A stretch of 41,757 nucleotides of DNA from a virus, in the IMG/VR virus record IMGVR_UViG_3300030329_000964, positions 1 through 41,757 of that record. The stretch is one strand, 5' to 3'. Made by a program: the position numbers and the translations under genes. A model generated the notes under the pieces. That model saw nothing but the letters and a program-made list of their open reading frames with translations. It searched no databases and was not told the origin of the DNA. Positions 1-41,757 of this stretch are shown one piece after another. Each line of letters begins with the position of its first letter. Within the stretch, counting starts at the first letter, position 1.

Positions 1-86
1 AGTTTCTTTGGCCCAAAATCGACAAGGATAAGTACATGGTTAATGACCGAAAGCCACGTAACGATTTTTTAAAAGTAGTTAAATGA
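1..86 (+). CDS. 3' end of the unknown gene downstream of integrase (duplicate copy)
   Basis: This is the last part of the gene seen whole at 41373-41744, repeated here because the contig ends overlap. Reading continues to a TGA at 84-86. It should be joined to the other copy and not counted as a separate gene. Confidence 0.85.
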   Translation, partial: FLWPKIDKDKYMVNDRKPRNDFLKVVK

Positions 87-99
87 AAGGAGAAACTAA
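1..99. repeat. 99-bp direct terminal repeat, left copy
   Basis: Bases 1-99 are identical to 41659-41757. The repeat starts in the middle of a coding region and ends at the last base before a start codon, which is unlike the non-coding terminal repeats of T7. A length of 99 also equals a common assembler k-mer. I read it as the overlap of a circular contig, so the genome has 41,658 unique bases; a real terminal redundancy is less likely. Confidence 0.9.
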
Positions 100-303
100 A
101 TGACAAATGAACCTAATGTTAGACATGAGATTGCTATGGCCCAAGACGCTTTGGTTAGAGCATCACGAAACAAGAAGAAAGATAAGCCAATCGCAGAGGC
201 GAGGTCTTGGTTATCTCTCGCCCAAAACAAAATCCATGAGATTGTGAAAGTAGAGGTACGACATTTACGTTTAAGAGAAGAACTAATAATGAGGTCTAAA
301 TAA
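100..303 (+). CDS. small charged protein of unknown function, lysogeny block
   Basis: A 67-residue protein preceded by a strong AAAGGAG 8 bases before the ATG. It is rich in Lys, Arg and Glu, appears helical throughout and has no signal peptide or membrane segment. I recognise no family. It lies 13 bases after the 41373-41744 gene on the circular map, and its TAA is followed immediately by the ATG of the phosphate-transporter-like gene. The three genes downstream of integrase therefore look like one transcription unit. It could be cargo carried next to the attachment site or a small regulator; the sequence does not decide. Confidence 0.75.
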   Translation: MTNEPNVRHEIAMAQDALVRASRNKKKDKPIAEARSWLSLAQNKIHEIVKVEVRHLRLREELIMRSK

Positions 304-747
304 ATGAGATATTGGGATACACCTATAGTCCAGATAAGCATAGGGCTGGTTGTATTTTACTTTGGTCTAAAGATGTTTGCTGGCGGTATGAAATCCTTGG
401 GAAACGTGGATCACCTTGAGTGGTTTACGCATAATCCCTATTGGATGTTCTTAGGTGGTTTTCTATGTACGTTGGCATGGCAATCCAGTTCACTTAGTAC
501 AACCGCAATAATTGCTTTAGTGGCAAGTGGGTTCTTACCCCTGCCTTCTGCCATAGCCGCTGTATTAGGGGCCAACATAGGAACGACAGGGACTATATGG
601 CTGGCAGGGTTACTGGTGTCGGACGGTATTCCTAGAGGAGACACATTGAGAATAGCTATGGCACACACAGGAGCCAATCTGTTTATGGCTGTAGCGTTAC
701 TCCCGTGGGTCAACCACATAGCTAGGTTCATAGGAAGATATGGATAA
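304..747 (+). CDS. Na+/phosphate cotransporter-like membrane protein, single repeat
   Basis: A 147-residue, very hydrophobic protein with one complete Na/Pi-cotransporter II repeat (NptA / PF02690 type). Visible marks are GLKMFAGGMKSL near residues 21-32, the QSSS signature around residue 60, GANIGTT around residues 89-95, and a final helix like those ending this domain (AMAHTGANLFMAVALLP). Known family members contain two such repeats in opposite membrane orientation, so this is half a usual transporter; it might work as a dimer, with a host protein, or not as a transporter. It follows the 100-303 gene without a gap and has GAGG upstream. The stop codon overlaps a 15-bp palindrome at 744-758. 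It lies between integrase and the candidate attP, a common place for cargo genes. A role in phosphate uptake during infection or lysogeny is inference. Confidence 0.8.
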   Translation: MRYWDTPIVQISIGLVVFYFGLKMFAGGMKSLGNVDHLEWFTHNPYWMFLGGFLCTLAWQSSSLSTTAIIALVASGFLPLPSAIAAVLGANIGTTGTIWLAGLLVSDGIPRGDTLRIAMAHTGANLFMAVALLPWVNHIARFIGRYG

Positions 748-758
748 AGTAACTTTAG
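744..758. repeat. dispersed palindrome, ATAAAGTAACTTTAG
   Basis: One base from consensus. It overlaps the stop codon of the cotransporter-like gene and lies just before the GGGCCA repeats and attP. Confidence 0.85.
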
Positions 759-792
759 TGGGCCAAAGTACAGGATACTGGAAACCTATTTA

Positions 793-822
793 GATGGGGC
801 CACGGATAACAGGATGGGGCCA
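793..822. repeat. direct repeats GATGGGGCCA, possible integrase arm sites
   Basis: GATGGGGCCA occurs at 793-802 and again at 813-822, exactly 20 bases apart, with a related GGGCCAAA at 760-767. Tyrosine integrases commonly bind short direct repeats flanking the core site. The attP core begins about 50 bases further on. Assignment is by position only. Confidence 0.4.
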
Positions 823-872
823 AATGCCTTTGCAAACGCCAAATAAGCCAGTAAAACACAGTTCAGCACAAT

Positions 873-916
873 GCCTAGGTGGCGGAATTGGTAGACGCGC
901 AGGTTTCAGGTACCTG
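873..916 (+). other. attP: candidate attP core: 5' half of tRNA-Leu(CAG)
   Basis: These 44 bases read as the first half of a bacterial leucine tRNA: acceptor strand GCCTAGG, the D-arm region, and a full anticodon arm with five pairs (CAGGT with ACCTG at 900-904 and 912-916) around a seven-base loop with anticodon CAG at 907-909. There is no T arm and no CCTAGGC to close the acceptor stem, so it is not a working tRNA. Integrase-bearing T7-like marine phages such as cyanophage P-SSP7 are known to carry a stretch of about 42 bases identical to a host tRNA-Leu gene near integrase, proposed as attP. By analogy this is the attachment core, implying integration into a host tRNA-Leu gene. Confidence 0.75.
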
Positions 917-967
917 TCCTGTGGCTTTCCCCTTGTGAAACTATAGCTTAAATGCTAATGATCGACA

Positions 968-998
968 AACCCAAGGCTGGGAGGCTTTGGGTTCTTTT
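968..998 (+). terminator. rho-independent terminator after the lysogeny block
   Basis: AACCCAAGGC pairs with GCTTTGGGTT (ten pairs, one G-T) around a six-base loop and is followed by CTTTTT. It lies downstream of the integrase transcription unit and attP, and upstream of the RNA polymerase gene. Confidence 0.8.
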
Positions 999-1004
999 TG
1001 GTGT

Positions 1005-1022
1005 AGGGGGTGTACCCCTTTT
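1005..1022 (+). terminator. second short terminator-like hairpin
   Basis: AGGGG pairs with CCCCT across a five-base loop and is followed by a short T run. It is weak alone, but with the hairpin just upstream it makes a tandem pair. Confidence 0.5.
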
Positions 1023-1102
1023 CCTGAAGTTTCTCACGTAAGACGGTTTTAAGAAAAGTTATGGGAAAGGTATACATCATCTACACCGACTACATCATAG
1101 CT

Positions 1103-1117
1103 TTAAAGCTACTTTAT
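1103..1117. repeat. dispersed palindrome, TTAAAGCTACTTTAT
   Basis: Intergenic copy, about 85 bases before the RNA polymerase start and 38 bases before the phage-promoter-like element. A protein bound here could control the polymerase gene. Confidence 0.85.
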
Positions 1118-1154
1118 GCTTACGGCCACGGTGGCACACAAAGGGGCAAAATCT

Positions 1155-1181
1155 AATTAACACCCAATACTGAACAAAAGA
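1155..1181 (+). promoter_or_regulatory. candidate phage RNA polymerase promoter, RNA polymerase leader copy
   Basis: AATTAACACCCAAT followed by ACTGAACAAAAGA. The same 14-base core recurs at 3817 and 36302, and with one change at 12741. This copy lies 22 bases before the gene's ribosome binding site region. It resembles T7 promoters only in the AATTAA start and in scale. Confidence 0.6.
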
Positions 1182-1202
1182 GAACATCGAAAGGAGAACA
1201 CA

Positions 1203-3791
1203 ATGAGTAACCTAAAGAAGCTCGTAAGAGAGCAGATTGAATTAGAACATGGGATGAGGGAAGGGGGTATAAAAAGGTATGAAGATAATTTTAGGTTTCA
1301 CGTAAGGAGTAACACTACGTCCGACTCATTGGTAGGCCAGCATGTACTCAAGGAATTAGTACATAAGGTACACACTGAGTTAGACCAAAGGATCACAAAG
1401 GTTCTATCTGGTGGGGCTGGTCGAAGATCAAGCGCAATCAAGTTACTAAAAGATCAAGACCTCAAGACAATCTCATATCTAGCTCTACGTGGTATCCTCA
1501 ACTTCATCACAAAGATGAACAGTGCGACGACGGTGTATATGTATGTTGGTGGAATGGTTGAAGATGAAATTCTTCTAGCTGATTTTCGAGAGCAAGACGA
1601 GAAACTATTCAAACGTCTTTATCGGTTATCTAAGGAAAGGTTCGCTGTCGAATATAAGCGTCAACTGTTTCTCAATGTAGGCATGAAGGAGAACATTAAA
1701 TTCAGACGATGGACTAAAACTGAACGTGCGCTTGTAGGTGCATACCTTGTTGAAGCTGTCATTGAGTCTACGGGTTTAATTAAAGAGGAAGTACAGCCTG
1801 TGCATAAAGGGCGTGGTAAGATGTATCGTGAGAAATTTCTTATGCCTACCCCTGAGTGTATGACCTTCATCGACCAATACCACCATTCTGTAAATTCTCT
1901 TTTCCTTTTGTATGAACCGATGATTGTCGAGCCTCGCCCGTGGAACGGGGTTTTCGGCGGTGGTTATCTTAGCCGACACGTTAAGCCCCTACGTTTGGTC
2001 AAAAGCTACAGCGAGGGTTATCTTGAAGAACTCAAACACTGGAAGATGCCAATGGTGTACCAAGCGGTCAATGATCTTCAGTCTGTACCGTTTGTTGTCG
2101 ATGATTGGATGCTCGACATTCAGTTTCAACTTCAGGAGTCCAATGCAACTTGGGCAGGGATACCAGCCACGTACAATGAAGATGAACCACCACGGCCTGA
2201 ACAGTTAGAAAACGAAAGTGATGCCGATTACGAGGAAAAGGTTCGTGTTTGGCGCAGAGAGGTCACACAAGTTAAGAAGGCTAACAGAGAACTTTACAGT
2301 AAACGTGCCGCCTTTGTGCAAACTCTGGTTACAGCCCGAAAGTTTAGTAAATACGAAAAATTCTTCATCCCCATCCAACTTGATTTTCGAGGCAGAGCCT
2401 ATTGTGTGTCGAATTTTAATTACCAAGGTTCTGACCACATGAAATCCCTTATTCGTTTTGAAAGGGGTAAGCCTTTAGGTGAGCATGGTGCTAACTGGTT
2501 GGCGATACATCTAGCTAACCTCGCGTCGAATGTAGCTGACGTAAAACTAGACAAGCTTTCATTCGAGGAACGTGTAGATTGGGTTTATGACAACACAGAC
2601 ATGATTGTGTCGTGGGCTGATGATCCCCTCACCAATCGCCAATGGGCTGAAGCTGGAAAGAAGGCGAGGTTCCAACTACTACAGGCCGCTAAAGAATGGG
2701 CAGGGTACGTGCGTGAAGGTGATAGCTTTGTCAGTAACGTGATAGTAGCTATGGATGCGTCATGTTCTGGCCTTCAGCATTTCGCTTGTGGCCTCCGATG
2801 TGAGGAAACAGGGGGTCAAGTCAATCTCATCCCGAATGATAAGCCTTATGATTTTTACCAGACGATTGCGGATAAAGTGGCTTTATCTGTTAAGCATGAT
2901 GCTGAACACGGTGATGAGAAGGATAAAACCTACGCAAAGGCATGGCTCGAATACGGATGTGAAAGTCGTGACCTCTATAAACGCAATGCCATGACCTACA
3001 GCTATTCGAGTCGTATCTATGGATTCAAGGAGCAAATCTTAGAAGATCACCTTGGGCCACGATTCAAGGAACTGTGTTCTTGGAAACGGAGATTGGACAA
3101 TGCGAAAAACAAAGGGGTTTCGTCTGTCCAGATTGTAGCTTTAGAGCAACAGAAGCCTCTGTGGCCTTTCGAGGGTTCTGGTCACAAAGAGGCCATGTAT
3201 CTTGCCAAGCACGTTTGGGATGCACTGACAAAAACTGTAGTCAAAGCATCTGAAGGTATGGAATGGTTACGTGCCGTCGCCATGATTGCATCTAAATCTG
3301 ACCTACCTCTGCGCTGGAATACGCCTGTGAATTTCCCGATTCTTCAAGCCTATTGGAAAGAAGAAGGTCACAGAGTAGACACGTATCTTCACGGTTCAAA
3401 GCGGCTACGGTTTACGATTTCGGAAGAAACCGACAAGATTAATACACTACGCCAATCCAACGCTGTCTCGCCAAATTTCATCCACGGCAACGACAGTAGC
3501 CACATGATGCTGACCGTCATTCGATCATTCCAAGGCGGCATTAAAGAAGTCGCTTGTGTCCATGATTCATTCGGTTGCCTTGCGTCTGACATGGGTGGTG
3601 ACGAAGGTTTCTTTTTGACGATACGCGATGCTTTGGTGGAGATGTATTCCACGATTGATGTGTTCGATCATTTTGCGACAGAGATAAAACTCCAATTACC
3701 TGAAAGTCGTAGAAAGCTAATACCACCAGCCCCAAAGCAAGGTAGTTTGGATTTATCTCAAATCACGTTTTCACGCTATTGTTTTGCCTAA
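1203..3791 (+). CDS. T7-type single-subunit DNA-directed RNA polymerase
   Basis: An 862-residue polymerase, close to the 883 residues of T7 gp1, which transcribes the middle and late phage genes. The palm motif MDASCSGLQHFA carries the first catalytic Asp (D518). The fingers motif KRNAMTYSYSS begins at K593, and the second catalytic Asp is D788 in VHDSFG. The protein ends in YCFA, matching the Phe-Ala C-terminal foot of T7 RNA polymerase. AAAGGAG precedes the ATG by eight bases. The gene stands alone behind two terminators, a palindrome and a promoter-like element, so its expression may be controlled separately from the early genes. Its promoter preference is probably the repeated AATTAACACCCAAT element; that is inference. 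Confidence 0.97.
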   Translation: MSNLKKLVREQIELEHGMREGGIKRYEDNFRFHVRSNTTSDSLVGQHVLKELVHKVHTELDQRITKVLSGGAGRRSSAIKLLKDQDLKTISYLALRGILNFITKMNSATTVYMYVGGMVEDEILLADFREQDEKLFKRLYRLSKERFAVEYKRQLFLNVGMKENIKFRRWTKTERALVGAYLVEAVIESTGLIKEEVQPVHKGRGKMYREKFLMPTPECMTFIDQYHHSVNSLFLLYEPMIVEPRPWNGVFGGGYLSRHVKPLRLVKSYSEGYLEELKHWKMPMVYQAVNDLQSVPFVVDDWMLDIQFQLQESNATWAGIPATYNEDEPPRPEQLENESDADYEEKVRVWRREVTQVKKANRELYSKRAAFVQTLVTARKFSKYEKFFIPIQLDFRGRAYCVSNFNYQGSDHMKSLIRFERGKPLGEHGANWLAIHLANLASNVADVKLDKLSFEERVDWVYDNTDMIVSWADDPLTNRQWAEAGKKARFQLLQAAKEWAGYVREGDSFVSNVIVAMDASCSGLQHFACGLRCEETGGQVNLIPNDKPYDFYQTIADKVALSVKHDAEHGDEKDKTYAKAWLEYGCESRDLYKRNAMTYSYSSRIYGFKEQILEDHLGPRFKELCSWKRRLDNAKNKGVSSVQIVALEQQKPLWPFEGSGHKEAMYLAKHVWDALTKTVVKASEGMEWLRAVAMIASKSDLPLRWNTPVNFPILQAYWKEEGHRVDTYLHGSKRLRFTISEETDKINTLRQSNAVSPNFIHGNDSSHMMLTVIRSFQGGIKEVACVHDSFGCLASDMGGDEGFFLTIRDALVEMYSTIDVFDHFATEIKLQLPESRRKLIPPAPKQGSLDLSQITFSRYCFA

Positions 3792-3815
3792 ATAGTAGCT
3801 TTAAAGAGACTTTTT
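3791..3815. repeat. degenerate palindromes upstream of the replication module
   Basis: AATAGTAGCTTTAA and then TTAAAGAGACTTTTT lie back to back, sharing part of CTTTAAAG. Each departs from the 15-bp consensus at one to three positions. They touch the promoter-like element at 3817. Confidence 0.4.
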
Positions 3816-3816
3816 G

Positions 3817-3843
3817 AATTAACACCCAATCTTGAATAAAAGA
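3817..3843 (+). promoter_or_regulatory. candidate phage RNA polymerase promoter, replication module
   Basis: AATTAACACCCAAT followed by CTTGAATAAAAGA, between the RNA polymerase gene and the ssDNA-binding protein gene. In T7, class II promoters begin the comparable gene group. Confidence 0.6.
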
Positions 3844-3875
3844 CAGAAACCTGAAACCGAAAGGAGAAATAAATT

Positions 3876-4496
3876 ATGGCTCGTCAAACAACAAAACTCT
3901 GGTCGCCTCGCGGCGAACTCAAATACCCCCACCTTGTTCAGCCCGATACGAAATTCGATGCTGATGGGGTCTACTCAACGAAAATCGTTATCGCATCTGA
4001 AAACTGTCAAGAATTTATGGAGTCGATTGATGGCATCGTTCAGAAAGGGTTCGACAAATGGGCTGGCGAGAATAAAGCCAAGGCAAAAAAGACACGCAAG
4101 ATTTTACCGTGGTCGGATGAAATTGATGATGATGGTAACGAGACAGGCAACATCGTTTTCAACTTCAAAGTTAAAGCTAAAGGACAAAACAAAAGTGGCG
4201 AAACTTGGGATAATAAAGTAGCTCTTATCGACTCCAAGGGTGCGCCAGTATCGGGTGTCAATCCTTGGTCTGGAACTGTTGCCCGTGTCGGTGTCGAGAT
4301 TGGTGATCCCGATTTCCCATATGCTAACCCTGCTGGCGTTGGTGTTCCTGTGCGTTTGAAAATCTGCAAGATCATCGAACTCAAAGCTGGCAATAACGGT
4401 ACGGCTGGTTTTGACGTTGAAGCTGAAGATGGCTTTTCCGCAGATCAAGTCGAGGAAGATAGCTTTGAAGAAACGGACGACAACGACGATCTCTAA
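3876..4496 (+). CDS. single-stranded DNA-binding protein, T7 gp2.5-like
   Basis: A 206-residue protein, close to T7 gp2.5 (232 residues), expected to coat single-stranded DNA and to contact polymerase and helicase at the replication fork. The start MARQTTKLWSPRGELKYPHL is typical of this family in marine podophages, and the protein ends in a strongly acidic tail (EEDSFEETDDNDDL), the hallmark of gp2.5-type proteins. AAAGGAG precedes the ATG. It is the first gene of the replication operon, followed by endonuclease I in overlapping frame. The position before endonuclease I matches T7 gene order, which supports the assignment where sequence similarity to T7 itself is low. Confidence 0.85.
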   Translation: MARQTTKLWSPRGELKYPHLVQPDTKFDADGVYSTKIVIASENCQEFMESIDGIVQKGFDKWAGENKAKAKKTRKILPWSDEIDDDGNETGNIVFNFKVKAKGQNKSGETWDNKVALIDSKGAPVSGVNPWSGTVARVGVEIGDPDFPYANPAGVGVPVRLKICKIIELKAGNNGTAGFDVEAEDGFSADQVEEDSFEETDDNDDL

Positions 4497-4929
4497 GCCT
4501 GTCGTAAGTCGTTATCGCACGAAGTCCCAAACATTTCAGAAAGTAACTGCTGAATTTAATGGGGTTTCGTGCGATTTCCGTTCAGGCTTAGAATATAAAG
4601 TAGCTTTATACCTCGACAAGCAGGGTGTGAAGTTTGAATTTGAACCCCATAAAATTAAATACGAAGTCCCTGCAAAGTCTCGTAACTATCTACCTGACTT
4701 TGTTCTTCCAAACGGTATCTACTTGGAAGTGAAGGGACGTTTTGACTCCAAAGACCGACAGAAAATGAAACTGGTTAAGGCTTCAAACCCTGACCTAGAT
4801 ATTCGTTTTCTTTTTGCCAATGCCAAAACCCGTTTAAATCGGTCATCAAAAACCACGTATGCCATGTGGTCTGACAAGAACGGTTTTCCTTGGTGTGAGA
4901 AAAAGGTTCCGTTCTCATGGATACTGTAG
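4429..4929 (+). CDS. endonuclease I (Holliday junction resolvase), T7 gp3-like
   Basis: About 166 residues from the ATG at 4429; a TTG at 4411 would add six. The core aligns by eye with T7 gp3: FRSGLEYKV with catalytic Glu (E55), LPDFVLPNG with Asp (D90) and YLEVKG with Glu and Lys (E100, K102). T7 gp3 resolves branched DNA and helps break down host DNA. The N-terminal 40 residues are basic and Thr-rich, longer than in T7, and lie inside the preceding gene with no clear ribosome binding site, so the start is uncertain and translation is probably coupled. A palindrome at 4595-4609 encodes Lys-Val-Ala-Leu just after the catalytic Glu. The stop overlaps the next gene by 13 bases. Confidence 0.9.
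   Translation: MAFPQIKSRKIALKKRTTTTISKPVVSRYRTKSQTFQKVTAEFNGVSCDFRSGLEYKVALYLDKQGVKFEFEPHKIKYEVPAKSRNYLPDFVLPNGIYLEVKGRFDSKDRQKMKLVKASNPDLDIRFLFANAKTRLNRSSKTTYAMWSDKNGFPWCEKKVPFSWIL
4595..4609. repeat. dispersed palindrome, ATAAAGTAGCTTTAT
   Basis: Inside the endonuclease I gene, read as Tyr-Lys-Val-Ala-Leu-Tyr. Confidence 0.8.
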
Positions 4930-5711
4930 ATTTAGCATGGATGGCTGGATATTTGGATGGAGAAGGTTCGTTTGTACTGAACCATAATTCCATTCGGCTT
5001 CAGCTAGATAATACCTACTTACCATCACTTTTATTTTTCCGACAAAAATTTGGTGGAAGTATTCTTTTACCAAAACGTCAGAAAGGTAGGCCCGTATATC
5101 GTTGGGTCTTGGGGGGTAAACGACTTCAACCAATCCTTGAACTATTACTCCCGTATTTACGTGAGAAAAAACCTCAAGCTCAAATCTTAGCGGATTGGAA
5201 AGACTATTCAAAAAAGGAGCGCGAACATTTCCGTCAACTATTAGGGACTCTAAAAAGACCAGAGTATGCGCTTATGAGAGATACGACTGATTTAATAGTA
5301 ATACATTGTACTGCGACTCAAGCTAAGTCTGACATTGACATGGCTACCATCGACAAGTGGCATCGAAAACGAGGCTTCTTTAGTGCTGGTTATCACTTCT
5401 TAATTAAACGTGACGGTACTTTAGAAACAGGCCGCGAACTGAGTGAAGCTGGCGCACACGCTAAAGGCTTCAATCACAAATCAGTAGGTGTCGCACTCGC
5501 TGGTGGTGTCGATGCTGACTTAGAACCTGAAAACAATTTCAACCCCGAACAATTTGAAACTCTGAAAGCTCTGCTTGATGACCTTAAATCAAGATGGCCT
5601 GACGCTATGATCCTTGGTCATCGTGATCTCAAAGGTGTGACCAAAGCTTGTCCAAGTTTCGATGTTCAAGAATGGATGGAGAGTGAATATGAGGGGGGAG
5701 CAATCGGTTAA
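4917..5711 (+). CDS. LAGLIDADG endonuclease-like domain fused to T7 lysozyme-type amidase
   Basis: A 264-residue open frame with two parts. Residues 1-110 look like a single-motif LAGLIDADG homing endonuclease (WMAGYLDGEGSF at 8-19, then the usual mixed strand-helix region). Residues 120-264 match T7 lysozyme (gp3.5, 151 residues), an N-acetylmuramoyl-L-alanine amidase that in T7 also inhibits the phage RNA polymerase. The zinc ligands are H130, H235 and C245, with active-site Y159 and K243. An in-frame ATG at 5274 (MRDTTDLIVIHC) would give an amidase of normal length, so separate expression is possible, though its ribosome binding site is weak. T7 lysozyme has no such N-terminal domain. The fusion may be a homing gene that inserted in front of the amidase and kept frame. 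Confidence 0.85.
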   Translation: MDTVDLAWMAGYLDGEGSFVLNHNSIRLQLDNTYLPSLLFFRQKFGGSILLPKRQKGRPVYRWVLGGKRLQPILELLLPYLREKKPQAQILADWKDYSKKEREHFRQLLGTLKRPEYALMRDTTDLIVIHCTATQAKSDIDMATIDKWHRKRGFFSAGYHFLIKRDGTLETGRELSEAGAHAKGFNHKSVGVALAGGVDADLEPENNFNPEQFETLKALLDDLKSRWPDAMILGHRDLKGVTKACPSFDVQEWMESEYEGGAIG

Positions 5712-7308
5712 ATTCATCCGACATGAACCGTGTCCTAAGTGTGGATCAAAAGATAATCTCGCACGTTATGATGATGGTCATGTCTACTGTTTCGGTTGCC
5801 AATATCACAGCAACGATGAGAAAGGAGTAGACATGACTGAACCTAAAACAAACGGTTCTTTTCTAAGCGGCATAGTAGAACATTTAGGCAAGCGTAAGGT
5901 TAGTCATAATACCTGTCAGCATTTCGATTATGCCGTGGGTTCTGACAATGGAAAGAAAATCCATATAGCACCTTATTTTGATACTAAAGGAACTTTAGTC
6001 GCACAGAAAATACGCTACCCAAATAAAGATTTCCGTATCATAGGTAGTATGAACAACGCTCAACTGTTTGGAGCTAACCTTTATAATGCTGGTGGCAAAA
6101 AGATCGTGGTGTGCGAGGGTGAGATTGATGCACTTAGCGTAGCGGAATCTCAAGGCGTTAAGTGGCCTGTAGTTTCCATACCGAATGGCGCACCAAGCGC
6201 ACGTAAAGCATTAGAAAAACATCTTGAATATCTGGAAAGTTTTGACTCTGTGGTTTTGATGTTCGATCAGGACGAGCAGGGTCAAAAGGCGGTAGAGCAA
6301 TGCGTATCTTTGTTTTCCCCAAGTAAGGTTCGCGTTGCCAAGCTCCCGTTGAAAGACGCAAACGAAATGCTGGTCGCTGGTAGATCGAAGGAGCTAACCG
6401 CCGCTATTTGGAAAGCCAAGGAATACAGGCCAGACGGCATCGTTGATGGTTGTGATCTTTGGGATGTTGTTGTCGAGGAAGATAACATTTCTTCAATAGA
6501 TTACCCTTGGAGTGGCCTCAATGACATTACGCGAGGTTGTCGTGAGGGTGAGCTTGTCACAATCACTAGCGGCTCTGGCATTGGTAAGACCAGTGTTATC
6601 CGCGAAATGGCTTACAGCATGATTAATTCTGGTGAACGTGTCGGGATGATTATGCTGGAAGAAACAGTGAAGCGTACTGGTCTTGGTCTTATGGGGCTTG
6701 CGCTTAATAAACCTATTCATCTTGACCGTGAAGGCGTGGATGAAAACGACATGAGGATGGCCTTTGACACAACCATTGGTTCTGGAAAAGTCTTTCTCTA
6801 TGACCATTTCGGTTCGACACAAATCGAGAACTTGTTAAGCCGTGTACGGTTTTTAGCAAAGGCGTGTTTCTGTCGTTACATCTTCCTCGACCACCTATCC
6901 ATTGTTGTCAGTGGGATTGGGGATGGTGATGAAAGACGTATGATTGATAACGCTATGACCATGTTACGTACTCTTGTTCAAGAAACAGGTGTCGGTCTTA
7001 TCTTGGTGTCTCACCTACGTCGATCAGAGGGTGACAAAGGTTTTGAGAATGGGCGTGACCCAACGCTTAACTCTTTAAGAGGATCACACTCGATAGCCCA
7101 ACTGTCTGATATGTGTATCGCCTTGTCGAGAGATCAGTCTGAAAACTCAAGCATCACTAAGGTATCGGTTCTTAAAAATCGCTTCAGCGGTGAAACTGGC
7201 CTAGCAACCTATCTTTCTTATGACCGTATGACAGGACGTTTATCTGAAGAACTTCACTATATGGAGACTGACGATGCGGTTGGAGGAATTTCTCAAGACG
7301 GACTATGA
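5689..7308 (+). CDS. primase-helicase, T7 gp4-like
   Basis: 539 residues from ATG 5689, near T7 gp4A (566). The N-terminal zinc finger is seen as CPKCG and CFGC (C15, C18, C34, C37), which in T7 reads primase sites. A TOPRIM primase region follows (VVCEGEIDALS, then MFDQDEQGQ). The RecA-like helicase has Walker A GSGIGKTS (K300) and Walker B YIFLDHLS. It unwinds DNA and makes primers at the fork. The start overlaps the amidase gene by 23 bases. A second in-frame ATG at 5833, behind a perfect AAAGGAG, would make a product lacking the zinc finger, as T7 does with gp4B. Confidence 0.95.
   Translation: MRGEQSVKFIRHEPCPKCGSKDNLARYDDGHVYCFGCQYHSNDEKGVDMTEPKTNGSFLSGIVEHLGKRKVSHNTCQHFDYAVGSDNGKKIHIAPYFDTKGTLVAQKIRYPNKDFRIIGSMNNAQLFGANLYNAGGKKIVVCEGEIDALSVAESQGVKWPVVSIPNGAPSARKALEKHLEYLESFDSVVLMFDQDEQGQKAVEQCVSLFSPSKVRVAKLPLKDANEMLVAGRSKELTAAIWKAKEYRPDGIVDGCDLWDVVVEEDNISSIDYPWSGLNDITRGCREGELVTITSGSGIGKTSVIREMAYSMINSGERVGMIMLEETVKRTGLGLMGLALNKPIHLDREGVDENDMRMAFDTTIGSGKVFLYDHFGSTQIENLLSRVRFLAKACFCRYIFLDHLSIVVSGIGDGDERRMIDNAMTMLRTLVQETGVGLILVSHLRRSEGDKGFENGRDPTLNSLRGSHSIAQLSDMCIALSRDQSENSSITKVSVLKNRFSGETGLATYLSYDRMTGRLSEELHYMETDDAVGGISQDGL
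5821..5835 (+). promoter_or_regulatory. internal ribosome binding site and start for a short helicase form
   Basis: AAAGGAG at 5821-5827 lies five bases before an in-frame ATG at 5833 (MTEPKTNGSF). It falls just after the zinc finger, at the same place as the internal start of T7 gene 4B. Confidence 0.7.
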
Positions 7309-7486
7309 GGATGATCCTCAACAAGAGTGGAAGTGGGATATGATATTACAACTCACTACCGCTATTAAGCATTTAGAATCCCCGTTCCATACCCTTGATG
7401 AAGATGAATGGTATAACTGCATCATGGAAGCTTATGGACGCAGGGCTGAACTTCTTGGAACTATGCCATTGCGGAGAGTGTCTTGA
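7274..7486 (+). CDS. small unknown protein in the replication operon
   Basis: A 70-residue protein with GGAGA twelve bases before the ATG. It starts inside the primase-helicase gene and its stop overlaps the next start (TTGA). It is acidic in its first half (KTDYEDDPQQEWKWD) and appears helical, with no signal peptide. I recognise no family. T7 also has small genes between gp4 and gp5, but I see no similarity to a particular one. Confidence 0.7.
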   Translation: MRLEEFLKTDYEDDPQQEWKWDMILQLTTAIKHLESPFHTLDEDEWYNCIMEAYGRRAELLGTMPLRRVS

Positions 7487-7704
7487 TTAAAGCTACTTTA
7501 GAAAACCTCACGCTTGCGCTTCATGTTTTCGCTGAAAATAGAAGGCTTAAAGCAGAGGTCAAAAGACTACAGAAAGAACTGAACCATGCTGAAAGGTATG
7601 CTGAAGATTTACATCACGAAATGAAAGGAAGGTTATGGCGAGATACATCTTTGACATCGAAACAGACGGCTTCCTTGACGAATGTAGCAAGGTTCACTCA
7701 TTAG
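7483..7704 (+). CDS. small coiled-coil protein with TTG start, unknown function
   Basis: 73 residues from a TTG that overlaps the previous stop, with GGAGAG seven bases upstream. Residues 15-45 have a heptad pattern (ENRRLKAEVKRLQKELNHAE) typical of a coiled coil. The last 22 residues overlap the start of the DNA polymerase gene in another frame. A palindrome covers codons 2-6 (Ile-Lys-Ala-Thr-Leu), so any protein bound there would sit on the translation start of this gene. Function unknown. Confidence 0.65.
   Translation: MIKATLENLTLALHVFAENRRLKAEVKRLQKELNHAERYAEDLHHEMKGRLWRDTSLTSKQTASLTNVARFTH
7487..7501. repeat. dispersed palindrome, TTAAAGCTACTTTAG
   Basis: At codons 2-6 of the 7483 gene, read as Ile-Lys-Ala-Thr-Leu-Glu. 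Confidence 0.85.
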
Positions 7705-9428
7705 TTCTTGTTGAGGCTGATACAGGTAAACAAATTTCATGCGCTAACCAAACTGGTTACATACCATTGCAGAAAGGTCTTGATGCTTTAACAAACGCTG
7801 ACGAGATCATTGGTCACAACATCATCAAATTTGATCTACCTGTTTTAAATAAAATTTACCCCCAATTCAGAACGAGAGCAAAGATCACCGACACACTTGT
7901 TCTCACTAGGTTGCTCTGGCCTCACATAAAAGAGCTTGATTACAGGGCTATCGAAAAGAAGATACGCGAACACCCTGCTAATCTCTGTGGATCACATTCA
8001 CTCAAAGCTTGGGGGTATCGTCTACGGTGTCACAAGGGTCATGTCGATAATGGTTTTGATCGGTGGACTCCTAAGATGCAGACGTACTGCGAACAGGATG
8101 TTGAAGTAACCCATACTCTTTACAGGCGTATCTTGAAAAAGGGTGTTCCTGAAAGAGCCTCAAAGTTAGAACACGATATTGCTCATCTTATGTGGAAACA
8201 GGAGCAGAACGGTTTTTGTTTTGACATTGATAAAGCTACTTTACTTTTGGCTGATCTAAATGAAAGACGCTTAGAGATTGAGTCAGAGCTTCAAGAGATA
8301 TGGCCTCCCGAAGAAGAAGTAATCCCGTTTTACCCCAAGGTTAATAACTCTAAACTTGGTTATGAGAAGGGTAAACTCTTTGAGAAAAAGAAGATACACG
8401 TTTTCAATCCTAGTTCACGTAAGCAAGTCGGTGAAAAGCTTATCGACAAATACGGATGGGAACCTGAAGAATTAACTGAAAACAATTTACCAAAGGTAGA
8501 TGAAACTGTTCTCAATGGTCTGCCGTATCCCGAAGCTAAGTTATTAGCTGAATACTTTCTTTTACAAAAACGTCTAGGTCAGCTTTCCGATGGGAGACAG
8601 GCTTGGTTAAAGGTTGAACGTGATGGAAAAATCCACGGTTCAGTCATAACCAATGGCACTGTTTCTGGTAGAGCCAGCCACGCCTTTCCTAATATTGCCC
8701 AAGTTCCAAGCACTCATTCACCTTATGGAGATAGGTGTCGTGAGTTATTCCATGTGCCTCAAGGCTGGAAACTTGTCGGGGCTGATATGTCAGGGTTAGA
8801 GCTACGTGCTTTAGCCGCTGAACTTCATAAGTTCGACAAGGGTGCTTATGCACAAGAGGTGATTAATGGTGACATCCACGAAGCTAACAAGAAGGCGGCG
8901 GGTCTTAACGACAGAAGCCAAGCCAAAACCTTCATCTATGCGTTCCTGTATGGCGGCTCGGCGAAAAGGATTGGTTCTGTGGTGGGGGGTTCTACGGCCT
9001 ATGGTGCGACTCTCATTAAAAGGTTTCTTAAAGCTACGCCAGCTATTGCCAAATTGCGTAAAGCCGTGGAACGCCAGTGCGAAAAGGAATATCTGGTCGG
9101 ATTAGATGGTAGATACCTTCATGTACGCTCCCCTCATTCGGCTGTTAATCTACTCCTACAATCCCACGGTGCGGTTTTGTGTAAGCAATGGCTTCTTATT
9201 GTTGAGAAGAAATTAGCTTTAAAGCAACTGTCTCACGGATGGGATGGTGATTATGCCTTTTGTGCTTGGGTTCACGACGAGGTGCAAATCGCCTGTAAAG
9301 CCCATTTAGCTGAATTGATTGGTGAAGTCTGTGTCGAAGCCTGTGCAGAAGCAGGGAAGCATTTTGATTTCGCGTGTCCTCTTGATGGGGAATTTAAAAT
9401 TGGTGACACATGGAAGGAGACTCACTGA
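7635..9428 (+). CDS. DNA polymerase, T7 gp5-like family A
   Basis: A 597-residue replicative polymerase with a 3'-5' proofreading exonuclease. The exonuclease metal site DIETDG (D7, E9) opens the protein, with HNIIKFDL and EQDVEVT further on. The polymerase part shows motif A GADMSGLELRA (D384), motif B QAKTFIYAFLYGG and motif C VHDEVQ (H547, D548). T7 gp5 has 704 residues; this one is about 100 shorter, so an insertion such as the thioredoxin-binding loop may be missing, but I have not aligned it. AAAGGAAGG precedes the ATG. The stop overlaps the next start as TGATG. A palindrome lies at 8230-8244. Confidence 0.96.
   Translation: MARYIFDIETDGFLDECSKVHSLVLVEADTGKQISCANQTGYIPLQKGLDALTNADEIIGHNIIKFDLPVLNKIYPQFRTRAKITDTLVLTRLLWPHIKELDYRAIEKKIREHPANLCGSHSLKAWGYRLRCHKGHVDNGFDRWTPKMQTYCEQDVEVTHTLYRRILKKGVPERASKLEHDIAHLMWKQEQNGFCFDIDKATLLLADLNERRLEIESELQEIWPPEEEVIPFYPKVNNSKLGYEKGKLFEKKKIHVFNPSSRKQVGEKLIDKYGWEPEELTENNLPKVDETVLNGLPYPEAKLLAEYFLLQKRLGQLSDGRQAWLKVERDGKIHGSVITNGTVSGRASHAFPNIAQVPSTHSPYGDRCRELFHVPQGWKLVGADMSGLELRALAAELHKFDKGAYAQEVINGDIHEANKKAAGLNDRSQAKTFIYAFLYGGSAKRIGSVVGGSTAYGATLIKRFLKATPAIAKLRKAVERQCEKEYLVGLDGRYLHVRSPHSAVNLLLQSHGAVLCKQWLLIVEKKLALKQLSHGWDGDYAFCAWVHDEVQIACKAHLAELIGEVCVEACAEAGKHFDFACPLDGEFKIGDTWKETH
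8230..8244. repeat. dispersed palindrome, ATAAAGCTACTTTAC
   Basis: Inside the DNA polymerase gene, read as Asp-Lys-Ala-Thr-Leu-Leu. Confidence 0.8.
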
Positions 9429-10186
9429 TGCGTACACTTTTAATTGATGGTGACATTCTAGCATTTCAGGTGGCGGCTGTTACCCAAGCCCCTTTCGTGT
9501 GTCCTGATGAACCTGATGTGTTCGTGGTTATGCTGGATAATAAAACAGCCAAGCGTAACATTCGATCACACATTAAGTCCCTAGAAGAAACTTTTGAAGC
9601 TGACAAATCCATCATTGCGTTATCGAAAGTTGGACAAGGTGGTAAAGATAACTACCGTAAATCCATCTTACCTTCCTACAAAGACAATCGTAATCGTAAG
9701 GGTTACAAGCCTGTTGGTTTACCTCTCCTTTTTGAGTGGCTACCCACAGAATTTGAGACTTACGCTTTCGACACTTTAGAGGGTGATGATGTTCTTGGGA
9801 TATTAGCTACCCATCCTACCCTTGTTAAAGGCGATAAGATTATCGTCAGTATCGACAAGGATATGAAAACTATACCGTCGAAACTCATCTGGCGTATTGA
9901 AGATGGGATAAAAGAAATCACCAAGAAACAAGCCGACTACTGGCATCTATTTCAAACTCTCACTGGTGACACTACTGACAATTACAAAGGCTGTCCGACA
10001 GTCGGCCCTAAAACCGCAGAGAAGATACTAGCTTCAGACCCATCTTGGGAAACTGTCGTTAGTGCCTACGAGTCGAAGGGTCTTACTGAGGAAGATGCGC
10101 TTGTTCAAGCCCAAGTCGCTCGTATTTGTCGGCATGAAAACTATGACATTGAAAAAGGAGAATTAACATTATGGCATCCCCTGTAG
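9428..10186 (+). CDS. 5'-3' exonuclease, T7 gp6-like
   Basis: 252 residues from the ATG at 9428, which overlaps the polymerase TGA and follows AAGGAG. It begins MRTLLIDGDILAF, with the metal-binding Asp residues of FEN-type 5' nucleases; further acidic motifs are DTLEGDDVLG and SIDKDMKT, and the DNA-binding helix-hairpin-helix region is CPTVGPKTAEKIL. In T7 the enzyme removes RNA primers and degrades host DNA. A start at 9410 is possible but lacks the ribosome binding site. It closes the SSB, endonuclease, amidase, primase-helicase, polymerase, exonuclease series typical of T7-like phages. Confidence 0.9.
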   Translation: MRTLLIDGDILAFQVAAVTQAPFVCPDEPDVFVVMLDNKTAKRNIRSHIKSLEETFEADKSIIALSKVGQGGKDNYRKSILPSYKDNRNRKGYKPVGLPLLFEWLPTEFETYAFDTLEGDDVLGILATHPTLVKGDKIIVSIDKDMKTIPSKLIWRIEDGIKEITKKQADYWHLFQTLTGDTTDNYKGCPTVGPKTAEKILASDPSWETVVSAYESKGLTEEDALVQAQVARICRHENYDIEKGELTLWHPL

Positions 10187-10440
10187 AATATATGAGAAAG
10201 CTGGAAGCGGATAAGCATTACGTCGAAGTTAACAAGCCCACGCATTACACAATGGGTATTGAAGTCTTTGAGTATATCGCTTCATGGGAAATGGGTTTCG
10301 CTGAAGGCAATGTGATTAAGTACGTCACTCGCGCACCTCACAAGAACAACCCCATTAAAGATTTAAAGAAAGCTCGTTGGTATCTCGACCAGCTTATTTC
10401 TGAAGCCGAAAAGTCTAACCAAATGGAGTTAAAATTATGA
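10171..10440 (+). CDS. DUF3310 protein, possible nucleotide kinase relative
   Basis: 89 residues with AAAAGGAG before the ATG, overlapping the exonuclease end by 16 bases. The pattern HYTMGIEVFEYI, GNVIKYVTRA and IKDLKKARWYLDQLI is that of the DUF3310 family, common in phages. T7 gp1.7, a nucleoside monophosphate kinase, contains a related region, so a role in nucleotide supply is plausible but not shown. Its neighbours are a MazG-like pyrophosphohydrolase and ribonucleotide reductase, which fits nucleotide metabolism. Confidence 0.75.
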   Translation: MASPVEYMRKLEADKHYVEVNKPTHYTMGIEVFEYIASWEMGFAEGNVIKYVTRAPHKNNPIKDLKKARWYLDQLISEAEKSNQMELKL

Positions 10441-10841
10441 ACCGCGAAGAATTAGTTAAAGAGTTTCACAACGCCATGAAGCTACAGAGTGACATTGAAA
10501 TGTCCTCACAGTCTTTACGGTTTCGCCTTGATCTTATCATTGAGGAATACAACGAGTTTGTTACTGAAGTTACAAAAGCAAACCACGATATTCAGACACT
10601 TGGGGCTGTTTCGCACGACACTAAAGTAGCTTTAGCGAAAGAGTTAGCTGATCTTCAGTACGTCATAAGCGGGTTCGCTGTGACCTTTGGGCTTCCTTTA
10701 GAGGCTGTGCTTGAGCGTGTCCACGCTTCCAACATGACTAAGGTTGATCCTGATACGGGTCACGTATTTGTACGGGCAGATGGGAAAATCCTGAAAGGCC
10801 CAAATTATAAACCAGCGGAATTGGAGGATTTAATTGTTTAA
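10437..10841 (+). CDS. MazG-like nucleotide pyrophosphohydrolase
   Basis: A 134-residue all-helical protein. The metal-binding signature of the MazG/HisE superfamily is visible as EEYNEF near residue 40 and ELADLQYVISG near residue 71, and the C-terminal part (ASNMTKVDPDTG to LKGPNYKPAEL) is typical of phage members. Such enzymes hydrolyse (d)NTPs; in phages they are proposed to adjust nucleotide pools or (p)ppGpp during infection. The ATG overlaps the previous stop (ATGA). A perfect palindrome at 10621-10635 encodes Thr-Lys-Val-Ala-Leu-Ala. Confidence 0.85.
   Translation: MNREELVKEFHNAMKLQSDIEMSSQSLRFRLDLIIEEYNEFVTEVTKANHDIQTLGAVSHDTKVALAKELADLQYVISGFAVTFGLPLEAVLERVHASNMTKVDPDTGHVFVRADGKILKGPNYKPAELEDLIV
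10621..10635. repeat. dispersed palindrome, perfect CTAAAGTAGCTTTAG
   Basis: Inside the MazG-like gene, read as Thr-Lys-Val-Ala-Leu-Ala. Confidence 0.9.
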
Positions 10842-12519
10842 GTCAAATCGTAACCCTCAATTCCGTAGTCAATTCGCAGAAGATATTTTTCACCATAAGT
10901 ACGCCCATGAAGGCGCAGAAACATGGGAAGAACTCTGTAACACTTTAGTCGATGACGTTTGTTCTGACCTTGATCGCACTCTGTACGAAGCCAAGGAACA
11001 GTTAAAGAAACATATGATCGACATGAAGTTTATCGCTGGTGGTCGATACCTTTACTATGCTGGTCGTAAGAAGAAATTCTTCAACAACTGCTACCTTCTT
11101 AAAGCAGAGGAAGATACCCGTGAAGATTGGGCTAACCTCTCTTGGAAATCTGAAAGCTGTCTGATGACAGGTGGTGGTATCGGGGTTGACTACTCACGTT
11201 ATAGAGCAAGTGGGTCAAAGCTTGGTTCTACTGGTGGTTTGGCTTCAGGCCCACTTGCCAAGATGGAAATGATTAATGAGATCGGGCGGCGTGTCATGCA
11301 AGGCGGCTCTCGTCGCTCTGCTATCTATGCCTCACTTAGTCATAAGCATGGTGATGTTCACGAATTTCTAAAGCTAAAGAACTGGCATGAAATGTATATC
11401 GCTGGTTCTGACATTACCGTAGCGAAAGCAAAGGAAGCTGATTTCAATTACCACGCACCAATGGATATGACGAACATATCAGTCAACTACGACACAGATT
11501 GGTTAATGAATTATTGGGAGACAGGTGATGTTGGTTCAGCCTTTGAGGAAAATGTCAGACAGGCGTTATCTACGGGAGAACCCGGATTTTCGTTTAACTT
11601 CTTTGACAAGGAAACAGAAACCTTACGCAACGCTTGTACTGAAGTTACATCGTCCGACGACAGTGACGTATGCAACCTTGGCTCCATCAACCTTGGACGC
11701 ATTGAGTCAATACAAGAACTCTCAGAAGTCGTTGACCTTGCCATCCTCTTTCTCTTGTGCGGAACGCTACGAGCAGACTTGCCCTATTCCAAAGTCGGAA
11801 AAACGAGAGCTAAGAATAGACGTTTAGGTTTGGGCTTGATGGGAGTCCATGAATTTCTTTTAAAACAAGGGAGCAAATATGAAGTTACCCCCGAACTACA
11901 TAAGTATCTATCGGTATACAAAAGTGCATCTGATAAAGCTTCTGCGAAGTACAGCGACTTACTTAGCATATCTCATCCTGTGGCTAATCGCGCCATTGCT
12001 CCTACTGGTAGCATTAGTATACTCACAAGTAGCACCAGTGGTATCGAAAGTGTATTCGCGGTTGCGTATAAGAGGCGTTACCTCAAACACGGAACAGAAT
12101 GGCACTACCAATACGTAGTCGATAGCACTTCTCAAGAACTCATTGAACGCTACGGCGTTGATCCTGACTCAATCGAGTCGGCTTTGGATTTAGCTAATGA
12201 TTTCGAGAGGCGTATTGCGTTCCAAGCTGACATTCAAGACTACGTTGATATGTCTATTTCCTCTACCATCAACCTTCCAGCTTGGGGTACTGATGGTAAT
12301 AATGAAGATTTAGTAAAACCATTTGCTCAAACTTTAGCTAGTTATGCTCATCGTTTGAGGGGTTTCACCTGTTATCCTGACGGTTCCCGTGGTGGTCAAC
12401 CGTTAGTGCCTGTTTCGTATAACGAGGCGAAGGATAAACTTGGTGAGGAATTTGAAGAAGGAGTAGAAACTCACGACATTTGTGACATAACAGGCCACGG
12501 GGGAAGCTGTGGAGTATAA
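10834..12519 (+). CDS. class II (B12-dependent) ribonucleotide reductase
   Basis: A 561-residue enzyme converting ribonucleotides to deoxyribonucleotides. The catalytic Asn-Cys-Glu set is in NACTE (N266, C268, E270), followed by VCNLGSINL; the phosphate-binding loop is APTGSISI. The C-terminal tail ends CDITGHGGSCGV with a Cys pair, as expected for the reducing arm. No small subunit gene is present, which fits a cobalamin-dependent class II enzyme. The TTG start follows GGAGG and overlaps the MazG-like stop. Class II reductases are common in marine podophages. Enzyme activity would depend on host cobalamin. Confidence 0.93.
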   Translation: MFKSNRNPQFRSQFAEDIFHHKYAHEGAETWEELCNTLVDDVCSDLDRTLYEAKEQLKKHMIDMKFIAGGRYLYYAGRKKKFFNNCYLLKAEEDTREDWANLSWKSESCLMTGGGIGVDYSRYRASGSKLGSTGGLASGPLAKMEMINEIGRRVMQGGSRRSAIYASLSHKHGDVHEFLKLKNWHEMYIAGSDITVAKAKEADFNYHAPMDMTNISVNYDTDWLMNYWETGDVGSAFEENVRQALSTGEPGFSFNFFDKETETLRNACTEVTSSDDSDVCNLGSINLGRIESIQELSEVVDLAILFLLCGTLRADLPYSKVGKTRAKNRRLGLGLMGVHEFLLKQGSKYEVTPELHKYLSVYKSASDKASAKYSDLLSISHPVANRAIAPTGSISILTSSTSGIESVFAVAYKRRYLKHGTEWHYQYVVDSTSQELIERYGVDPDSIESALDLANDFERRIAFQADIQDYVDMSISSTINLPAWGTDGNNEDLVKPFAQTLASYAHRLRGFTCYPDGSRGGQPLVPVSYNEAKDKLGEEFEEGVETHDICDITGHGGSCGV

Positions 12520-12521
12520 CG

Positions 12522-12746
12522 ATGGCAAGAAACTATAGACGAGAGTATGACACTTATCACGGGAAGCCTTCACAAATTAAACGAAGGTCATCCCGTAATA
12601 AGGCCAGAAGGTTACTTATCAAAAAACGAGGTAAAGTAGCTTTAGCTGGTAAAGACGTAGACCACGCTGATCGTAACCCAAATAACAACAGCGTTAAGAA
12701 CCTACGTATCCAGACGAAATCACGTAATCGTCGTAGAAACAAATAA
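12522..12746 (+). CDS. small HNH-like nuclease
   Basis: A 74-residue, very basic protein (19 Arg or Lys in the first 40 residues). The C-terminal part, DVDHADRNPNNNSVKNLRI, matches the histidine, asparagine and NLR elements of small phage HNH domains. It is short, so it may be a minimal nuclease or a remnant of a homing endonuclease. A GGAG sits just upstream of the ATG, two bases after the reductase stop. Its TAA is part of the promoter-like element at 12741. A palindrome at 12631 encodes Gly-Lys-Val-Ala-Leu-Ala. Confidence 0.65.
   Translation: MARNYRREYDTYHGKPSQIKRRSSRNKARRLLIKKRGKVALAGKDVDHADRNPNNNSVKNLRIQTKSRNRRRNK
12631..12645. repeat. dispersed palindrome, GTAAAGTAGCTTTAG
   Basis: Inside the HNH-like gene and 96 bases before the virion-module promoter-like element. 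Confidence 0.85.
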
Positions 12747-12768
12747 CACCCAATATGTGAACAGATGA
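12741..12768 (+). promoter_or_regulatory. candidate phage RNA polymerase promoter, virion module
   Basis: AAATAACACCCAAT followed by ATGTGAACAGATGA. It lies at the break between nucleotide metabolism and virion genes, where T7-like phages begin class III transcription. Confidence 0.55.
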
Positions 12769-12959
12769 AAACATCAAAGCAAATCCCCCCAATAGACAAG
12801 GCTCTGATTGAGTGCCTAGACGGTATGTTTCCAGACTGCGCTCCTAATTTCAAAGACACAGAAAAAGAGATTTGGATAAAAGCTGGTCAAGTTTCAGTCG
12901 TTAGGTTTCTGAAAAAGAACTTTGACAAGCAAAACGAAACTGTACTTAGGAGTGAATGA
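12765..12959 (+). CDS. small conserved-looking protein before the virion genes
   Basis: 64 residues. The pattern IPPIDKALIECLDGMFPD, EIWIKAGQVSVVRFLKKNF and a final QN-rich tail resembles a small protein often seen at this place, between replication and head genes, in marine T7-like phages; no function is known to me. It has no membrane segment. The ATG is within the end of the promoter-like element, and only a weak GAACAG precedes it, so the start is moderately certain. It ends one base before the next ATG. Confidence 0.7.
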   Translation: MKTSKQIPPIDKALIECLDGMFPDCAPNFKDTEKEIWIKAGQVSVVRFLKKNFDKQNETVLRSE

Positions 12960-12960
12960 T

Positions 12961-13182
12961 ATGTGTTTAGGAGGAGGTACTACTGTAGCGGCCCCACCGC
13001 CGCCCCCTGCCCCACCAGCCCCCCAAGCTGTAGAAATCCCTGAACCACCAGAGTTAGCGGATCAAGGTGAAGGTGCTGTGCAAAAGACCAAAAAGAAAGG
13101 TCGTAGTTCGTTACGCATTAAGCGACAAACGGATGTGAATGTTGCAGGTGCAAGTGGAACAGGCGTAAACGTGCCGGAGTAA
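12961..13182 (+). CDS. T7 gp7.3-like small virion or tail assembly protein
   Basis: 73 residues from ATG 12961 behind AGGAG. It starts MCLGGGTT, has a proline-rich stretch (PPPPPAPPAP), then a conserved basic tail KKKGRSSLRIKRQTDVN with Gly-rich end. T7 gp7.3 has the same order: low-complexity first half, then a GRKKARAGGKKSLSV region, and sits directly before the portal gene. T7 gp7.3 is a minor particle protein needed for tail assembly and adsorption. The similarity is in architecture and place; sequence identity is low. Confidence 0.65.
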   Translation: MCLGGGTTVAAPPPPPAPPAPQAVEIPEPPELADQGEGAVQKTKKKGRSSLRIKRQTDVNVAGASGTGVNVPE

Positions 13183-13186
13183 TCTC

Positions 13187-14761
13187 ATGGAACAACGAGA
13201 CTATAACACTGATGGTACAGCTAAAGGTAGGTACTCTCAGTTAGAACAGGCTCGTGAACCTTTCCTACAGAGAGCAAGGGAAGCCTCTAGGCTGACCATC
13301 CCCTCTCTTATACCACCTGAACACCATGCTCATACTACTGACTATGAAACCCCCTTTCAAAGTGTTGGTTCCAGAGGTTTAAACAATCTTTCTGCCAAGC
13401 TTTTGTTATCGCTCTTACCCCCCAATACCCCTTTCTTTCGCCTTACAGTAGATGATTTTACCCTTGCCGAAATGACGCAAGAGGAAGGTATGAGGGCGCA
13501 AGTCGAGGAAGCGTTAGGTTCAATAGAGCGTAGTGTCCAGACCAAGATTGAACAGGATGCACTTAGGGTATTCACTTTTGAAGGCTTAAAGCATCTATTG
13601 TGTGCAGGGAATGTGCTTCTCTATCTTCCAAAAGAAGGTGGCATGAGGGTCTTTAAGTTAGACACATATGTTACGAAGCGTGATCCTAAAGGTAATGTTT
13701 TAGAGATTATTGTTAAGGAATCGGTCACTCCTGACTCCTTACCTGAAACCACTAGAGCCAGTATAACCGATAAACTTTCTTACGGTAACGACTCTAATGA
13801 AAAAACTTGTGATCTCTTTACGTGTATCAAACGGCGCGACGACAAGTGGGAAGTATTTCAAGAGGTACATGGTTACATAATTCCTGAAAGCATAGGTAGC
13901 TGGCCTCTGGATAAATCCCCTTGGTTAGCTTTGCGATACACTCGTATTGAATCTGAAGATTATGGTAGAGGTTTCATCGAAGAATATATCGGTGATCTCA
14001 AAAGCCTTGAAGGTCTTACTCAATCTATTGTCGAAGGCTCTGCGGCGGCGGCTAAAGTTCTCTTTCTTGTCAATCCTAACGGAACGACAGATCAAGAAAC
14101 TTTGGCTGAAAGCTACAATGGGGCTATCGTAGATGGTAACGCAGATGATGTTTCTGTACTACAGGTTGAGAAGTATGCTGATTTTCGTATTGCATATGAG
14201 GCGATTAACCAGATCACAGAGAGGCTTTCGTTCGCGTTCTTAATGAACACAGCTATTCAACGGAACGGTGATCGTGTTACCGCTGAAGAAATCCGCTATA
14301 TGTCTCAGGAGCTTGATTCCGCGTTAGGCGGTATGTTCGCACTCCTCTCACAAGAATTTCAACAACCACTTGTGTCCATTCTTATGTCTCGTATGGAACA
14401 AGCTGGTAAGTTACCCAAGTTACCTAAAGAAAAAGTAAGGCCAGAGATTGTGACGGGCCTTGAGGCTTTAGGTCGTGGTCAAGATTTACAGAAGTTACAA
14501 GCCTTTGTTCAAGACATTGTAGCTATCGGACAGGTTAAGCCTGAAGCATTACAATCTCTCAATGAAACTGATCTTATCAAGAGGCTGGCAACAGCGAGAG
14601 GCATGGATGCCAAAGGTCTTATCAAGTCGGCTGAACAGCTTCAGTTTGAACAAGAACAAGCTATGCAACAACAACAGCAAATGCAGATGCAACAAATGGC
14701 TGAGAAGCTTGGGCCAGAAACTATTAGACAAGTAGGAAACGCAGTTAATGGACAGCAATAA
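13187..14761 (+). CDS. portal (head-tail connector), T7 gp8-like
   Basis: 524 residues, close to T7 gp8 (536). The ring it forms is the DNA entry and tail attachment point. Family signs include REPFLQRAREASRLTIPSLIP near the start, a SRGLNNLSAKLLLSLLPPN stretch and, in the C-terminal third, RVTAEEIRYMSQELDSALGG; the end is Gln-rich (QQQQQMQMQQM). GGAG precedes the ATG. A 47-residue ORF overlaps its last 14 bases and leads into the scaffold gene, suggesting coupled translation. Confidence 0.95.
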   Translation: MEQRDYNTDGTAKGRYSQLEQAREPFLQRAREASRLTIPSLIPPEHHAHTTDYETPFQSVGSRGLNNLSAKLLLSLLPPNTPFFRLTVDDFTLAEMTQEEGMRAQVEEALGSIERSVQTKIEQDALRVFTFEGLKHLLCAGNVLLYLPKEGGMRVFKLDTYVTKRDPKGNVLEIIVKESVTPDSLPETTRASITDKLSYGNDSNEKTCDLFTCIKRRDDKWEVFQEVHGYIIPESIGSWPLDKSPWLALRYTRIESEDYGRGFIEEYIGDLKSLEGLTQSIVEGSAAAAKVLFLVNPNGTTDQETLAESYNGAIVDGNADDVSVLQVEKYADFRIAYEAINQITERLSFAFLMNTAIQRNGDRVTAEEIRYMSQELDSALGGMFALLSQEFQQPLVSILMSRMEQAGKLPKLPKEKVRPEIVTGLEALGRGQDLQKLQAFVQDIVAIGQVKPEALQSLNETDLIKRLATARGMDAKGLIKSAEQLQFEQEQAMQQQQQMQMQQMAEKLGPETIRQVGNAVNGQQ

Positions 14762-14891
14762 ACCTAAAGACGAAAGCAAGAAACCCGAAACCTCTAAAAA
14801 GAAGGAGCTACCGATGTGGGAAGGGGCCGCTACCGCTAAAGTAGGTGTGGAGTATCAACTTCCTTCAGGTGCTACAATACGAAATGGCTGA
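14748..14891 (+). CDS. 47-residue linker ORF between portal and scaffold
   Basis: From ATG 14748 to TGA 14889-14891. The first 20 residues are Lys-rich (KKPETSKKKELP), the rest is MWEGAATAKVGVEYQLPSG. It starts inside the portal gene with AGGAAA upstream and its stop overlaps the scaffold start by eight bases. Such tight overlaps on both sides, in an otherwise 122-base space, favour a real small gene; it may be a coupling peptide or a small virion component. I recognise no family. Confidence 0.55.
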   Translation: MDSNKPKDESKKPETSKKKELPMWEGAATAKVGVEYQLPSGATIRNG

Positions 14892-15630
14892 GACTGTGCA
14901 AATTACTGGTGATGATGCAGGGCAAGCCCCTGATGGTCACGATGAACAAATGGCTAATTTAGCTGATGGTATTAAGCCTGAAGCTGAAGAAGAAAAATTA
15001 TTAGCTGGTAAGTATAAAACTGTCGAAGAAATGGAGAAAGGCTACAAGGAGCTTGAGTCTCGCTTGGGTCAGCCTAAAGAGGAAGATGAAGCGGCAGAAG
15101 AAACTACCGATTTAAAAATTGATACACCTTCAGAAACCGATGGACTTGATTTAAACGCAATGTCGGAACGGTATGCTGAACAGGGTGAACTCCCTGCTAA
15201 AGATTATGAAGCTCTGGAAAAAGCTGGTATATCTAAAGATATTGTTGACCAGTACATCGAAGGTCAGAACGCTCTTGCTCAATCACATTTTAATTCCATC
15301 ACTTCTGAAGTAGGTGGTGCAGAGTCTTATGGCGAAATGACAACATGGGCTGAAACCAATTTATCTGAAGGTGAAATAGACGCATTTAATAGGGCTGTGG
15401 ATTCGGATGTGCATACAGCCCGTTTAGCTGTTCAAGGTTTGAAGGCTAAATACGATTCCGTTAATGGTGTCGAACCAAGCTTAACAGGTGGTGAATCCTC
15501 TGGTACTGCTACTGATGTTTATACGTCGATGGCACAGCTACAGAGAGATATGGCATCTTCAGATTATAAGTCTGATTCAGCGGAACGTATGCGAGTGCAG
15601 AATAAACTGGCTCGTTCTAACATAATGTAA
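14884..15630 (+). CDS. capsid assembly scaffold, T7 gp9-like
   Basis: 248 residues from ATG 14884, acidic and apparently mostly helical. The segment LAGKYKTVEEMEKGYKELESRLG near residues 40-60 is the typical marker of podophage scaffold proteins. The scaffold guides procapsid assembly and then leaves the head. T7 gp9 has 307 residues. No good ribosome binding site precedes the ATG, so translation probably depends on the 14748 ORF that overlaps it. A 283-base leader separates it from the capsid gene. Confidence 0.9.
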   Translation: MAETVQITGDDAGQAPDGHDEQMANLADGIKPEAEEEKLLAGKYKTVEEMEKGYKELESRLGQPKEEDEAAEETTDLKIDTPSETDGLDLNAMSERYAEQGELPAKDYEALEKAGISKDIVDQYIEGQNALAQSHFNSITSEVGGAESYGEMTTWAETNLSEGEIDAFNRAVDSDVHTARLAVQGLKAKYDSVNGVEPSLTGGESSGTATDVYTSMAQLQRDMASSDYKSDSAERMRVQNKLARSNIM

Positions 15631-15690
15631 AACTACAGGACTTTCCCCCCATCGTAGTTTTACCTGTCATCGTCATTGAGGTTTGCGGTT

Positions 15691-15752
15691 CTCCCTCAGA
15701 TGATGGCGAGGTGAGGGAGAGGTTTTCAACTCCTTTCCCCTTCTCCCTCACC
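15691..15752 (+). promoter_or_regulatory. competing hairpins in the capsid gene leader
   Basis: The middle strand TGAGGGAGA (15712-15720) can pair with CTCCCTCA upstream (15691-15698) or with TCTCCCTCA downstream (extended to 11 pairs, 15710-15720 with 15742-15752). The two hairpins exclude each other, like an attenuator. The leader lies between scaffold and capsid, whose products are needed in different amounts. Confidence 0.5.
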
Positions 15753-15769
15753 GACAGTGCTGACTGTTA

Positions 15770-15784
15770 CTAAAGTAACTTTAG
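15770..15784. repeat. dispersed palindrome, perfect CTAAAGTAACTTTAG
   Basis: In the scaffold-capsid space, extended by A and T to a 17-base palindrome, 130 bases before the capsid start. Confidence 0.95.
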
Positions 15785-15913
15785 TCGGCTGTCTGCCTAA
15801 CTTTACAAATCCTTTGCCCCTGACGTTTTAACTGAGGTTATTACCTACGGGATACCTTTGTGTGATGTAAGTGTAATGGCGTTTTTTCCATAACATTTAT
15901 ACGGAGATACAAA

Positions 15914-16882
15914 ATGGCTAACGCTACTGTCTCTCGCTTGGGTCAGGCTAATACGTCTGGTGATGCAGAGGCTATTTTTCTAAAAGTGTTTAGTGGCGAG
16001 GTTATGACCAGCTTTGGTGAGAAGGTTGTAACGGCTGATAAGCACATGGTTCGCTCCATTTCGTCAGGGAAGTCGGCACAATTCGCAAAAGTTGGACGCA
16101 ATTCAGCCGCCTACCATACGCCGGGAGCCGAGATTGTTGGAACAGCCGTTCCGCATAACGAAGTAGTGATTTCGATAGATGATTTGCTTATAAGCCACTC
16201 ATTTATTGCAAGCATCGACGAGGCTATGAATCACTATGATGTCAGATCGGTATACTCATCTGAAATGGGCAAGGCTCTCGCAGAGCAATATGATCGTCAC
16301 GTTCTGCAAGAAATTTGTTCTGCGGCTCTAACATCATCCCCAACCATTACGGCTGAAACAGGTGATGTGGGATTGATTGTTACGGACACTGATGCGGCTA
16401 CCAATGCTGACTCATTGATCCAATCAATCTTCGATGTTGCGGCAAGCTTTGATGATAAAGGTCTACCAGAAGATGACCGTTATGTTTGCATGGCTCCAAC
16501 GCAATATTACCTCTTGGTAAACAGTTCTTCCAAATTGATTAACGTCGATTATGGAAACGCTGGTAATGGTTCTATTGCTGGTGGCAAAGTGATTGATGTA
16601 GCTGGCATGAAGATTGTCAAGTCTACTCAAGTTCCCACCACTAACGTAAGTTCTGGTGTAGCGGCTGGTGATGGCGATGCCCGTCATGCTGTCGATGCGC
16701 GGAACACGGTTGCCCTTGCTTGGCATAAGTCGGCTGTCGGTACTGTTAAGCTTCTCGACCTTGCTGTTGAGAAAGAGTACGACATTCGCCGCCAAGGAAC
16801 TCTCATGGTCGCTAAGTACGCTTACGGTCACGGGGTTCTTAGGCCGGAATCTGCCGCTCAAATTCGGAGTGCGGCTCCTTAA
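15914..16882 (+). CDS. major capsid protein, T7 gp10-like
   Basis: 322 residues (T7 gp10A has 345), with GGAG before the ATG. The opening, ATVSRLGQANTSGDAEAIFLKVFSGEV followed by FGEKVV, and the later SEMGKALAEQYDRHVL are characteristic of T7-type coat proteins, which form the HK97-fold shell. The end, VLRPESAAQIRS, is also usual. I see no slippery site for a gp10B-type extension: a terminator follows 12 bases after the stop. The gene has its own leader and terminator, so it can be transcribed as a single strong unit. Confidence 0.96.
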   Translation: MANATVSRLGQANTSGDAEAIFLKVFSGEVMTSFGEKVVTADKHMVRSISSGKSAQFAKVGRNSAAYHTPGAEIVGTAVPHNEVVISIDDLLISHSFIASIDEAMNHYDVRSVYSSEMGKALAEQYDRHVLQEICSAALTSSPTITAETGDVGLIVTDTDAATNADSLIQSIFDVAASFDDKGLPEDDRYVCMAPTQYYLLVNSSSKLINVDYGNAGNGSIAGGKVIDVAGMKIVKSTQVPTTNVSSGVAAGDGDARHAVDARNTVALAWHKSAVGTVKLLDLAVEKEYDIRRQGTLMVAKYAYGHGVLRPESAAQIRSAAP

Positions 16883-16894
16883 TGTCCTCCCTGT

Positions 16895-16928
16895 GGGAGA
16901 GAGCTTTCGGGTTCTCTCCCATTTTTTT
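16895..16928 (+). terminator. rho-independent terminator after the capsid gene
   Basis: GGGAGAGAGC pairs with GTTCTCTCCC (ten pairs, one G-T) around a six-base loop and is followed by ATTTTTTT. T7 likewise has its main terminator (T-phi) directly after gene 10. Confidence 0.9.
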
Positions 16929-16929
16929 C

Positions 16930-16944
16930 CTAAAGTAACTTTAG
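16930..16944. repeat. dispersed palindrome, perfect CTAAAGTAACTTTAG
   Basis: Directly after the T run of the capsid terminator and before the ribosome binding site of tail tube A. Confidence 0.95.
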
Positions 16945-16955
16945 TGGAGCTTTAC

Positions 16956-17561
16956 ATGGCTACAGTAACTACACCTACTTCAGAGCTTGAGGCTGTAAAC
17001 TCAATGCTGTCTGCCACAGGTCGTGCGCCTGTAAACTCCCTCACTGGTGGTTCTACTGATGTGGCAATCGCCAAGAATATACTTGATGAAATATCACGCG
17101 AAGTTCAAACGAGGGGATGGCATTTTAACACTGACAAGGAATACACCCTTACTCTTGATGGCGACAGTAAGTTACCTCTCCCAGCTAATACCTTACGAGT
17201 GGACTCTGTATCTGATGATATAAATGAAGATGTAGTTCAACGGGGTTCTTATCTGTATCACCGAAAAGATCACACGTTTGTTTTTACCGCTAATATCAAG
17301 GTTGATCTTGTCGTTCTCCTTACTTTCACTGATTTACCAGAAGCCGCAAGGCGTTACATAACAGTTAGGGCCGCTAGGATTTTCCAAGAAAGTCGAGTTG
17401 GTTCTGATACTAAGTCAGCCTTTAACAGATCAGATGAAGCTACCGCTTTGGCTTTACTCAAGAAGGCTGAAGGTAAGACGGGTAATCATAATATCCTCTA
17501 CGGTAATAACGATACGTACCGAATAATTGACAGACGTTCACGGTATAGCTCATGGCTTTAA
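16956..17561 (+). CDS. tail tubular protein A, T7 gp11-like
   Basis: 201 residues from ATG 16956 behind GGAG; T7 gp11 has 196. The opening ELEAVNSMLSATGRAPVNSL and the pattern RGWHFNTDKEYTL then LPLPANTLRVD are strongly typical of this family. It forms the gatekeeper ring between portal and nozzle. An open frame extends upstream through the capsid gene in another frame and is not used. Its end overlaps the tail tube B start by ten bases. Confidence 0.93.
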   Translation: MATVTTPTSELEAVNSMLSATGRAPVNSLTGGSTDVAIAKNILDEISREVQTRGWHFNTDKEYTLTLDGDSKLPLPANTLRVDSVSDDINEDVVQRGSYLYHRKDHTFVFTANIKVDLVVLLTFTDLPEAARRYITVRAARIFQESRVGSDTKSAFNRSDEATALALLKKAEGKTGNHNILYGNNDTYRIIDRRSRYSSWL

Positions 17562-20263
17562 TTTCTTCATCCATTCCCAACCTTATTAGCGGCGTATCCC
17601 AACAACCTTATTTAATGCGTACTCCTACTCAAGCTGAGAGACAGGAGAACTTTTTATCGTCAGTGGTTGATGGTCTACGTAAACGTCCACCTACGACACA
17701 CCTAGCTAAACTACAGACATACGCCTCTGACTCTGATACGGAAGCTTTAAGTCATCTACACACAATAGATCGGGATGGCTCTGAACGCTACGTTGTCGTG
17801 GTTCCCAAGAACGCCACCAAAATACGTGTGTTCGATCTCGCTGGTGTAGAGAAAACGGTCACATATGAAGAACTGACAGATACGTTATTAAGCTCTGTTA
17901 CTTCAACTTCCACGGGTACAGGGTTACAATTATACATAGCTGACGGGACAAACGTAACGCTTACGAGTACAGGTATAACCACCGCAACCGTTGTGTGGGA
18001 AATGTCGGCTGTAAGTGACTTTAGTTCTGGTGTTACGACACTAAGGACTGACACGGCAAACACTGACGCGACTGTAGGTACATTTACTACAGGTAATTAC
18101 ATACGGGCTAGAGTGTCGGCGTACACCAGTGGGACAATTACTTGTACTGTTAAATCCAACAATCTTAATTACCTTCAAACTTCCGATTCTGCCGCTAACC
18201 TCAAGATGCTCACGGTTGCTGATAATACTTTTATCGTGAACCAGACTGTGACCACAGCTATGCAGACTGACTTAACGACAACAAGAGGAAACGAAGCTTT
18301 AGTTCGCATCCTTAGTGGTCAGTATGGTCGTAACTACCAGATTGCTCTTGTACCAGCTACAGGTTCAGGCGTAACGGTAAGCTACCAGACAAATAATGGT
18401 GGCACAGCTAGTGACTCAAATACTATAGATACCGTTCATATAGCTACACAGCTTACGAGTGCTTTGACGGGTTCTGGTATTGCCAGTGACATTACGGTTA
18501 CTCGTTACGGTAACTCTATTCACATAAAGTGGAACGATGGTAGGGCTTTCTCTATGGCTGTCGAAGATGGTTATGGTGGAAAGGGTATGATCGGTATCAA
18601 GAAGAAAGTCGGTGACTACAAAGACCTACCGTTAGAAGCTCCTGACGGATACCATGTCGAGGTTACTGGTGATGATGATAACGCTTTCGACAGCTTTTAT
18701 GTAAAGTTTGAGAAAGATGACACAGCCGACTCCAAAGGTGTCTGGAAAGAAACCGTAGCGGAAGGGATCAAGTATAAGCTAAATGCGGCTTCTTTGCCCC
18801 ACACTTTACAGAGCAACGCTGACGGTACATTTACTTTTAAACAGCTTACTTATGGTGATCGTATTGTCGGTGATGATACAGATTCAGCCGTTGATCCTTC
18901 CTTTATCGGCTACAAGATTAACGATGTATTCTTTTATAAAAACAGGTTTGGATTCCTGTCGGATGAGAACGTCATTCTCTCCAAGGCTGGTGACTACTTT
19001 AAGTTCTTCCCTGATACAGCCACAACAATCCTAGATGACGGGCCTATAGACGTAGCAACTACGCACACGAAAGTTTCCATTCTCCGTCACGCAATCCCCT
19101 TTAACGAAAGTCTATTACTCTTTAGCTCCCAAACACAGTTTATTCTGAAGGGTGCTGATCTACTTACTCCCTCTACCGTAGCAATCAACCAGACTACAGA
19201 GTTTGAAACCTCAATAAACACTAGGCCAGTAGGTCTAGGACGTTTTGTTTATTTTGCTACGGAGAAAAGTAAGTACAGTGCAATACGTGAGTATTTTGTC
19301 GAAGAAACTACAGATGTTAATGACAGTGTAGATATAACGGCGCACGTTCCTAAGTACATCCCTACGGCTGTTACACGTATTCTTACGTCTGATGCAGAGG
19401 ATGTTGTTGCTGTTCTTACTTCAGGCGAAACTAACGCCATATACTTCTACAACTTTTTCTATAACGGTACTGAAAAAATACAATCAAGCTGGTCAAAATG
19501 GGTATGGCCTACCACAGATAAAATCCTTAACGCTGACTTTATAGGCTCCAAGATTTACCTGTTAATCGAAAGAGTAAGCGATGGGTTATACCTAGAAAGT
19601 CTTGATGTTGGCTTGGGTGTTACAGAAACAGATTCCACCTACCAATACTACATAGACCGTAAGATCAATGAGTCCAAGATGACGATTTCTTACAATGCTG
19701 GTACTGGTTTAACCACATGGGTCGTGCCTTATAACACCAGTGATTCCCAATCTCGGACTATGGTTGTTAGGGCTGGTAACACAGATCAGAACTTGACTGA
19801 AGGTACGGTGCTTTCTCTTACCAGAGTCAATGATACTACCTTCACCAAAACAGGGAACTACACAGCTACAAAAGTCATGTTTGGGTGGAACTATACTAGC
19901 CGCTATAGGTTCTCCATTATTTCGGTCAAAGATAGCTCAACTACAGGTCATCAAGCCTCTATTGGCGCAGGGAACTTAACTATTAACAATATGTATGTGT
20001 TCTTTGCTGACACTGGTTTCTTCAATGTCGAAGTCACGCCAGAGCTAGGGTCTACGTCTACGTACACATTTACAGGTCGTGTCGTAGGGGCTGGAGATAA
20101 CGTGCTTGGTACTACAGCTTTAGAGACAGGACGCTTTGAATTTCCTATTGCGGCTGAAAACTCTGAGGTTGTTGTCGATCTGGTGTCTGACTCGTTCCTA
20201 CCCGTAGCGTTCCAAGCGGCTGAATGGGATGGTGAATTTGTTCTCCAATCGCGGAGGATGTAG
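17552..20263 (+). CDS. tail tubular protein B (nozzle), T7 gp12-like
   Basis: 903 residues, about 110 longer than T7 gp12 (794). The start, SSIPNLISGVSQQPYLMRTPTQAERQ, is the classic signature of podophage tail nozzle proteins, as is KRPPTTHLAKL. The region after residue 450 (FFYKNRFGFLSDENVILSKAGDYFKFFP) is equally typical. It forms the nozzle to which fibres attach. The extra length is in Ser/Thr-rich strands around residues 120-230, likely an added surface domain. The stop overlaps the next GTG. Confidence 0.95.
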   Translation: MALISSSIPNLISGVSQQPYLMRTPTQAERQENFLSSVVDGLRKRPPTTHLAKLQTYASDSDTEALSHLHTIDRDGSERYVVVVPKNATKIRVFDLAGVEKTVTYEELTDTLLSSVTSTSTGTGLQLYIADGTNVTLTSTGITTATVVWEMSAVSDFSSGVTTLRTDTANTDATVGTFTTGNYIRARVSAYTSGTITCTVKSNNLNYLQTSDSAANLKMLTVADNTFIVNQTVTTAMQTDLTTTRGNEALVRILSGQYGRNYQIALVPATGSGVTVSYQTNNGGTASDSNTIDTVHIATQLTSALTGSGIASDITVTRYGNSIHIKWNDGRAFSMAVEDGYGGKGMIGIKKKVGDYKDLPLEAPDGYHVEVTGDDDNAFDSFYVKFEKDDTADSKGVWKETVAEGIKYKLNAASLPHTLQSNADGTFTFKQLTYGDRIVGDDTDSAVDPSFIGYKINDVFFYKNRFGFLSDENVILSKAGDYFKFFPDTATTILDDGPIDVATTHTKVSILRHAIPFNESLLLFSSQTQFILKGADLLTPSTVAINQTTEFETSINTRPVGLGRFVYFATEKSKYSAIREYFVEETTDVNDSVDITAHVPKYIPTAVTRILTSDAEDVVAVLTSGETNAIYFYNFFYNGTEKIQSSWSKWVWPTTDKILNADFIGSKIYLLIERVSDGLYLESLDVGLGVTETDSTYQYYIDRKINESKMTISYNAGTGLTTWVVPYNTSDSQSRTMVVRAGNTDQNLTEGTVLSLTRVNDTTFTKTGNYTATKVMFGWNYTSRYRFSIISVKDSSTTGHQASIGAGNLTINNMYVFFADTGFFNVEVTPELGSTSTYTFTGRVVGAGDNVLGTTALETGRFEFPIAAENSEVVVDLVSDSFLPVAFQAAEWDGEFVLQSRRM

Positions 20264-20706
20264 TGGCCTATGTAAAACCGTTTGAACTCCATGACCTAGC
20301 TCCCATAGCCAAAAACCTTAGAGAAGATGACAAACGGGAAATTGAGGCCGCTATCGGTATAGCACCCGAAGCGGCTTTATTAATGTCCATTACGTCTGCT
20401 GACTATTGCAATGTCATTATGACAGATAAGCCTGTCGGTATTTTCGGACTGGAAGGTAAAGCTACTTTAGGACAACCGTGGATGCTGGCTACTGATGGCA
20501 TAAAAGATTGTCAGATACAGTTTCTTAAAGAGTGCCGTAACTTTATCGACGAAATGCTTACCTACTACCCCATTCTTTCTAATTTTGTAGATGAACGAAA
20601 CACCCTACACCAAAAGTGGCTGTCTTGGTGTGGCTTCATTCCTTTTAAGCGTATCGAAGGTTACGGGATAGCTCAGATACCCTTTATTGAATATGTGAGG
20701 ATTTAA
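20263..20706 (+). CDS. internal virion protein A, T7 gp13-like, GNAT-like fold
   Basis: 147 residues from a GTG sharing a base with the previous stop, preceded by CGGAGG. The sequence pattern (PFELHDLAPIAKNLREDD, then KPVGIFGLEG, WMLATDGI and a KWLSWCGFIPFKRIEGYG end) is that of N-acetyltransferase-like phage proteins at this place, comparable to T7 gp13 (138 residues). In T7 it is needed for proper particle assembly; acetyltransferase activity is not established. A palindrome at 20456 encodes Gly-Lys-Ala-Thr-Leu-Gly. Confidence 0.8.
   Translation: MAYVKPFELHDLAPIAKNLREDDKREIEAAIGIAPEAALLMSITSADYCNVIMTDKPVGIFGLEGKATLGQPWMLATDGIKDCQIQFLKECRNFIDEMLTYYPILSNFVDERNTLHQKWLSWCGFIPFKRIEGYGIAQIPFIEYVRI
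20456..20470. repeat. dispersed palindrome, GTAAAGCTACTTTAG
   Basis: Inside the gp13-like gene, read as Gly-Lys-Ala-Thr-Leu-Gly. Confidence 0.85.
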
Positions 20707-20707
20707 A

Positions 20708-21238
20708 ATGATTACACCTATGCAAATGTTCGCCGTTAGTACAGGACTGAACGTGGCGCAGGGTTTCATGGGTTACAAAGCTAAACAGGAAGCGGCTAAA
20801 GCCCAAGCTATCGCCAACATACAGAAAGCTAGGGCGGCAACCCGTCAATTTAATTACGACATACAGGCTTTAGCTATCCAAGGTACTCAAGATGCTGATG
20901 CCTTACAGGTCGATAAGTTTGATACGCATATAGCCGCTATGAAAGCTAGGTCTACGGCTCAAGTATCGGCTGGTGAGTCGGGTGTCGAAGGTATTTCTGT
21001 AGATGCTCTCTTACGTGACTTTTGGGTACAGGAAGGTCGCGCTGAAATGTCCAAGAACAGAGCATATGTCGCTCGACTTAGACAACGTAATGCTCAACGC
21101 CAAGCTTCTTACATGAATATGATGAATGTCTACGCAGGGCTACAAACGCCTCGCGGCCCAAGTATATTGGGTTCCCTTCTTGGTATAGGTGCTGGCATGG
21201 CAAAAGACTATGTAGCTCTCGACTTACATAAAGGATGA
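20708..21238 (+). CDS. internal virion protein B, T7 gp14-like
   Basis: 176 residues (T7 gp14 has 196), with GAGGA before the ATG. A hydrophobic N-terminal stretch is followed by Ala-, Gln- and Arg-rich helices (AKQEAAKAQAIANIQKARAATRQFNYDIQ), then SGVEGISVDALLRDFWVQEGRAE, usual for this family, and a Gly-rich hydrophobic end. T7 gp14 is ejected first and forms the outer-membrane part of the DNA ejection channel. Its place before the two large ejection proteins supports the call. Confidence 0.85.
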   Translation: MITPMQMFAVSTGLNVAQGFMGYKAKQEAAKAQAIANIQKARAATRQFNYDIQALAIQGTQDADALQVDKFDTHIAAMKARSTAQVSAGESGVEGISVDALLRDFWVQEGRAEMSKNRAYVARLRQRNAQRQASYMNMMNVYAGLQTPRGPSILGSLLGIGAGMAKDYVALDLHKG

Positions 21239-21243
21239 ACTAA

Positions 21244-24200
21244 ATGGCTACTACAATAAAAAGTCCCAAAACTAGGGTACAGGTAGCAGACCTTAATTTA
21301 GATGCCCCTGCTCAATCCCAAGTCGTTGCTCAGATGACGAACTTTGGTGTCCCAAATATTCAGCCTGATTATCAAATCTCTAAAGAAACCCAAGAATTTG
21401 CGGATATGCTTGGGGCTGTACGATCTGATCTTATCCCTGCCTATAATAAGTTTGCGGCTGATGATGCTGAAGAAAAGGGTAAGGCTTGGCGCGGTGCTTT
21501 CGGCACGATGACGGCTGAAGAATCCAAGAAGTTCTATGAAGCAAAGATACCTGAACATACAGGCGTTTATGCTGTTGCCCTTCAGTCAGCCTACGGTAAC
21601 AAGATGGGCCTTGAAAGGCGTACTGCTCTAGCTCAAGAAGTGCTTAAAGACCCAAACTTTCTTATCAACTTTAACAGACTAAAAGACCAAAACGGAAATC
21701 TTCTTCTTGATGAGAACGGTGTTCCTACAGGTGAAAAACGATTAGGGGCAGACGGTAATCCTATTACCCTTCAAGATTATCTAAATGAACTACGGGCAAA
21801 AGACTTAGGTACTGATCCACCAGCTAACGTGATGAGTGCTTATGACCGCACAATGGAAAGCTTTAGGCATGAGCTACGTGCCGACCAGACAGAGCTTGAG
21901 GCCGCACATAAGAAACTAAGGGTAGAAAACACGTTTATGGAATCTGCCGTCGCTATTTTGAGTAACCCTGACAAGAAAACTCTAGCGGCTAAAATGGAGG
22001 GTTTCTACAACCTTAAAAAAGGTTTCGGCCCTGACTCACTCTTACAGGTTAGTAACACACGTTTTAACGATCTTACTATGGCTGTTGCTGAACGATTTGC
22101 CCAAGAGGGTAATGTTGAGGTTGTTGATGCTTTAATAGGACAGCGGCCTGACGGTGGCTCCCTGTTGCTGACCCCTGCTTATAAAGGAAAAGCTGGACAG
22201 CTACTTAAACAGGCACATACAGCGAGAGATAAGAAGTTAAGTGAAGCTGGTGAAAAACTTTATGCTAAATATGCGCCTTTAGCTCAATCTGGAACACTCA
22301 AAGGTGTGGATGGTAGAGACTTTGGAGATCACCTATTTAAAAACAAGGACGGTAAGACAGACTTTGAACGGTTAAGAGATCAAGGTTTAACAACCACCCA
22401 AATCATTGCTTTGCAAAGTGCGAACCAAAGAAAGATAGATGAATATAATAAGAAATTAGCAACTCAATCTAAAGCTACTATTATGTCGGCGGCACAGGAA
22501 AGAAGTTTATTTAAAGTAGACTCTAACGGGGAATTACAAACTGTTGAAGAACTCTTAGCGGATAAATCGAATCCATTATATTCTTTAATAAAATCTGATC
22601 CAGAAAACTTTAATCCCGCCTTTTTGACTACTCAAAGAAACGCACAGCTTGCCGCCAAAAACCGATTTGAGCGTATGCAAGATGAAAGGGCATATGAAAA
22701 AGCTCAACCTGTTATGTTAGAAATAGACGACCTCGCCCGTAAAGGTGAACTCCCTGAGAATTGGACTACTAATCCTAAATATACGGAGGCTATGGCGGCT
22801 CAAAATGGAGGTAAGGGTGTAACTGCAAAATGGATAGGCGATTACAACGACCGTAATACACGGGCGAAGCTGGACATTGAACGGCAAGCAATATCGTCAC
22901 AATTAGGTGATAAGTGGGATGATGTTAGTAAGATGCGGTATGTCAGAGGTCGCACAATAAACCAGATTTACAAGGATGAAAAAGAGTTTTGGGATGCTTG
23001 GGCGAAAAATGACAGCCCCGAAAGGGATGCTAAAGTAGTCGCTATTGAAAAGATTCGCTCTATGAAAGACAAAGAGGACGGAAATCGCAAAGCAAACCTA
23101 GCTAAACTTAAAAGAGAGCGTATAGCTAAAAACGCTAGTGAAGCTAAGATTAATATTCGTGAATTAGCTAGTGAGTACATCCTTAACCACGGTAATAAAT
23201 TTGGCTCTTACATTCCCCATGATCCTACTAAGGGGAAGGTTCATCGTGAACTAAATGACATTGTAATTACTATAGGCACTGGTGACGAAGCCAGAACAGC
23301 AAGACTGTCGATACAGGACTTTCTGCAATATGGTGTAGATGAAGGTGTAAAACGTATTATCAGTCAAGGTGGCCCAAATGTTATGGCTGATGCGCTTGAA
23401 TTTCAGGTAACGCGAGACACATTAGCAAACCCGTGGAAAGACATGATGGAAAATGGGTCAGCTACAGATGTTCTTACGTTAGGTGATTATTCTGACCAAG
23501 AGTTTCCTAACAGCCCCTTTAACAGAGGGTATCAAATCTATTCCACATTAAAGTCTACCAATCCAGCCATGCTGACCGAGATTAAGGACGCTCGTATGAT
23601 CTACGATATGTACGATACGTTCCTGTTAGTCGCTAACGGTGATCGTCTTACAGCGGCGAAACATCTTACGAACAGGCTTAAACAAGCACAGATTGATTTA
23701 CCAAAGATTTCGACACGTCCAGACATTATAACCCAAATGAACGACCAATTAGATGGTTTTTTTGGGGCTGATCCAACGAATCTACGTTCCCAAGCTGAAC
23801 CTATAATTGAACGAATGGTACAAGGCTATCTGGCTACTGGTGCAGATGCTAAACAAGCCATCAAAAATTCTATGACCAGATACCAGTCAATGTATAAACA
23901 AGTACACAAAAAATATGTAAGAACAGACGATCTCCCTCATATCGAAGATCCATTTACAGCTACGAGCGTTGATAGCGGTGGGACATTTATGAAAGCTAAT
24001 GAACAACACCTAGATCGTGCGCGGAAATACATAGCGGCAAAAGTCATGGAAGATAAAGTAGCTTTAGCCACTCTTGGAGGTGGTGACGATCTTGATGAAG
24101 ATAACTTCAGTTTAGTACGGGCAGGGAATATGTTCTTTGTTACGTATAACGACAACCTTATTCCCCATGACTTCACTGACGATAGAGGGGCCACAACCAT

Positions 24201-24324
24201 TGATGAAGATGGTGCAGAAATTCCTCGTACTCTAAGTATAAATAATGGGTGGTTTAATATTAATGAAATAGGGGAAATTCTAAAATATTACCAAAACCAT
24301 TTGATTAGAAAGGCGCAACCCTAA
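21244..24324 (+). CDS. internal virion protein C, T7 gp15-like
   Basis: 1026 residues, larger than T7 gp15 (747). It is mainly helical and charged, with no membrane segment and no enzymatic motif that I can see. Gene order (after gp14-like, before gp16-like) and length support assignment as the ejection protein that, in T7, forms the periplasmic tube for DNA transfer. AAGGA precedes the ATG, and the stop TAA overlaps the next ATG. A palindrome lies at 24053-24067. Confidence 0.82.
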   Translation: MATTIKSPKTRVQVADLNLDAPAQSQVVAQMTNFGVPNIQPDYQISKETQEFADMLGAVRSDLIPAYNKFAADDAEEKGKAWRGAFGTMTAEESKKFYEAKIPEHTGVYAVALQSAYGNKMGLERRTALAQEVLKDPNFLINFNRLKDQNGNLLLDENGVPTGEKRLGADGNPITLQDYLNELRAKDLGTDPPANVMSAYDRTMESFRHELRADQTELEAAHKKLRVENTFMESAVAILSNPDKKTLAAKMEGFYNLKKGFGPDSLLQVSNTRFNDLTMAVAERFAQEGNVEVVDALIGQRPDGGSLLLTPAYKGKAGQLLKQAHTARDKKLSEAGEKLYAKYAPLAQSGTLKGVDGRDFGDHLFKNKDGKTDFERLRDQGLTTTQIIALQSANQRKIDEYNKKLATQSKATIMSAAQERSLFKVDSNGELQTVEELLADKSNPLYSLIKSDPENFNPAFLTTQRNAQLAAKNRFERMQDERAYEKAQPVMLEIDDLARKGELPENWTTNPKYTEAMAAQNGGKGVTAKWIGDYNDRNTRAKLDIERQAISSQLGDKWDDVSKMRYVRGRTINQIYKDEKEFWDAWAKNDSPERDAKVVAIEKIRSMKDKEDGNRKANLAKLKRERIAKNASEAKINIRELASEYILNHGNKFGSYIPHDPTKGKVHRELNDIVITIGTGDEARTARLSIQDFLQYGVDEGVKRIISQGGPNVMADALEFQVTRDTLANPWKDMMENGSATDVLTLGDYSDQEFPNSPFNRGYQIYSTLKSTNPAMLTEIKDARMIYDMYDTFLLVANGDRLTAAKHLTNRLKQAQIDLPKISTRPDIITQMNDQLDGFFGADPTNLRSQAEPIIERMVQGYLATGADAKQAIKNSMTRYQSMYKQVHKKYVRTDDLPHIEDPFTATSVDSGGTFMKANEQHLDRARKYIAAKVMEDKVALATLGGGDDLDEDNFSLVRAGNMFFVTYNDNLIPHDFTDDRGATTIDEDGAEIPRTLSINNGWFNINEIGEILKYYQNHLIRKAQP
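24053..24067. repeat. dispersed palindrome, ATAAAGTAGCTTTAG
   Basis: Inside the gp15-like gene, read as Asp-Lys-Val-Ala-Leu-Ala. Confidence 0.85.
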
Positions 24325-27300
24325 TGGCAGATCGTTACACGTTATCTGATGTTGTTGAACAGCCCCTTTCTCCCCCTGAACCCCGTCTTGAACAAGATAT
24401 GCTTAACCGACAAGCACAAGAAACAATGGGGGATCAAGACACAACTTGGGATGTATTCACGGCTTCAGTCGAAGCTGATTCCATAACCAGCGACTTAATG
24501 AACCTCATGCGTTCTGATCCTGTCGAGCTTCAAGCGGCGGCTTCACATACTGATCCAGACTTTAGTTTAGACACGATGGATGAGGTACAGAAAGCTACTT
24601 TATTCGATGGTTTACCAGAACATATGTTCGACGTTTATGAAGATGCTGTGTCGTATGAACACGCTCTTGCCATGAAGAAGTATAATGTTGATGTACGTCT
24701 TAAAGCTGAACAAGTTCTTAACCGTCAAGGTATAGGAACACAGTTAGGTATACGTGGTCTTGTCAGTGTTCTTGATCCTGTAGCTCTTGGTGCAACTATA
24801 GCTTCTGAAGGTGCTTTAGCTCCTTTAATATGGGGAGCCAAGATTTCGCGTATGGGTAGCATCCTACGTGGTGGTGCAGTAGCTATGAGTACTAATGCGG
24901 CTTTGGAATCAGCTTTATATTTTAATGATCCCATGCGTAAACCTGAAGATATTCTCTATGCAGGGGCTTTAGGATTTACTCTTGGTGCGCCTCTGGCTGG
25001 CATCGTTCAACCTGCAATGGTACGTAGTTCTGTTCGTAAGTTTGCTGATGAAGCACAGCGGCGAGGGAACGGCGAGGCTCCTACCCATGCGCCTCAACTT
25101 GACGAGGACGGGCTTGATTACATAGCTCCACCTGATGCGGATACGCATAATGATGTACCTAACCTCGACATGGAAGATGCACCACCAACGATTACTGAAC
25201 CAGAAGTAAAAGCGGAGCCTTCTCCAGTAGTCGCTACGCCTGAAGGAGCAACGATTGCTGAACCAGAAGTACCCTTAACATGGAAAGGTTCAAAAGGAAC
25301 ACACCAAGCAGACGGGTATACTATACAAAAGAAAGATGGTGAGTGGGAGATACACACAGGAACCGCTGATGAAGTATCGGATTCTAATCTCATAGAAACG
25401 GTAAGCTCTCTTAAAGGGGCTAAAGCCCGTGTTGAAGTTTTACGACAACGTAAAGCGGAGCCTTCCCCTGAAGTAGAACCAGTAGTCGCTACACCTAAAG
25501 GGGATGCGCCAGAGGTTGATATTAACCAAGCTGATCTTGAAGCTGAAGCTGTAGTAACAGGTGAAGCTGTCAAGGAAACTAAAGCTACTTTAAAGGCCCA
25601 TAACAAAGAACTTGGTAAGGCTAAACGGGCTTTGACTAACGCTAAAAAGAAAGGGAAAACTGATAATGCTGAACTTGAGGCAAAAATAAAAGAACTGGAA
25701 GCAAAAAAGGCCACGCTTCAAGAAGCTTCTCAAGCGGCAACGCAAGCGGATAAAGATGTTAAAGCAAAACTTTCAGGGTTCGACGTAAAAGACCCTAACA
25801 AAGCATCCACGGAACGCTACAATATAGCAAAGAAAGCAGTCGGTGGGGCTAAAGCATGGGCATCTAAAATACGGGTGTCGATGGGTTCAACGCTCATGTC
25901 CTCAGACCACGCTATAATCAACCATGTTGGACGAAAGCTTGTTCCTGATGGTGTAGGCAGAGATACGTTAGGACAAGGACAATCATCCACAGCGCAAGAG
26001 ATTGGCGCACGTTTTTATCAAACCCTTTTAACAAAATATGCGTCAGCTTCCGATGCTGGATTTAGAGCTTGGCGTAAAGCAACTGGTAGAAGTCGGTTTG
26101 GATTTAAGGCCCGTCAAGAATACGAAGAAGCTGTAACGAAGGCTATTCGGGCTGGTGGTTCTGATGACCCACATATAGCGAAAGCGGCCCAAGCCTTACA
26201 AGGGATGTATAGAGAGTTTGCTGAACTTCTCCGCGACAGTGGTGTAAAGGGGTTTGAAGAACTTATGCCGAGTTCCAACTATGTTCCCCGTTTATTCAAC
26301 TTTAATGAAGTAGGTGCAATTCACGACACAATAGGAACAGGCAACCTTGAGTTACTTATTGCTCAAGCAATCAAGAACGCAACTAAAGGTTTAGATGAAG
26401 ATGACGTTGCTAAAGTCGCTAAGAAATACGTTGAGACATTACGTAGAGTTCGCACTGGTGAATCCACACTTAACCATGTCCAGCTTACGGAGCTTCAGTT
26501 TGAGACTTTAAAAGAAATGGTTGAAGGTGAAATATCTGATGAAGCTTTGAACGCTATTCTTTCAGGTATCAAGACAGGTACAGGAGAAGGTGTTGTATCC
26601 AGAGCGAAGAAACGCCTTGTCTTGGACGAAACAGCTACAATTAAAGTCAACGGTGTCGATTATAGCTTTCAAGACCTGTTAATGAATAACGCCTTTGACA
26701 TAGCAAATATGTATGCTCACCAAATGTCAGGGCAGATTGGCCTAGCCCGTATAGGAATTAAGAGTCGGGCTGATTGGGCTAGAATTATGTCCGACATAGA
26801 TAACACAAAGCATCTTTCTGGTTTAAGCGAGGCTGATATAGCTAATCAAAAAGAAATGCTAGACATTATCTACCGTTCAATCACGGGTGCGCCGTTACAC
26901 AAAAAAGGCATGACTTCTGAAATGCTTCAGTTAATTCGTGACTATAACTATGCCCGTGTGATGAACCAGACAGGGTGGGCGCAGTTACCCGAAATATTCA
27001 ACGCTATGGGTGAACACGGCATCATCACCTTTATGAAAGCCATCCCTACCTTTGGTCGAATCATACGAAACGCTAAGACAGGAACTTTCAACGATGAATT
27101 TATGGCTGAACTAGACAGTATATGGGCCTTTGGTAATGACCCAATTATACGCAGAGCTTCCAGCCGTCATAGTGAACCATCTGAAGGTGTCGCTGTAGAT
27201 AACAGGGGTGTCCGAATACCCTTCACTCAGAAACGTGTCGGCAACATGGAGGGTATACACCGTACTCTTAAAGCGGCTGGTAAAGTTACTTCAACGCTTT

Positions 27301-28211
27301 CAGGTATGGCTCCAATTACAACAAGCTTTGAGCGTATGACCGCTATAATGATTGTTAAGAACTTTGCAGACATGGCGAAAGGTTCTTCCAAGTACACAAT
27401 GGAAAGACTTGCCGCTATGGGAATCAACGACAAAAAGAGCTTGGAAGCAATTCTCACCCAATTAAGAACCCATTCTGGTACGGTTGAAGGCCCGTTGAGT
27501 GGTCGGACAATTAATGCTCTTAACATTGATAAGTGGGATGATATTGAAGCTAGAGAAGCATTTATAACGGCTGTCCAGAGAGCTACGCACAGATCAATCC
27601 AGCGTAATAATGTTGGAGACATGGCTAAGTGGATGACAACTGATTTAGGACAAACCGCAATGCAGTTTCGTTCCTTTGTCTTTGGGGCTTATGAGAAGCA
27701 GACCTTACGTGGCTTTAATCAACATGATTCCGCTATGGCACTTCAATTCATTATGACAACGATGGTTGCGGCTATGGCGTACACTGGTCAGACCTATGTG
27801 AAGTCGATAGGACGTAAGGATCAGAAAGAATACCTAGATCGAATGTTGTCACCTTTGGCAATAGCGAAAAGTGGCTTTCTACGTTCAGGCTGGGCTTCAT
27901 TACTCCCTGCGGCGTGGGATGCAGGGGCAGACTTTATTGTAGACCCACCCCATGCTTGGATGTTTGGGTATGCTCGTTCTTCAGGACAGGCTTCATCACT
28001 TGTCGAGGGTATTCCTACTGTCGGTATGTTTACTGCCGCTAACAAATCTGCACACGCACTTGTTGAGTCAGGACTTACCTCAAGAGAATTAACGCAAAAA
28101 GACATAAGAACATTAGGTAGTTTGATGATATTTCAGAACCTTCATCCTGTTCAGTGGGCCATAAATGCGGCGGCTTCTCAATTCCCTGAGAGACAAAGCA
28201 CACTAAAGTAA
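24324..28211 (+). CDS. internal virion protein D, T7 gp16-like
   Basis: 1295 residues, near T7 gp16 (1318). T7 gp16 opens with a lytic transglycosylase domain; here the first 150 residues show no such Glu-Ser-type motif, so the wall-degrading part seems to be missing or replaced. Residues 250-430 are acidic and Pro-rich with two repeated EAEPSP(V/E)-type segments; residues 410-500 look like a long coiled coil. A region near 560-690 (including SSNYVPRLFN) resembles domains of large phage ejection and polyvalent proteins. In T7 it builds the inner-membrane part of the ejection channel. Three palindromes lie inside, and a fourth overlaps the stop. Confidence 0.85.
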   Translation: MADRYTLSDVVEQPLSPPEPRLEQDMLNRQAQETMGDQDTTWDVFTASVEADSITSDLMNLMRSDPVELQAAASHTDPDFSLDTMDEVQKATLFDGLPEHMFDVYEDAVSYEHALAMKKYNVDVRLKAEQVLNRQGIGTQLGIRGLVSVLDPVALGATIASEGALAPLIWGAKISRMGSILRGGAVAMSTNAALESALYFNDPMRKPEDILYAGALGFTLGAPLAGIVQPAMVRSSVRKFADEAQRRGNGEAPTHAPQLDEDGLDYIAPPDADTHNDVPNLDMEDAPPTITEPEVKAEPSPVVATPEGATIAEPEVPLTWKGSKGTHQADGYTIQKKDGEWEIHTGTADEVSDSNLIETVSSLKGAKARVEVLRQRKAEPSPEVEPVVATPKGDAPEVDINQADLEAEAVVTGEAVKETKATLKAHNKELGKAKRALTNAKKKGKTDNAELEAKIKELEAKKATLQEASQAATQADKDVKAKLSGFDVKDPNKASTERYNIAKKAVGGAKAWASKIRVSMGSTLMSSDHAIINHVGRKLVPDGVGRDTLGQGQSSTAQEIGARFYQTLLTKYASASDAGFRAWRKATGRSRFGFKARQEYEEAVTKAIRAGGSDDPHIAKAAQALQGMYREFAELLRDSGVKGFEELMPSSNYVPRLFNFNEVGAIHDTIGTGNLELLIAQAIKNATKGLDEDDVAKVAKKYVETLRRVRTGESTLNHVQLTELQFETLKEMVEGEISDEALNAILSGIKTGTGEGVVSRAKKRLVLDETATIKVNGVDYSFQDLLMNNAFDIANMYAHQMSGQIGLARIGIKSRADWARIMSDIDNTKHLSGLSEADIANQKEMLDIIYRSITGAPLHKKGMTSEMLQLIRDYNYARVMNQTGWAQLPEIFNAMGEHGIITFMKAIPTFGRIIRNAKTGTFNDEFMAELDSIWAFGNDPIIRRASSRHSEPSEGVAVDNRGVRIPFTQKRVGNMEGIHRTLKAAGKVTSTLSGMAPITTSFERMTAIMIVKNFADMAKGSSKYTMERLAAMGINDKKSLEAILTQLRTHSGTVEGPLSGRTINALNIDKWDDIEAREAFITAVQRATHRSIQRNNVGDMAKWMTTDLGQTAMQFRSFVFGAYEKQTLRGFNQHDSAMALQFIMTTMVAAMAYTGQTYVKSIGRKDQKEYLDRMLSPLAIAKSGFLRSGWASLLPAAWDAGADFIVDPPHAWMFGYARSSGQASSLVEGIPTVGMFTAANKSAHALVESGLTSRELTQKDIRTLGSLMIFQNLHPVQWAINAAASQFPERQSTLK
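24589..24603. repeat. dispersed palindrome, AGAAAGCTACTTTAT
   Basis: Inside the gp16-like gene, one mismatch in the left arm, read as Gln-Lys-Ala-Thr-Leu-Phe. Confidence 0.65.
25579..25593. repeat. dispersed palindrome, CTAAAGCTACTTTAA
   Basis: Inside the gp16-like gene, read as Thr-Lys-Ala-Thr-Leu-Lys. Confidence 0.85.
27280..27294. repeat. dispersed palindrome, GTAAAGTTACTTCAA
   Basis: Inside the gp16-like gene, one mismatch in the right arm, so Leu becomes Ser (Gly-Lys-Val-Thr-Ser). Confidence 0.6.
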
Positions 28212-28217
28212 CTTTAG
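28203..28217. repeat. dispersed palindrome, perfect CTAAAGTAACTTTAG
   Basis: Overlaps the stop codon of the gp16-like gene and precedes the fibre gene; flanking A and T extend it to 17 bases. Confidence 0.95.
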
Positions 28218-28236
28218 TTCCGTAACGGAGATTTCA

Positions 28237-28911
28237 ATGCCAAATTCGTATGTGACGTACACCGGAAACGGTAGTACGGACACTTTTGCTGTGCCTTTTA
28301 GCTTCATAGATAGAACTCATGTTGCGGCTACGGTAGACGGCTCAAGTGCAACCTTTTCGTGGCTTAGTGATTCACAAGTCCAAATGACCTCTGCCCCTGC
28401 TGGATCAACAACTTTGAAGATTGCTAGGGATACACCGAATACACCTATTGTTGATTTCACTGATGGCTCAACTCTTGTTGCGGCTGATCTTGATACAGCG
28501 TCTATCCAAAGTATTTACATAGCGGAAGAAGCAGAGGACAGAGCCAACGACACAATCACATTGGCGGCTGATGATAAATGGGATGCTACAAGCAAGATTA
28601 TTAAAAATGTTACTGATCCAACATCTGCACAAGACGCGAGTACGAAGGCTTACACGGATGCTCAAGTCGCTGGTGTAGCCACAAGTGCATCTGCGGCGGC
28701 GGCAAGCGCAACAGCGGCGGCGGCTAGTGCCACAACTGCATCTGGTCACGTAACAACTGCATCTGGTCACGCTACGACAGCTTCAGGTCACGCCACAACT
28801 GCTACAACCCAAGCGGCGGCGGCGGCATCAAGCGCAACGGCGGCGGCGGCTAGTGCGGCATCAATAACACCGGGAGCCTCAGTCGGGCTTGTTCTGGCAT
28901 TAGGAGGTTAA
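28237..28911 (+). CDS. tail fibre adaptor, T7 gp17 N-terminal type
   Basis: 224 residues with CGGAG before the ATG. Residues 1-140 match the N-terminal, virion-anchoring domain of T7 fibres (SYVTYTGNGSTDTFAVPFSFI, then VDFTDGSTLVAADLDTASIQSIYIAEEAED). After KAYTDAQVAG comes an Ala/Ser/Thr-rich rod containing three TASGHAT-type units encoded by 21-base repeats. T7 gp17 has 553 residues; here the receptor-binding part is absent, so the protein probably serves as an adaptor for the separate fibre-like proteins that follow. Confidence 0.88.
   Translation: MPNSYVTYTGNGSTDTFAVPFSFIDRTHVAATVDGSSATFSWLSDSQVQMTSAPAGSTTLKIARDTPNTPIVDFTDGSTLVAADLDTASIQSIYIAEEAEDRANDTITLAADDKWDATSKIIKNVTDPTSAQDASTKAYTDAQVAGVATSASAAAASATAAAASATTASGHVTTASGHATTASGHATTATTQAAAAASSATAAAASAASITPGASVGLVLALGG
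28732..28794 (+). repeat. three 21-base tandem repeats in the fibre rod
   Basis: Units start at 28732, 28753 and 28774 and encode Thr-Thr/Thr-Ala-Ser-Gly-His-(Val/Ala) repeats; the first two are nearly identical. Similar GCGGCGGCGGC-rich runs flank them on both sides. Unit number may vary between strains. Confidence 0.8.
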
Positions 28912-28912
28912 G

Positions 28913-29236
28913 ATGGCAGAAACATTTCAAAGAGTAATTCAAGATACGACGAGTAGTTACGCTACAATTTACACTTGTCCAGCGGCGACTACAGCTATCG
29001 TTATCGGGATGCAAGCGGCTAATGTCCATGCGTCTGACCCTAAAACATTTGCTGTTCAAACTTTAACTAGTGGAGGTGGGAGTGCCGCAATCATCGCAAA
29101 CGATATCTCCATTCCTAGCCATGACACTCTCGCGCCTATTCAGGGAAAATTGGTCTTGGAAGCTGGTGATTATATGCAGATCAAAGGAGCAGATACGAAC
29201 ATCGAAGTAACTTTATCGGTTCTGGAGATAACGTAA
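28913..29236 (+). CDS. small virion-associated beta protein in the fibre cluster
   Basis: 107 residues with AGGAGG before the ATG. It is rich in Thr, Ala and Ile with alternating hydrophobic residues, consistent with a compact beta fold, and includes ATTAIVIGMQAANVH and GKLVLEAGDYMQIKG. It lies between the fibre adaptor and the receptor-binding candidates and shares a base with the next start. A tail-tip or fibre-linking role is inferred from place; I do not recognise a named family. Confidence 0.7.
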   Translation: MAETFQRVIQDTTSSYATIYTCPAATTAIVIGMQAANVHASDPKTFAVQTLTSGGGSAAIIANDISIPSHDTLAPIQGKLVLEAGDYMQIKGADTNIEVTLSVLEIT

Positions 29237-30303
29237 TGGGCTTTCTCGTAGGGACACAGCAAATAATCAATGATGATGCTGTCACAACGGCGAAAATTGC
29301 TAACTCAGCAGTGACGGCAGAAAAAATTGCTAACTCAGCAGTGACGGCAGAAAAAACGTCAGGCTTGCCAGTGGATAAAGACATCCGCGCAATGGCTTTG
29401 GAAGTTGCAGACCTTAGAGGCATTGCGTTGAATTTTCCTAATGGGCAAGCTGATGCTTTCGACGGCGACACTCTAGCTACAAAAACAAACGCAACCTATG
29501 ATGCTAGTTCCGACTATTACCATAATGCCAGTACGGGTTATGACAGTACCTTCATTACCAGCGGCATGACGATGACGGGCGAAACTGGCGGCGGTAACGA
29601 CGTAGGCAACCTCGCAAATCTTGCCGACAATAATACAAGCACCCAAGCAAATGTCCCTGTCCCTCTGCCAGCCGGGTCACGCTGGATAAAGATAGACCTT
29701 GGGAGCGGCGTTACAAAGACAGCAACTAAAATGTCTATTCATTGGCAGGACCATAGCGATATCCAGAATTATCTGCTTGGCATCAAAGTCGAAGGCTCAA
29801 ATAACGATACCGACTACACATCTCTAATAGATGAAACTAGCGGTAGCTCGCAGAACACTGTCGCAGATTACACTTGGTCGAACGCTACCGCATATCGCTA
29901 TTATAAGATCACGGTGAAAAGTAAGAACACCGCATCTGGTGCGGCTGGATTACACATCTTTGAACTTGATATGTTTGAGTCATCGACACCTCAAAATATG
30001 ACCTTGATTAACTCTGGCTTGACCGCATCGTCTGCACCATCGACGGGTTACATTACAGTCCAAGCTGATCCTGTGGACTCCGTTACTGTAAACACTGATC
30101 TGACCGCCGAAATTTCAAGGGATGGTGGTACGACTTGGACAACTGTTACGCTGACCGCTGGCTCTGAAAATAGCAACTTTATCAACTACGAAGGAAGCGC
30201 GGATATCTCAGGACAACCTAGTGGAACTTCTATGAAGTACAGGGTCAAAACACTCAACACAAAAGAAATCCGCGTGTCAGGCGTGGTATTAAGGTGGGCA
30301 TAA
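29236..30303 (+). CDS. fibre-like protein with F5/8 type C (discoidin)-like domain
   Basis: 355 residues. After a short start comes a duplicated KIANSAVTAEK segment. Residues 95-250 resemble a discoidin-type carbohydrate-binding domain (NLADNNTSTQANVPVPLPAG, WIKIDLGSG, YYKITVKSKNT, IFELDMFES). The remainder is beta-rich. This suggests binding of surface sugars and so host recognition. ATG overlaps the previous TAA and follows GGAG. The early part shares the TAKIANS-VTA-K pattern with the 30362 protein, so these fibres probably attach in the same way. Confidence 0.75.
   Translation: MGFLVGTQQIINDDAVTTAKIANSAVTAEKIANSAVTAEKTSGLPVDKDIRAMALEVADLRGIALNFPNGQADAFDGDTLATKTNATYDASSDYYHNASTGYDSTFITSGMTMTGETGGGNDVGNLANLADNNTSTQANVPVPLPAGSRWIKIDLGSGVTKTATKMSIHWQDHSDIQNYLLGIKVEGSNNDTDYTSLIDETSGSSQNTVADYTWSNATAYRYYKITVKSKNTASGAAGLHIFELDMFESSTPQNMTLINSGLTASSAPSTGYITVQADPVDSVTVNTDLTAEISRDGGTTWTTVTLTAGSENSNFINYEGSADISGQPSGTSMKYRVKTLNTKEIRVSGVVLRWA
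29293..29352 (+). repeat. two exact 30-base tandem repeats
   Basis: 29293-29322 and 29323-29352 are identical and encode Lys-Ile-Ala-Asn-Ser-Ala-Val-Thr-Ala-Glu twice. Complete identity implies a recent duplication. Confidence 0.9.
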
Positions 30304-30304
30304 A

Positions 30305-30337
30305 ATGACAGCAACTAAAGCTACTTTAGGCGTATAG
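30305..30337 (+). pseudogene. ten-codon ORF in the fibre cluster, possible gene remnant
   Basis: ATG at 30305 through TAG at 30335-30337 encodes MTATKATLGV. It contains a perfect palindrome in the Lys-Ala-Thr-Leu frame that is otherwise used only inside real genes, hinting that it is the start of a lost gene. It has no good ribosome binding site. Confidence 0.3.
30315..30329. repeat. dispersed palindrome, perfect CTAAAGCTACTTTAG
   Basis: Between two fibre-like genes. Unlike the other intergenic perfect copies it has the CTA centre used in coding copies. Confidence 0.9.
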
Positions 30338-30361
30338 GTTACAGCATATGAGGATTACACA

Positions 30362-31324
30362 ATGAGTAACTTTTTAAATTTTTCTGGAAACTCTGGCGTA
30401 ACCTTCAAGTCTTTTACAGCGTCAGGAGGAACCACTTACACGCTAGACAAACCCTCATCTACTAATTCTGTGATGGTGTCGGTTGGTGGTGTAATGCAGA
30501 AGCCTTCTACAGATTATTCTGTAAGCGGTACAACCCTCACTACAACAAGTACAGTAACCAGCGGCATCGTTATAGACACTTGGATAATCCACGATGCTGG
30601 CAATGCCCCTGTGATTGAGGACAACTCTATAGTCACGGCTAAGATTGCTAACTCTCAAGTGACAGCGGATAAGCTAGACACTAATGCAGTTACTAATGTG
30701 AAGGTTGCTGATGATGCTATTGGTGTAGCTGAACTTAGCGCAACGGGAACAGCGAGTTCTAGTACCTACTTGAGAGGTGACAATTCTTGGGCTGAAGCTG
30801 GTGGAGGTGCATTAGTTCACCTATCTAGCCAAACAGCTTCAGGATCAAGTTCGTTAGACTTCACTCAAATCAGCACTACATACAATACATATAGGTTTGT
30901 TTTCGAGAACATCGTCAACAGTAGTAACAATACAAGTTTTGGTCTTAGAACAAGCACTGATGGCGGCTCAAGTTATGACAGTGGAGCCAGTGATTACTTC
31001 AGAACAGGGTTTTGGGAAAACGGTGGCTCTATAACTCTCAATGTTGGAAATGAGGCTCACGGCTATTTTAACAGTGCTGGGGTTTATTCAACAGCATCAG
31101 ACGGTGGTCTGTCTGGAAGCCTAGAATTATACAATCCGCTAGGTACGTCTTACACACAGTGGGTAGCAACAACGATTGCCGCTGACGGTACTAATGATCC
31201 TACCGCACATTACTTTGCAGGGCATCGTCAAAGCGCGGAAGATGTTGATGCCGTCCAGTTTAAATTTGACAGTGGAAATATCGCAAGTGGAACCATCCGT
31301 ATGTACGGATATGTGAAATCGTAG
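30362..31324 (+). CDS. fibre-like protein, candidate receptor-binding protein 1
   Basis: 320 residues with GAGG before the ATG. An N-terminal beta region (FKSFTASGGTTYTLDKPSSTNS, VSVGGVMQKPSTDYSVSGTTL) resembles fibre-anchoring parts of marine phages, followed by IANSQVTADKLDTNAV and a Gly/Ser-rich link (STYLRGDNSWAEAGGG). The C-terminal 170 residues, starting near SSLDFTQISTTYNTYRFVFEN, form a beta domain also found in the next gene. A duplicated tip domain suggests recognition of more than one receptor or a spare under selection. Confidence 0.75.
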   Translation: MSNFLNFSGNSGVTFKSFTASGGTTYTLDKPSSTNSVMVSVGGVMQKPSTDYSVSGTTLTTTSTVTSGIVIDTWIIHDAGNAPVIEDNSIVTAKIANSQVTADKLDTNAVTNVKVADDAIGVAELSATGTASSSTYLRGDNSWAEAGGGALVHLSSQTASGSSSLDFTQISTTYNTYRFVFENIVNSSNNTSFGLRTSTDGGSSYDSGASDYFRTGFWENGGSITLNVGNEAHGYFNSAGVYSTASDGGLSGSLELYNPLGTSYTQWVATTIAADGTNDPTAHYFAGHRQSAEDVDAVQFKFDSGNIASGTIRMYGYVKS

Positions 31325-31336
31325 GGAATATAAAAA

Positions 31337-32074
31337 ATGGCACAAACAACATTAGACAAGAGAATGTTAGGTTCTCAGAGTGTATCTACAGATTTTCCTG
31401 CGGTTGCTGACCTAACCGATACAACGATTGTGGCTTCAGACATTCTCAGATTTGGAGATACCTCTGACAGCAACGCAACGAAGAAGGACACGGTTCAAGG
31501 ACTACTAGACTTGGCTGGTGGCGGTGCTTGGGACTTTATCTCGAAGACCAACGTCGCTCACGACAACTCTGGTGATATCGAGATCACAGGTCTGACCGCA
31601 TACCACACCTACAAGATATTTCTGTGGTCAGTCTCCAATAGCGATACTTCTGGAACAACAGAGATGCAAACCAGCAACGATGGTGGATCAAGCTGGAACA
31701 CATCTAACTACAGATATTCCATGATCTACTCGCATACAAACAGTACAACCATTAGCAATGAGTCCTCAAACGGTACTGCTGGTTGGGTACTATTTCCAAG
31801 TGGAACAGAGACAGGAGACTTTCCTCAGAGTTCTGAGATCACTCTGTTTCGTGGACGTTACGATGATGCAAACCGAACCGATAACCGCACCCACATGATC
31901 CACCACGGATTTAGAACAAGTAACGCTGGTGGGTATGGGTATCAGTTTCACACGGCAGGGTGGCAAACTACAGGCAGTGAAAGCAATGCGGCAAATGCCG
32001 TCAAGTTTATGAAGAACGGCGGCGGTTCACTTCAGCATGGTCACATTATAGTTTTAGGATTGAAGGAAAGTTAA
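31337..32074 (+). CDS. fibre-like protein, candidate receptor-binding protein 2
   Basis: 245 residues. An N-terminal segment (DTSDSNATKKDTVQGLLDL) is of the kind that caps fibre trimers. The C-terminal domain parallels that of the 30362 protein: ITGLTAYHTYKIFLWSV, MQTSNDGGSSWNTSNYRYSM, and later FRTSNAGGYGYQFHTAG. A weak ribosome binding site (GGGA) precedes the ATG 12 bases after the previous stop. The two are probably diverged paralogues. Confidence 0.75.
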   Translation: MAQTTLDKRMLGSQSVSTDFPAVADLTDTTIVASDILRFGDTSDSNATKKDTVQGLLDLAGGGAWDFISKTNVAHDNSGDIEITGLTAYHTYKIFLWSVSNSDTSGTTEMQTSNDGGSSWNTSNYRYSMIYSHTNSTTISNESSNGTAGWVLFPSGTETGDFPQSSEITLFRGRYDDANRTDNRTHMIHHGFRTSNAGGYGYQFHTAGWQTTGSESNAANAVKFMKNGGGSLQHGHIIVLGLKES

Positions 32075-32076
32075 AA

Positions 32077-32415
32077 ATGGCTAGATCAGACTACACGCAC
32101 AAGATGGTAGATGGAGTATCCGTTGCTCTCACAGAAGCAGAGATTGATGAATATGTAGCGAGAGAAGAAGCATGGGAAGCTGGTGCGACAGATCGTGCTT
32201 GGGTAGCTATTCGCAGAGAACGTGATATGCGTATAGCCGCTACGGATTACTACGCTCTGTCAGACGTAACCTTGGCTGACAACATGAAAACGTATCGCCA
32301 AGCACTACGAGATGTACCAGCAAACACGGCTGACCCCGTAGCGTTTCAGACCCAGTGGAATGATTTCCTATCAGAAAAAGATGGCGTATCTGATCCTTGG
32401 CCTACTAAACCCTAA
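32077..32415 (+). CDS. tail fibre assembly chaperone-like protein
   Basis: 112 residues with AAGGA before the ATG. The C-terminal half, RRERDMRIAATDYYALSDV then YRQALRDVPANTADPVAF and ending DPWPTKP, is typical of the phage tail assembly chaperone group (Phage_tail_APC type). Such proteins usually lie directly after fibre genes and help fold them. The stop codon is embedded in a perfect palindrome. Confidence 0.75.
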   Translation: MARSDYTHKMVDGVSVALTEAEIDEYVAREEAWEAGATDRAWVAIRRERDMRIAATDYYALSDVTLADNMKTYRQALRDVPANTADPVAFQTQWNDFLSEKDGVSDPWPTKP

Positions 32416-32426
32416 AGTAACTTTAG
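32412..32426. repeat. dispersed palindrome, perfect CTAAAGTAACTTTAG
   Basis: Overlaps the chaperone stop codon and lies 15 bases before the next ATG, covering the space between fibre and lysis genes. Confidence 0.95.
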
Positions 32427-32441
32427 TCATATGAGGTAAAT

Positions 32442-32975
32442 ATGGAGCCACTTACCATTGCGGCATCCATAGGTGTCGCAAAGCAGATAATTGCATCAGC
32501 CAGTGATCTTAAAGATTGCGGAACTGCTCTCCAAAACCTGTTCGATGCTTCTGACGCTCACGAAAAGAATAAGAAGAACTCCCAACCTAAAACAAGAAAT
32601 CAGCAAATTGTTCACCAACGTCTAGGTGAAGATGACTCTGCTTATGGTGATGACACTTCAATTTCTTCAGTAACAAACGATATTCTTCAGGAAAAGAAAA
32701 ACGAATTGGCAATTCAACAGATTGCTAAAGAAATTGACCGTAAGTGGGGCCAAGGCACATGGGAAGCTATCGTTGCTGAGAGAAAACGTCGAATACAAGA
32801 AAAAGAAAACAAAGAGAAAGCTAAGAAAAAAGCTATAGAAGCCAAGAAGGAACATAGTCGTGAAGTTTGGCACAAGGTCTTAATCGAAGGTGGTAAAATA
32901 ACAGTTATCATAGCCGTAATAGGCTTTATGGCTTGGTTCTTATGGTGGGCCGCACAGCGCGGAGGTAGTGCATAA
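32442..32975 (+). CDS. protein with a long charged helix and C-terminal membrane anchor
   Basis: 177 residues with GAGG before the ATG. Residues 80-145 form a highly charged helix (RKRRIQEKENKEKAKKKAIEAKKEH), followed by one membrane segment near 151-170 (ITVIIAVIGFMAWFLWWAA). The N-terminal part is hydrophobic but broken. It begins the block that ends in holin, so a role in lysis or membrane attachment is possible. I recognise no family. Its stop overlaps the next start. Confidence 0.75.
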   Translation: MEPLTIAASIGVAKQIIASASDLKDCGTALQNLFDASDAHEKNKKNSQPKTRNQQIVHQRLGEDDSAYGDDTSISSVTNDILQEKKNELAIQQIAKEIDRKWGQGTWEAIVAERKRRIQEKENKEKAKKKAIEAKKEHSREVWHKVLIEGGKITVIIAVIGFMAWFLWWAAQRGGSA

Positions 32976-33304
32976 TGGAGCTTGGCCCTAGAGAATTGAT
33001 GACCATTGGTACTGTCCTAACAGGCTTGGCGGCTACTTGGGGCATGGTTCGACAACAAATAACCCGTGTTATGGAAGATATATCATCAATTAAAGATGAA
33101 CTTTCTGATCTTAATACTCGACTTGATAAAGCAGAAAGTTCAACGGCGGTCTTTCAACATCAAATTACAGTCTTAGGTGGAATCCTTTCTCCTGAACATT
33201 TACGCCAACAACATAGAGAATTAGCTAACCTAGAAGCCCGTTTGCGTGTTGCAGAACAACGTATCGAAAACAACGCCAAGATGCACAACGGAAAACACCC
33301 TTAA
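32975..33304 (+). CDS. coiled-coil protein with short N-terminal hydrophobic segment
   Basis: 109 residues with GGAGG upstream. Residues 9-27 are moderately hydrophobic (MTIGTVLTGLAATWGMV) and the rest is a coiled coil in two parts (ISSIKDELSDLNTRLDKAES and LANLEARLRVAEQRIENNA). This layout resembles an inner-membrane spanin (Rz-like), which would fit the lysis block, but no partner lipoprotein is evident. An alternative is a virion-linked coiled coil. Confidence 0.65.
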   Translation: MELGPRELMTIGTVLTGLAATWGMVRQQITRVMEDISSIKDELSDLNTRLDKAESSTAVFQHQITVLGGILSPEHLRQQHRELANLEARLRVAEQRIENNAKMHNGKHP

Positions 33305-33315
33305 AGGAAAAACCA

Positions 33316-33516
33316 ATGCTTAAAACAATGCTTGTTGTATTCGTTCTGATGAACGATGGAACGATTACGCACATCATAAGTGAACACGAAAGAACTTGCC
33401 CGAAGGATGTTATTGCTAAGTACGAGGCGCAGAAAGCGGCCTTTAAGATTGTAGATTATGCGGCAAGCTGTGTCCTTATAAGGTTCAACAAAAGACCAGA
33501 AAAGCCTAGCGTCTAA
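33316..33516 (+). CDS. small protein with N-terminal hydrophobic stretch and two cysteines
   Basis: 66 residues with AAAGGA before the ATG. MLKTMLVVFVLMNDG could be a weak signal or membrane-associated strand. Two Cys (TCPKDV and SCVLI) could form a disulphide if it is exported. It starts 12 bases after the coiled-coil gene and its stop overlaps the holin start. Function unknown; lysis-related by place. Confidence 0.6.
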   Translation: MLKTMLVVFVLMNDGTITHIISEHERTCPKDVIAKYEAQKAAFKIVDYAASCVLIRFNKRPEKPSV

Positions 33517-33917
33517 TGATTAGTCTTATATCAAGTATCTTACCTGTAGTCGGCAATGTATTAGACAAAGTTATTCCCGACAAAAACTCTAAAGCTAAAG
33601 CCCTAAGAGATATGGAGTCGGCACTCGTAGATGCTCACACCAAGGGTATGCTTGGTCAGCTAGAAATCAACAAGGTTGAAGCGGCTCATAGAAGTGTATG
33701 GGTAGCTGGCTGGAGGCCGTTCATTGGGTGGTGCGGAGGTTGTGCAATTCTATGGCATTTCCTACTACAACCAATAACCATATTCTTTTTAGGGGTATTC
33801 GGATTACCCTACGATCTCCCTGCTTTCGACATGGACAGCCTAATGACAATCGTTATGGGGATGTTGGGTCTTGGCGGCATGAGATCATTCGAGAAATTTA
33901 AAGGTTTAACCAAATAG
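33516..33917 (+). CDS. holin, three-transmembrane type
   Basis: 133 residues. The segment AHRSVWVAGWRPFIGWCGG, followed by two long hydrophobic helices (CAILWHFLLQPITIFFLGVFG and MTIVMGMLGLGGM), is typical of the GTA-type three-TM holin family (PF11351). Holins open the inner membrane at the end of infection and let the amidase reach the wall. The ATG shares a base with the previous TAA, so translation is coupled. Confidence 0.8.
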   Translation: MISLISSILPVVGNVLDKVIPDKNSKAKALRDMESALVDAHTKGMLGQLEINKVEAAHRSVWVAGWRPFIGWCGGCAILWHFLLQPITIFFLGVFGLPYDLPAFDMDSLMTIVMGMLGLGGMRSFEKFKGLTK

Positions 33918-33927
33918 GAGATCAGCA

Positions 33928-34002
33928 ATGCCTTACGGAAAAGGAAGTAAAAAAGGCCGACCACCAAAGAAACCTAAACCTACAAAGAAAAGGGGATACT
34001 GA
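33928..34002 (+). CDS. 24-residue basic microprotein
   Basis: MPYGKGSKKGRPPKKPKPTK is followed by KRGY and a TGA. AGGAG precedes the ATG by seven bases and the stop shares a base with the next ATG. Similar very short Lys-rich ORFs starting MPY occur near the terminase genes of marine phages. It may bind nucleic acid. It is too short for certain gene calling, but the ribosome binding site and overlap support it. Confidence 0.5.
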   Translation: MPYGKGSKKGRPPKKPKPTKKRGY

Positions 34003-34121
34003 TGGGTGAAGATGAACCAGTAATCTGTGTATATTGTGGTCGAGAAAATTGTAAATGCGATGAAAACTGTGAGTGCAAATCCCAAAAGAAACCCGATAGC
34101 GAAGGAACTACGGACTCCTAA
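34002..34121 (+). CDS. 39-residue cysteine-rich microprotein
   Basis: The ATG overlaps the previous TGA, with AGGGGA upstream. Residues 9-25 hold six Cys in the order CVYCGRENCKCDENCEC, followed by a hydrophilic tail. Close Cys pairs suggest a small metal-binding knuckle. Its second half is overlapped by the 34060 ORF in another frame. I know of no named family. Confidence 0.5.
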   Translation: MGEDEPVICVYCGRENCKCDENCECKSQKKPDSEGTTDS

Positions 34122-34212
34122 ATACAAACAACGAATTGTTAAATCACGGAAGAAATATGATCGGAAATATGATAAGTTTAATTATTGTGAGGGCGATGGA
34201 AATGCTTCCTAA
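34060..34212 (+). CDS. 50-residue basic protein resembling ribosome-rescue factor ArfA
   Basis: From ATG 34060 the protein reads MKTVSANPKRNPIAKELRTP, then KYKQRIVKSRKKYDRKYDKF. The order of an AK-L-P-(F/Y)-x-x-R-(V/I) segment followed by a Lys-rich stretch and a Tyr-Arg-Lys motif is like the core of ArfA, which recruits release factor 2 to stalled ribosomes. No strong ribosome binding site is seen and it overlaps genes at both ends (34002-34121 and 34157-34318), so expression is uncertain. A longer form from GTG 34027 is possible. Confidence 0.45.
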   Translation: MKTVSANPKRNPIAKELRTPKYKQRIVKSRKKYDRKYDKFNYCEGDGNAS

Positions 34213-34318
34213 AAGACGTTATGGAGATTTCTGGAGATCACCCTTTATACTTTGGGTTCATCGAAAAGTCGGACGCTTTAGTAGCTGGCTTTGGACTAAA
34301 AGCTGGAGCAAGAAATGA
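34157..34318 (+). CDS. small aromatic, basic protein before the small terminase
   Basis: 53 residues from ATG 34157, after a GGAAG. The N-terminus is hydrophobic (MIGNMISLIIVRAMEML); the C-terminal half is rich in Trp, Phe, Arg and Lys (GDFWRSPFILWVHRKVGRFS, then SWLWTKSW), which suggests an amphipathic membrane-binding or peptide-like protein. It ends in ATGA overlap with the small terminase gene. An earlier start at 34136 adds seven residues. Unknown function. Confidence 0.5.
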   Translation: MIGNMISLIIVRAMEMLPKRRYGDFWRSPFILWVHRKVGRFSSWLWTKSWSKK

Positions 34319-34536
34319 CAGACCGTAGAAAACTACTTGAAAGTCTATTTGACGAAACCGCAAAAAGTTTACTCGCTAAAGTTACTTCAGGAGAAGCTAC
34401 TGCATCTGACCTGAATGTTGCCCGTCAGCTTCTTAAAGATAACCACATCGAAGCTGATCCACAGGCTAATGACTCCCTAAAAGAGCTATTTGCGTCTTTA
34501 CCGACTTTCGACAAAGACAAAAAGGCCATGATTTAG
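34315..34536 (+). CDS. terminase small subunit, T7 gp18-like
   Basis: 73 residues (T7 gp18 has 89), GGAG before the ATG. The segment LLESLFDETAKSLLAKVTSG and EATASDLNVARQLLKDNHI is characteristic of small terminases in T7-like phages; the acidic-basic tail ends KDKKAMI. It recognises concatemeric DNA for packaging together with the large subunit. A palindrome with one mismatch at 34376 encodes Ala-Lys-Val-Thr-Ser. A 115-base space with hairpins follows. Confidence 0.85.
   Translation: MTDRRKLLESLFDETAKSLLAKVTSGEATASDLNVARQLLKDNHIEADPQANDSLKELFASLPTFDKDKKAMI
34376..34390. repeat. dispersed palindrome, CTAAAGTTACTTCAG
   Basis: Inside the small terminase gene, one mismatch in the right arm. 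Confidence 0.65.
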
Positions 34537-34541
34537 CGAAA

Positions 34542-34576
34542 TGCTCTGTAAGGCGTTTTAAAGCCCACTGAGAGCA
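34542..34576 (+). other. hairpin between the terminase genes
   Basis: TGCTCT pairs with AGAGCA, with an inner GGC/GCC pair. A pyrimidine run with repeated CCCTAC follows at about 34579-34604 and a GGCC/GGCC hairpin at about 34620-34634. There is no T run, so it does not look like a terminator; RNA processing or translation control of the large subunit are possible. Confidence 0.35.
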
Positions 34577-34651
34577 ATCTACCCTTTCCCTACCCTACCC
34601 TAGCCGATACACCTTAGAAGGCCACTCAGAGGCCAAATATGGGGACGCATT

Positions 34652-36307
34652 TTGACTCAAAATCCTTTTTTTGGGGAAGATGGGTTCAAGAAGTTCGTTT
34701 TCGCCATTTGGAAGCAACTTGGACTCCCTGACCCCACTCCATTGCAGTATGACATATGTGATTACCTTGTGAACGCTCCTAAACGATCAGTCATCGAAGC
34801 TTTTCGTGGCGTGGGTAAATCATGGATCACATCTGCTTTCACTGTCCACACGCTTTATATTGATCCACAGAAGAAAATACTGGTGGTGTCAGCTTCAAAG
34901 GAACGGGCAGACCAATTCAGTACGTTTACCAAGAGGCTCATAAATGAAATTGAGTTCTTGAAGGACTTGCGACCAAAGGAAGGTCAGCGAGATTCGGTTA
35001 TTGCTTTCGATGTTGGACTCGCCAAGCCTGACCACAGCCCTAGTGTCAAATCTGTAGGGATCACGGGTCAGCTTACAGGGTCACGGGCTGATCTGATTAT
35101 TGCTGATGACATTGAGGTAGTGAATAACTCCGCTACGCAGACCATGCGAGATAAACTGTCGGAACAGGTCAAGGAGTTCGACGCTATTCTCAAGCCCCTT
35201 CAGGACAGTCGTATAATTTACTTGGGTACACCCCAAACCGAAATGTCTCTCTATAACCAGTTACCAGAAAGAGGGTACGAGATGAGGGTATGGCCTTCAT
35301 TGTTCCCCACAGAAAAACAGGTCGAAGGCTATAGAGGCACATTGGCTCCCTACATTTTAAACAGTGAAGGTGAGTCGGGGATGCCCACTGATCCCTTGAG
35401 GTTTAACGAGGTTGATCTGGCAGAGCGAAAAGCATCATACGGACGGGCAGGGTTCGCTTTGCAATTTATGTTGGATACTACGCTTTCGGATGCCGACAGA
35501 TATCCCCTCAAGATTGAGGACTTGGTTATTGCCAATCTACCAAACAACGAGGCAAGCGTAAGATACACTTGGGGGCCAACCCCTGAGTTATGTGAGAACG
35601 ATGTACCTTGTGTCGGACTAACAGGTGATCGTTTTTACAGGCCCATGCAGATTTCAGATACCATTGAGGAATACCAAGGGGCTGTCATGTCGATTGACCC
35701 TTCAGGCCGTGGCGCAGACGAAACAGGGTATGCCGTGGTGAAGCATCTTCATGGTCAGCTTTTTGTAACGGCCTGTGGTGGCCTCATAGGTGGGTACGAC
35801 GATAAGACATTAAGGAAACTGGCGACGATCTGTAGAGATCACAAGGTCAAGTCCATCGTCATCGAAGCTAACTTTGGTGATGGAATGTTTAACAACCTTC
35901 TCAAACCAATCTTACAAGACATTTACCCCTGTACGATTGAGGAAGTACGCCACAGTAAGCAAAAAGAGTTACGTATAGTCGATACTTTAGAGCCTGTAAT
36001 GATGCAACACCGCCTAATTATCGACAAAAAACTTATTAAGGAAGATTACGAGTCAGCCTCAAAGCTACCCTATAGCCTCTTTTATCAGATGACACGATTA
36101 ACACGGGATAAAGGAGCTTTAGTCCATGACGATAGGCTGGATGCCCTAAGTATAGCTGTAGGGTATTGGGTGGACAGTATGGCGAGACATATCCAGAAGT
36201 CTGTAGATGCCAGCAAGGATAAAGCACTTAAAGAGGAACTAAAGAGGTTCAAAGCCCACGTAATGAATCGACAAACAAAGCCCAGAAACAGGGTATGGAT
36301 GAATTAA
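34652..36307 (+). CDS. terminase large subunit, T7 gp19-like
   Basis: 551 residues (T7 gp19 has 586). The ATPase shows Walker A FRGVGKSW (K56) and Walker B LIIADDIE (D152, D153); the segment PDHSPSVKSVGITGQLTGSR is nearly the same as in T7. The nuclease half has SIDPSGRGADETGYA with its metal-binding Asp, and HDDRLDALSI near the end. The enzyme cuts and pumps DNA into heads. The TTG start follows GGGGA at a slightly long distance; no ATG fits better. Its stop codon lies in the promoter-like element at 36302. Confidence 0.96.
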   Translation: MTQNPFFGEDGFKKFVFAIWKQLGLPDPTPLQYDICDYLVNAPKRSVIEAFRGVGKSWITSAFTVHTLYIDPQKKILVVSASKERADQFSTFTKRLINEIEFLKDLRPKEGQRDSVIAFDVGLAKPDHSPSVKSVGITGQLTGSRADLIIADDIEVVNNSATQTMRDKLSEQVKEFDAILKPLQDSRIIYLGTPQTEMSLYNQLPERGYEMRVWPSLFPTEKQVEGYRGTLAPYILNSEGESGMPTDPLRFNEVDLAERKASYGRAGFALQFMLDTTLSDADRYPLKIEDLVIANLPNNEASVRYTWGPTPELCENDVPCVGLTGDRFYRPMQISDTIEEYQGAVMSIDPSGRGADETGYAVVKHLHGQLFVTACGGLIGGYDDKTLRKLATICRDHKVKSIVIEANFGDGMFNNLLKPILQDIYPCTIEEVRHSKQKELRIVDTLEPVMMQHRLIIDKKLIKEDYESASKLPYSLFYQMTRLTRDKGALVHDDRLDALSIAVGYWVDSMARHIQKSVDASKDKALKEELKRFKAHVMNRQTKPRNRVWMN

Positions 36308-36328
36308 CACCCAATCCCAGAGGGAACA
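36302..36328 (+). promoter_or_regulatory. candidate phage RNA polymerase promoter after terminase
   Basis: AATTAACACCCAAT followed by CCCAGAGGGAACAGG, including the terminase stop codon. T7 has promoter phi-OR just after gene 19 near the right end, used for replication and packaging; this copy has the same relative place. Confidence 0.5.
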
Positions 36329-36357
36329 GGGAAGGATGAAGGGGTAAGATGATACCT

Positions 36358-36372
36358 TTAGAGCTACTTTAT
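36358..36372. repeat. dispersed palindrome, TTAGAGCTACTTTAT
   Basis: Gene-free region after terminase; one mismatch in the left arm. The wider context (CTTTA before, TTTATG after) recalls the copy at 1103. Confidence 0.65.
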
Positions 36373-36595
36373 GTTATACACTAGGTTATCACTAAGGGTC
36401 TTTGGGTTATTTACTACTACCTCCTCTACTTTTGGTAGAAAAATCTGAGGGGGTATCATCTAAACAGACACGCGACCGGCCCCCCTCTGGCCCCTTGGCC
36501 TCTTTTGGTGTCCAATCATGCCATTATCATCAATTTATCAATGAGTTAGCTAGGATATGTTATCCTGTATTCTGGCCCCATGCCATCGACAGAGA

Positions 36596-36610
36596 CTAAA
36601 GTAACTTTAG
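36596..36610. repeat. dispersed palindrome, perfect CTAAAGTAACTTTAG
   Basis: In the gene-free region about 160 bases upstream of the early host-type promoter; flanking A and T make it 17 bases. Confidence 0.95.
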
Positions 36611-36664
36611 TGCGTCTGTGTATTTTCGTATCAGTGTTTTTTGTTCTCCCTATGTTCTCCATAT

Positions 36665-36704
36665 TGCTGATATCGCGTCTAGCCTGCTGATATCGCGTCT
36701 AACC
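36665..36704. repeat. two 20-base direct repeats
   Basis: 36665-36684 and 36685-36704 differ at one base; the shared part is TGCTGATATCGCGTCTA. They lie side by side before an AT-rich stretch, like iterons or protein-binding sites. Each unit contains the palindrome GATATC. Confidence 0.85.
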
Positions 36705-36767
36705 TATTGATAACATTACATAAACTAAAAATATCTAAAAAAAATACCTATAAAGCTAAATTATCGC

Positions 36768-36796
36768 TTGATATATAGTCTCATAAAAGCTATTTA
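36768..36796 (+). promoter_or_regulatory. host sigma-70-type early promoter
   Basis: TTGATA at 36768-36773 and TATTTA at 36791-36796 with 17 bases between, in AT-rich DNA, 37 bases before the first early gene. It would let host RNA polymerase start the early genes. Confidence 0.6.
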
Positions 36797-36832
36797 TAGG
36801 GTCTATATCGACACAAATTAAGGGGAAAACAA

Positions 36833-37003
36833 ATGTCTAACTTAGTGACTACTTATGACGACAATGGTGCAATCTTAGCTAAATACATATTCAACACTTG
36901 GTCTGAAGCCACCGACTTTATAGCCAATTATGATTTAACGGCTGGCAATATTTCAACAAACGATGTTGTGAAAGTTACTTTAGAAAAAGGGGAAAACCAA
37001 TGA
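36833..37003 (+). CDS. first early gene, 56-residue unknown protein
   Basis: AAGGGGA precedes the ATG. The protein reads MSNLVTTYDDNGAILAKYIF and continues with a mixed, soluble pattern ending VTLEKGENQ. As the first product after the early promoter it could act on host functions, as small early proteins do in T7, but no similarity is seen. A palindrome with one mismatch lies near its end (Val-Lys-Val-Thr-Leu). The stop overlaps the next ATG. Confidence 0.65.
   Translation: MSNLVTTYDDNGAILAKYIFNTWSEATDFIANYDLTAGNISTNDVVKVTLEKGENQ
36969..36983. repeat. dispersed palindrome, TGAAAGTTACTTTAG
   Basis: Near the end of the first early gene, one mismatch in the left arm, read as Lys-Val-Thr-Leu. 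Confidence 0.65.
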
Positions 37004-37179
37004 GAACCATTAACACGACTGCCTTCACAATGGCCTTAATGGGCTGGCTTGGCCTTGTGGCCCAAGGTTCAATGGAAATCTACTTCATTGATGAAACTAC
37101 GCACATTCTAGCTTTAATCTGGCTTCCAATCATAGCCTTGGGATTTCTCGTTAGTCTTTGCATAATGGGGGACGAATAA
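37000..37179 (+). CDS. 59-residue early protein with two membrane segments
   Basis: GGGGA precedes the ATG, which overlaps the previous stop. Two hydrophobic helices are seen (TMALMGWLGLVAQG and ILALIWLPIIALGFLVSLCI) joined by a short acidic loop (EIYFIDETTH). It is likely an inner-membrane protein; small early membrane proteins of other phages can act in superinfection exclusion, but nothing here shows that. TAATG joins it to the next gene. Confidence 0.65.
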   Translation: MRTINTTAFTMALMGWLGLVAQGSMEIYFIDETTHILALIWLPIIALGFLVSLCIMGDE

Positions 37180-38549
37180 TGAATGACGCATTGCACCTAC
37201 CACAAGGCAATAAACAGCGTGGTAATTGTTTCATCACTAGTGCGGCCACGTTTTTTGAAATCCCATTCAATAGCGTGTGGGACTATGTGAAAAAAGCCAG
37301 CTCCAAGGGGGGAAACTGGAAAGGCTCAACGCCTAACTGGGTTATTCCCCAGACCATGAAACATTTTGGGTTCGATGGTGAATATGAGCGTGTTTCTAAT
37401 ATGACTGTTGAGCAATGGGTTAACACACGTTCAGAGTTAGGCACTAAGTATCTAGTGTTATCGACAGGCCACGCACAAGTCGTATTAGACGGTGAGGTAT
37501 TAGACCAGCAAGGCCCAATTCGTATTTCAGACTATTGGGGGAAGCGCAAGAAAATGAGTGGCTTCTATGCCATGCGCGACGACAAGCAAACTAAAGTAAC
37601 TTTAACTGAAAACAGAAAGGAGACTAAAAAAATGAGTATGCAAGTAGAATATATAGACGTTTCAGAAATCCAAATAGACGGGGATTTTAACGCAAGGTTA
37701 AACACACCAACATTCAAAAGCCACGTTAGAGATTTGGCCGCTAACATGAGGGAACGTGGTTACGACGAAACCAAGCCTTTGGTTATCAATGGGAATAATG
37801 TGATAGTTGACGGGCATTGTCGGTTCAAGGCTTTAACCCAAGCTAATAAAGACGGTTCGGGTATCACTACGGTTCCAGTATTCAAGCGCGATTATGAGAG
37901 CGACACTGATAAGGTTTACGAATTGCTTAATCAAAACAATGGTGAGCAATTAACCATGCTTGAACGGGGCCAAGTCGGAAAACGTCTATTGGCGGCGGGG
38001 GAAACCAAAAAAGACATTGCGGCCAAGGCCCAAGTTACGCCAGCCGCAATGGGACAAGCTATAAAGGTTGCTGATTGTCCCACAAATCTCCGTATTGATA
38101 TGGAAACGGGAACCATAACAGAGAGTGAAACCGCCAAGGATGGCCGCTGTATTCACGATTTTATCATTATGGAAATGGCAGGTAGTCAAAAGGTTTACGA
38201 ATACCTAGTGGAAGCCGAAAAGGCCCAGCGTAAAACTGAGGAAATTGGGGAACGTGCGTCATTGAGTGATGAAAGCATGGTTAAGGTATACAAAAAGGTT
38301 CTCAAAAAGCTGACGCCTAAAAACTCTCCTAATGATGATGATGGTGAGGATGAAAACGATGGTGATGGCAATGATGAAGAAGCCGAAAGCCAAACACAAA
38401 AGAAACTACGTTTATTGTTTGAGGCCATCGAAGAAAAAGCTACGCAAGTAGATGATGAACAGCTAGACGGCAATGGTGAGCCTATGAAGGTTCTAACCTT
38501 TTGGGCTGGCGATTGGGATAACCTAAAGGATGTTTTCGGGCAAAAATAA
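37179..38549 (+). CDS. cysteine-peptidase-like domain fused to ParB-like DNA-binding protein
   Basis: 456 residues from ATG 37179, which overlaps the previous TAA. Residues 1-140 look like a papain-type fold: RGNCFITSAATFF with Cys C17, STGHAQVVLDG with His H98, and D109. Residues 152-456 begin a new unit: a ParB/sulfiredoxin-like nucleotide-binding domain (VDVS-type start, NARLNTP, then VDGHCRFKALT at 210-220), followed by a ParB-type helix-turn-helix (LERGQVGKRLLAAGETKKDI, then AAKAQVTPAAMGQAIKVADC) and an acidic low-complexity stretch (DDDGEDENDGDGNDEEAE). No ParA gene is present. An internal ATG at 37632 follows AAAGGAG, so the ParB-like part can be made alone. It is a candidate binder of the dispersed palindromes; one copy lies in the linker. 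Confidence 0.8.
   Translation: MNDALHLPQGNKQRGNCFITSAATFFEIPFNSVWDYVKKASSKGGNWKGSTPNWVIPQTMKHFGFDGEYERVSNMTVEQWVNTRSELGTKYLVLSTGHAQVVLDGEVLDQQGPIRISDYWGKRKKMSGFYAMRDDKQTKVTLTENRKETKKMSMQVEYIDVSEIQIDGDFNARLNTPTFKSHVRDLAANMRERGYDETKPLVINGNNVIVDGHCRFKALTQANKDGSGITTVPVFKRDYESDTDKVYELLNQNNGEQLTMLERGQVGKRLLAAGETKKDIAAKAQVTPAAMGQAIKVADCPTNLRIDMETGTITESETAKDGRCIHDFIIMEMAGSQKVYEYLVEAEKAQRKTEEIGERASLSDESMVKVYKKVLKKLTPKNSPNDDDGEDENDGDGNDEEAESQTQKKLRLLFEAIEEKATQVDDEQLDGNGEPMKVLTFWAGDWDNLKDVFGQK
37591..37605. repeat. dispersed palindrome, CTAAAGTAACTTTAA
   Basis: In the linker between the peptidase-like and ParB-like parts, ten bases before an internal AAAGGAG; read as Thr-Lys-Val-Thr-Leu-Thr. Confidence 0.9.
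37615..37634 (+). promoter_or_regulatory. internal ribosome binding site and start for the ParB-like part
   Basis: AAAGGAG at 37616-37622 is followed after nine bases by an in-frame ATG at 37632 (MSMQVEYIDVSEI). This is as good as any start signal in the genome, and it separates the two domains. Confidence 0.75.
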
Positions 38550-38580
38550 TAGCCTTAACGATAATGAAAGGGGAAAGCTA

Positions 38581-38658
38581 ATGACCAAAGAGAAAACCAT
38601 AGAACGAAAAAAGGCCCGTAAAGTTAAGGCTTTTGAGCAATCACAAGCTAGTAATTAG
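38581..38658 (+). CDS. 25-residue basic early microprotein
   Basis: AAAGGGGA precedes the ATG. The peptide MTKEKTIERKKARKVKAFEQ then SQASN is Lys- and Arg-rich and would be one helix. It follows the ParB-like gene by 31 bases. No family known; a ribosome binding site of good quality is the main support. Confidence 0.45.
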   Translation: MTKEKTIERKKARKVKAFEQSQASN

Positions 38659-38740
38659 GCTTTAACAATGGGGCTAGGCTTAACGTCTAGCCTCAAATTA
38701 AGACCTAAGAATGATAGTCAACAATGAAAGGAGAAAGCTA

Positions 38741-39007
38741 ATGACTATAGACGTTGAACATTACCAAAACCAAATAAAAGCTTTTGGCAAATTTGAAGGA
38801 TGCAAGCCAATCATTCCTTACTTGTGGGATTGCCTAATGGATGGCGATGGCGAGGAAATTGGGGATGATGACGCTGGGTATAGTGTCGTTAAATTTGAGT
38901 TAACCATTGAAGAAAATGAGGCTTTTGAAATGGGAGATCAATGGCAAGTGTATCTTGCTGAGGATAGCCAAGGCTTTGTTGTCGAAAGGGGAAAGCCAAA
39001 TGATTAA
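38741..39007 (+). CDS. 88-residue acidic early protein of unknown function
   Basis: ATG 38741 follows AAAGGAG. The protein is acidic, with a run DGDGEEIGDDDAGYS and an alternating beta-like end (YSVVKFELTIEENEAF, then WQVYLAEDSQGFVVERG). An earlier start at 38711 lacks a signal. Its stop overlaps the next start. Acidic early phage proteins can mimic DNA or inhibit host enzymes, but nothing specific can be read here. Confidence 0.7.
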   Translation: MTIDVEHYQNQIKAFGKFEGCKPIIPYLWDCLMDGDGEEIGDDDAGYSVVKFELTIEENEAFEMGDQWQVYLAEDSQGFVVERGKPND

Positions 39008-39299
39008 AGTCGTAACAATAGAACCATGTGCAATCGCAGAATTTATGAAGTCTTGGCCTTGTTCTGGCCTTCACAATGTTAATCATATTGTGGCGGCATT
39101 TAAAATGTTTGAACATTACGGGGAATTAATTGATTTAGACGTATGGCAAGACAATGAAGAAAAAAGGCCCGTAGATAAGGATGATTATGATGGTTCTGGG
39201 GCTATGCCAGCATTGTTAGATGATGCGTTTAAGCATAGCCGAAATATATCTACGCCAAATCAATTACCTAACTATGTTTATAAAGTAGCTTTAGATTAA
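39000..39299 (+). CDS. 99-residue early protein of unknown function
   Basis: ATG 39000 follows AAAGGGGA and overlaps the previous stop. It starts MIKVVTIEPCAIAEFMKSWP, includes two Cys close to the start (EPCAIA and PCSGLHN) and is otherwise soluble and mixed. The last five codons, Lys-Val-Ala-Leu-Asp, are formed by a palindrome at 39280-39294. I recognise no family. Confidence 0.7.
   Translation: MIKVVTIEPCAIAEFMKSWPCSGLHNVNHIVAAFKMFEHYGELIDLDVWQDNEEKRPVDKDDYDGSGAMPALLDDAFKHSRNISTPNQLPNYVYKVALD
39280..39294. repeat. dispersed palindrome, ATAAAGTAGCTTTAG
   Basis: At the very end of the 39000 gene, read as Tyr-Lys-Val-Ala-Leu-Asp before the stop. Confidence 0.85.
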
Positions 39300-39324
39300 C
39301 ACTAGCTGAAAGGAGATAAACACG

Positions 39325-39558
39325 ATGTCACATTTTTACGCATCAATAGATCAATCAACCCGTCGAACACCAGCGACGGCTAGGGGTCATAAATCAACGG
39401 GCCTCAAGTTATGGGCTGGCTCATACGCTGGAGTGATTAGCCTTGAAATCTGGCACGACAAAGCCACGGGGGAAGATCGCTACATAATCACCCAACAAGA
39501 ACATCCGAAACACGGGGGAAACCATAAGAAGGAATTAGCAAATGGTACACTTGATTAA
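39325..39558 (+). CDS. small phage protein of the MSHFY type, unknown function
   Basis: 77 residues, AAAGGAG before the ATG. The layout MSHFYASI, Arg-rich start, HKSTGLKLWAGSYAGVISLEI and a C-terminal LANGTLD is like a small protein widespread in phages and prophages (starting MSHFY, with a central strand and a Leu-x-x-Gly-x-Leu end). No role has been established to my knowledge. Its last 17 bases overlap the next small gene. Confidence 0.65.
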   Translation: MSHFYASIDQSTRRTPATARGHKSTGLKLWAGSYAGVISLEIWHDKATGEDRYIITQQEHPKHGGNHKKELANGTLD

Positions 39559-39679
39559 AAACATAAAATTCATTGATGAACACCATAGGCGCGACTACTG
39601 GCTTAACTGGTTAAAGGATGGTTTGGCTTGTCTCTTGTTATTCTTTGCGCTGTTCATTGGGGCCATCGTCACGCCATAG
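39542..39679 (+). CDS. 45-residue single-pass membrane microprotein
   Basis: The ATG at 39542 follows AAGGA inside the previous gene. A basic N-terminus (MVHLIKNIKFIDEHHRRDYW) leads to one membrane helix (GLACLLLFFALFIGAIVTP) and the protein ends there. The positive-inside rule suggests the N-terminus faces the cytoplasm. No family recognised. Confidence 0.55.
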   Translation: MVHLIKNIKFIDEHHRRDYWLNWLKDGLACLLLFFALFIGAIVTP

Positions 39680-39800
39680 CCTCATGGGTTCGTTTGGCTT
39701 TTGCCAAGCGTTCCCGTGATAGTTAGTGTGATAGTCCGTAGAGCGTAGCCACGCAACGAGAACGTAGCCGCGCAGAGTATATAGGAGAAAGGAGACAGTA
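39680..39800 (+). ncRNA. structured gene-free stretch, possible RNA element
   Basis: CATGGG-TT-CGTTTGGC-TTTT-GCCAAGCG-TT-CCCGTG (39684-39718) forms a long symmetric hairpin with one internal loop. It is followed by two direct repeats CGTAGCC(A/G)CGCA about 19 bases apart (around 39745 and 39762). No T run follows. It might be a leader structure for the 39801 gene and the MarR-integrase unit, or a small RNA. Confidence 0.4.
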
Positions 39801-39971
39801 ATGAGTAGTCACATGATGTTCTGGTGCATTGAAAATCGTTGGTATGGGTTGCAGATAGAGTATGATAAACTACTAAAAGCGAAAGCCTATGTAGAAAAAC
39901 ATAAGGAATTAACGGTGTTAGGAGTAGGTTCGTTTCGATTTTTAGTTTGGAGGAATAAGCGAGGGGGATAA
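39801..39971 (+). CDS. 56-residue unknown protein before the regulator
   Basis: ATG 39801 follows AAAGGAG. It begins MSSHMMFWCIENRWYGLQIE, is basic overall and ends in an Arg-rich tail (FRFLVWRNKRGG). It ends two bases before the MarR-like gene, so both are probably made from one transcript. No family recognised. Confidence 0.6.
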   Translation: MSSHMMFWCIENRWYGLQIEYDKLLKAKAYVEKHKELTVLGVGSFRFLVWRNKRGG

Positions 39972-39973
39972 AA

Positions 39974-40321
39974 ATGGCTATTAATAAACAGCTAGTTAGA
40001 CTAGCGCAAATACTGGATGATTTTAAAAACCAAGGGCATAGCGACAAAATTACGGTATCGTTACTTCAAACCTTGTTAGCGGTAGCGCAACACGAAGGGG
40101 CAAACCAGAGGGATATTGTTAAATTCTCAAATAGCAATGTACCAGCAACTTCACGTAACCTTATGGGCCTTGACTCGAAAACTAAGTCGGGCATTGGGGG
40201 TATGGGTATGGTATCGGGGATTAGAAGCCCTGATTCCGACAGGGAAAAGAACTATTACCTGACTCCTAAAGGTCGCGCCTTTATTGAAAGAGTAACCGTA
40301 ATGTTAGGGGGTGATGAATGA
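39974..40321 (+). CDS. MarR-like winged-helix regulator upstream of integrase
   Basis: 115 residues, with GGGGG before the ATG. The order of helices and the C-terminal wing (KNYYLTPKGRAFIERVTVML) fit the MarR family: SLLQTLLAVAQHEGANQRDI would be the helix before the recognition helix, VPATSRNLMGLD the recognition helix. MarR proteins bind near-palindromic operators as dimers, usually as repressors. Its stop overlaps the integrase start (ATGA), so the two are one unit. It is the best conventional candidate for a lysogeny repressor in this genome and for binding the dispersed palindromes; neither role is shown. Confidence 0.7.
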   Translation: MAINKQLVRLAQILDDFKNQGHSDKITVSLLQTLLAVAQHEGANQRDIVKFSNSNVPATSRNLMGLDSKTKSGIGGMGMVSGIRSPDSDREKNYYLTPKGRAFIERVTVMLGGDE

Positions 40322-41376
40322 GTGTGTATAAGGAAAAGCGTGACGGTAAACTTACGGGCCGCTGGTTAGCCGCCGTCACGTATAAAGGAGAACGTAAACG
40401 TCAGCGTTTCGACACGCATCTTGAAGCGGTGGAAGCTGAAACCAAATGGAAGGCTGATTTTTATTCACTAGAAAGTAGCTCTAAAGTTACTTTAGCCTCT
40501 GACGATGGTACGTCTGTACCTGAATATCTAAGCCAGCTACGTACCCGTGTGATGCGCCGTGTGTGGGCTGGTAAAGGTGACGAGCAGATGACGCGAATAC
40601 GCTCGAAAGAAATTGTCACCATGCTTGGAAACCCAAGGATCAAAAGTATCAACTTCAACCACGTTGAGGAACTTATGGATTTTTGGGCCACGAAAGGTAA
40701 CAGCAACAGTACCATCAACCGTAAATTGTCGGTGCTTCACAAGATGCTATCGTATGCCGCTGACCCAAGGCGTAACTGGATAGACTCAGTGCCGCCTTTC
40801 GATTGGCTAAAGGAAAGCGGTCAGCGCATACGGTGGATAGACAAGGCCGAAGAACAGCGAATCTATGAGTGTTTCCATGATCTAGGTGACCCGTGGATGG
40901 CTAAGTACGTCATGGTGGGTATAGACACAGGGTTTCGACCAAGTGAGCAACAGGGAGCCAAACCTGACCAACTCACGGGGTCTGATAATCAATGGTTCGT
41001 ACACTTGTGGGAAACTAAGAACCATAAGCCTCGTACCATACCCCTGATTGACCGTAGCCACGATGCACTAAAGTCACTTTATACCGATGAGGATACCCCG
41101 TTTTTCTACATCAAGGATAAACGTGAGATTAATCATAGGTGGAATGTCATGCGCGACCAGTTAGGGCTAAGTGATGACCAGTATTTTGTTCCTTACTGCC
41201 TACGCCATACGTGTGCTACCCGACTCGTTAAGGCTCGTATCAATCTCAAGGTTATCAAGGATTGGATGGGTCATAAAGACATACAGACCACTTTGAGGTA
41301 CGCCCATCTTGACGATGAGATGCTAGTCGAGGCGGCTGTCGATATTAACAAGATGTTTGGAGATATACGCCTATGA
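40318..41376 (+). CDS. int: tyrosine integrase
   Basis: 352 residues. An N-terminal region (EKRDGKLTGRWLAAVTYKGE) typical of arm-binding domains is followed by a core-binding domain (residues about 60-160) and a catalytic domain. Catalytic residues are Arg (R207, TGFRPSE), Arg and His of CLRHTC (R296, with H297 beside it), His H319 (GHKDIQTTLRY) and the nucleophile Tyr Y328. The usual His three before the second Arg is Tyr here (Y293), a replacement also seen in some phage integrases. It would join attP to a host tRNA-Leu gene. A perfect palindrome at 40481 and another at 41068 lie inside. Confidence 0.93.
   Translation: MSVYKEKRDGKLTGRWLAAVTYKGERKRQRFDTHLEAVEAETKWKADFYSLESSSKVTLASDDGTSVPEYLSQLRTRVMRRVWAGKGDEQMTRIRSKEIVTMLGNPRIKSINFNHVEELMDFWATKGNSNSTINRKLSVLHKMLSYAADPRRNWIDSVPPFDWLKESGQRIRWIDKAEEQRIYECFHDLGDPWMAKYVMVGIDTGFRPSEQQGAKPDQLTGSDNQWFVHLWETKNHKPRTIPLIDRSHDALKSLYTDEDTPFFYIKDKREINHRWNVMRDQLGLSDDQYFVPYCLRHTCATRLVKARINLKVIKDWMGHKDIQTTLRYAHLDDEMLVEAAVDINKMFGDIRL
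40481..40495. repeat. dispersed palindrome, perfect CTAAAGTTACTTTAG
   Basis: Inside the integrase gene, read as Ser-Lys-Val-Thr-Leu-Ala. A degenerate second copy (AGAAAGTAGCTCTAA) abuts it on the left. Confidence 0.95.
41068..41082. repeat. dispersed palindrome, CTAAAGTCACTTTAT
   Basis: Inside the integrase gene. The centre is TCA and the reading frame differs from all other coding copies (Leu-Lys-Ser-Leu-Tyr). Confidence 0.65.
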
Positions 41377-41744
41377 GAGACACAAAGTTATCCTTCCTTG
41401 AGTGGACTGCACTCACCTTTGATGAAACTACACGAAAGCAAGAACTCATTGAGGAATTACAGATTGATCTAATGAAAAGTATAGCCTTGATGGAGCTAGT
41501 TCCTGATTGTTTCGATCACGACACGAAGCCTCGTTCTCAATGGAGATTAGTGCCTACCCGTGGTGTCCATAACAGTCCACTGGTTGTTGTTGATCTTCAC
41601 CTGACTGTGACCACGGGTGACGGAAAGGAACATAACTTTACACACTTTGAGGTTGACGAGTTTCTTTGGCCCAAAATCGACAAGGATAAGTACATGGTTA
41701 ATGACCGAAAGCCACGTAACGATTTTTTAAAAGTAGTTAAATGA
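41373..41744 (+). CDS. unknown protein downstream of integrase
   Basis: 123 residues; the ATG overlaps the integrase stop (ATGA). It is soluble: a helical N-terminal half (FLEWTALTFDETTRKQELIE) and a beta-like second half (PLVVVDLHLTVTTGDGKEHN), ending in a basic tail. Its end lies within the 99-base repeat and is therefore also present at 1-86. On the circular map it is followed by the 100-303 gene, so integrase and three downstream genes form a continuous unit. No family recognised; an excision-related role is possible by position only. Confidence 0.75.
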   Translation: MRDTKLSFLEWTALTFDETTRKQELIEELQIDLMKSIALMELVPDCFDHDTKPRSQWRLVPTRGVHNSPLVVVDLHLTVTTGDGKEHNFTHFEVDEFLWPKIDKDKYMVNDRKPRNDFLKVVK

Positions 41745-41757
41745 AAGGAGAAACTAA
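41659..41757. repeat. 99-bp direct terminal repeat, right copy
   Basis: Identical to 1-99. It contains the end of the 41373-41744 gene and the AAAGGAG ribosome binding site of the gene that starts at base 100 on the circular map. Confidence 0.9.

Follow-up and report, generated by a model that had tools for sequence, protein, structure and literature searches.

Dispersed, evenly spaced palindromes accompany an orphan KorB/Noc-type ParB protein in a T7-like phage genome

Computational analysis of the 41,757-bp IMG/VR record IMGVR_UViG_3300030329_000964 (positions 1 to 41,757; hereafter the window) revealed, at the level of sequence, an association of phage ParB-like proteins with a dispersed, evenly spaced 13-bp palindrome, which reads TAAAG-N3-CTTTA in the window and GGAAG-N3-CTTCC or similar in relatives. 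We consider it likely that the ParB protein of the window is an autoregulated orphan clamp, made mainly from the internal start codon ATG 37632, which loads at the dispersed palindromes to coat or organise the phage genome. Spreading of ParB from dispersed sites had been raised as an alternative to partition in an initial annotation of this DNA and is now the leading hypothesis.

The window probably represents a complete genome of about 41,658 bp, since it carries a 99-bp direct terminal repeat (1-99 = 41659-41757). It encodes a T7-like gene set, i.e. a single-subunit RNA polymerase, primase/helicase, DNA polymerase as well as T7-type head-tail and terminase proteins, and in addition a tyrosine integrase (40318-41376) with a gene for a MarR-like winged-helix protein located upstream (39974-40318). 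A megablast search with half of the window genome did not retrieve a near phage, and a promoter/terminator scan of the window returned matches at or below chance level. A ribonucleotide reductase large-subunit-like gene is present at 10834-12519 of this T7-like genome, and a small ORF upstream of the RNA polymerase gene (304-747) resembles a Na+/Pi cotransporter (PF02690, E 2.7e-17), possibly representing a host-derived metabolic gene.

ParB is encoded in a single open frame of 456 codons on the + strand (37179-38549), in which a domain of the phrog_3754 family is joined to a DNA-binding protein of the KorB/Noc/ParB type. The ParB-type fold postulated in the initial annotation was borne out when structures of both halves were predicted. 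The AlphaFold2 model of the C-terminal half, with pLDDT >90 over most of residues 1-170, comprises a ParB-N fold followed by an HTH domain, and its best PDB matches in Foldseek are KorB (E 3.4e-8) and Noc (E 1.4e-7), then ParB. KorB is also matched by sequence (8qa8, E 4.5e-4). Box II contains the P-motif GxxR in the form GHCR at residues 212-215 of the fusion, and all 35 aligned sequences share its G and R. A counterpart to Box III of canonical ParB could not be recognised in the window protein, and CTP switching is therefore only putative. In a ParB tree the protein forms a long branch of unsure position. The earlier statement that no ParA is encoded held: families PF13614 and PF01656 were not found in the window genome, and the ParA-binding motif [LFI]G[KR]G[LFI] is absent from ParB, on which grounds ParABS partition was rejected. 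A Noc-type membrane-targeting amphipathic helix is absent as well, the ParB fold starting ~4 residues after M152. As judged by computation from the modelled fold, the GxxR motif and the absence of a detectable ParA, the C-terminal half represents an orphan KorB/Noc-type ParB protein of a phage.

Free ParB is probably produced, as the Shine-Dalgarno sequence at 37616, upstream of ATG 37632, matches the consensus of the phage itself: the sequence AAAGGRGA occurs 14 times on the + strand of the window and is followed by an ORF start in 12 cases, including this one. AAAGGAG (37616-37622) and the in-frame ATG had both been pointed out in the initial annotation together with the idea that the ParB part could be made alone, and all of this agrees with the present data. 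The parB leader thus carries, in this order, a palindrome, the Shine-Dalgarno sequence, an A-run and the start codon. The palindrome, TAAAGTAACTTTA, is located at 37592-37604; it is real, but in the span originally assigned to it (37591-37605) the outer bases are unpaired.

This palindrome is one of many. In an unbiased scan for all palindromes with 5- and 6-bp arms, TAAAG-N3-CTTTA was found in 23 exact copies in the window versus about 0.07 expected from composition, and the next commonest palindromes were either shifts of the same sequence or had at most four copies. In 40 other phage records the sequence occurs 0 or 1 times each. When up to one mismatch is allowed, the window contains 31 sites (Table 1) with a mean spacing of 1.34 kb and a CV of 0.66, which is more even than random (P 0.008). 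Although noncoding DNA makes up only 9% of the genome, 11 of the 31 sites lie wholly or partly outside genes. The other two thirds are intragenic and far from gene starts, almost all of them read in the single stop-free frame AAA GNN NCT TTA. The earlier proposal that dispersed sites are used for something other than partition is supported. Two ParB-type sites are contained in a 40-nt inverted repeat (36583-36622 / 40469-40508; 83% complementary, 3.8 kb apart) that flanks the early region.

Table 1. Positions of the fused frame's elements and of the palindromic sites in the window; the last line refers to phage G003.
Feature	Position	Strand	Basis
Papain/C39-like domain, phrog_3754 family, residues 1 to about 135-136; C17, H98, D109	37179..37586	+	phrog_3754 E 1.1e-6
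Linker, translated parB leader	37587..37631	+	sequence; pLDDT <50, residues 136-152
Palindrome TAAAGTAACTTTA, proposed ParB operator, ends 27 nt before ATG 37632	37592..37604	.	
Shine-Dalgarno AAAGGAG for internal start	37616..37622	+	ORF start follows 12/14 AAAGGRGA copies
ParB/KorB-like DNA-binding protein, 305 aa from internal ATG	37632..38549	+	phrog_1033 E 7.9e-27; KorB fold
Dispersed site	745..757	.	palindrome scan
Dispersed site, upstream of RNAP gene	1104..1116	.	palindrome scan
Dispersed site	2873..2885	.	palindrome scan
Dispersed site, 1 mismatch	3802..3814	.	palindrome scan
Dispersed site	4596..4608	.	palindrome scan
Dispersed site	5985..5997	.	palindrome scan
Dispersed site	7488..7500	.	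palindrome scan
Dispersed site	8231..8243	.	palindrome scan
Dispersed site, 1 mismatch	9296..9308	.	palindrome scan
Dispersed site	10622..10634	.	palindrome scan
Dispersed site	12632..12644	.	palindrome scan
Dispersed site, upstream of major head gene	15771..15783	.	palindrome scan
Dispersed site	16931..16943	.	palindrome scan
Dispersed site	20457..20469	.	palindrome scan
Dispersed site	24054..24066	.	palindrome scan
Dispersed site, 1 mismatch	24590..24602	.	palindrome scan
Dispersed site, 1 mismatch	24806..24818	.	palindrome scan
Dispersed site	25580..25592	.	palindrome scan
Dispersed site, 1 mismatch	27281..27293	.	palindrome scan
Dispersed site	28204..28216	.	palindrome scan
Dispersed site	30316..30328	.	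palindrome scan
Dispersed site	32413..32425	.	palindrome scan
Dispersed site, 1 mismatch	34377..34389	.	palindrome scan
Dispersed site	36109..36121	.	palindrome scan
Dispersed site, 1 mismatch	36359..36371	.	palindrome scan
Dispersed site, noncoding, start of early region	36597..36609	.	palindrome scan
Dispersed site, 1 mismatch	36970..36982	.	palindrome scan
Dispersed site	39281..39293	.	palindrome scan
Dispersed site	40482..40494	.	palindrome scan
Dispersed site	41069..41081	.	palindrome scan
G003 palindromes, e.g.	2329, 3805, 5328, 7645, 10328, 14200, 20501, 32266, 34498 of G003		

Dispersed palindromes also accompany ParB in other phages. The core AAGTNACTT, often in the form GGAAG-N3-CTTCC, was present in at least 4 dispersed copies in 15 of 45 phages with ParB relatives, but in none of 38 ParB-less controls, which were T7-like relatives or phages possessing only the peptidase-like gene (Fisher p 3e-5). 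The remaining 30 phages with ParB relatives lack the AAGTNACTT motif; among them, Carli has 30 copies of GGAAA-N3-TTTCC in its place, while no such palindrome was found in G044, G045 and most KorB-type members of the panel. The palindromes predicted for the ParB proteins of the window, R16L and Carli are TAAAGTAACTTTA, GGAAGTNACTTCC and GGAAANNNTTTCC, respectively. ParB is the only one of 43 window genes common to all 14 site-bearing phages compared, which follows from the selection of the panel by ParB homology; the finding that every other window gene recurs in none or one of them does not. Free of this selection bias is solely the motif-first scan, in which only two contigs had multiple matches among the matches listed, namely G078 with 68 and G079 with 36 exact copies. 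A ParB-like protein is encoded in each (phrog_1033, E 2.2e-6 and 1.2e-23, respectively), and the two contigs have essentially no other gene in common with the window. G078 (IMGVR_UViG_3300050498_000031) accommodates its 68 palindromes in 47.8 kb, several of them at a 786-bp period near 1.8-4.1 kb, which suggests a tandemly repeated region.

The position of a site next to the start of ParB, remarked upon for the window in the initial annotation, recurs in both contigs: upstream of parB, about 27, 27 and 55 nt separate the end of a site from the start of the gene in the window, G078 and G079, respectively, with a joint chance of about 2e-4 as calculated from site density. In most other site-bearing phages a site is found about 345-415 nt upstream of parB, which in R16L places it upstream of the preceding small gene. 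Spacing was more even than random (P < 0.05) in six of nine panel phages (window, G035, G038, G054, Carli and R16L) and likewise in G078 and G079, whereas evenness was not significant in G039, G052 and G053. With a mean spacing of 1.2 kb and a maximum gap of 1.8 kb, the sites of G054 look like a pattern for genome coverage rather than for promoter control. Since integrase is absent from 10 of 11 site-bearing phages tested, the site system is not tied to lysogeny. In G037 and G040, two further phages with ParB, other palindromes are enriched, with 8 copies of TAACC-N5-GGTTA and 13 of TCAA-N7-TTGA; these may be sites of their own ParB proteins.

Arrays of dispersed palindromes are, however, not exclusive to phages with ParB, as the T7-like, integrase-bearing relative G003 (L024), in which no ParB is detectable, has nine GTCTAG-N3-CTAGAC palindromes (core TCTAG-N3-CTAGA). 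Candidate binders in G003 are a 120-aa wHTH-like protein encoded before the integrase gene or a 255-aa early protein. This pairing of palindromes with a small wHTH-like gene before integrase makes the MarR-like protein the best rival binder in the window, where regulator and integrase are both present as well. The palindromes would then act as 'stoperators' of an immunity repressor, a known scheme of dispersed sites (PMC4351075), to which ParB would be unrelated. We regard this as quite improbable: MarR-like homologs exist in G016 and G008, yet these phages have no such sites; conversely, site-bearing phages lack MarR-like homologs and mostly integrase; the pre-parB site in three phages speaks against a MarR-like binder; and the sites are palindromic and evenly spaced, whereas stoperators are asymmetric and oriented with transcription. 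A lysogeny repressor as the binder was accordingly dropped as the leading idea in view of the site-free G016 and G008 and the scarcity of integrase. Somewhat less improbable, though still unlikely, is that ParB binds the sites solely as a local repressor or activator of multiple promoters, comparable to the KorB regulon, the genome not being coated. The excess of sites outside genes would fit such a regulon, as would the finding that in many phages a site precedes parB directly or at a distance of about 345-415 nt, but it leaves the sites located within genes far from starts and the even spacing across the genome unaccounted for.

By analogy with KorB and Noc, which load at palindromes and exert distant effects as CTP clamps (PMC11790492, PMC8429893), we infer a ParA-free coating clamp. 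ParB, made mainly from ATG 37632, would bind as a dimer to the ~31 palindromes and repress its own synthesis via the palindrome that precedes this ATG by 27 nt. From each site it would load as an NTP-switched clamp and spread into the ~1.3-kb intervals. The genome thus coated may, as a unit, become compacted, insulated or silenced.

The best fold match, KorB of plasmid RK2, likewise represents an orphan use of the ParB fold. It differs in being a plasmid protein that works with KorA, and its operators, about 12 on RK2, are fewer and not evenly spaced round a virus genome. Like the window sites, they are short palindromes with arms around a short centre, the OB oligo containing TTTAGCGGCTAAA (PMC11790492), and KorB is autoregulated and acts over long range as a CTP clamp. 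Noc, the second fold match, is a ParB relative without ParA that relies on a CTP switch and on numerous scattered palindromes (PMC8429893); it acts on the bacterial chromosome at 16-bp NBS and possesses a membrane-binding N-terminal helix, of which the window ParB shows no sign. In phages, dispersed palindromes of sequence TGTTCGG-N3-CCGAACA were described in 2015 for the Cluster O mycobacteriophages (Corndog), which encode the ParB-like gp90 and have neither a parAB partition system nor an integrase; these palindromes were left without an assigned function and were not linked to gp90 in that description (PMC4351075). Compared by published description, these palindromes differ from those of the window in arm sequence and length (17 bp versus 13 bp). 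A literature search of partial coverage, preprints excluded, found no paper linking phage ParB-like proteins to dispersed sites. For phages, fusions of the ParB fold to DUF3850, DUF4417 and methyltransferases are on record in a 2025 survey, and a text search of it gave no mention of peptidase fusions or palindromes (PMC12704722).

ParB and the site pattern being shared by unrelated phages suggests a little-known mode of coating or organising phage DNA. Many phages carry orphan ParB-like genes that are annotated as 'partition proteins' without ParA, and the association ties these to dispersed palindromes. It predicts a binding site for each orphan phage ParB, which can be tested in the cultured phages R16L of Erythrobacter sp. 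JL475 and Carli of Sphingomonas sp. LR55. If a clamp indeed coats the genome, phages in lytic growth would rely on a ParB system without ParA to organise their DNA. A broader generalization is about as likely as not: in a widespread, mostly lytic class of phages, the DNA may be organised throughout the genome by an orphan ParB clamp that loads at roughly regular intervals of 0.7-2.6 kb, a viral counterpart of nucleoid proteins, the Corndog-type palindromes being the same thing.

The N-terminal half of the frame belongs to phrog_3754, a family of unassigned function. Because single-sequence queries of both halves yielded no matches in viral contigs, alignments were used for the scans, which detected relatives of the N-terminal half at 42 viral and three bacterial-genome loci. 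As claimed from the start for the papain-like part, the catalytic-type residues C17, H98 and D109 are in place: they do not vary among 24 aligned phrog_3754 members, and neither do Q110, W47 and G49. The AlphaFold2 model (pLDDT 86, pTM 0.81) displays the papain/C39 order, i.e. C17 opens a helix, H98 opens a strand and D109 closes the next strand. Foldseek matches to solved peptidases are weak (PCAT1, a C39 peptidase, prob 0.90, E 0.12), whereas uncharacterised phage proteins match well (Kharn, E 5.9e-9); a Pfam peptidase match was not obtained and Pfam and PDB sequence profiles yield no name. The label 'papain-like' appears reasonable on the basis of the model, and the C39-like fold together with the conserved catalytic residues would fit a putative peptidase. 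The C39/papain-like peptidases PCAT1 and ComA share the Cys-helix, His/Asp-strand order despite the weak fold match, but are attached to an ABC transporter, unlike the N-terminal half in the window.

A functional reason for linking peptidase and ParB, as envisaged in the initial annotation, did not receive support. The two halves are separate genes at all other loci and share no other record, and no second fusion was found among the 42 viral and three bacterial-genome loci of the peptidase-like gene and the ParB loci. No ParB is located near the peptidase-like gene at the three bacterial-genome loci, and at 80 loci of TerL relatives neither half is close to TerL. Stable co-occurrence of both genes was rejected. 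Standalone relatives of the N-terminal half (e.g. L089, L128) come to an end at about the equivalent of residue 130-135, and short relatives of ParB (e.g. L148) begin directly at the fold, which identifies the linker (codons ACT AAA GTA ACT TTA ACT GAA AAC AGA AAG GAG ACT AAA AAA) as translated parB leader. Consequently, read-through is a simpler explanation than a self-cleaving switch. The papain-like domain would be an independent phage protein, here reading through the parB leader into parB, and the additional, fused product is probably incidental. That the fusion functions as a self-cleaving or regulated protease-ParB switch seems very improbable to us. It could draw on the open frame with intact catalytic-type residues and on the precedent of phage P1 DdrB, for which autoproteolysis was inferred (Iyer et al., PMC5512222), but the lack of any further fusion and a linker that is leader DNA in front of a ParB with its own strong start argue against it, and no evidence for self-cleavage was found by computation. 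In DdrB and the polyvalent proteins, too, a single polypeptide holds a peptidase together with a ParB-like domain, yet DdrB has a zincin metallopeptidase and a DdrB-type ParB domain and is processed and packaged into the head (PMC5512222), whereas the window ParB is of KorB type. An artefact of assembly or sequencing as the origin of the fused frame is also rather unlikely, albeit less so than the switch. Seven consecutive A's are present at the junction; were there only six, the N-terminal half would finish in a TGA overlapping the ATG of parB (ATGA), a typical phage gene overlap. Against this, the frame is open as assembled in this single record and A7 is short for an assembly error. Both read-through and such an error at the junction of one assembly are simpler accounts than a designed protease switch, and an artefact would be compatible with the ParB clamp, as it concerns the fusion only.

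The phrog_3754 proteins of Sphingomonas phages Kharn and Eidolon and of Roseobacter phage CRP-902 have catalytic-type residues identical to those of the window protein, but are standalone. Many marine members of the family have a C-terminal QTFGLPLF tail that the window fusion lacks; the conserved end of these standalone proteins (L088, L091-L129), FDIAEAQTFGLPLF, is, by its sequence, reminiscent of a sliding-clamp-binding motif.
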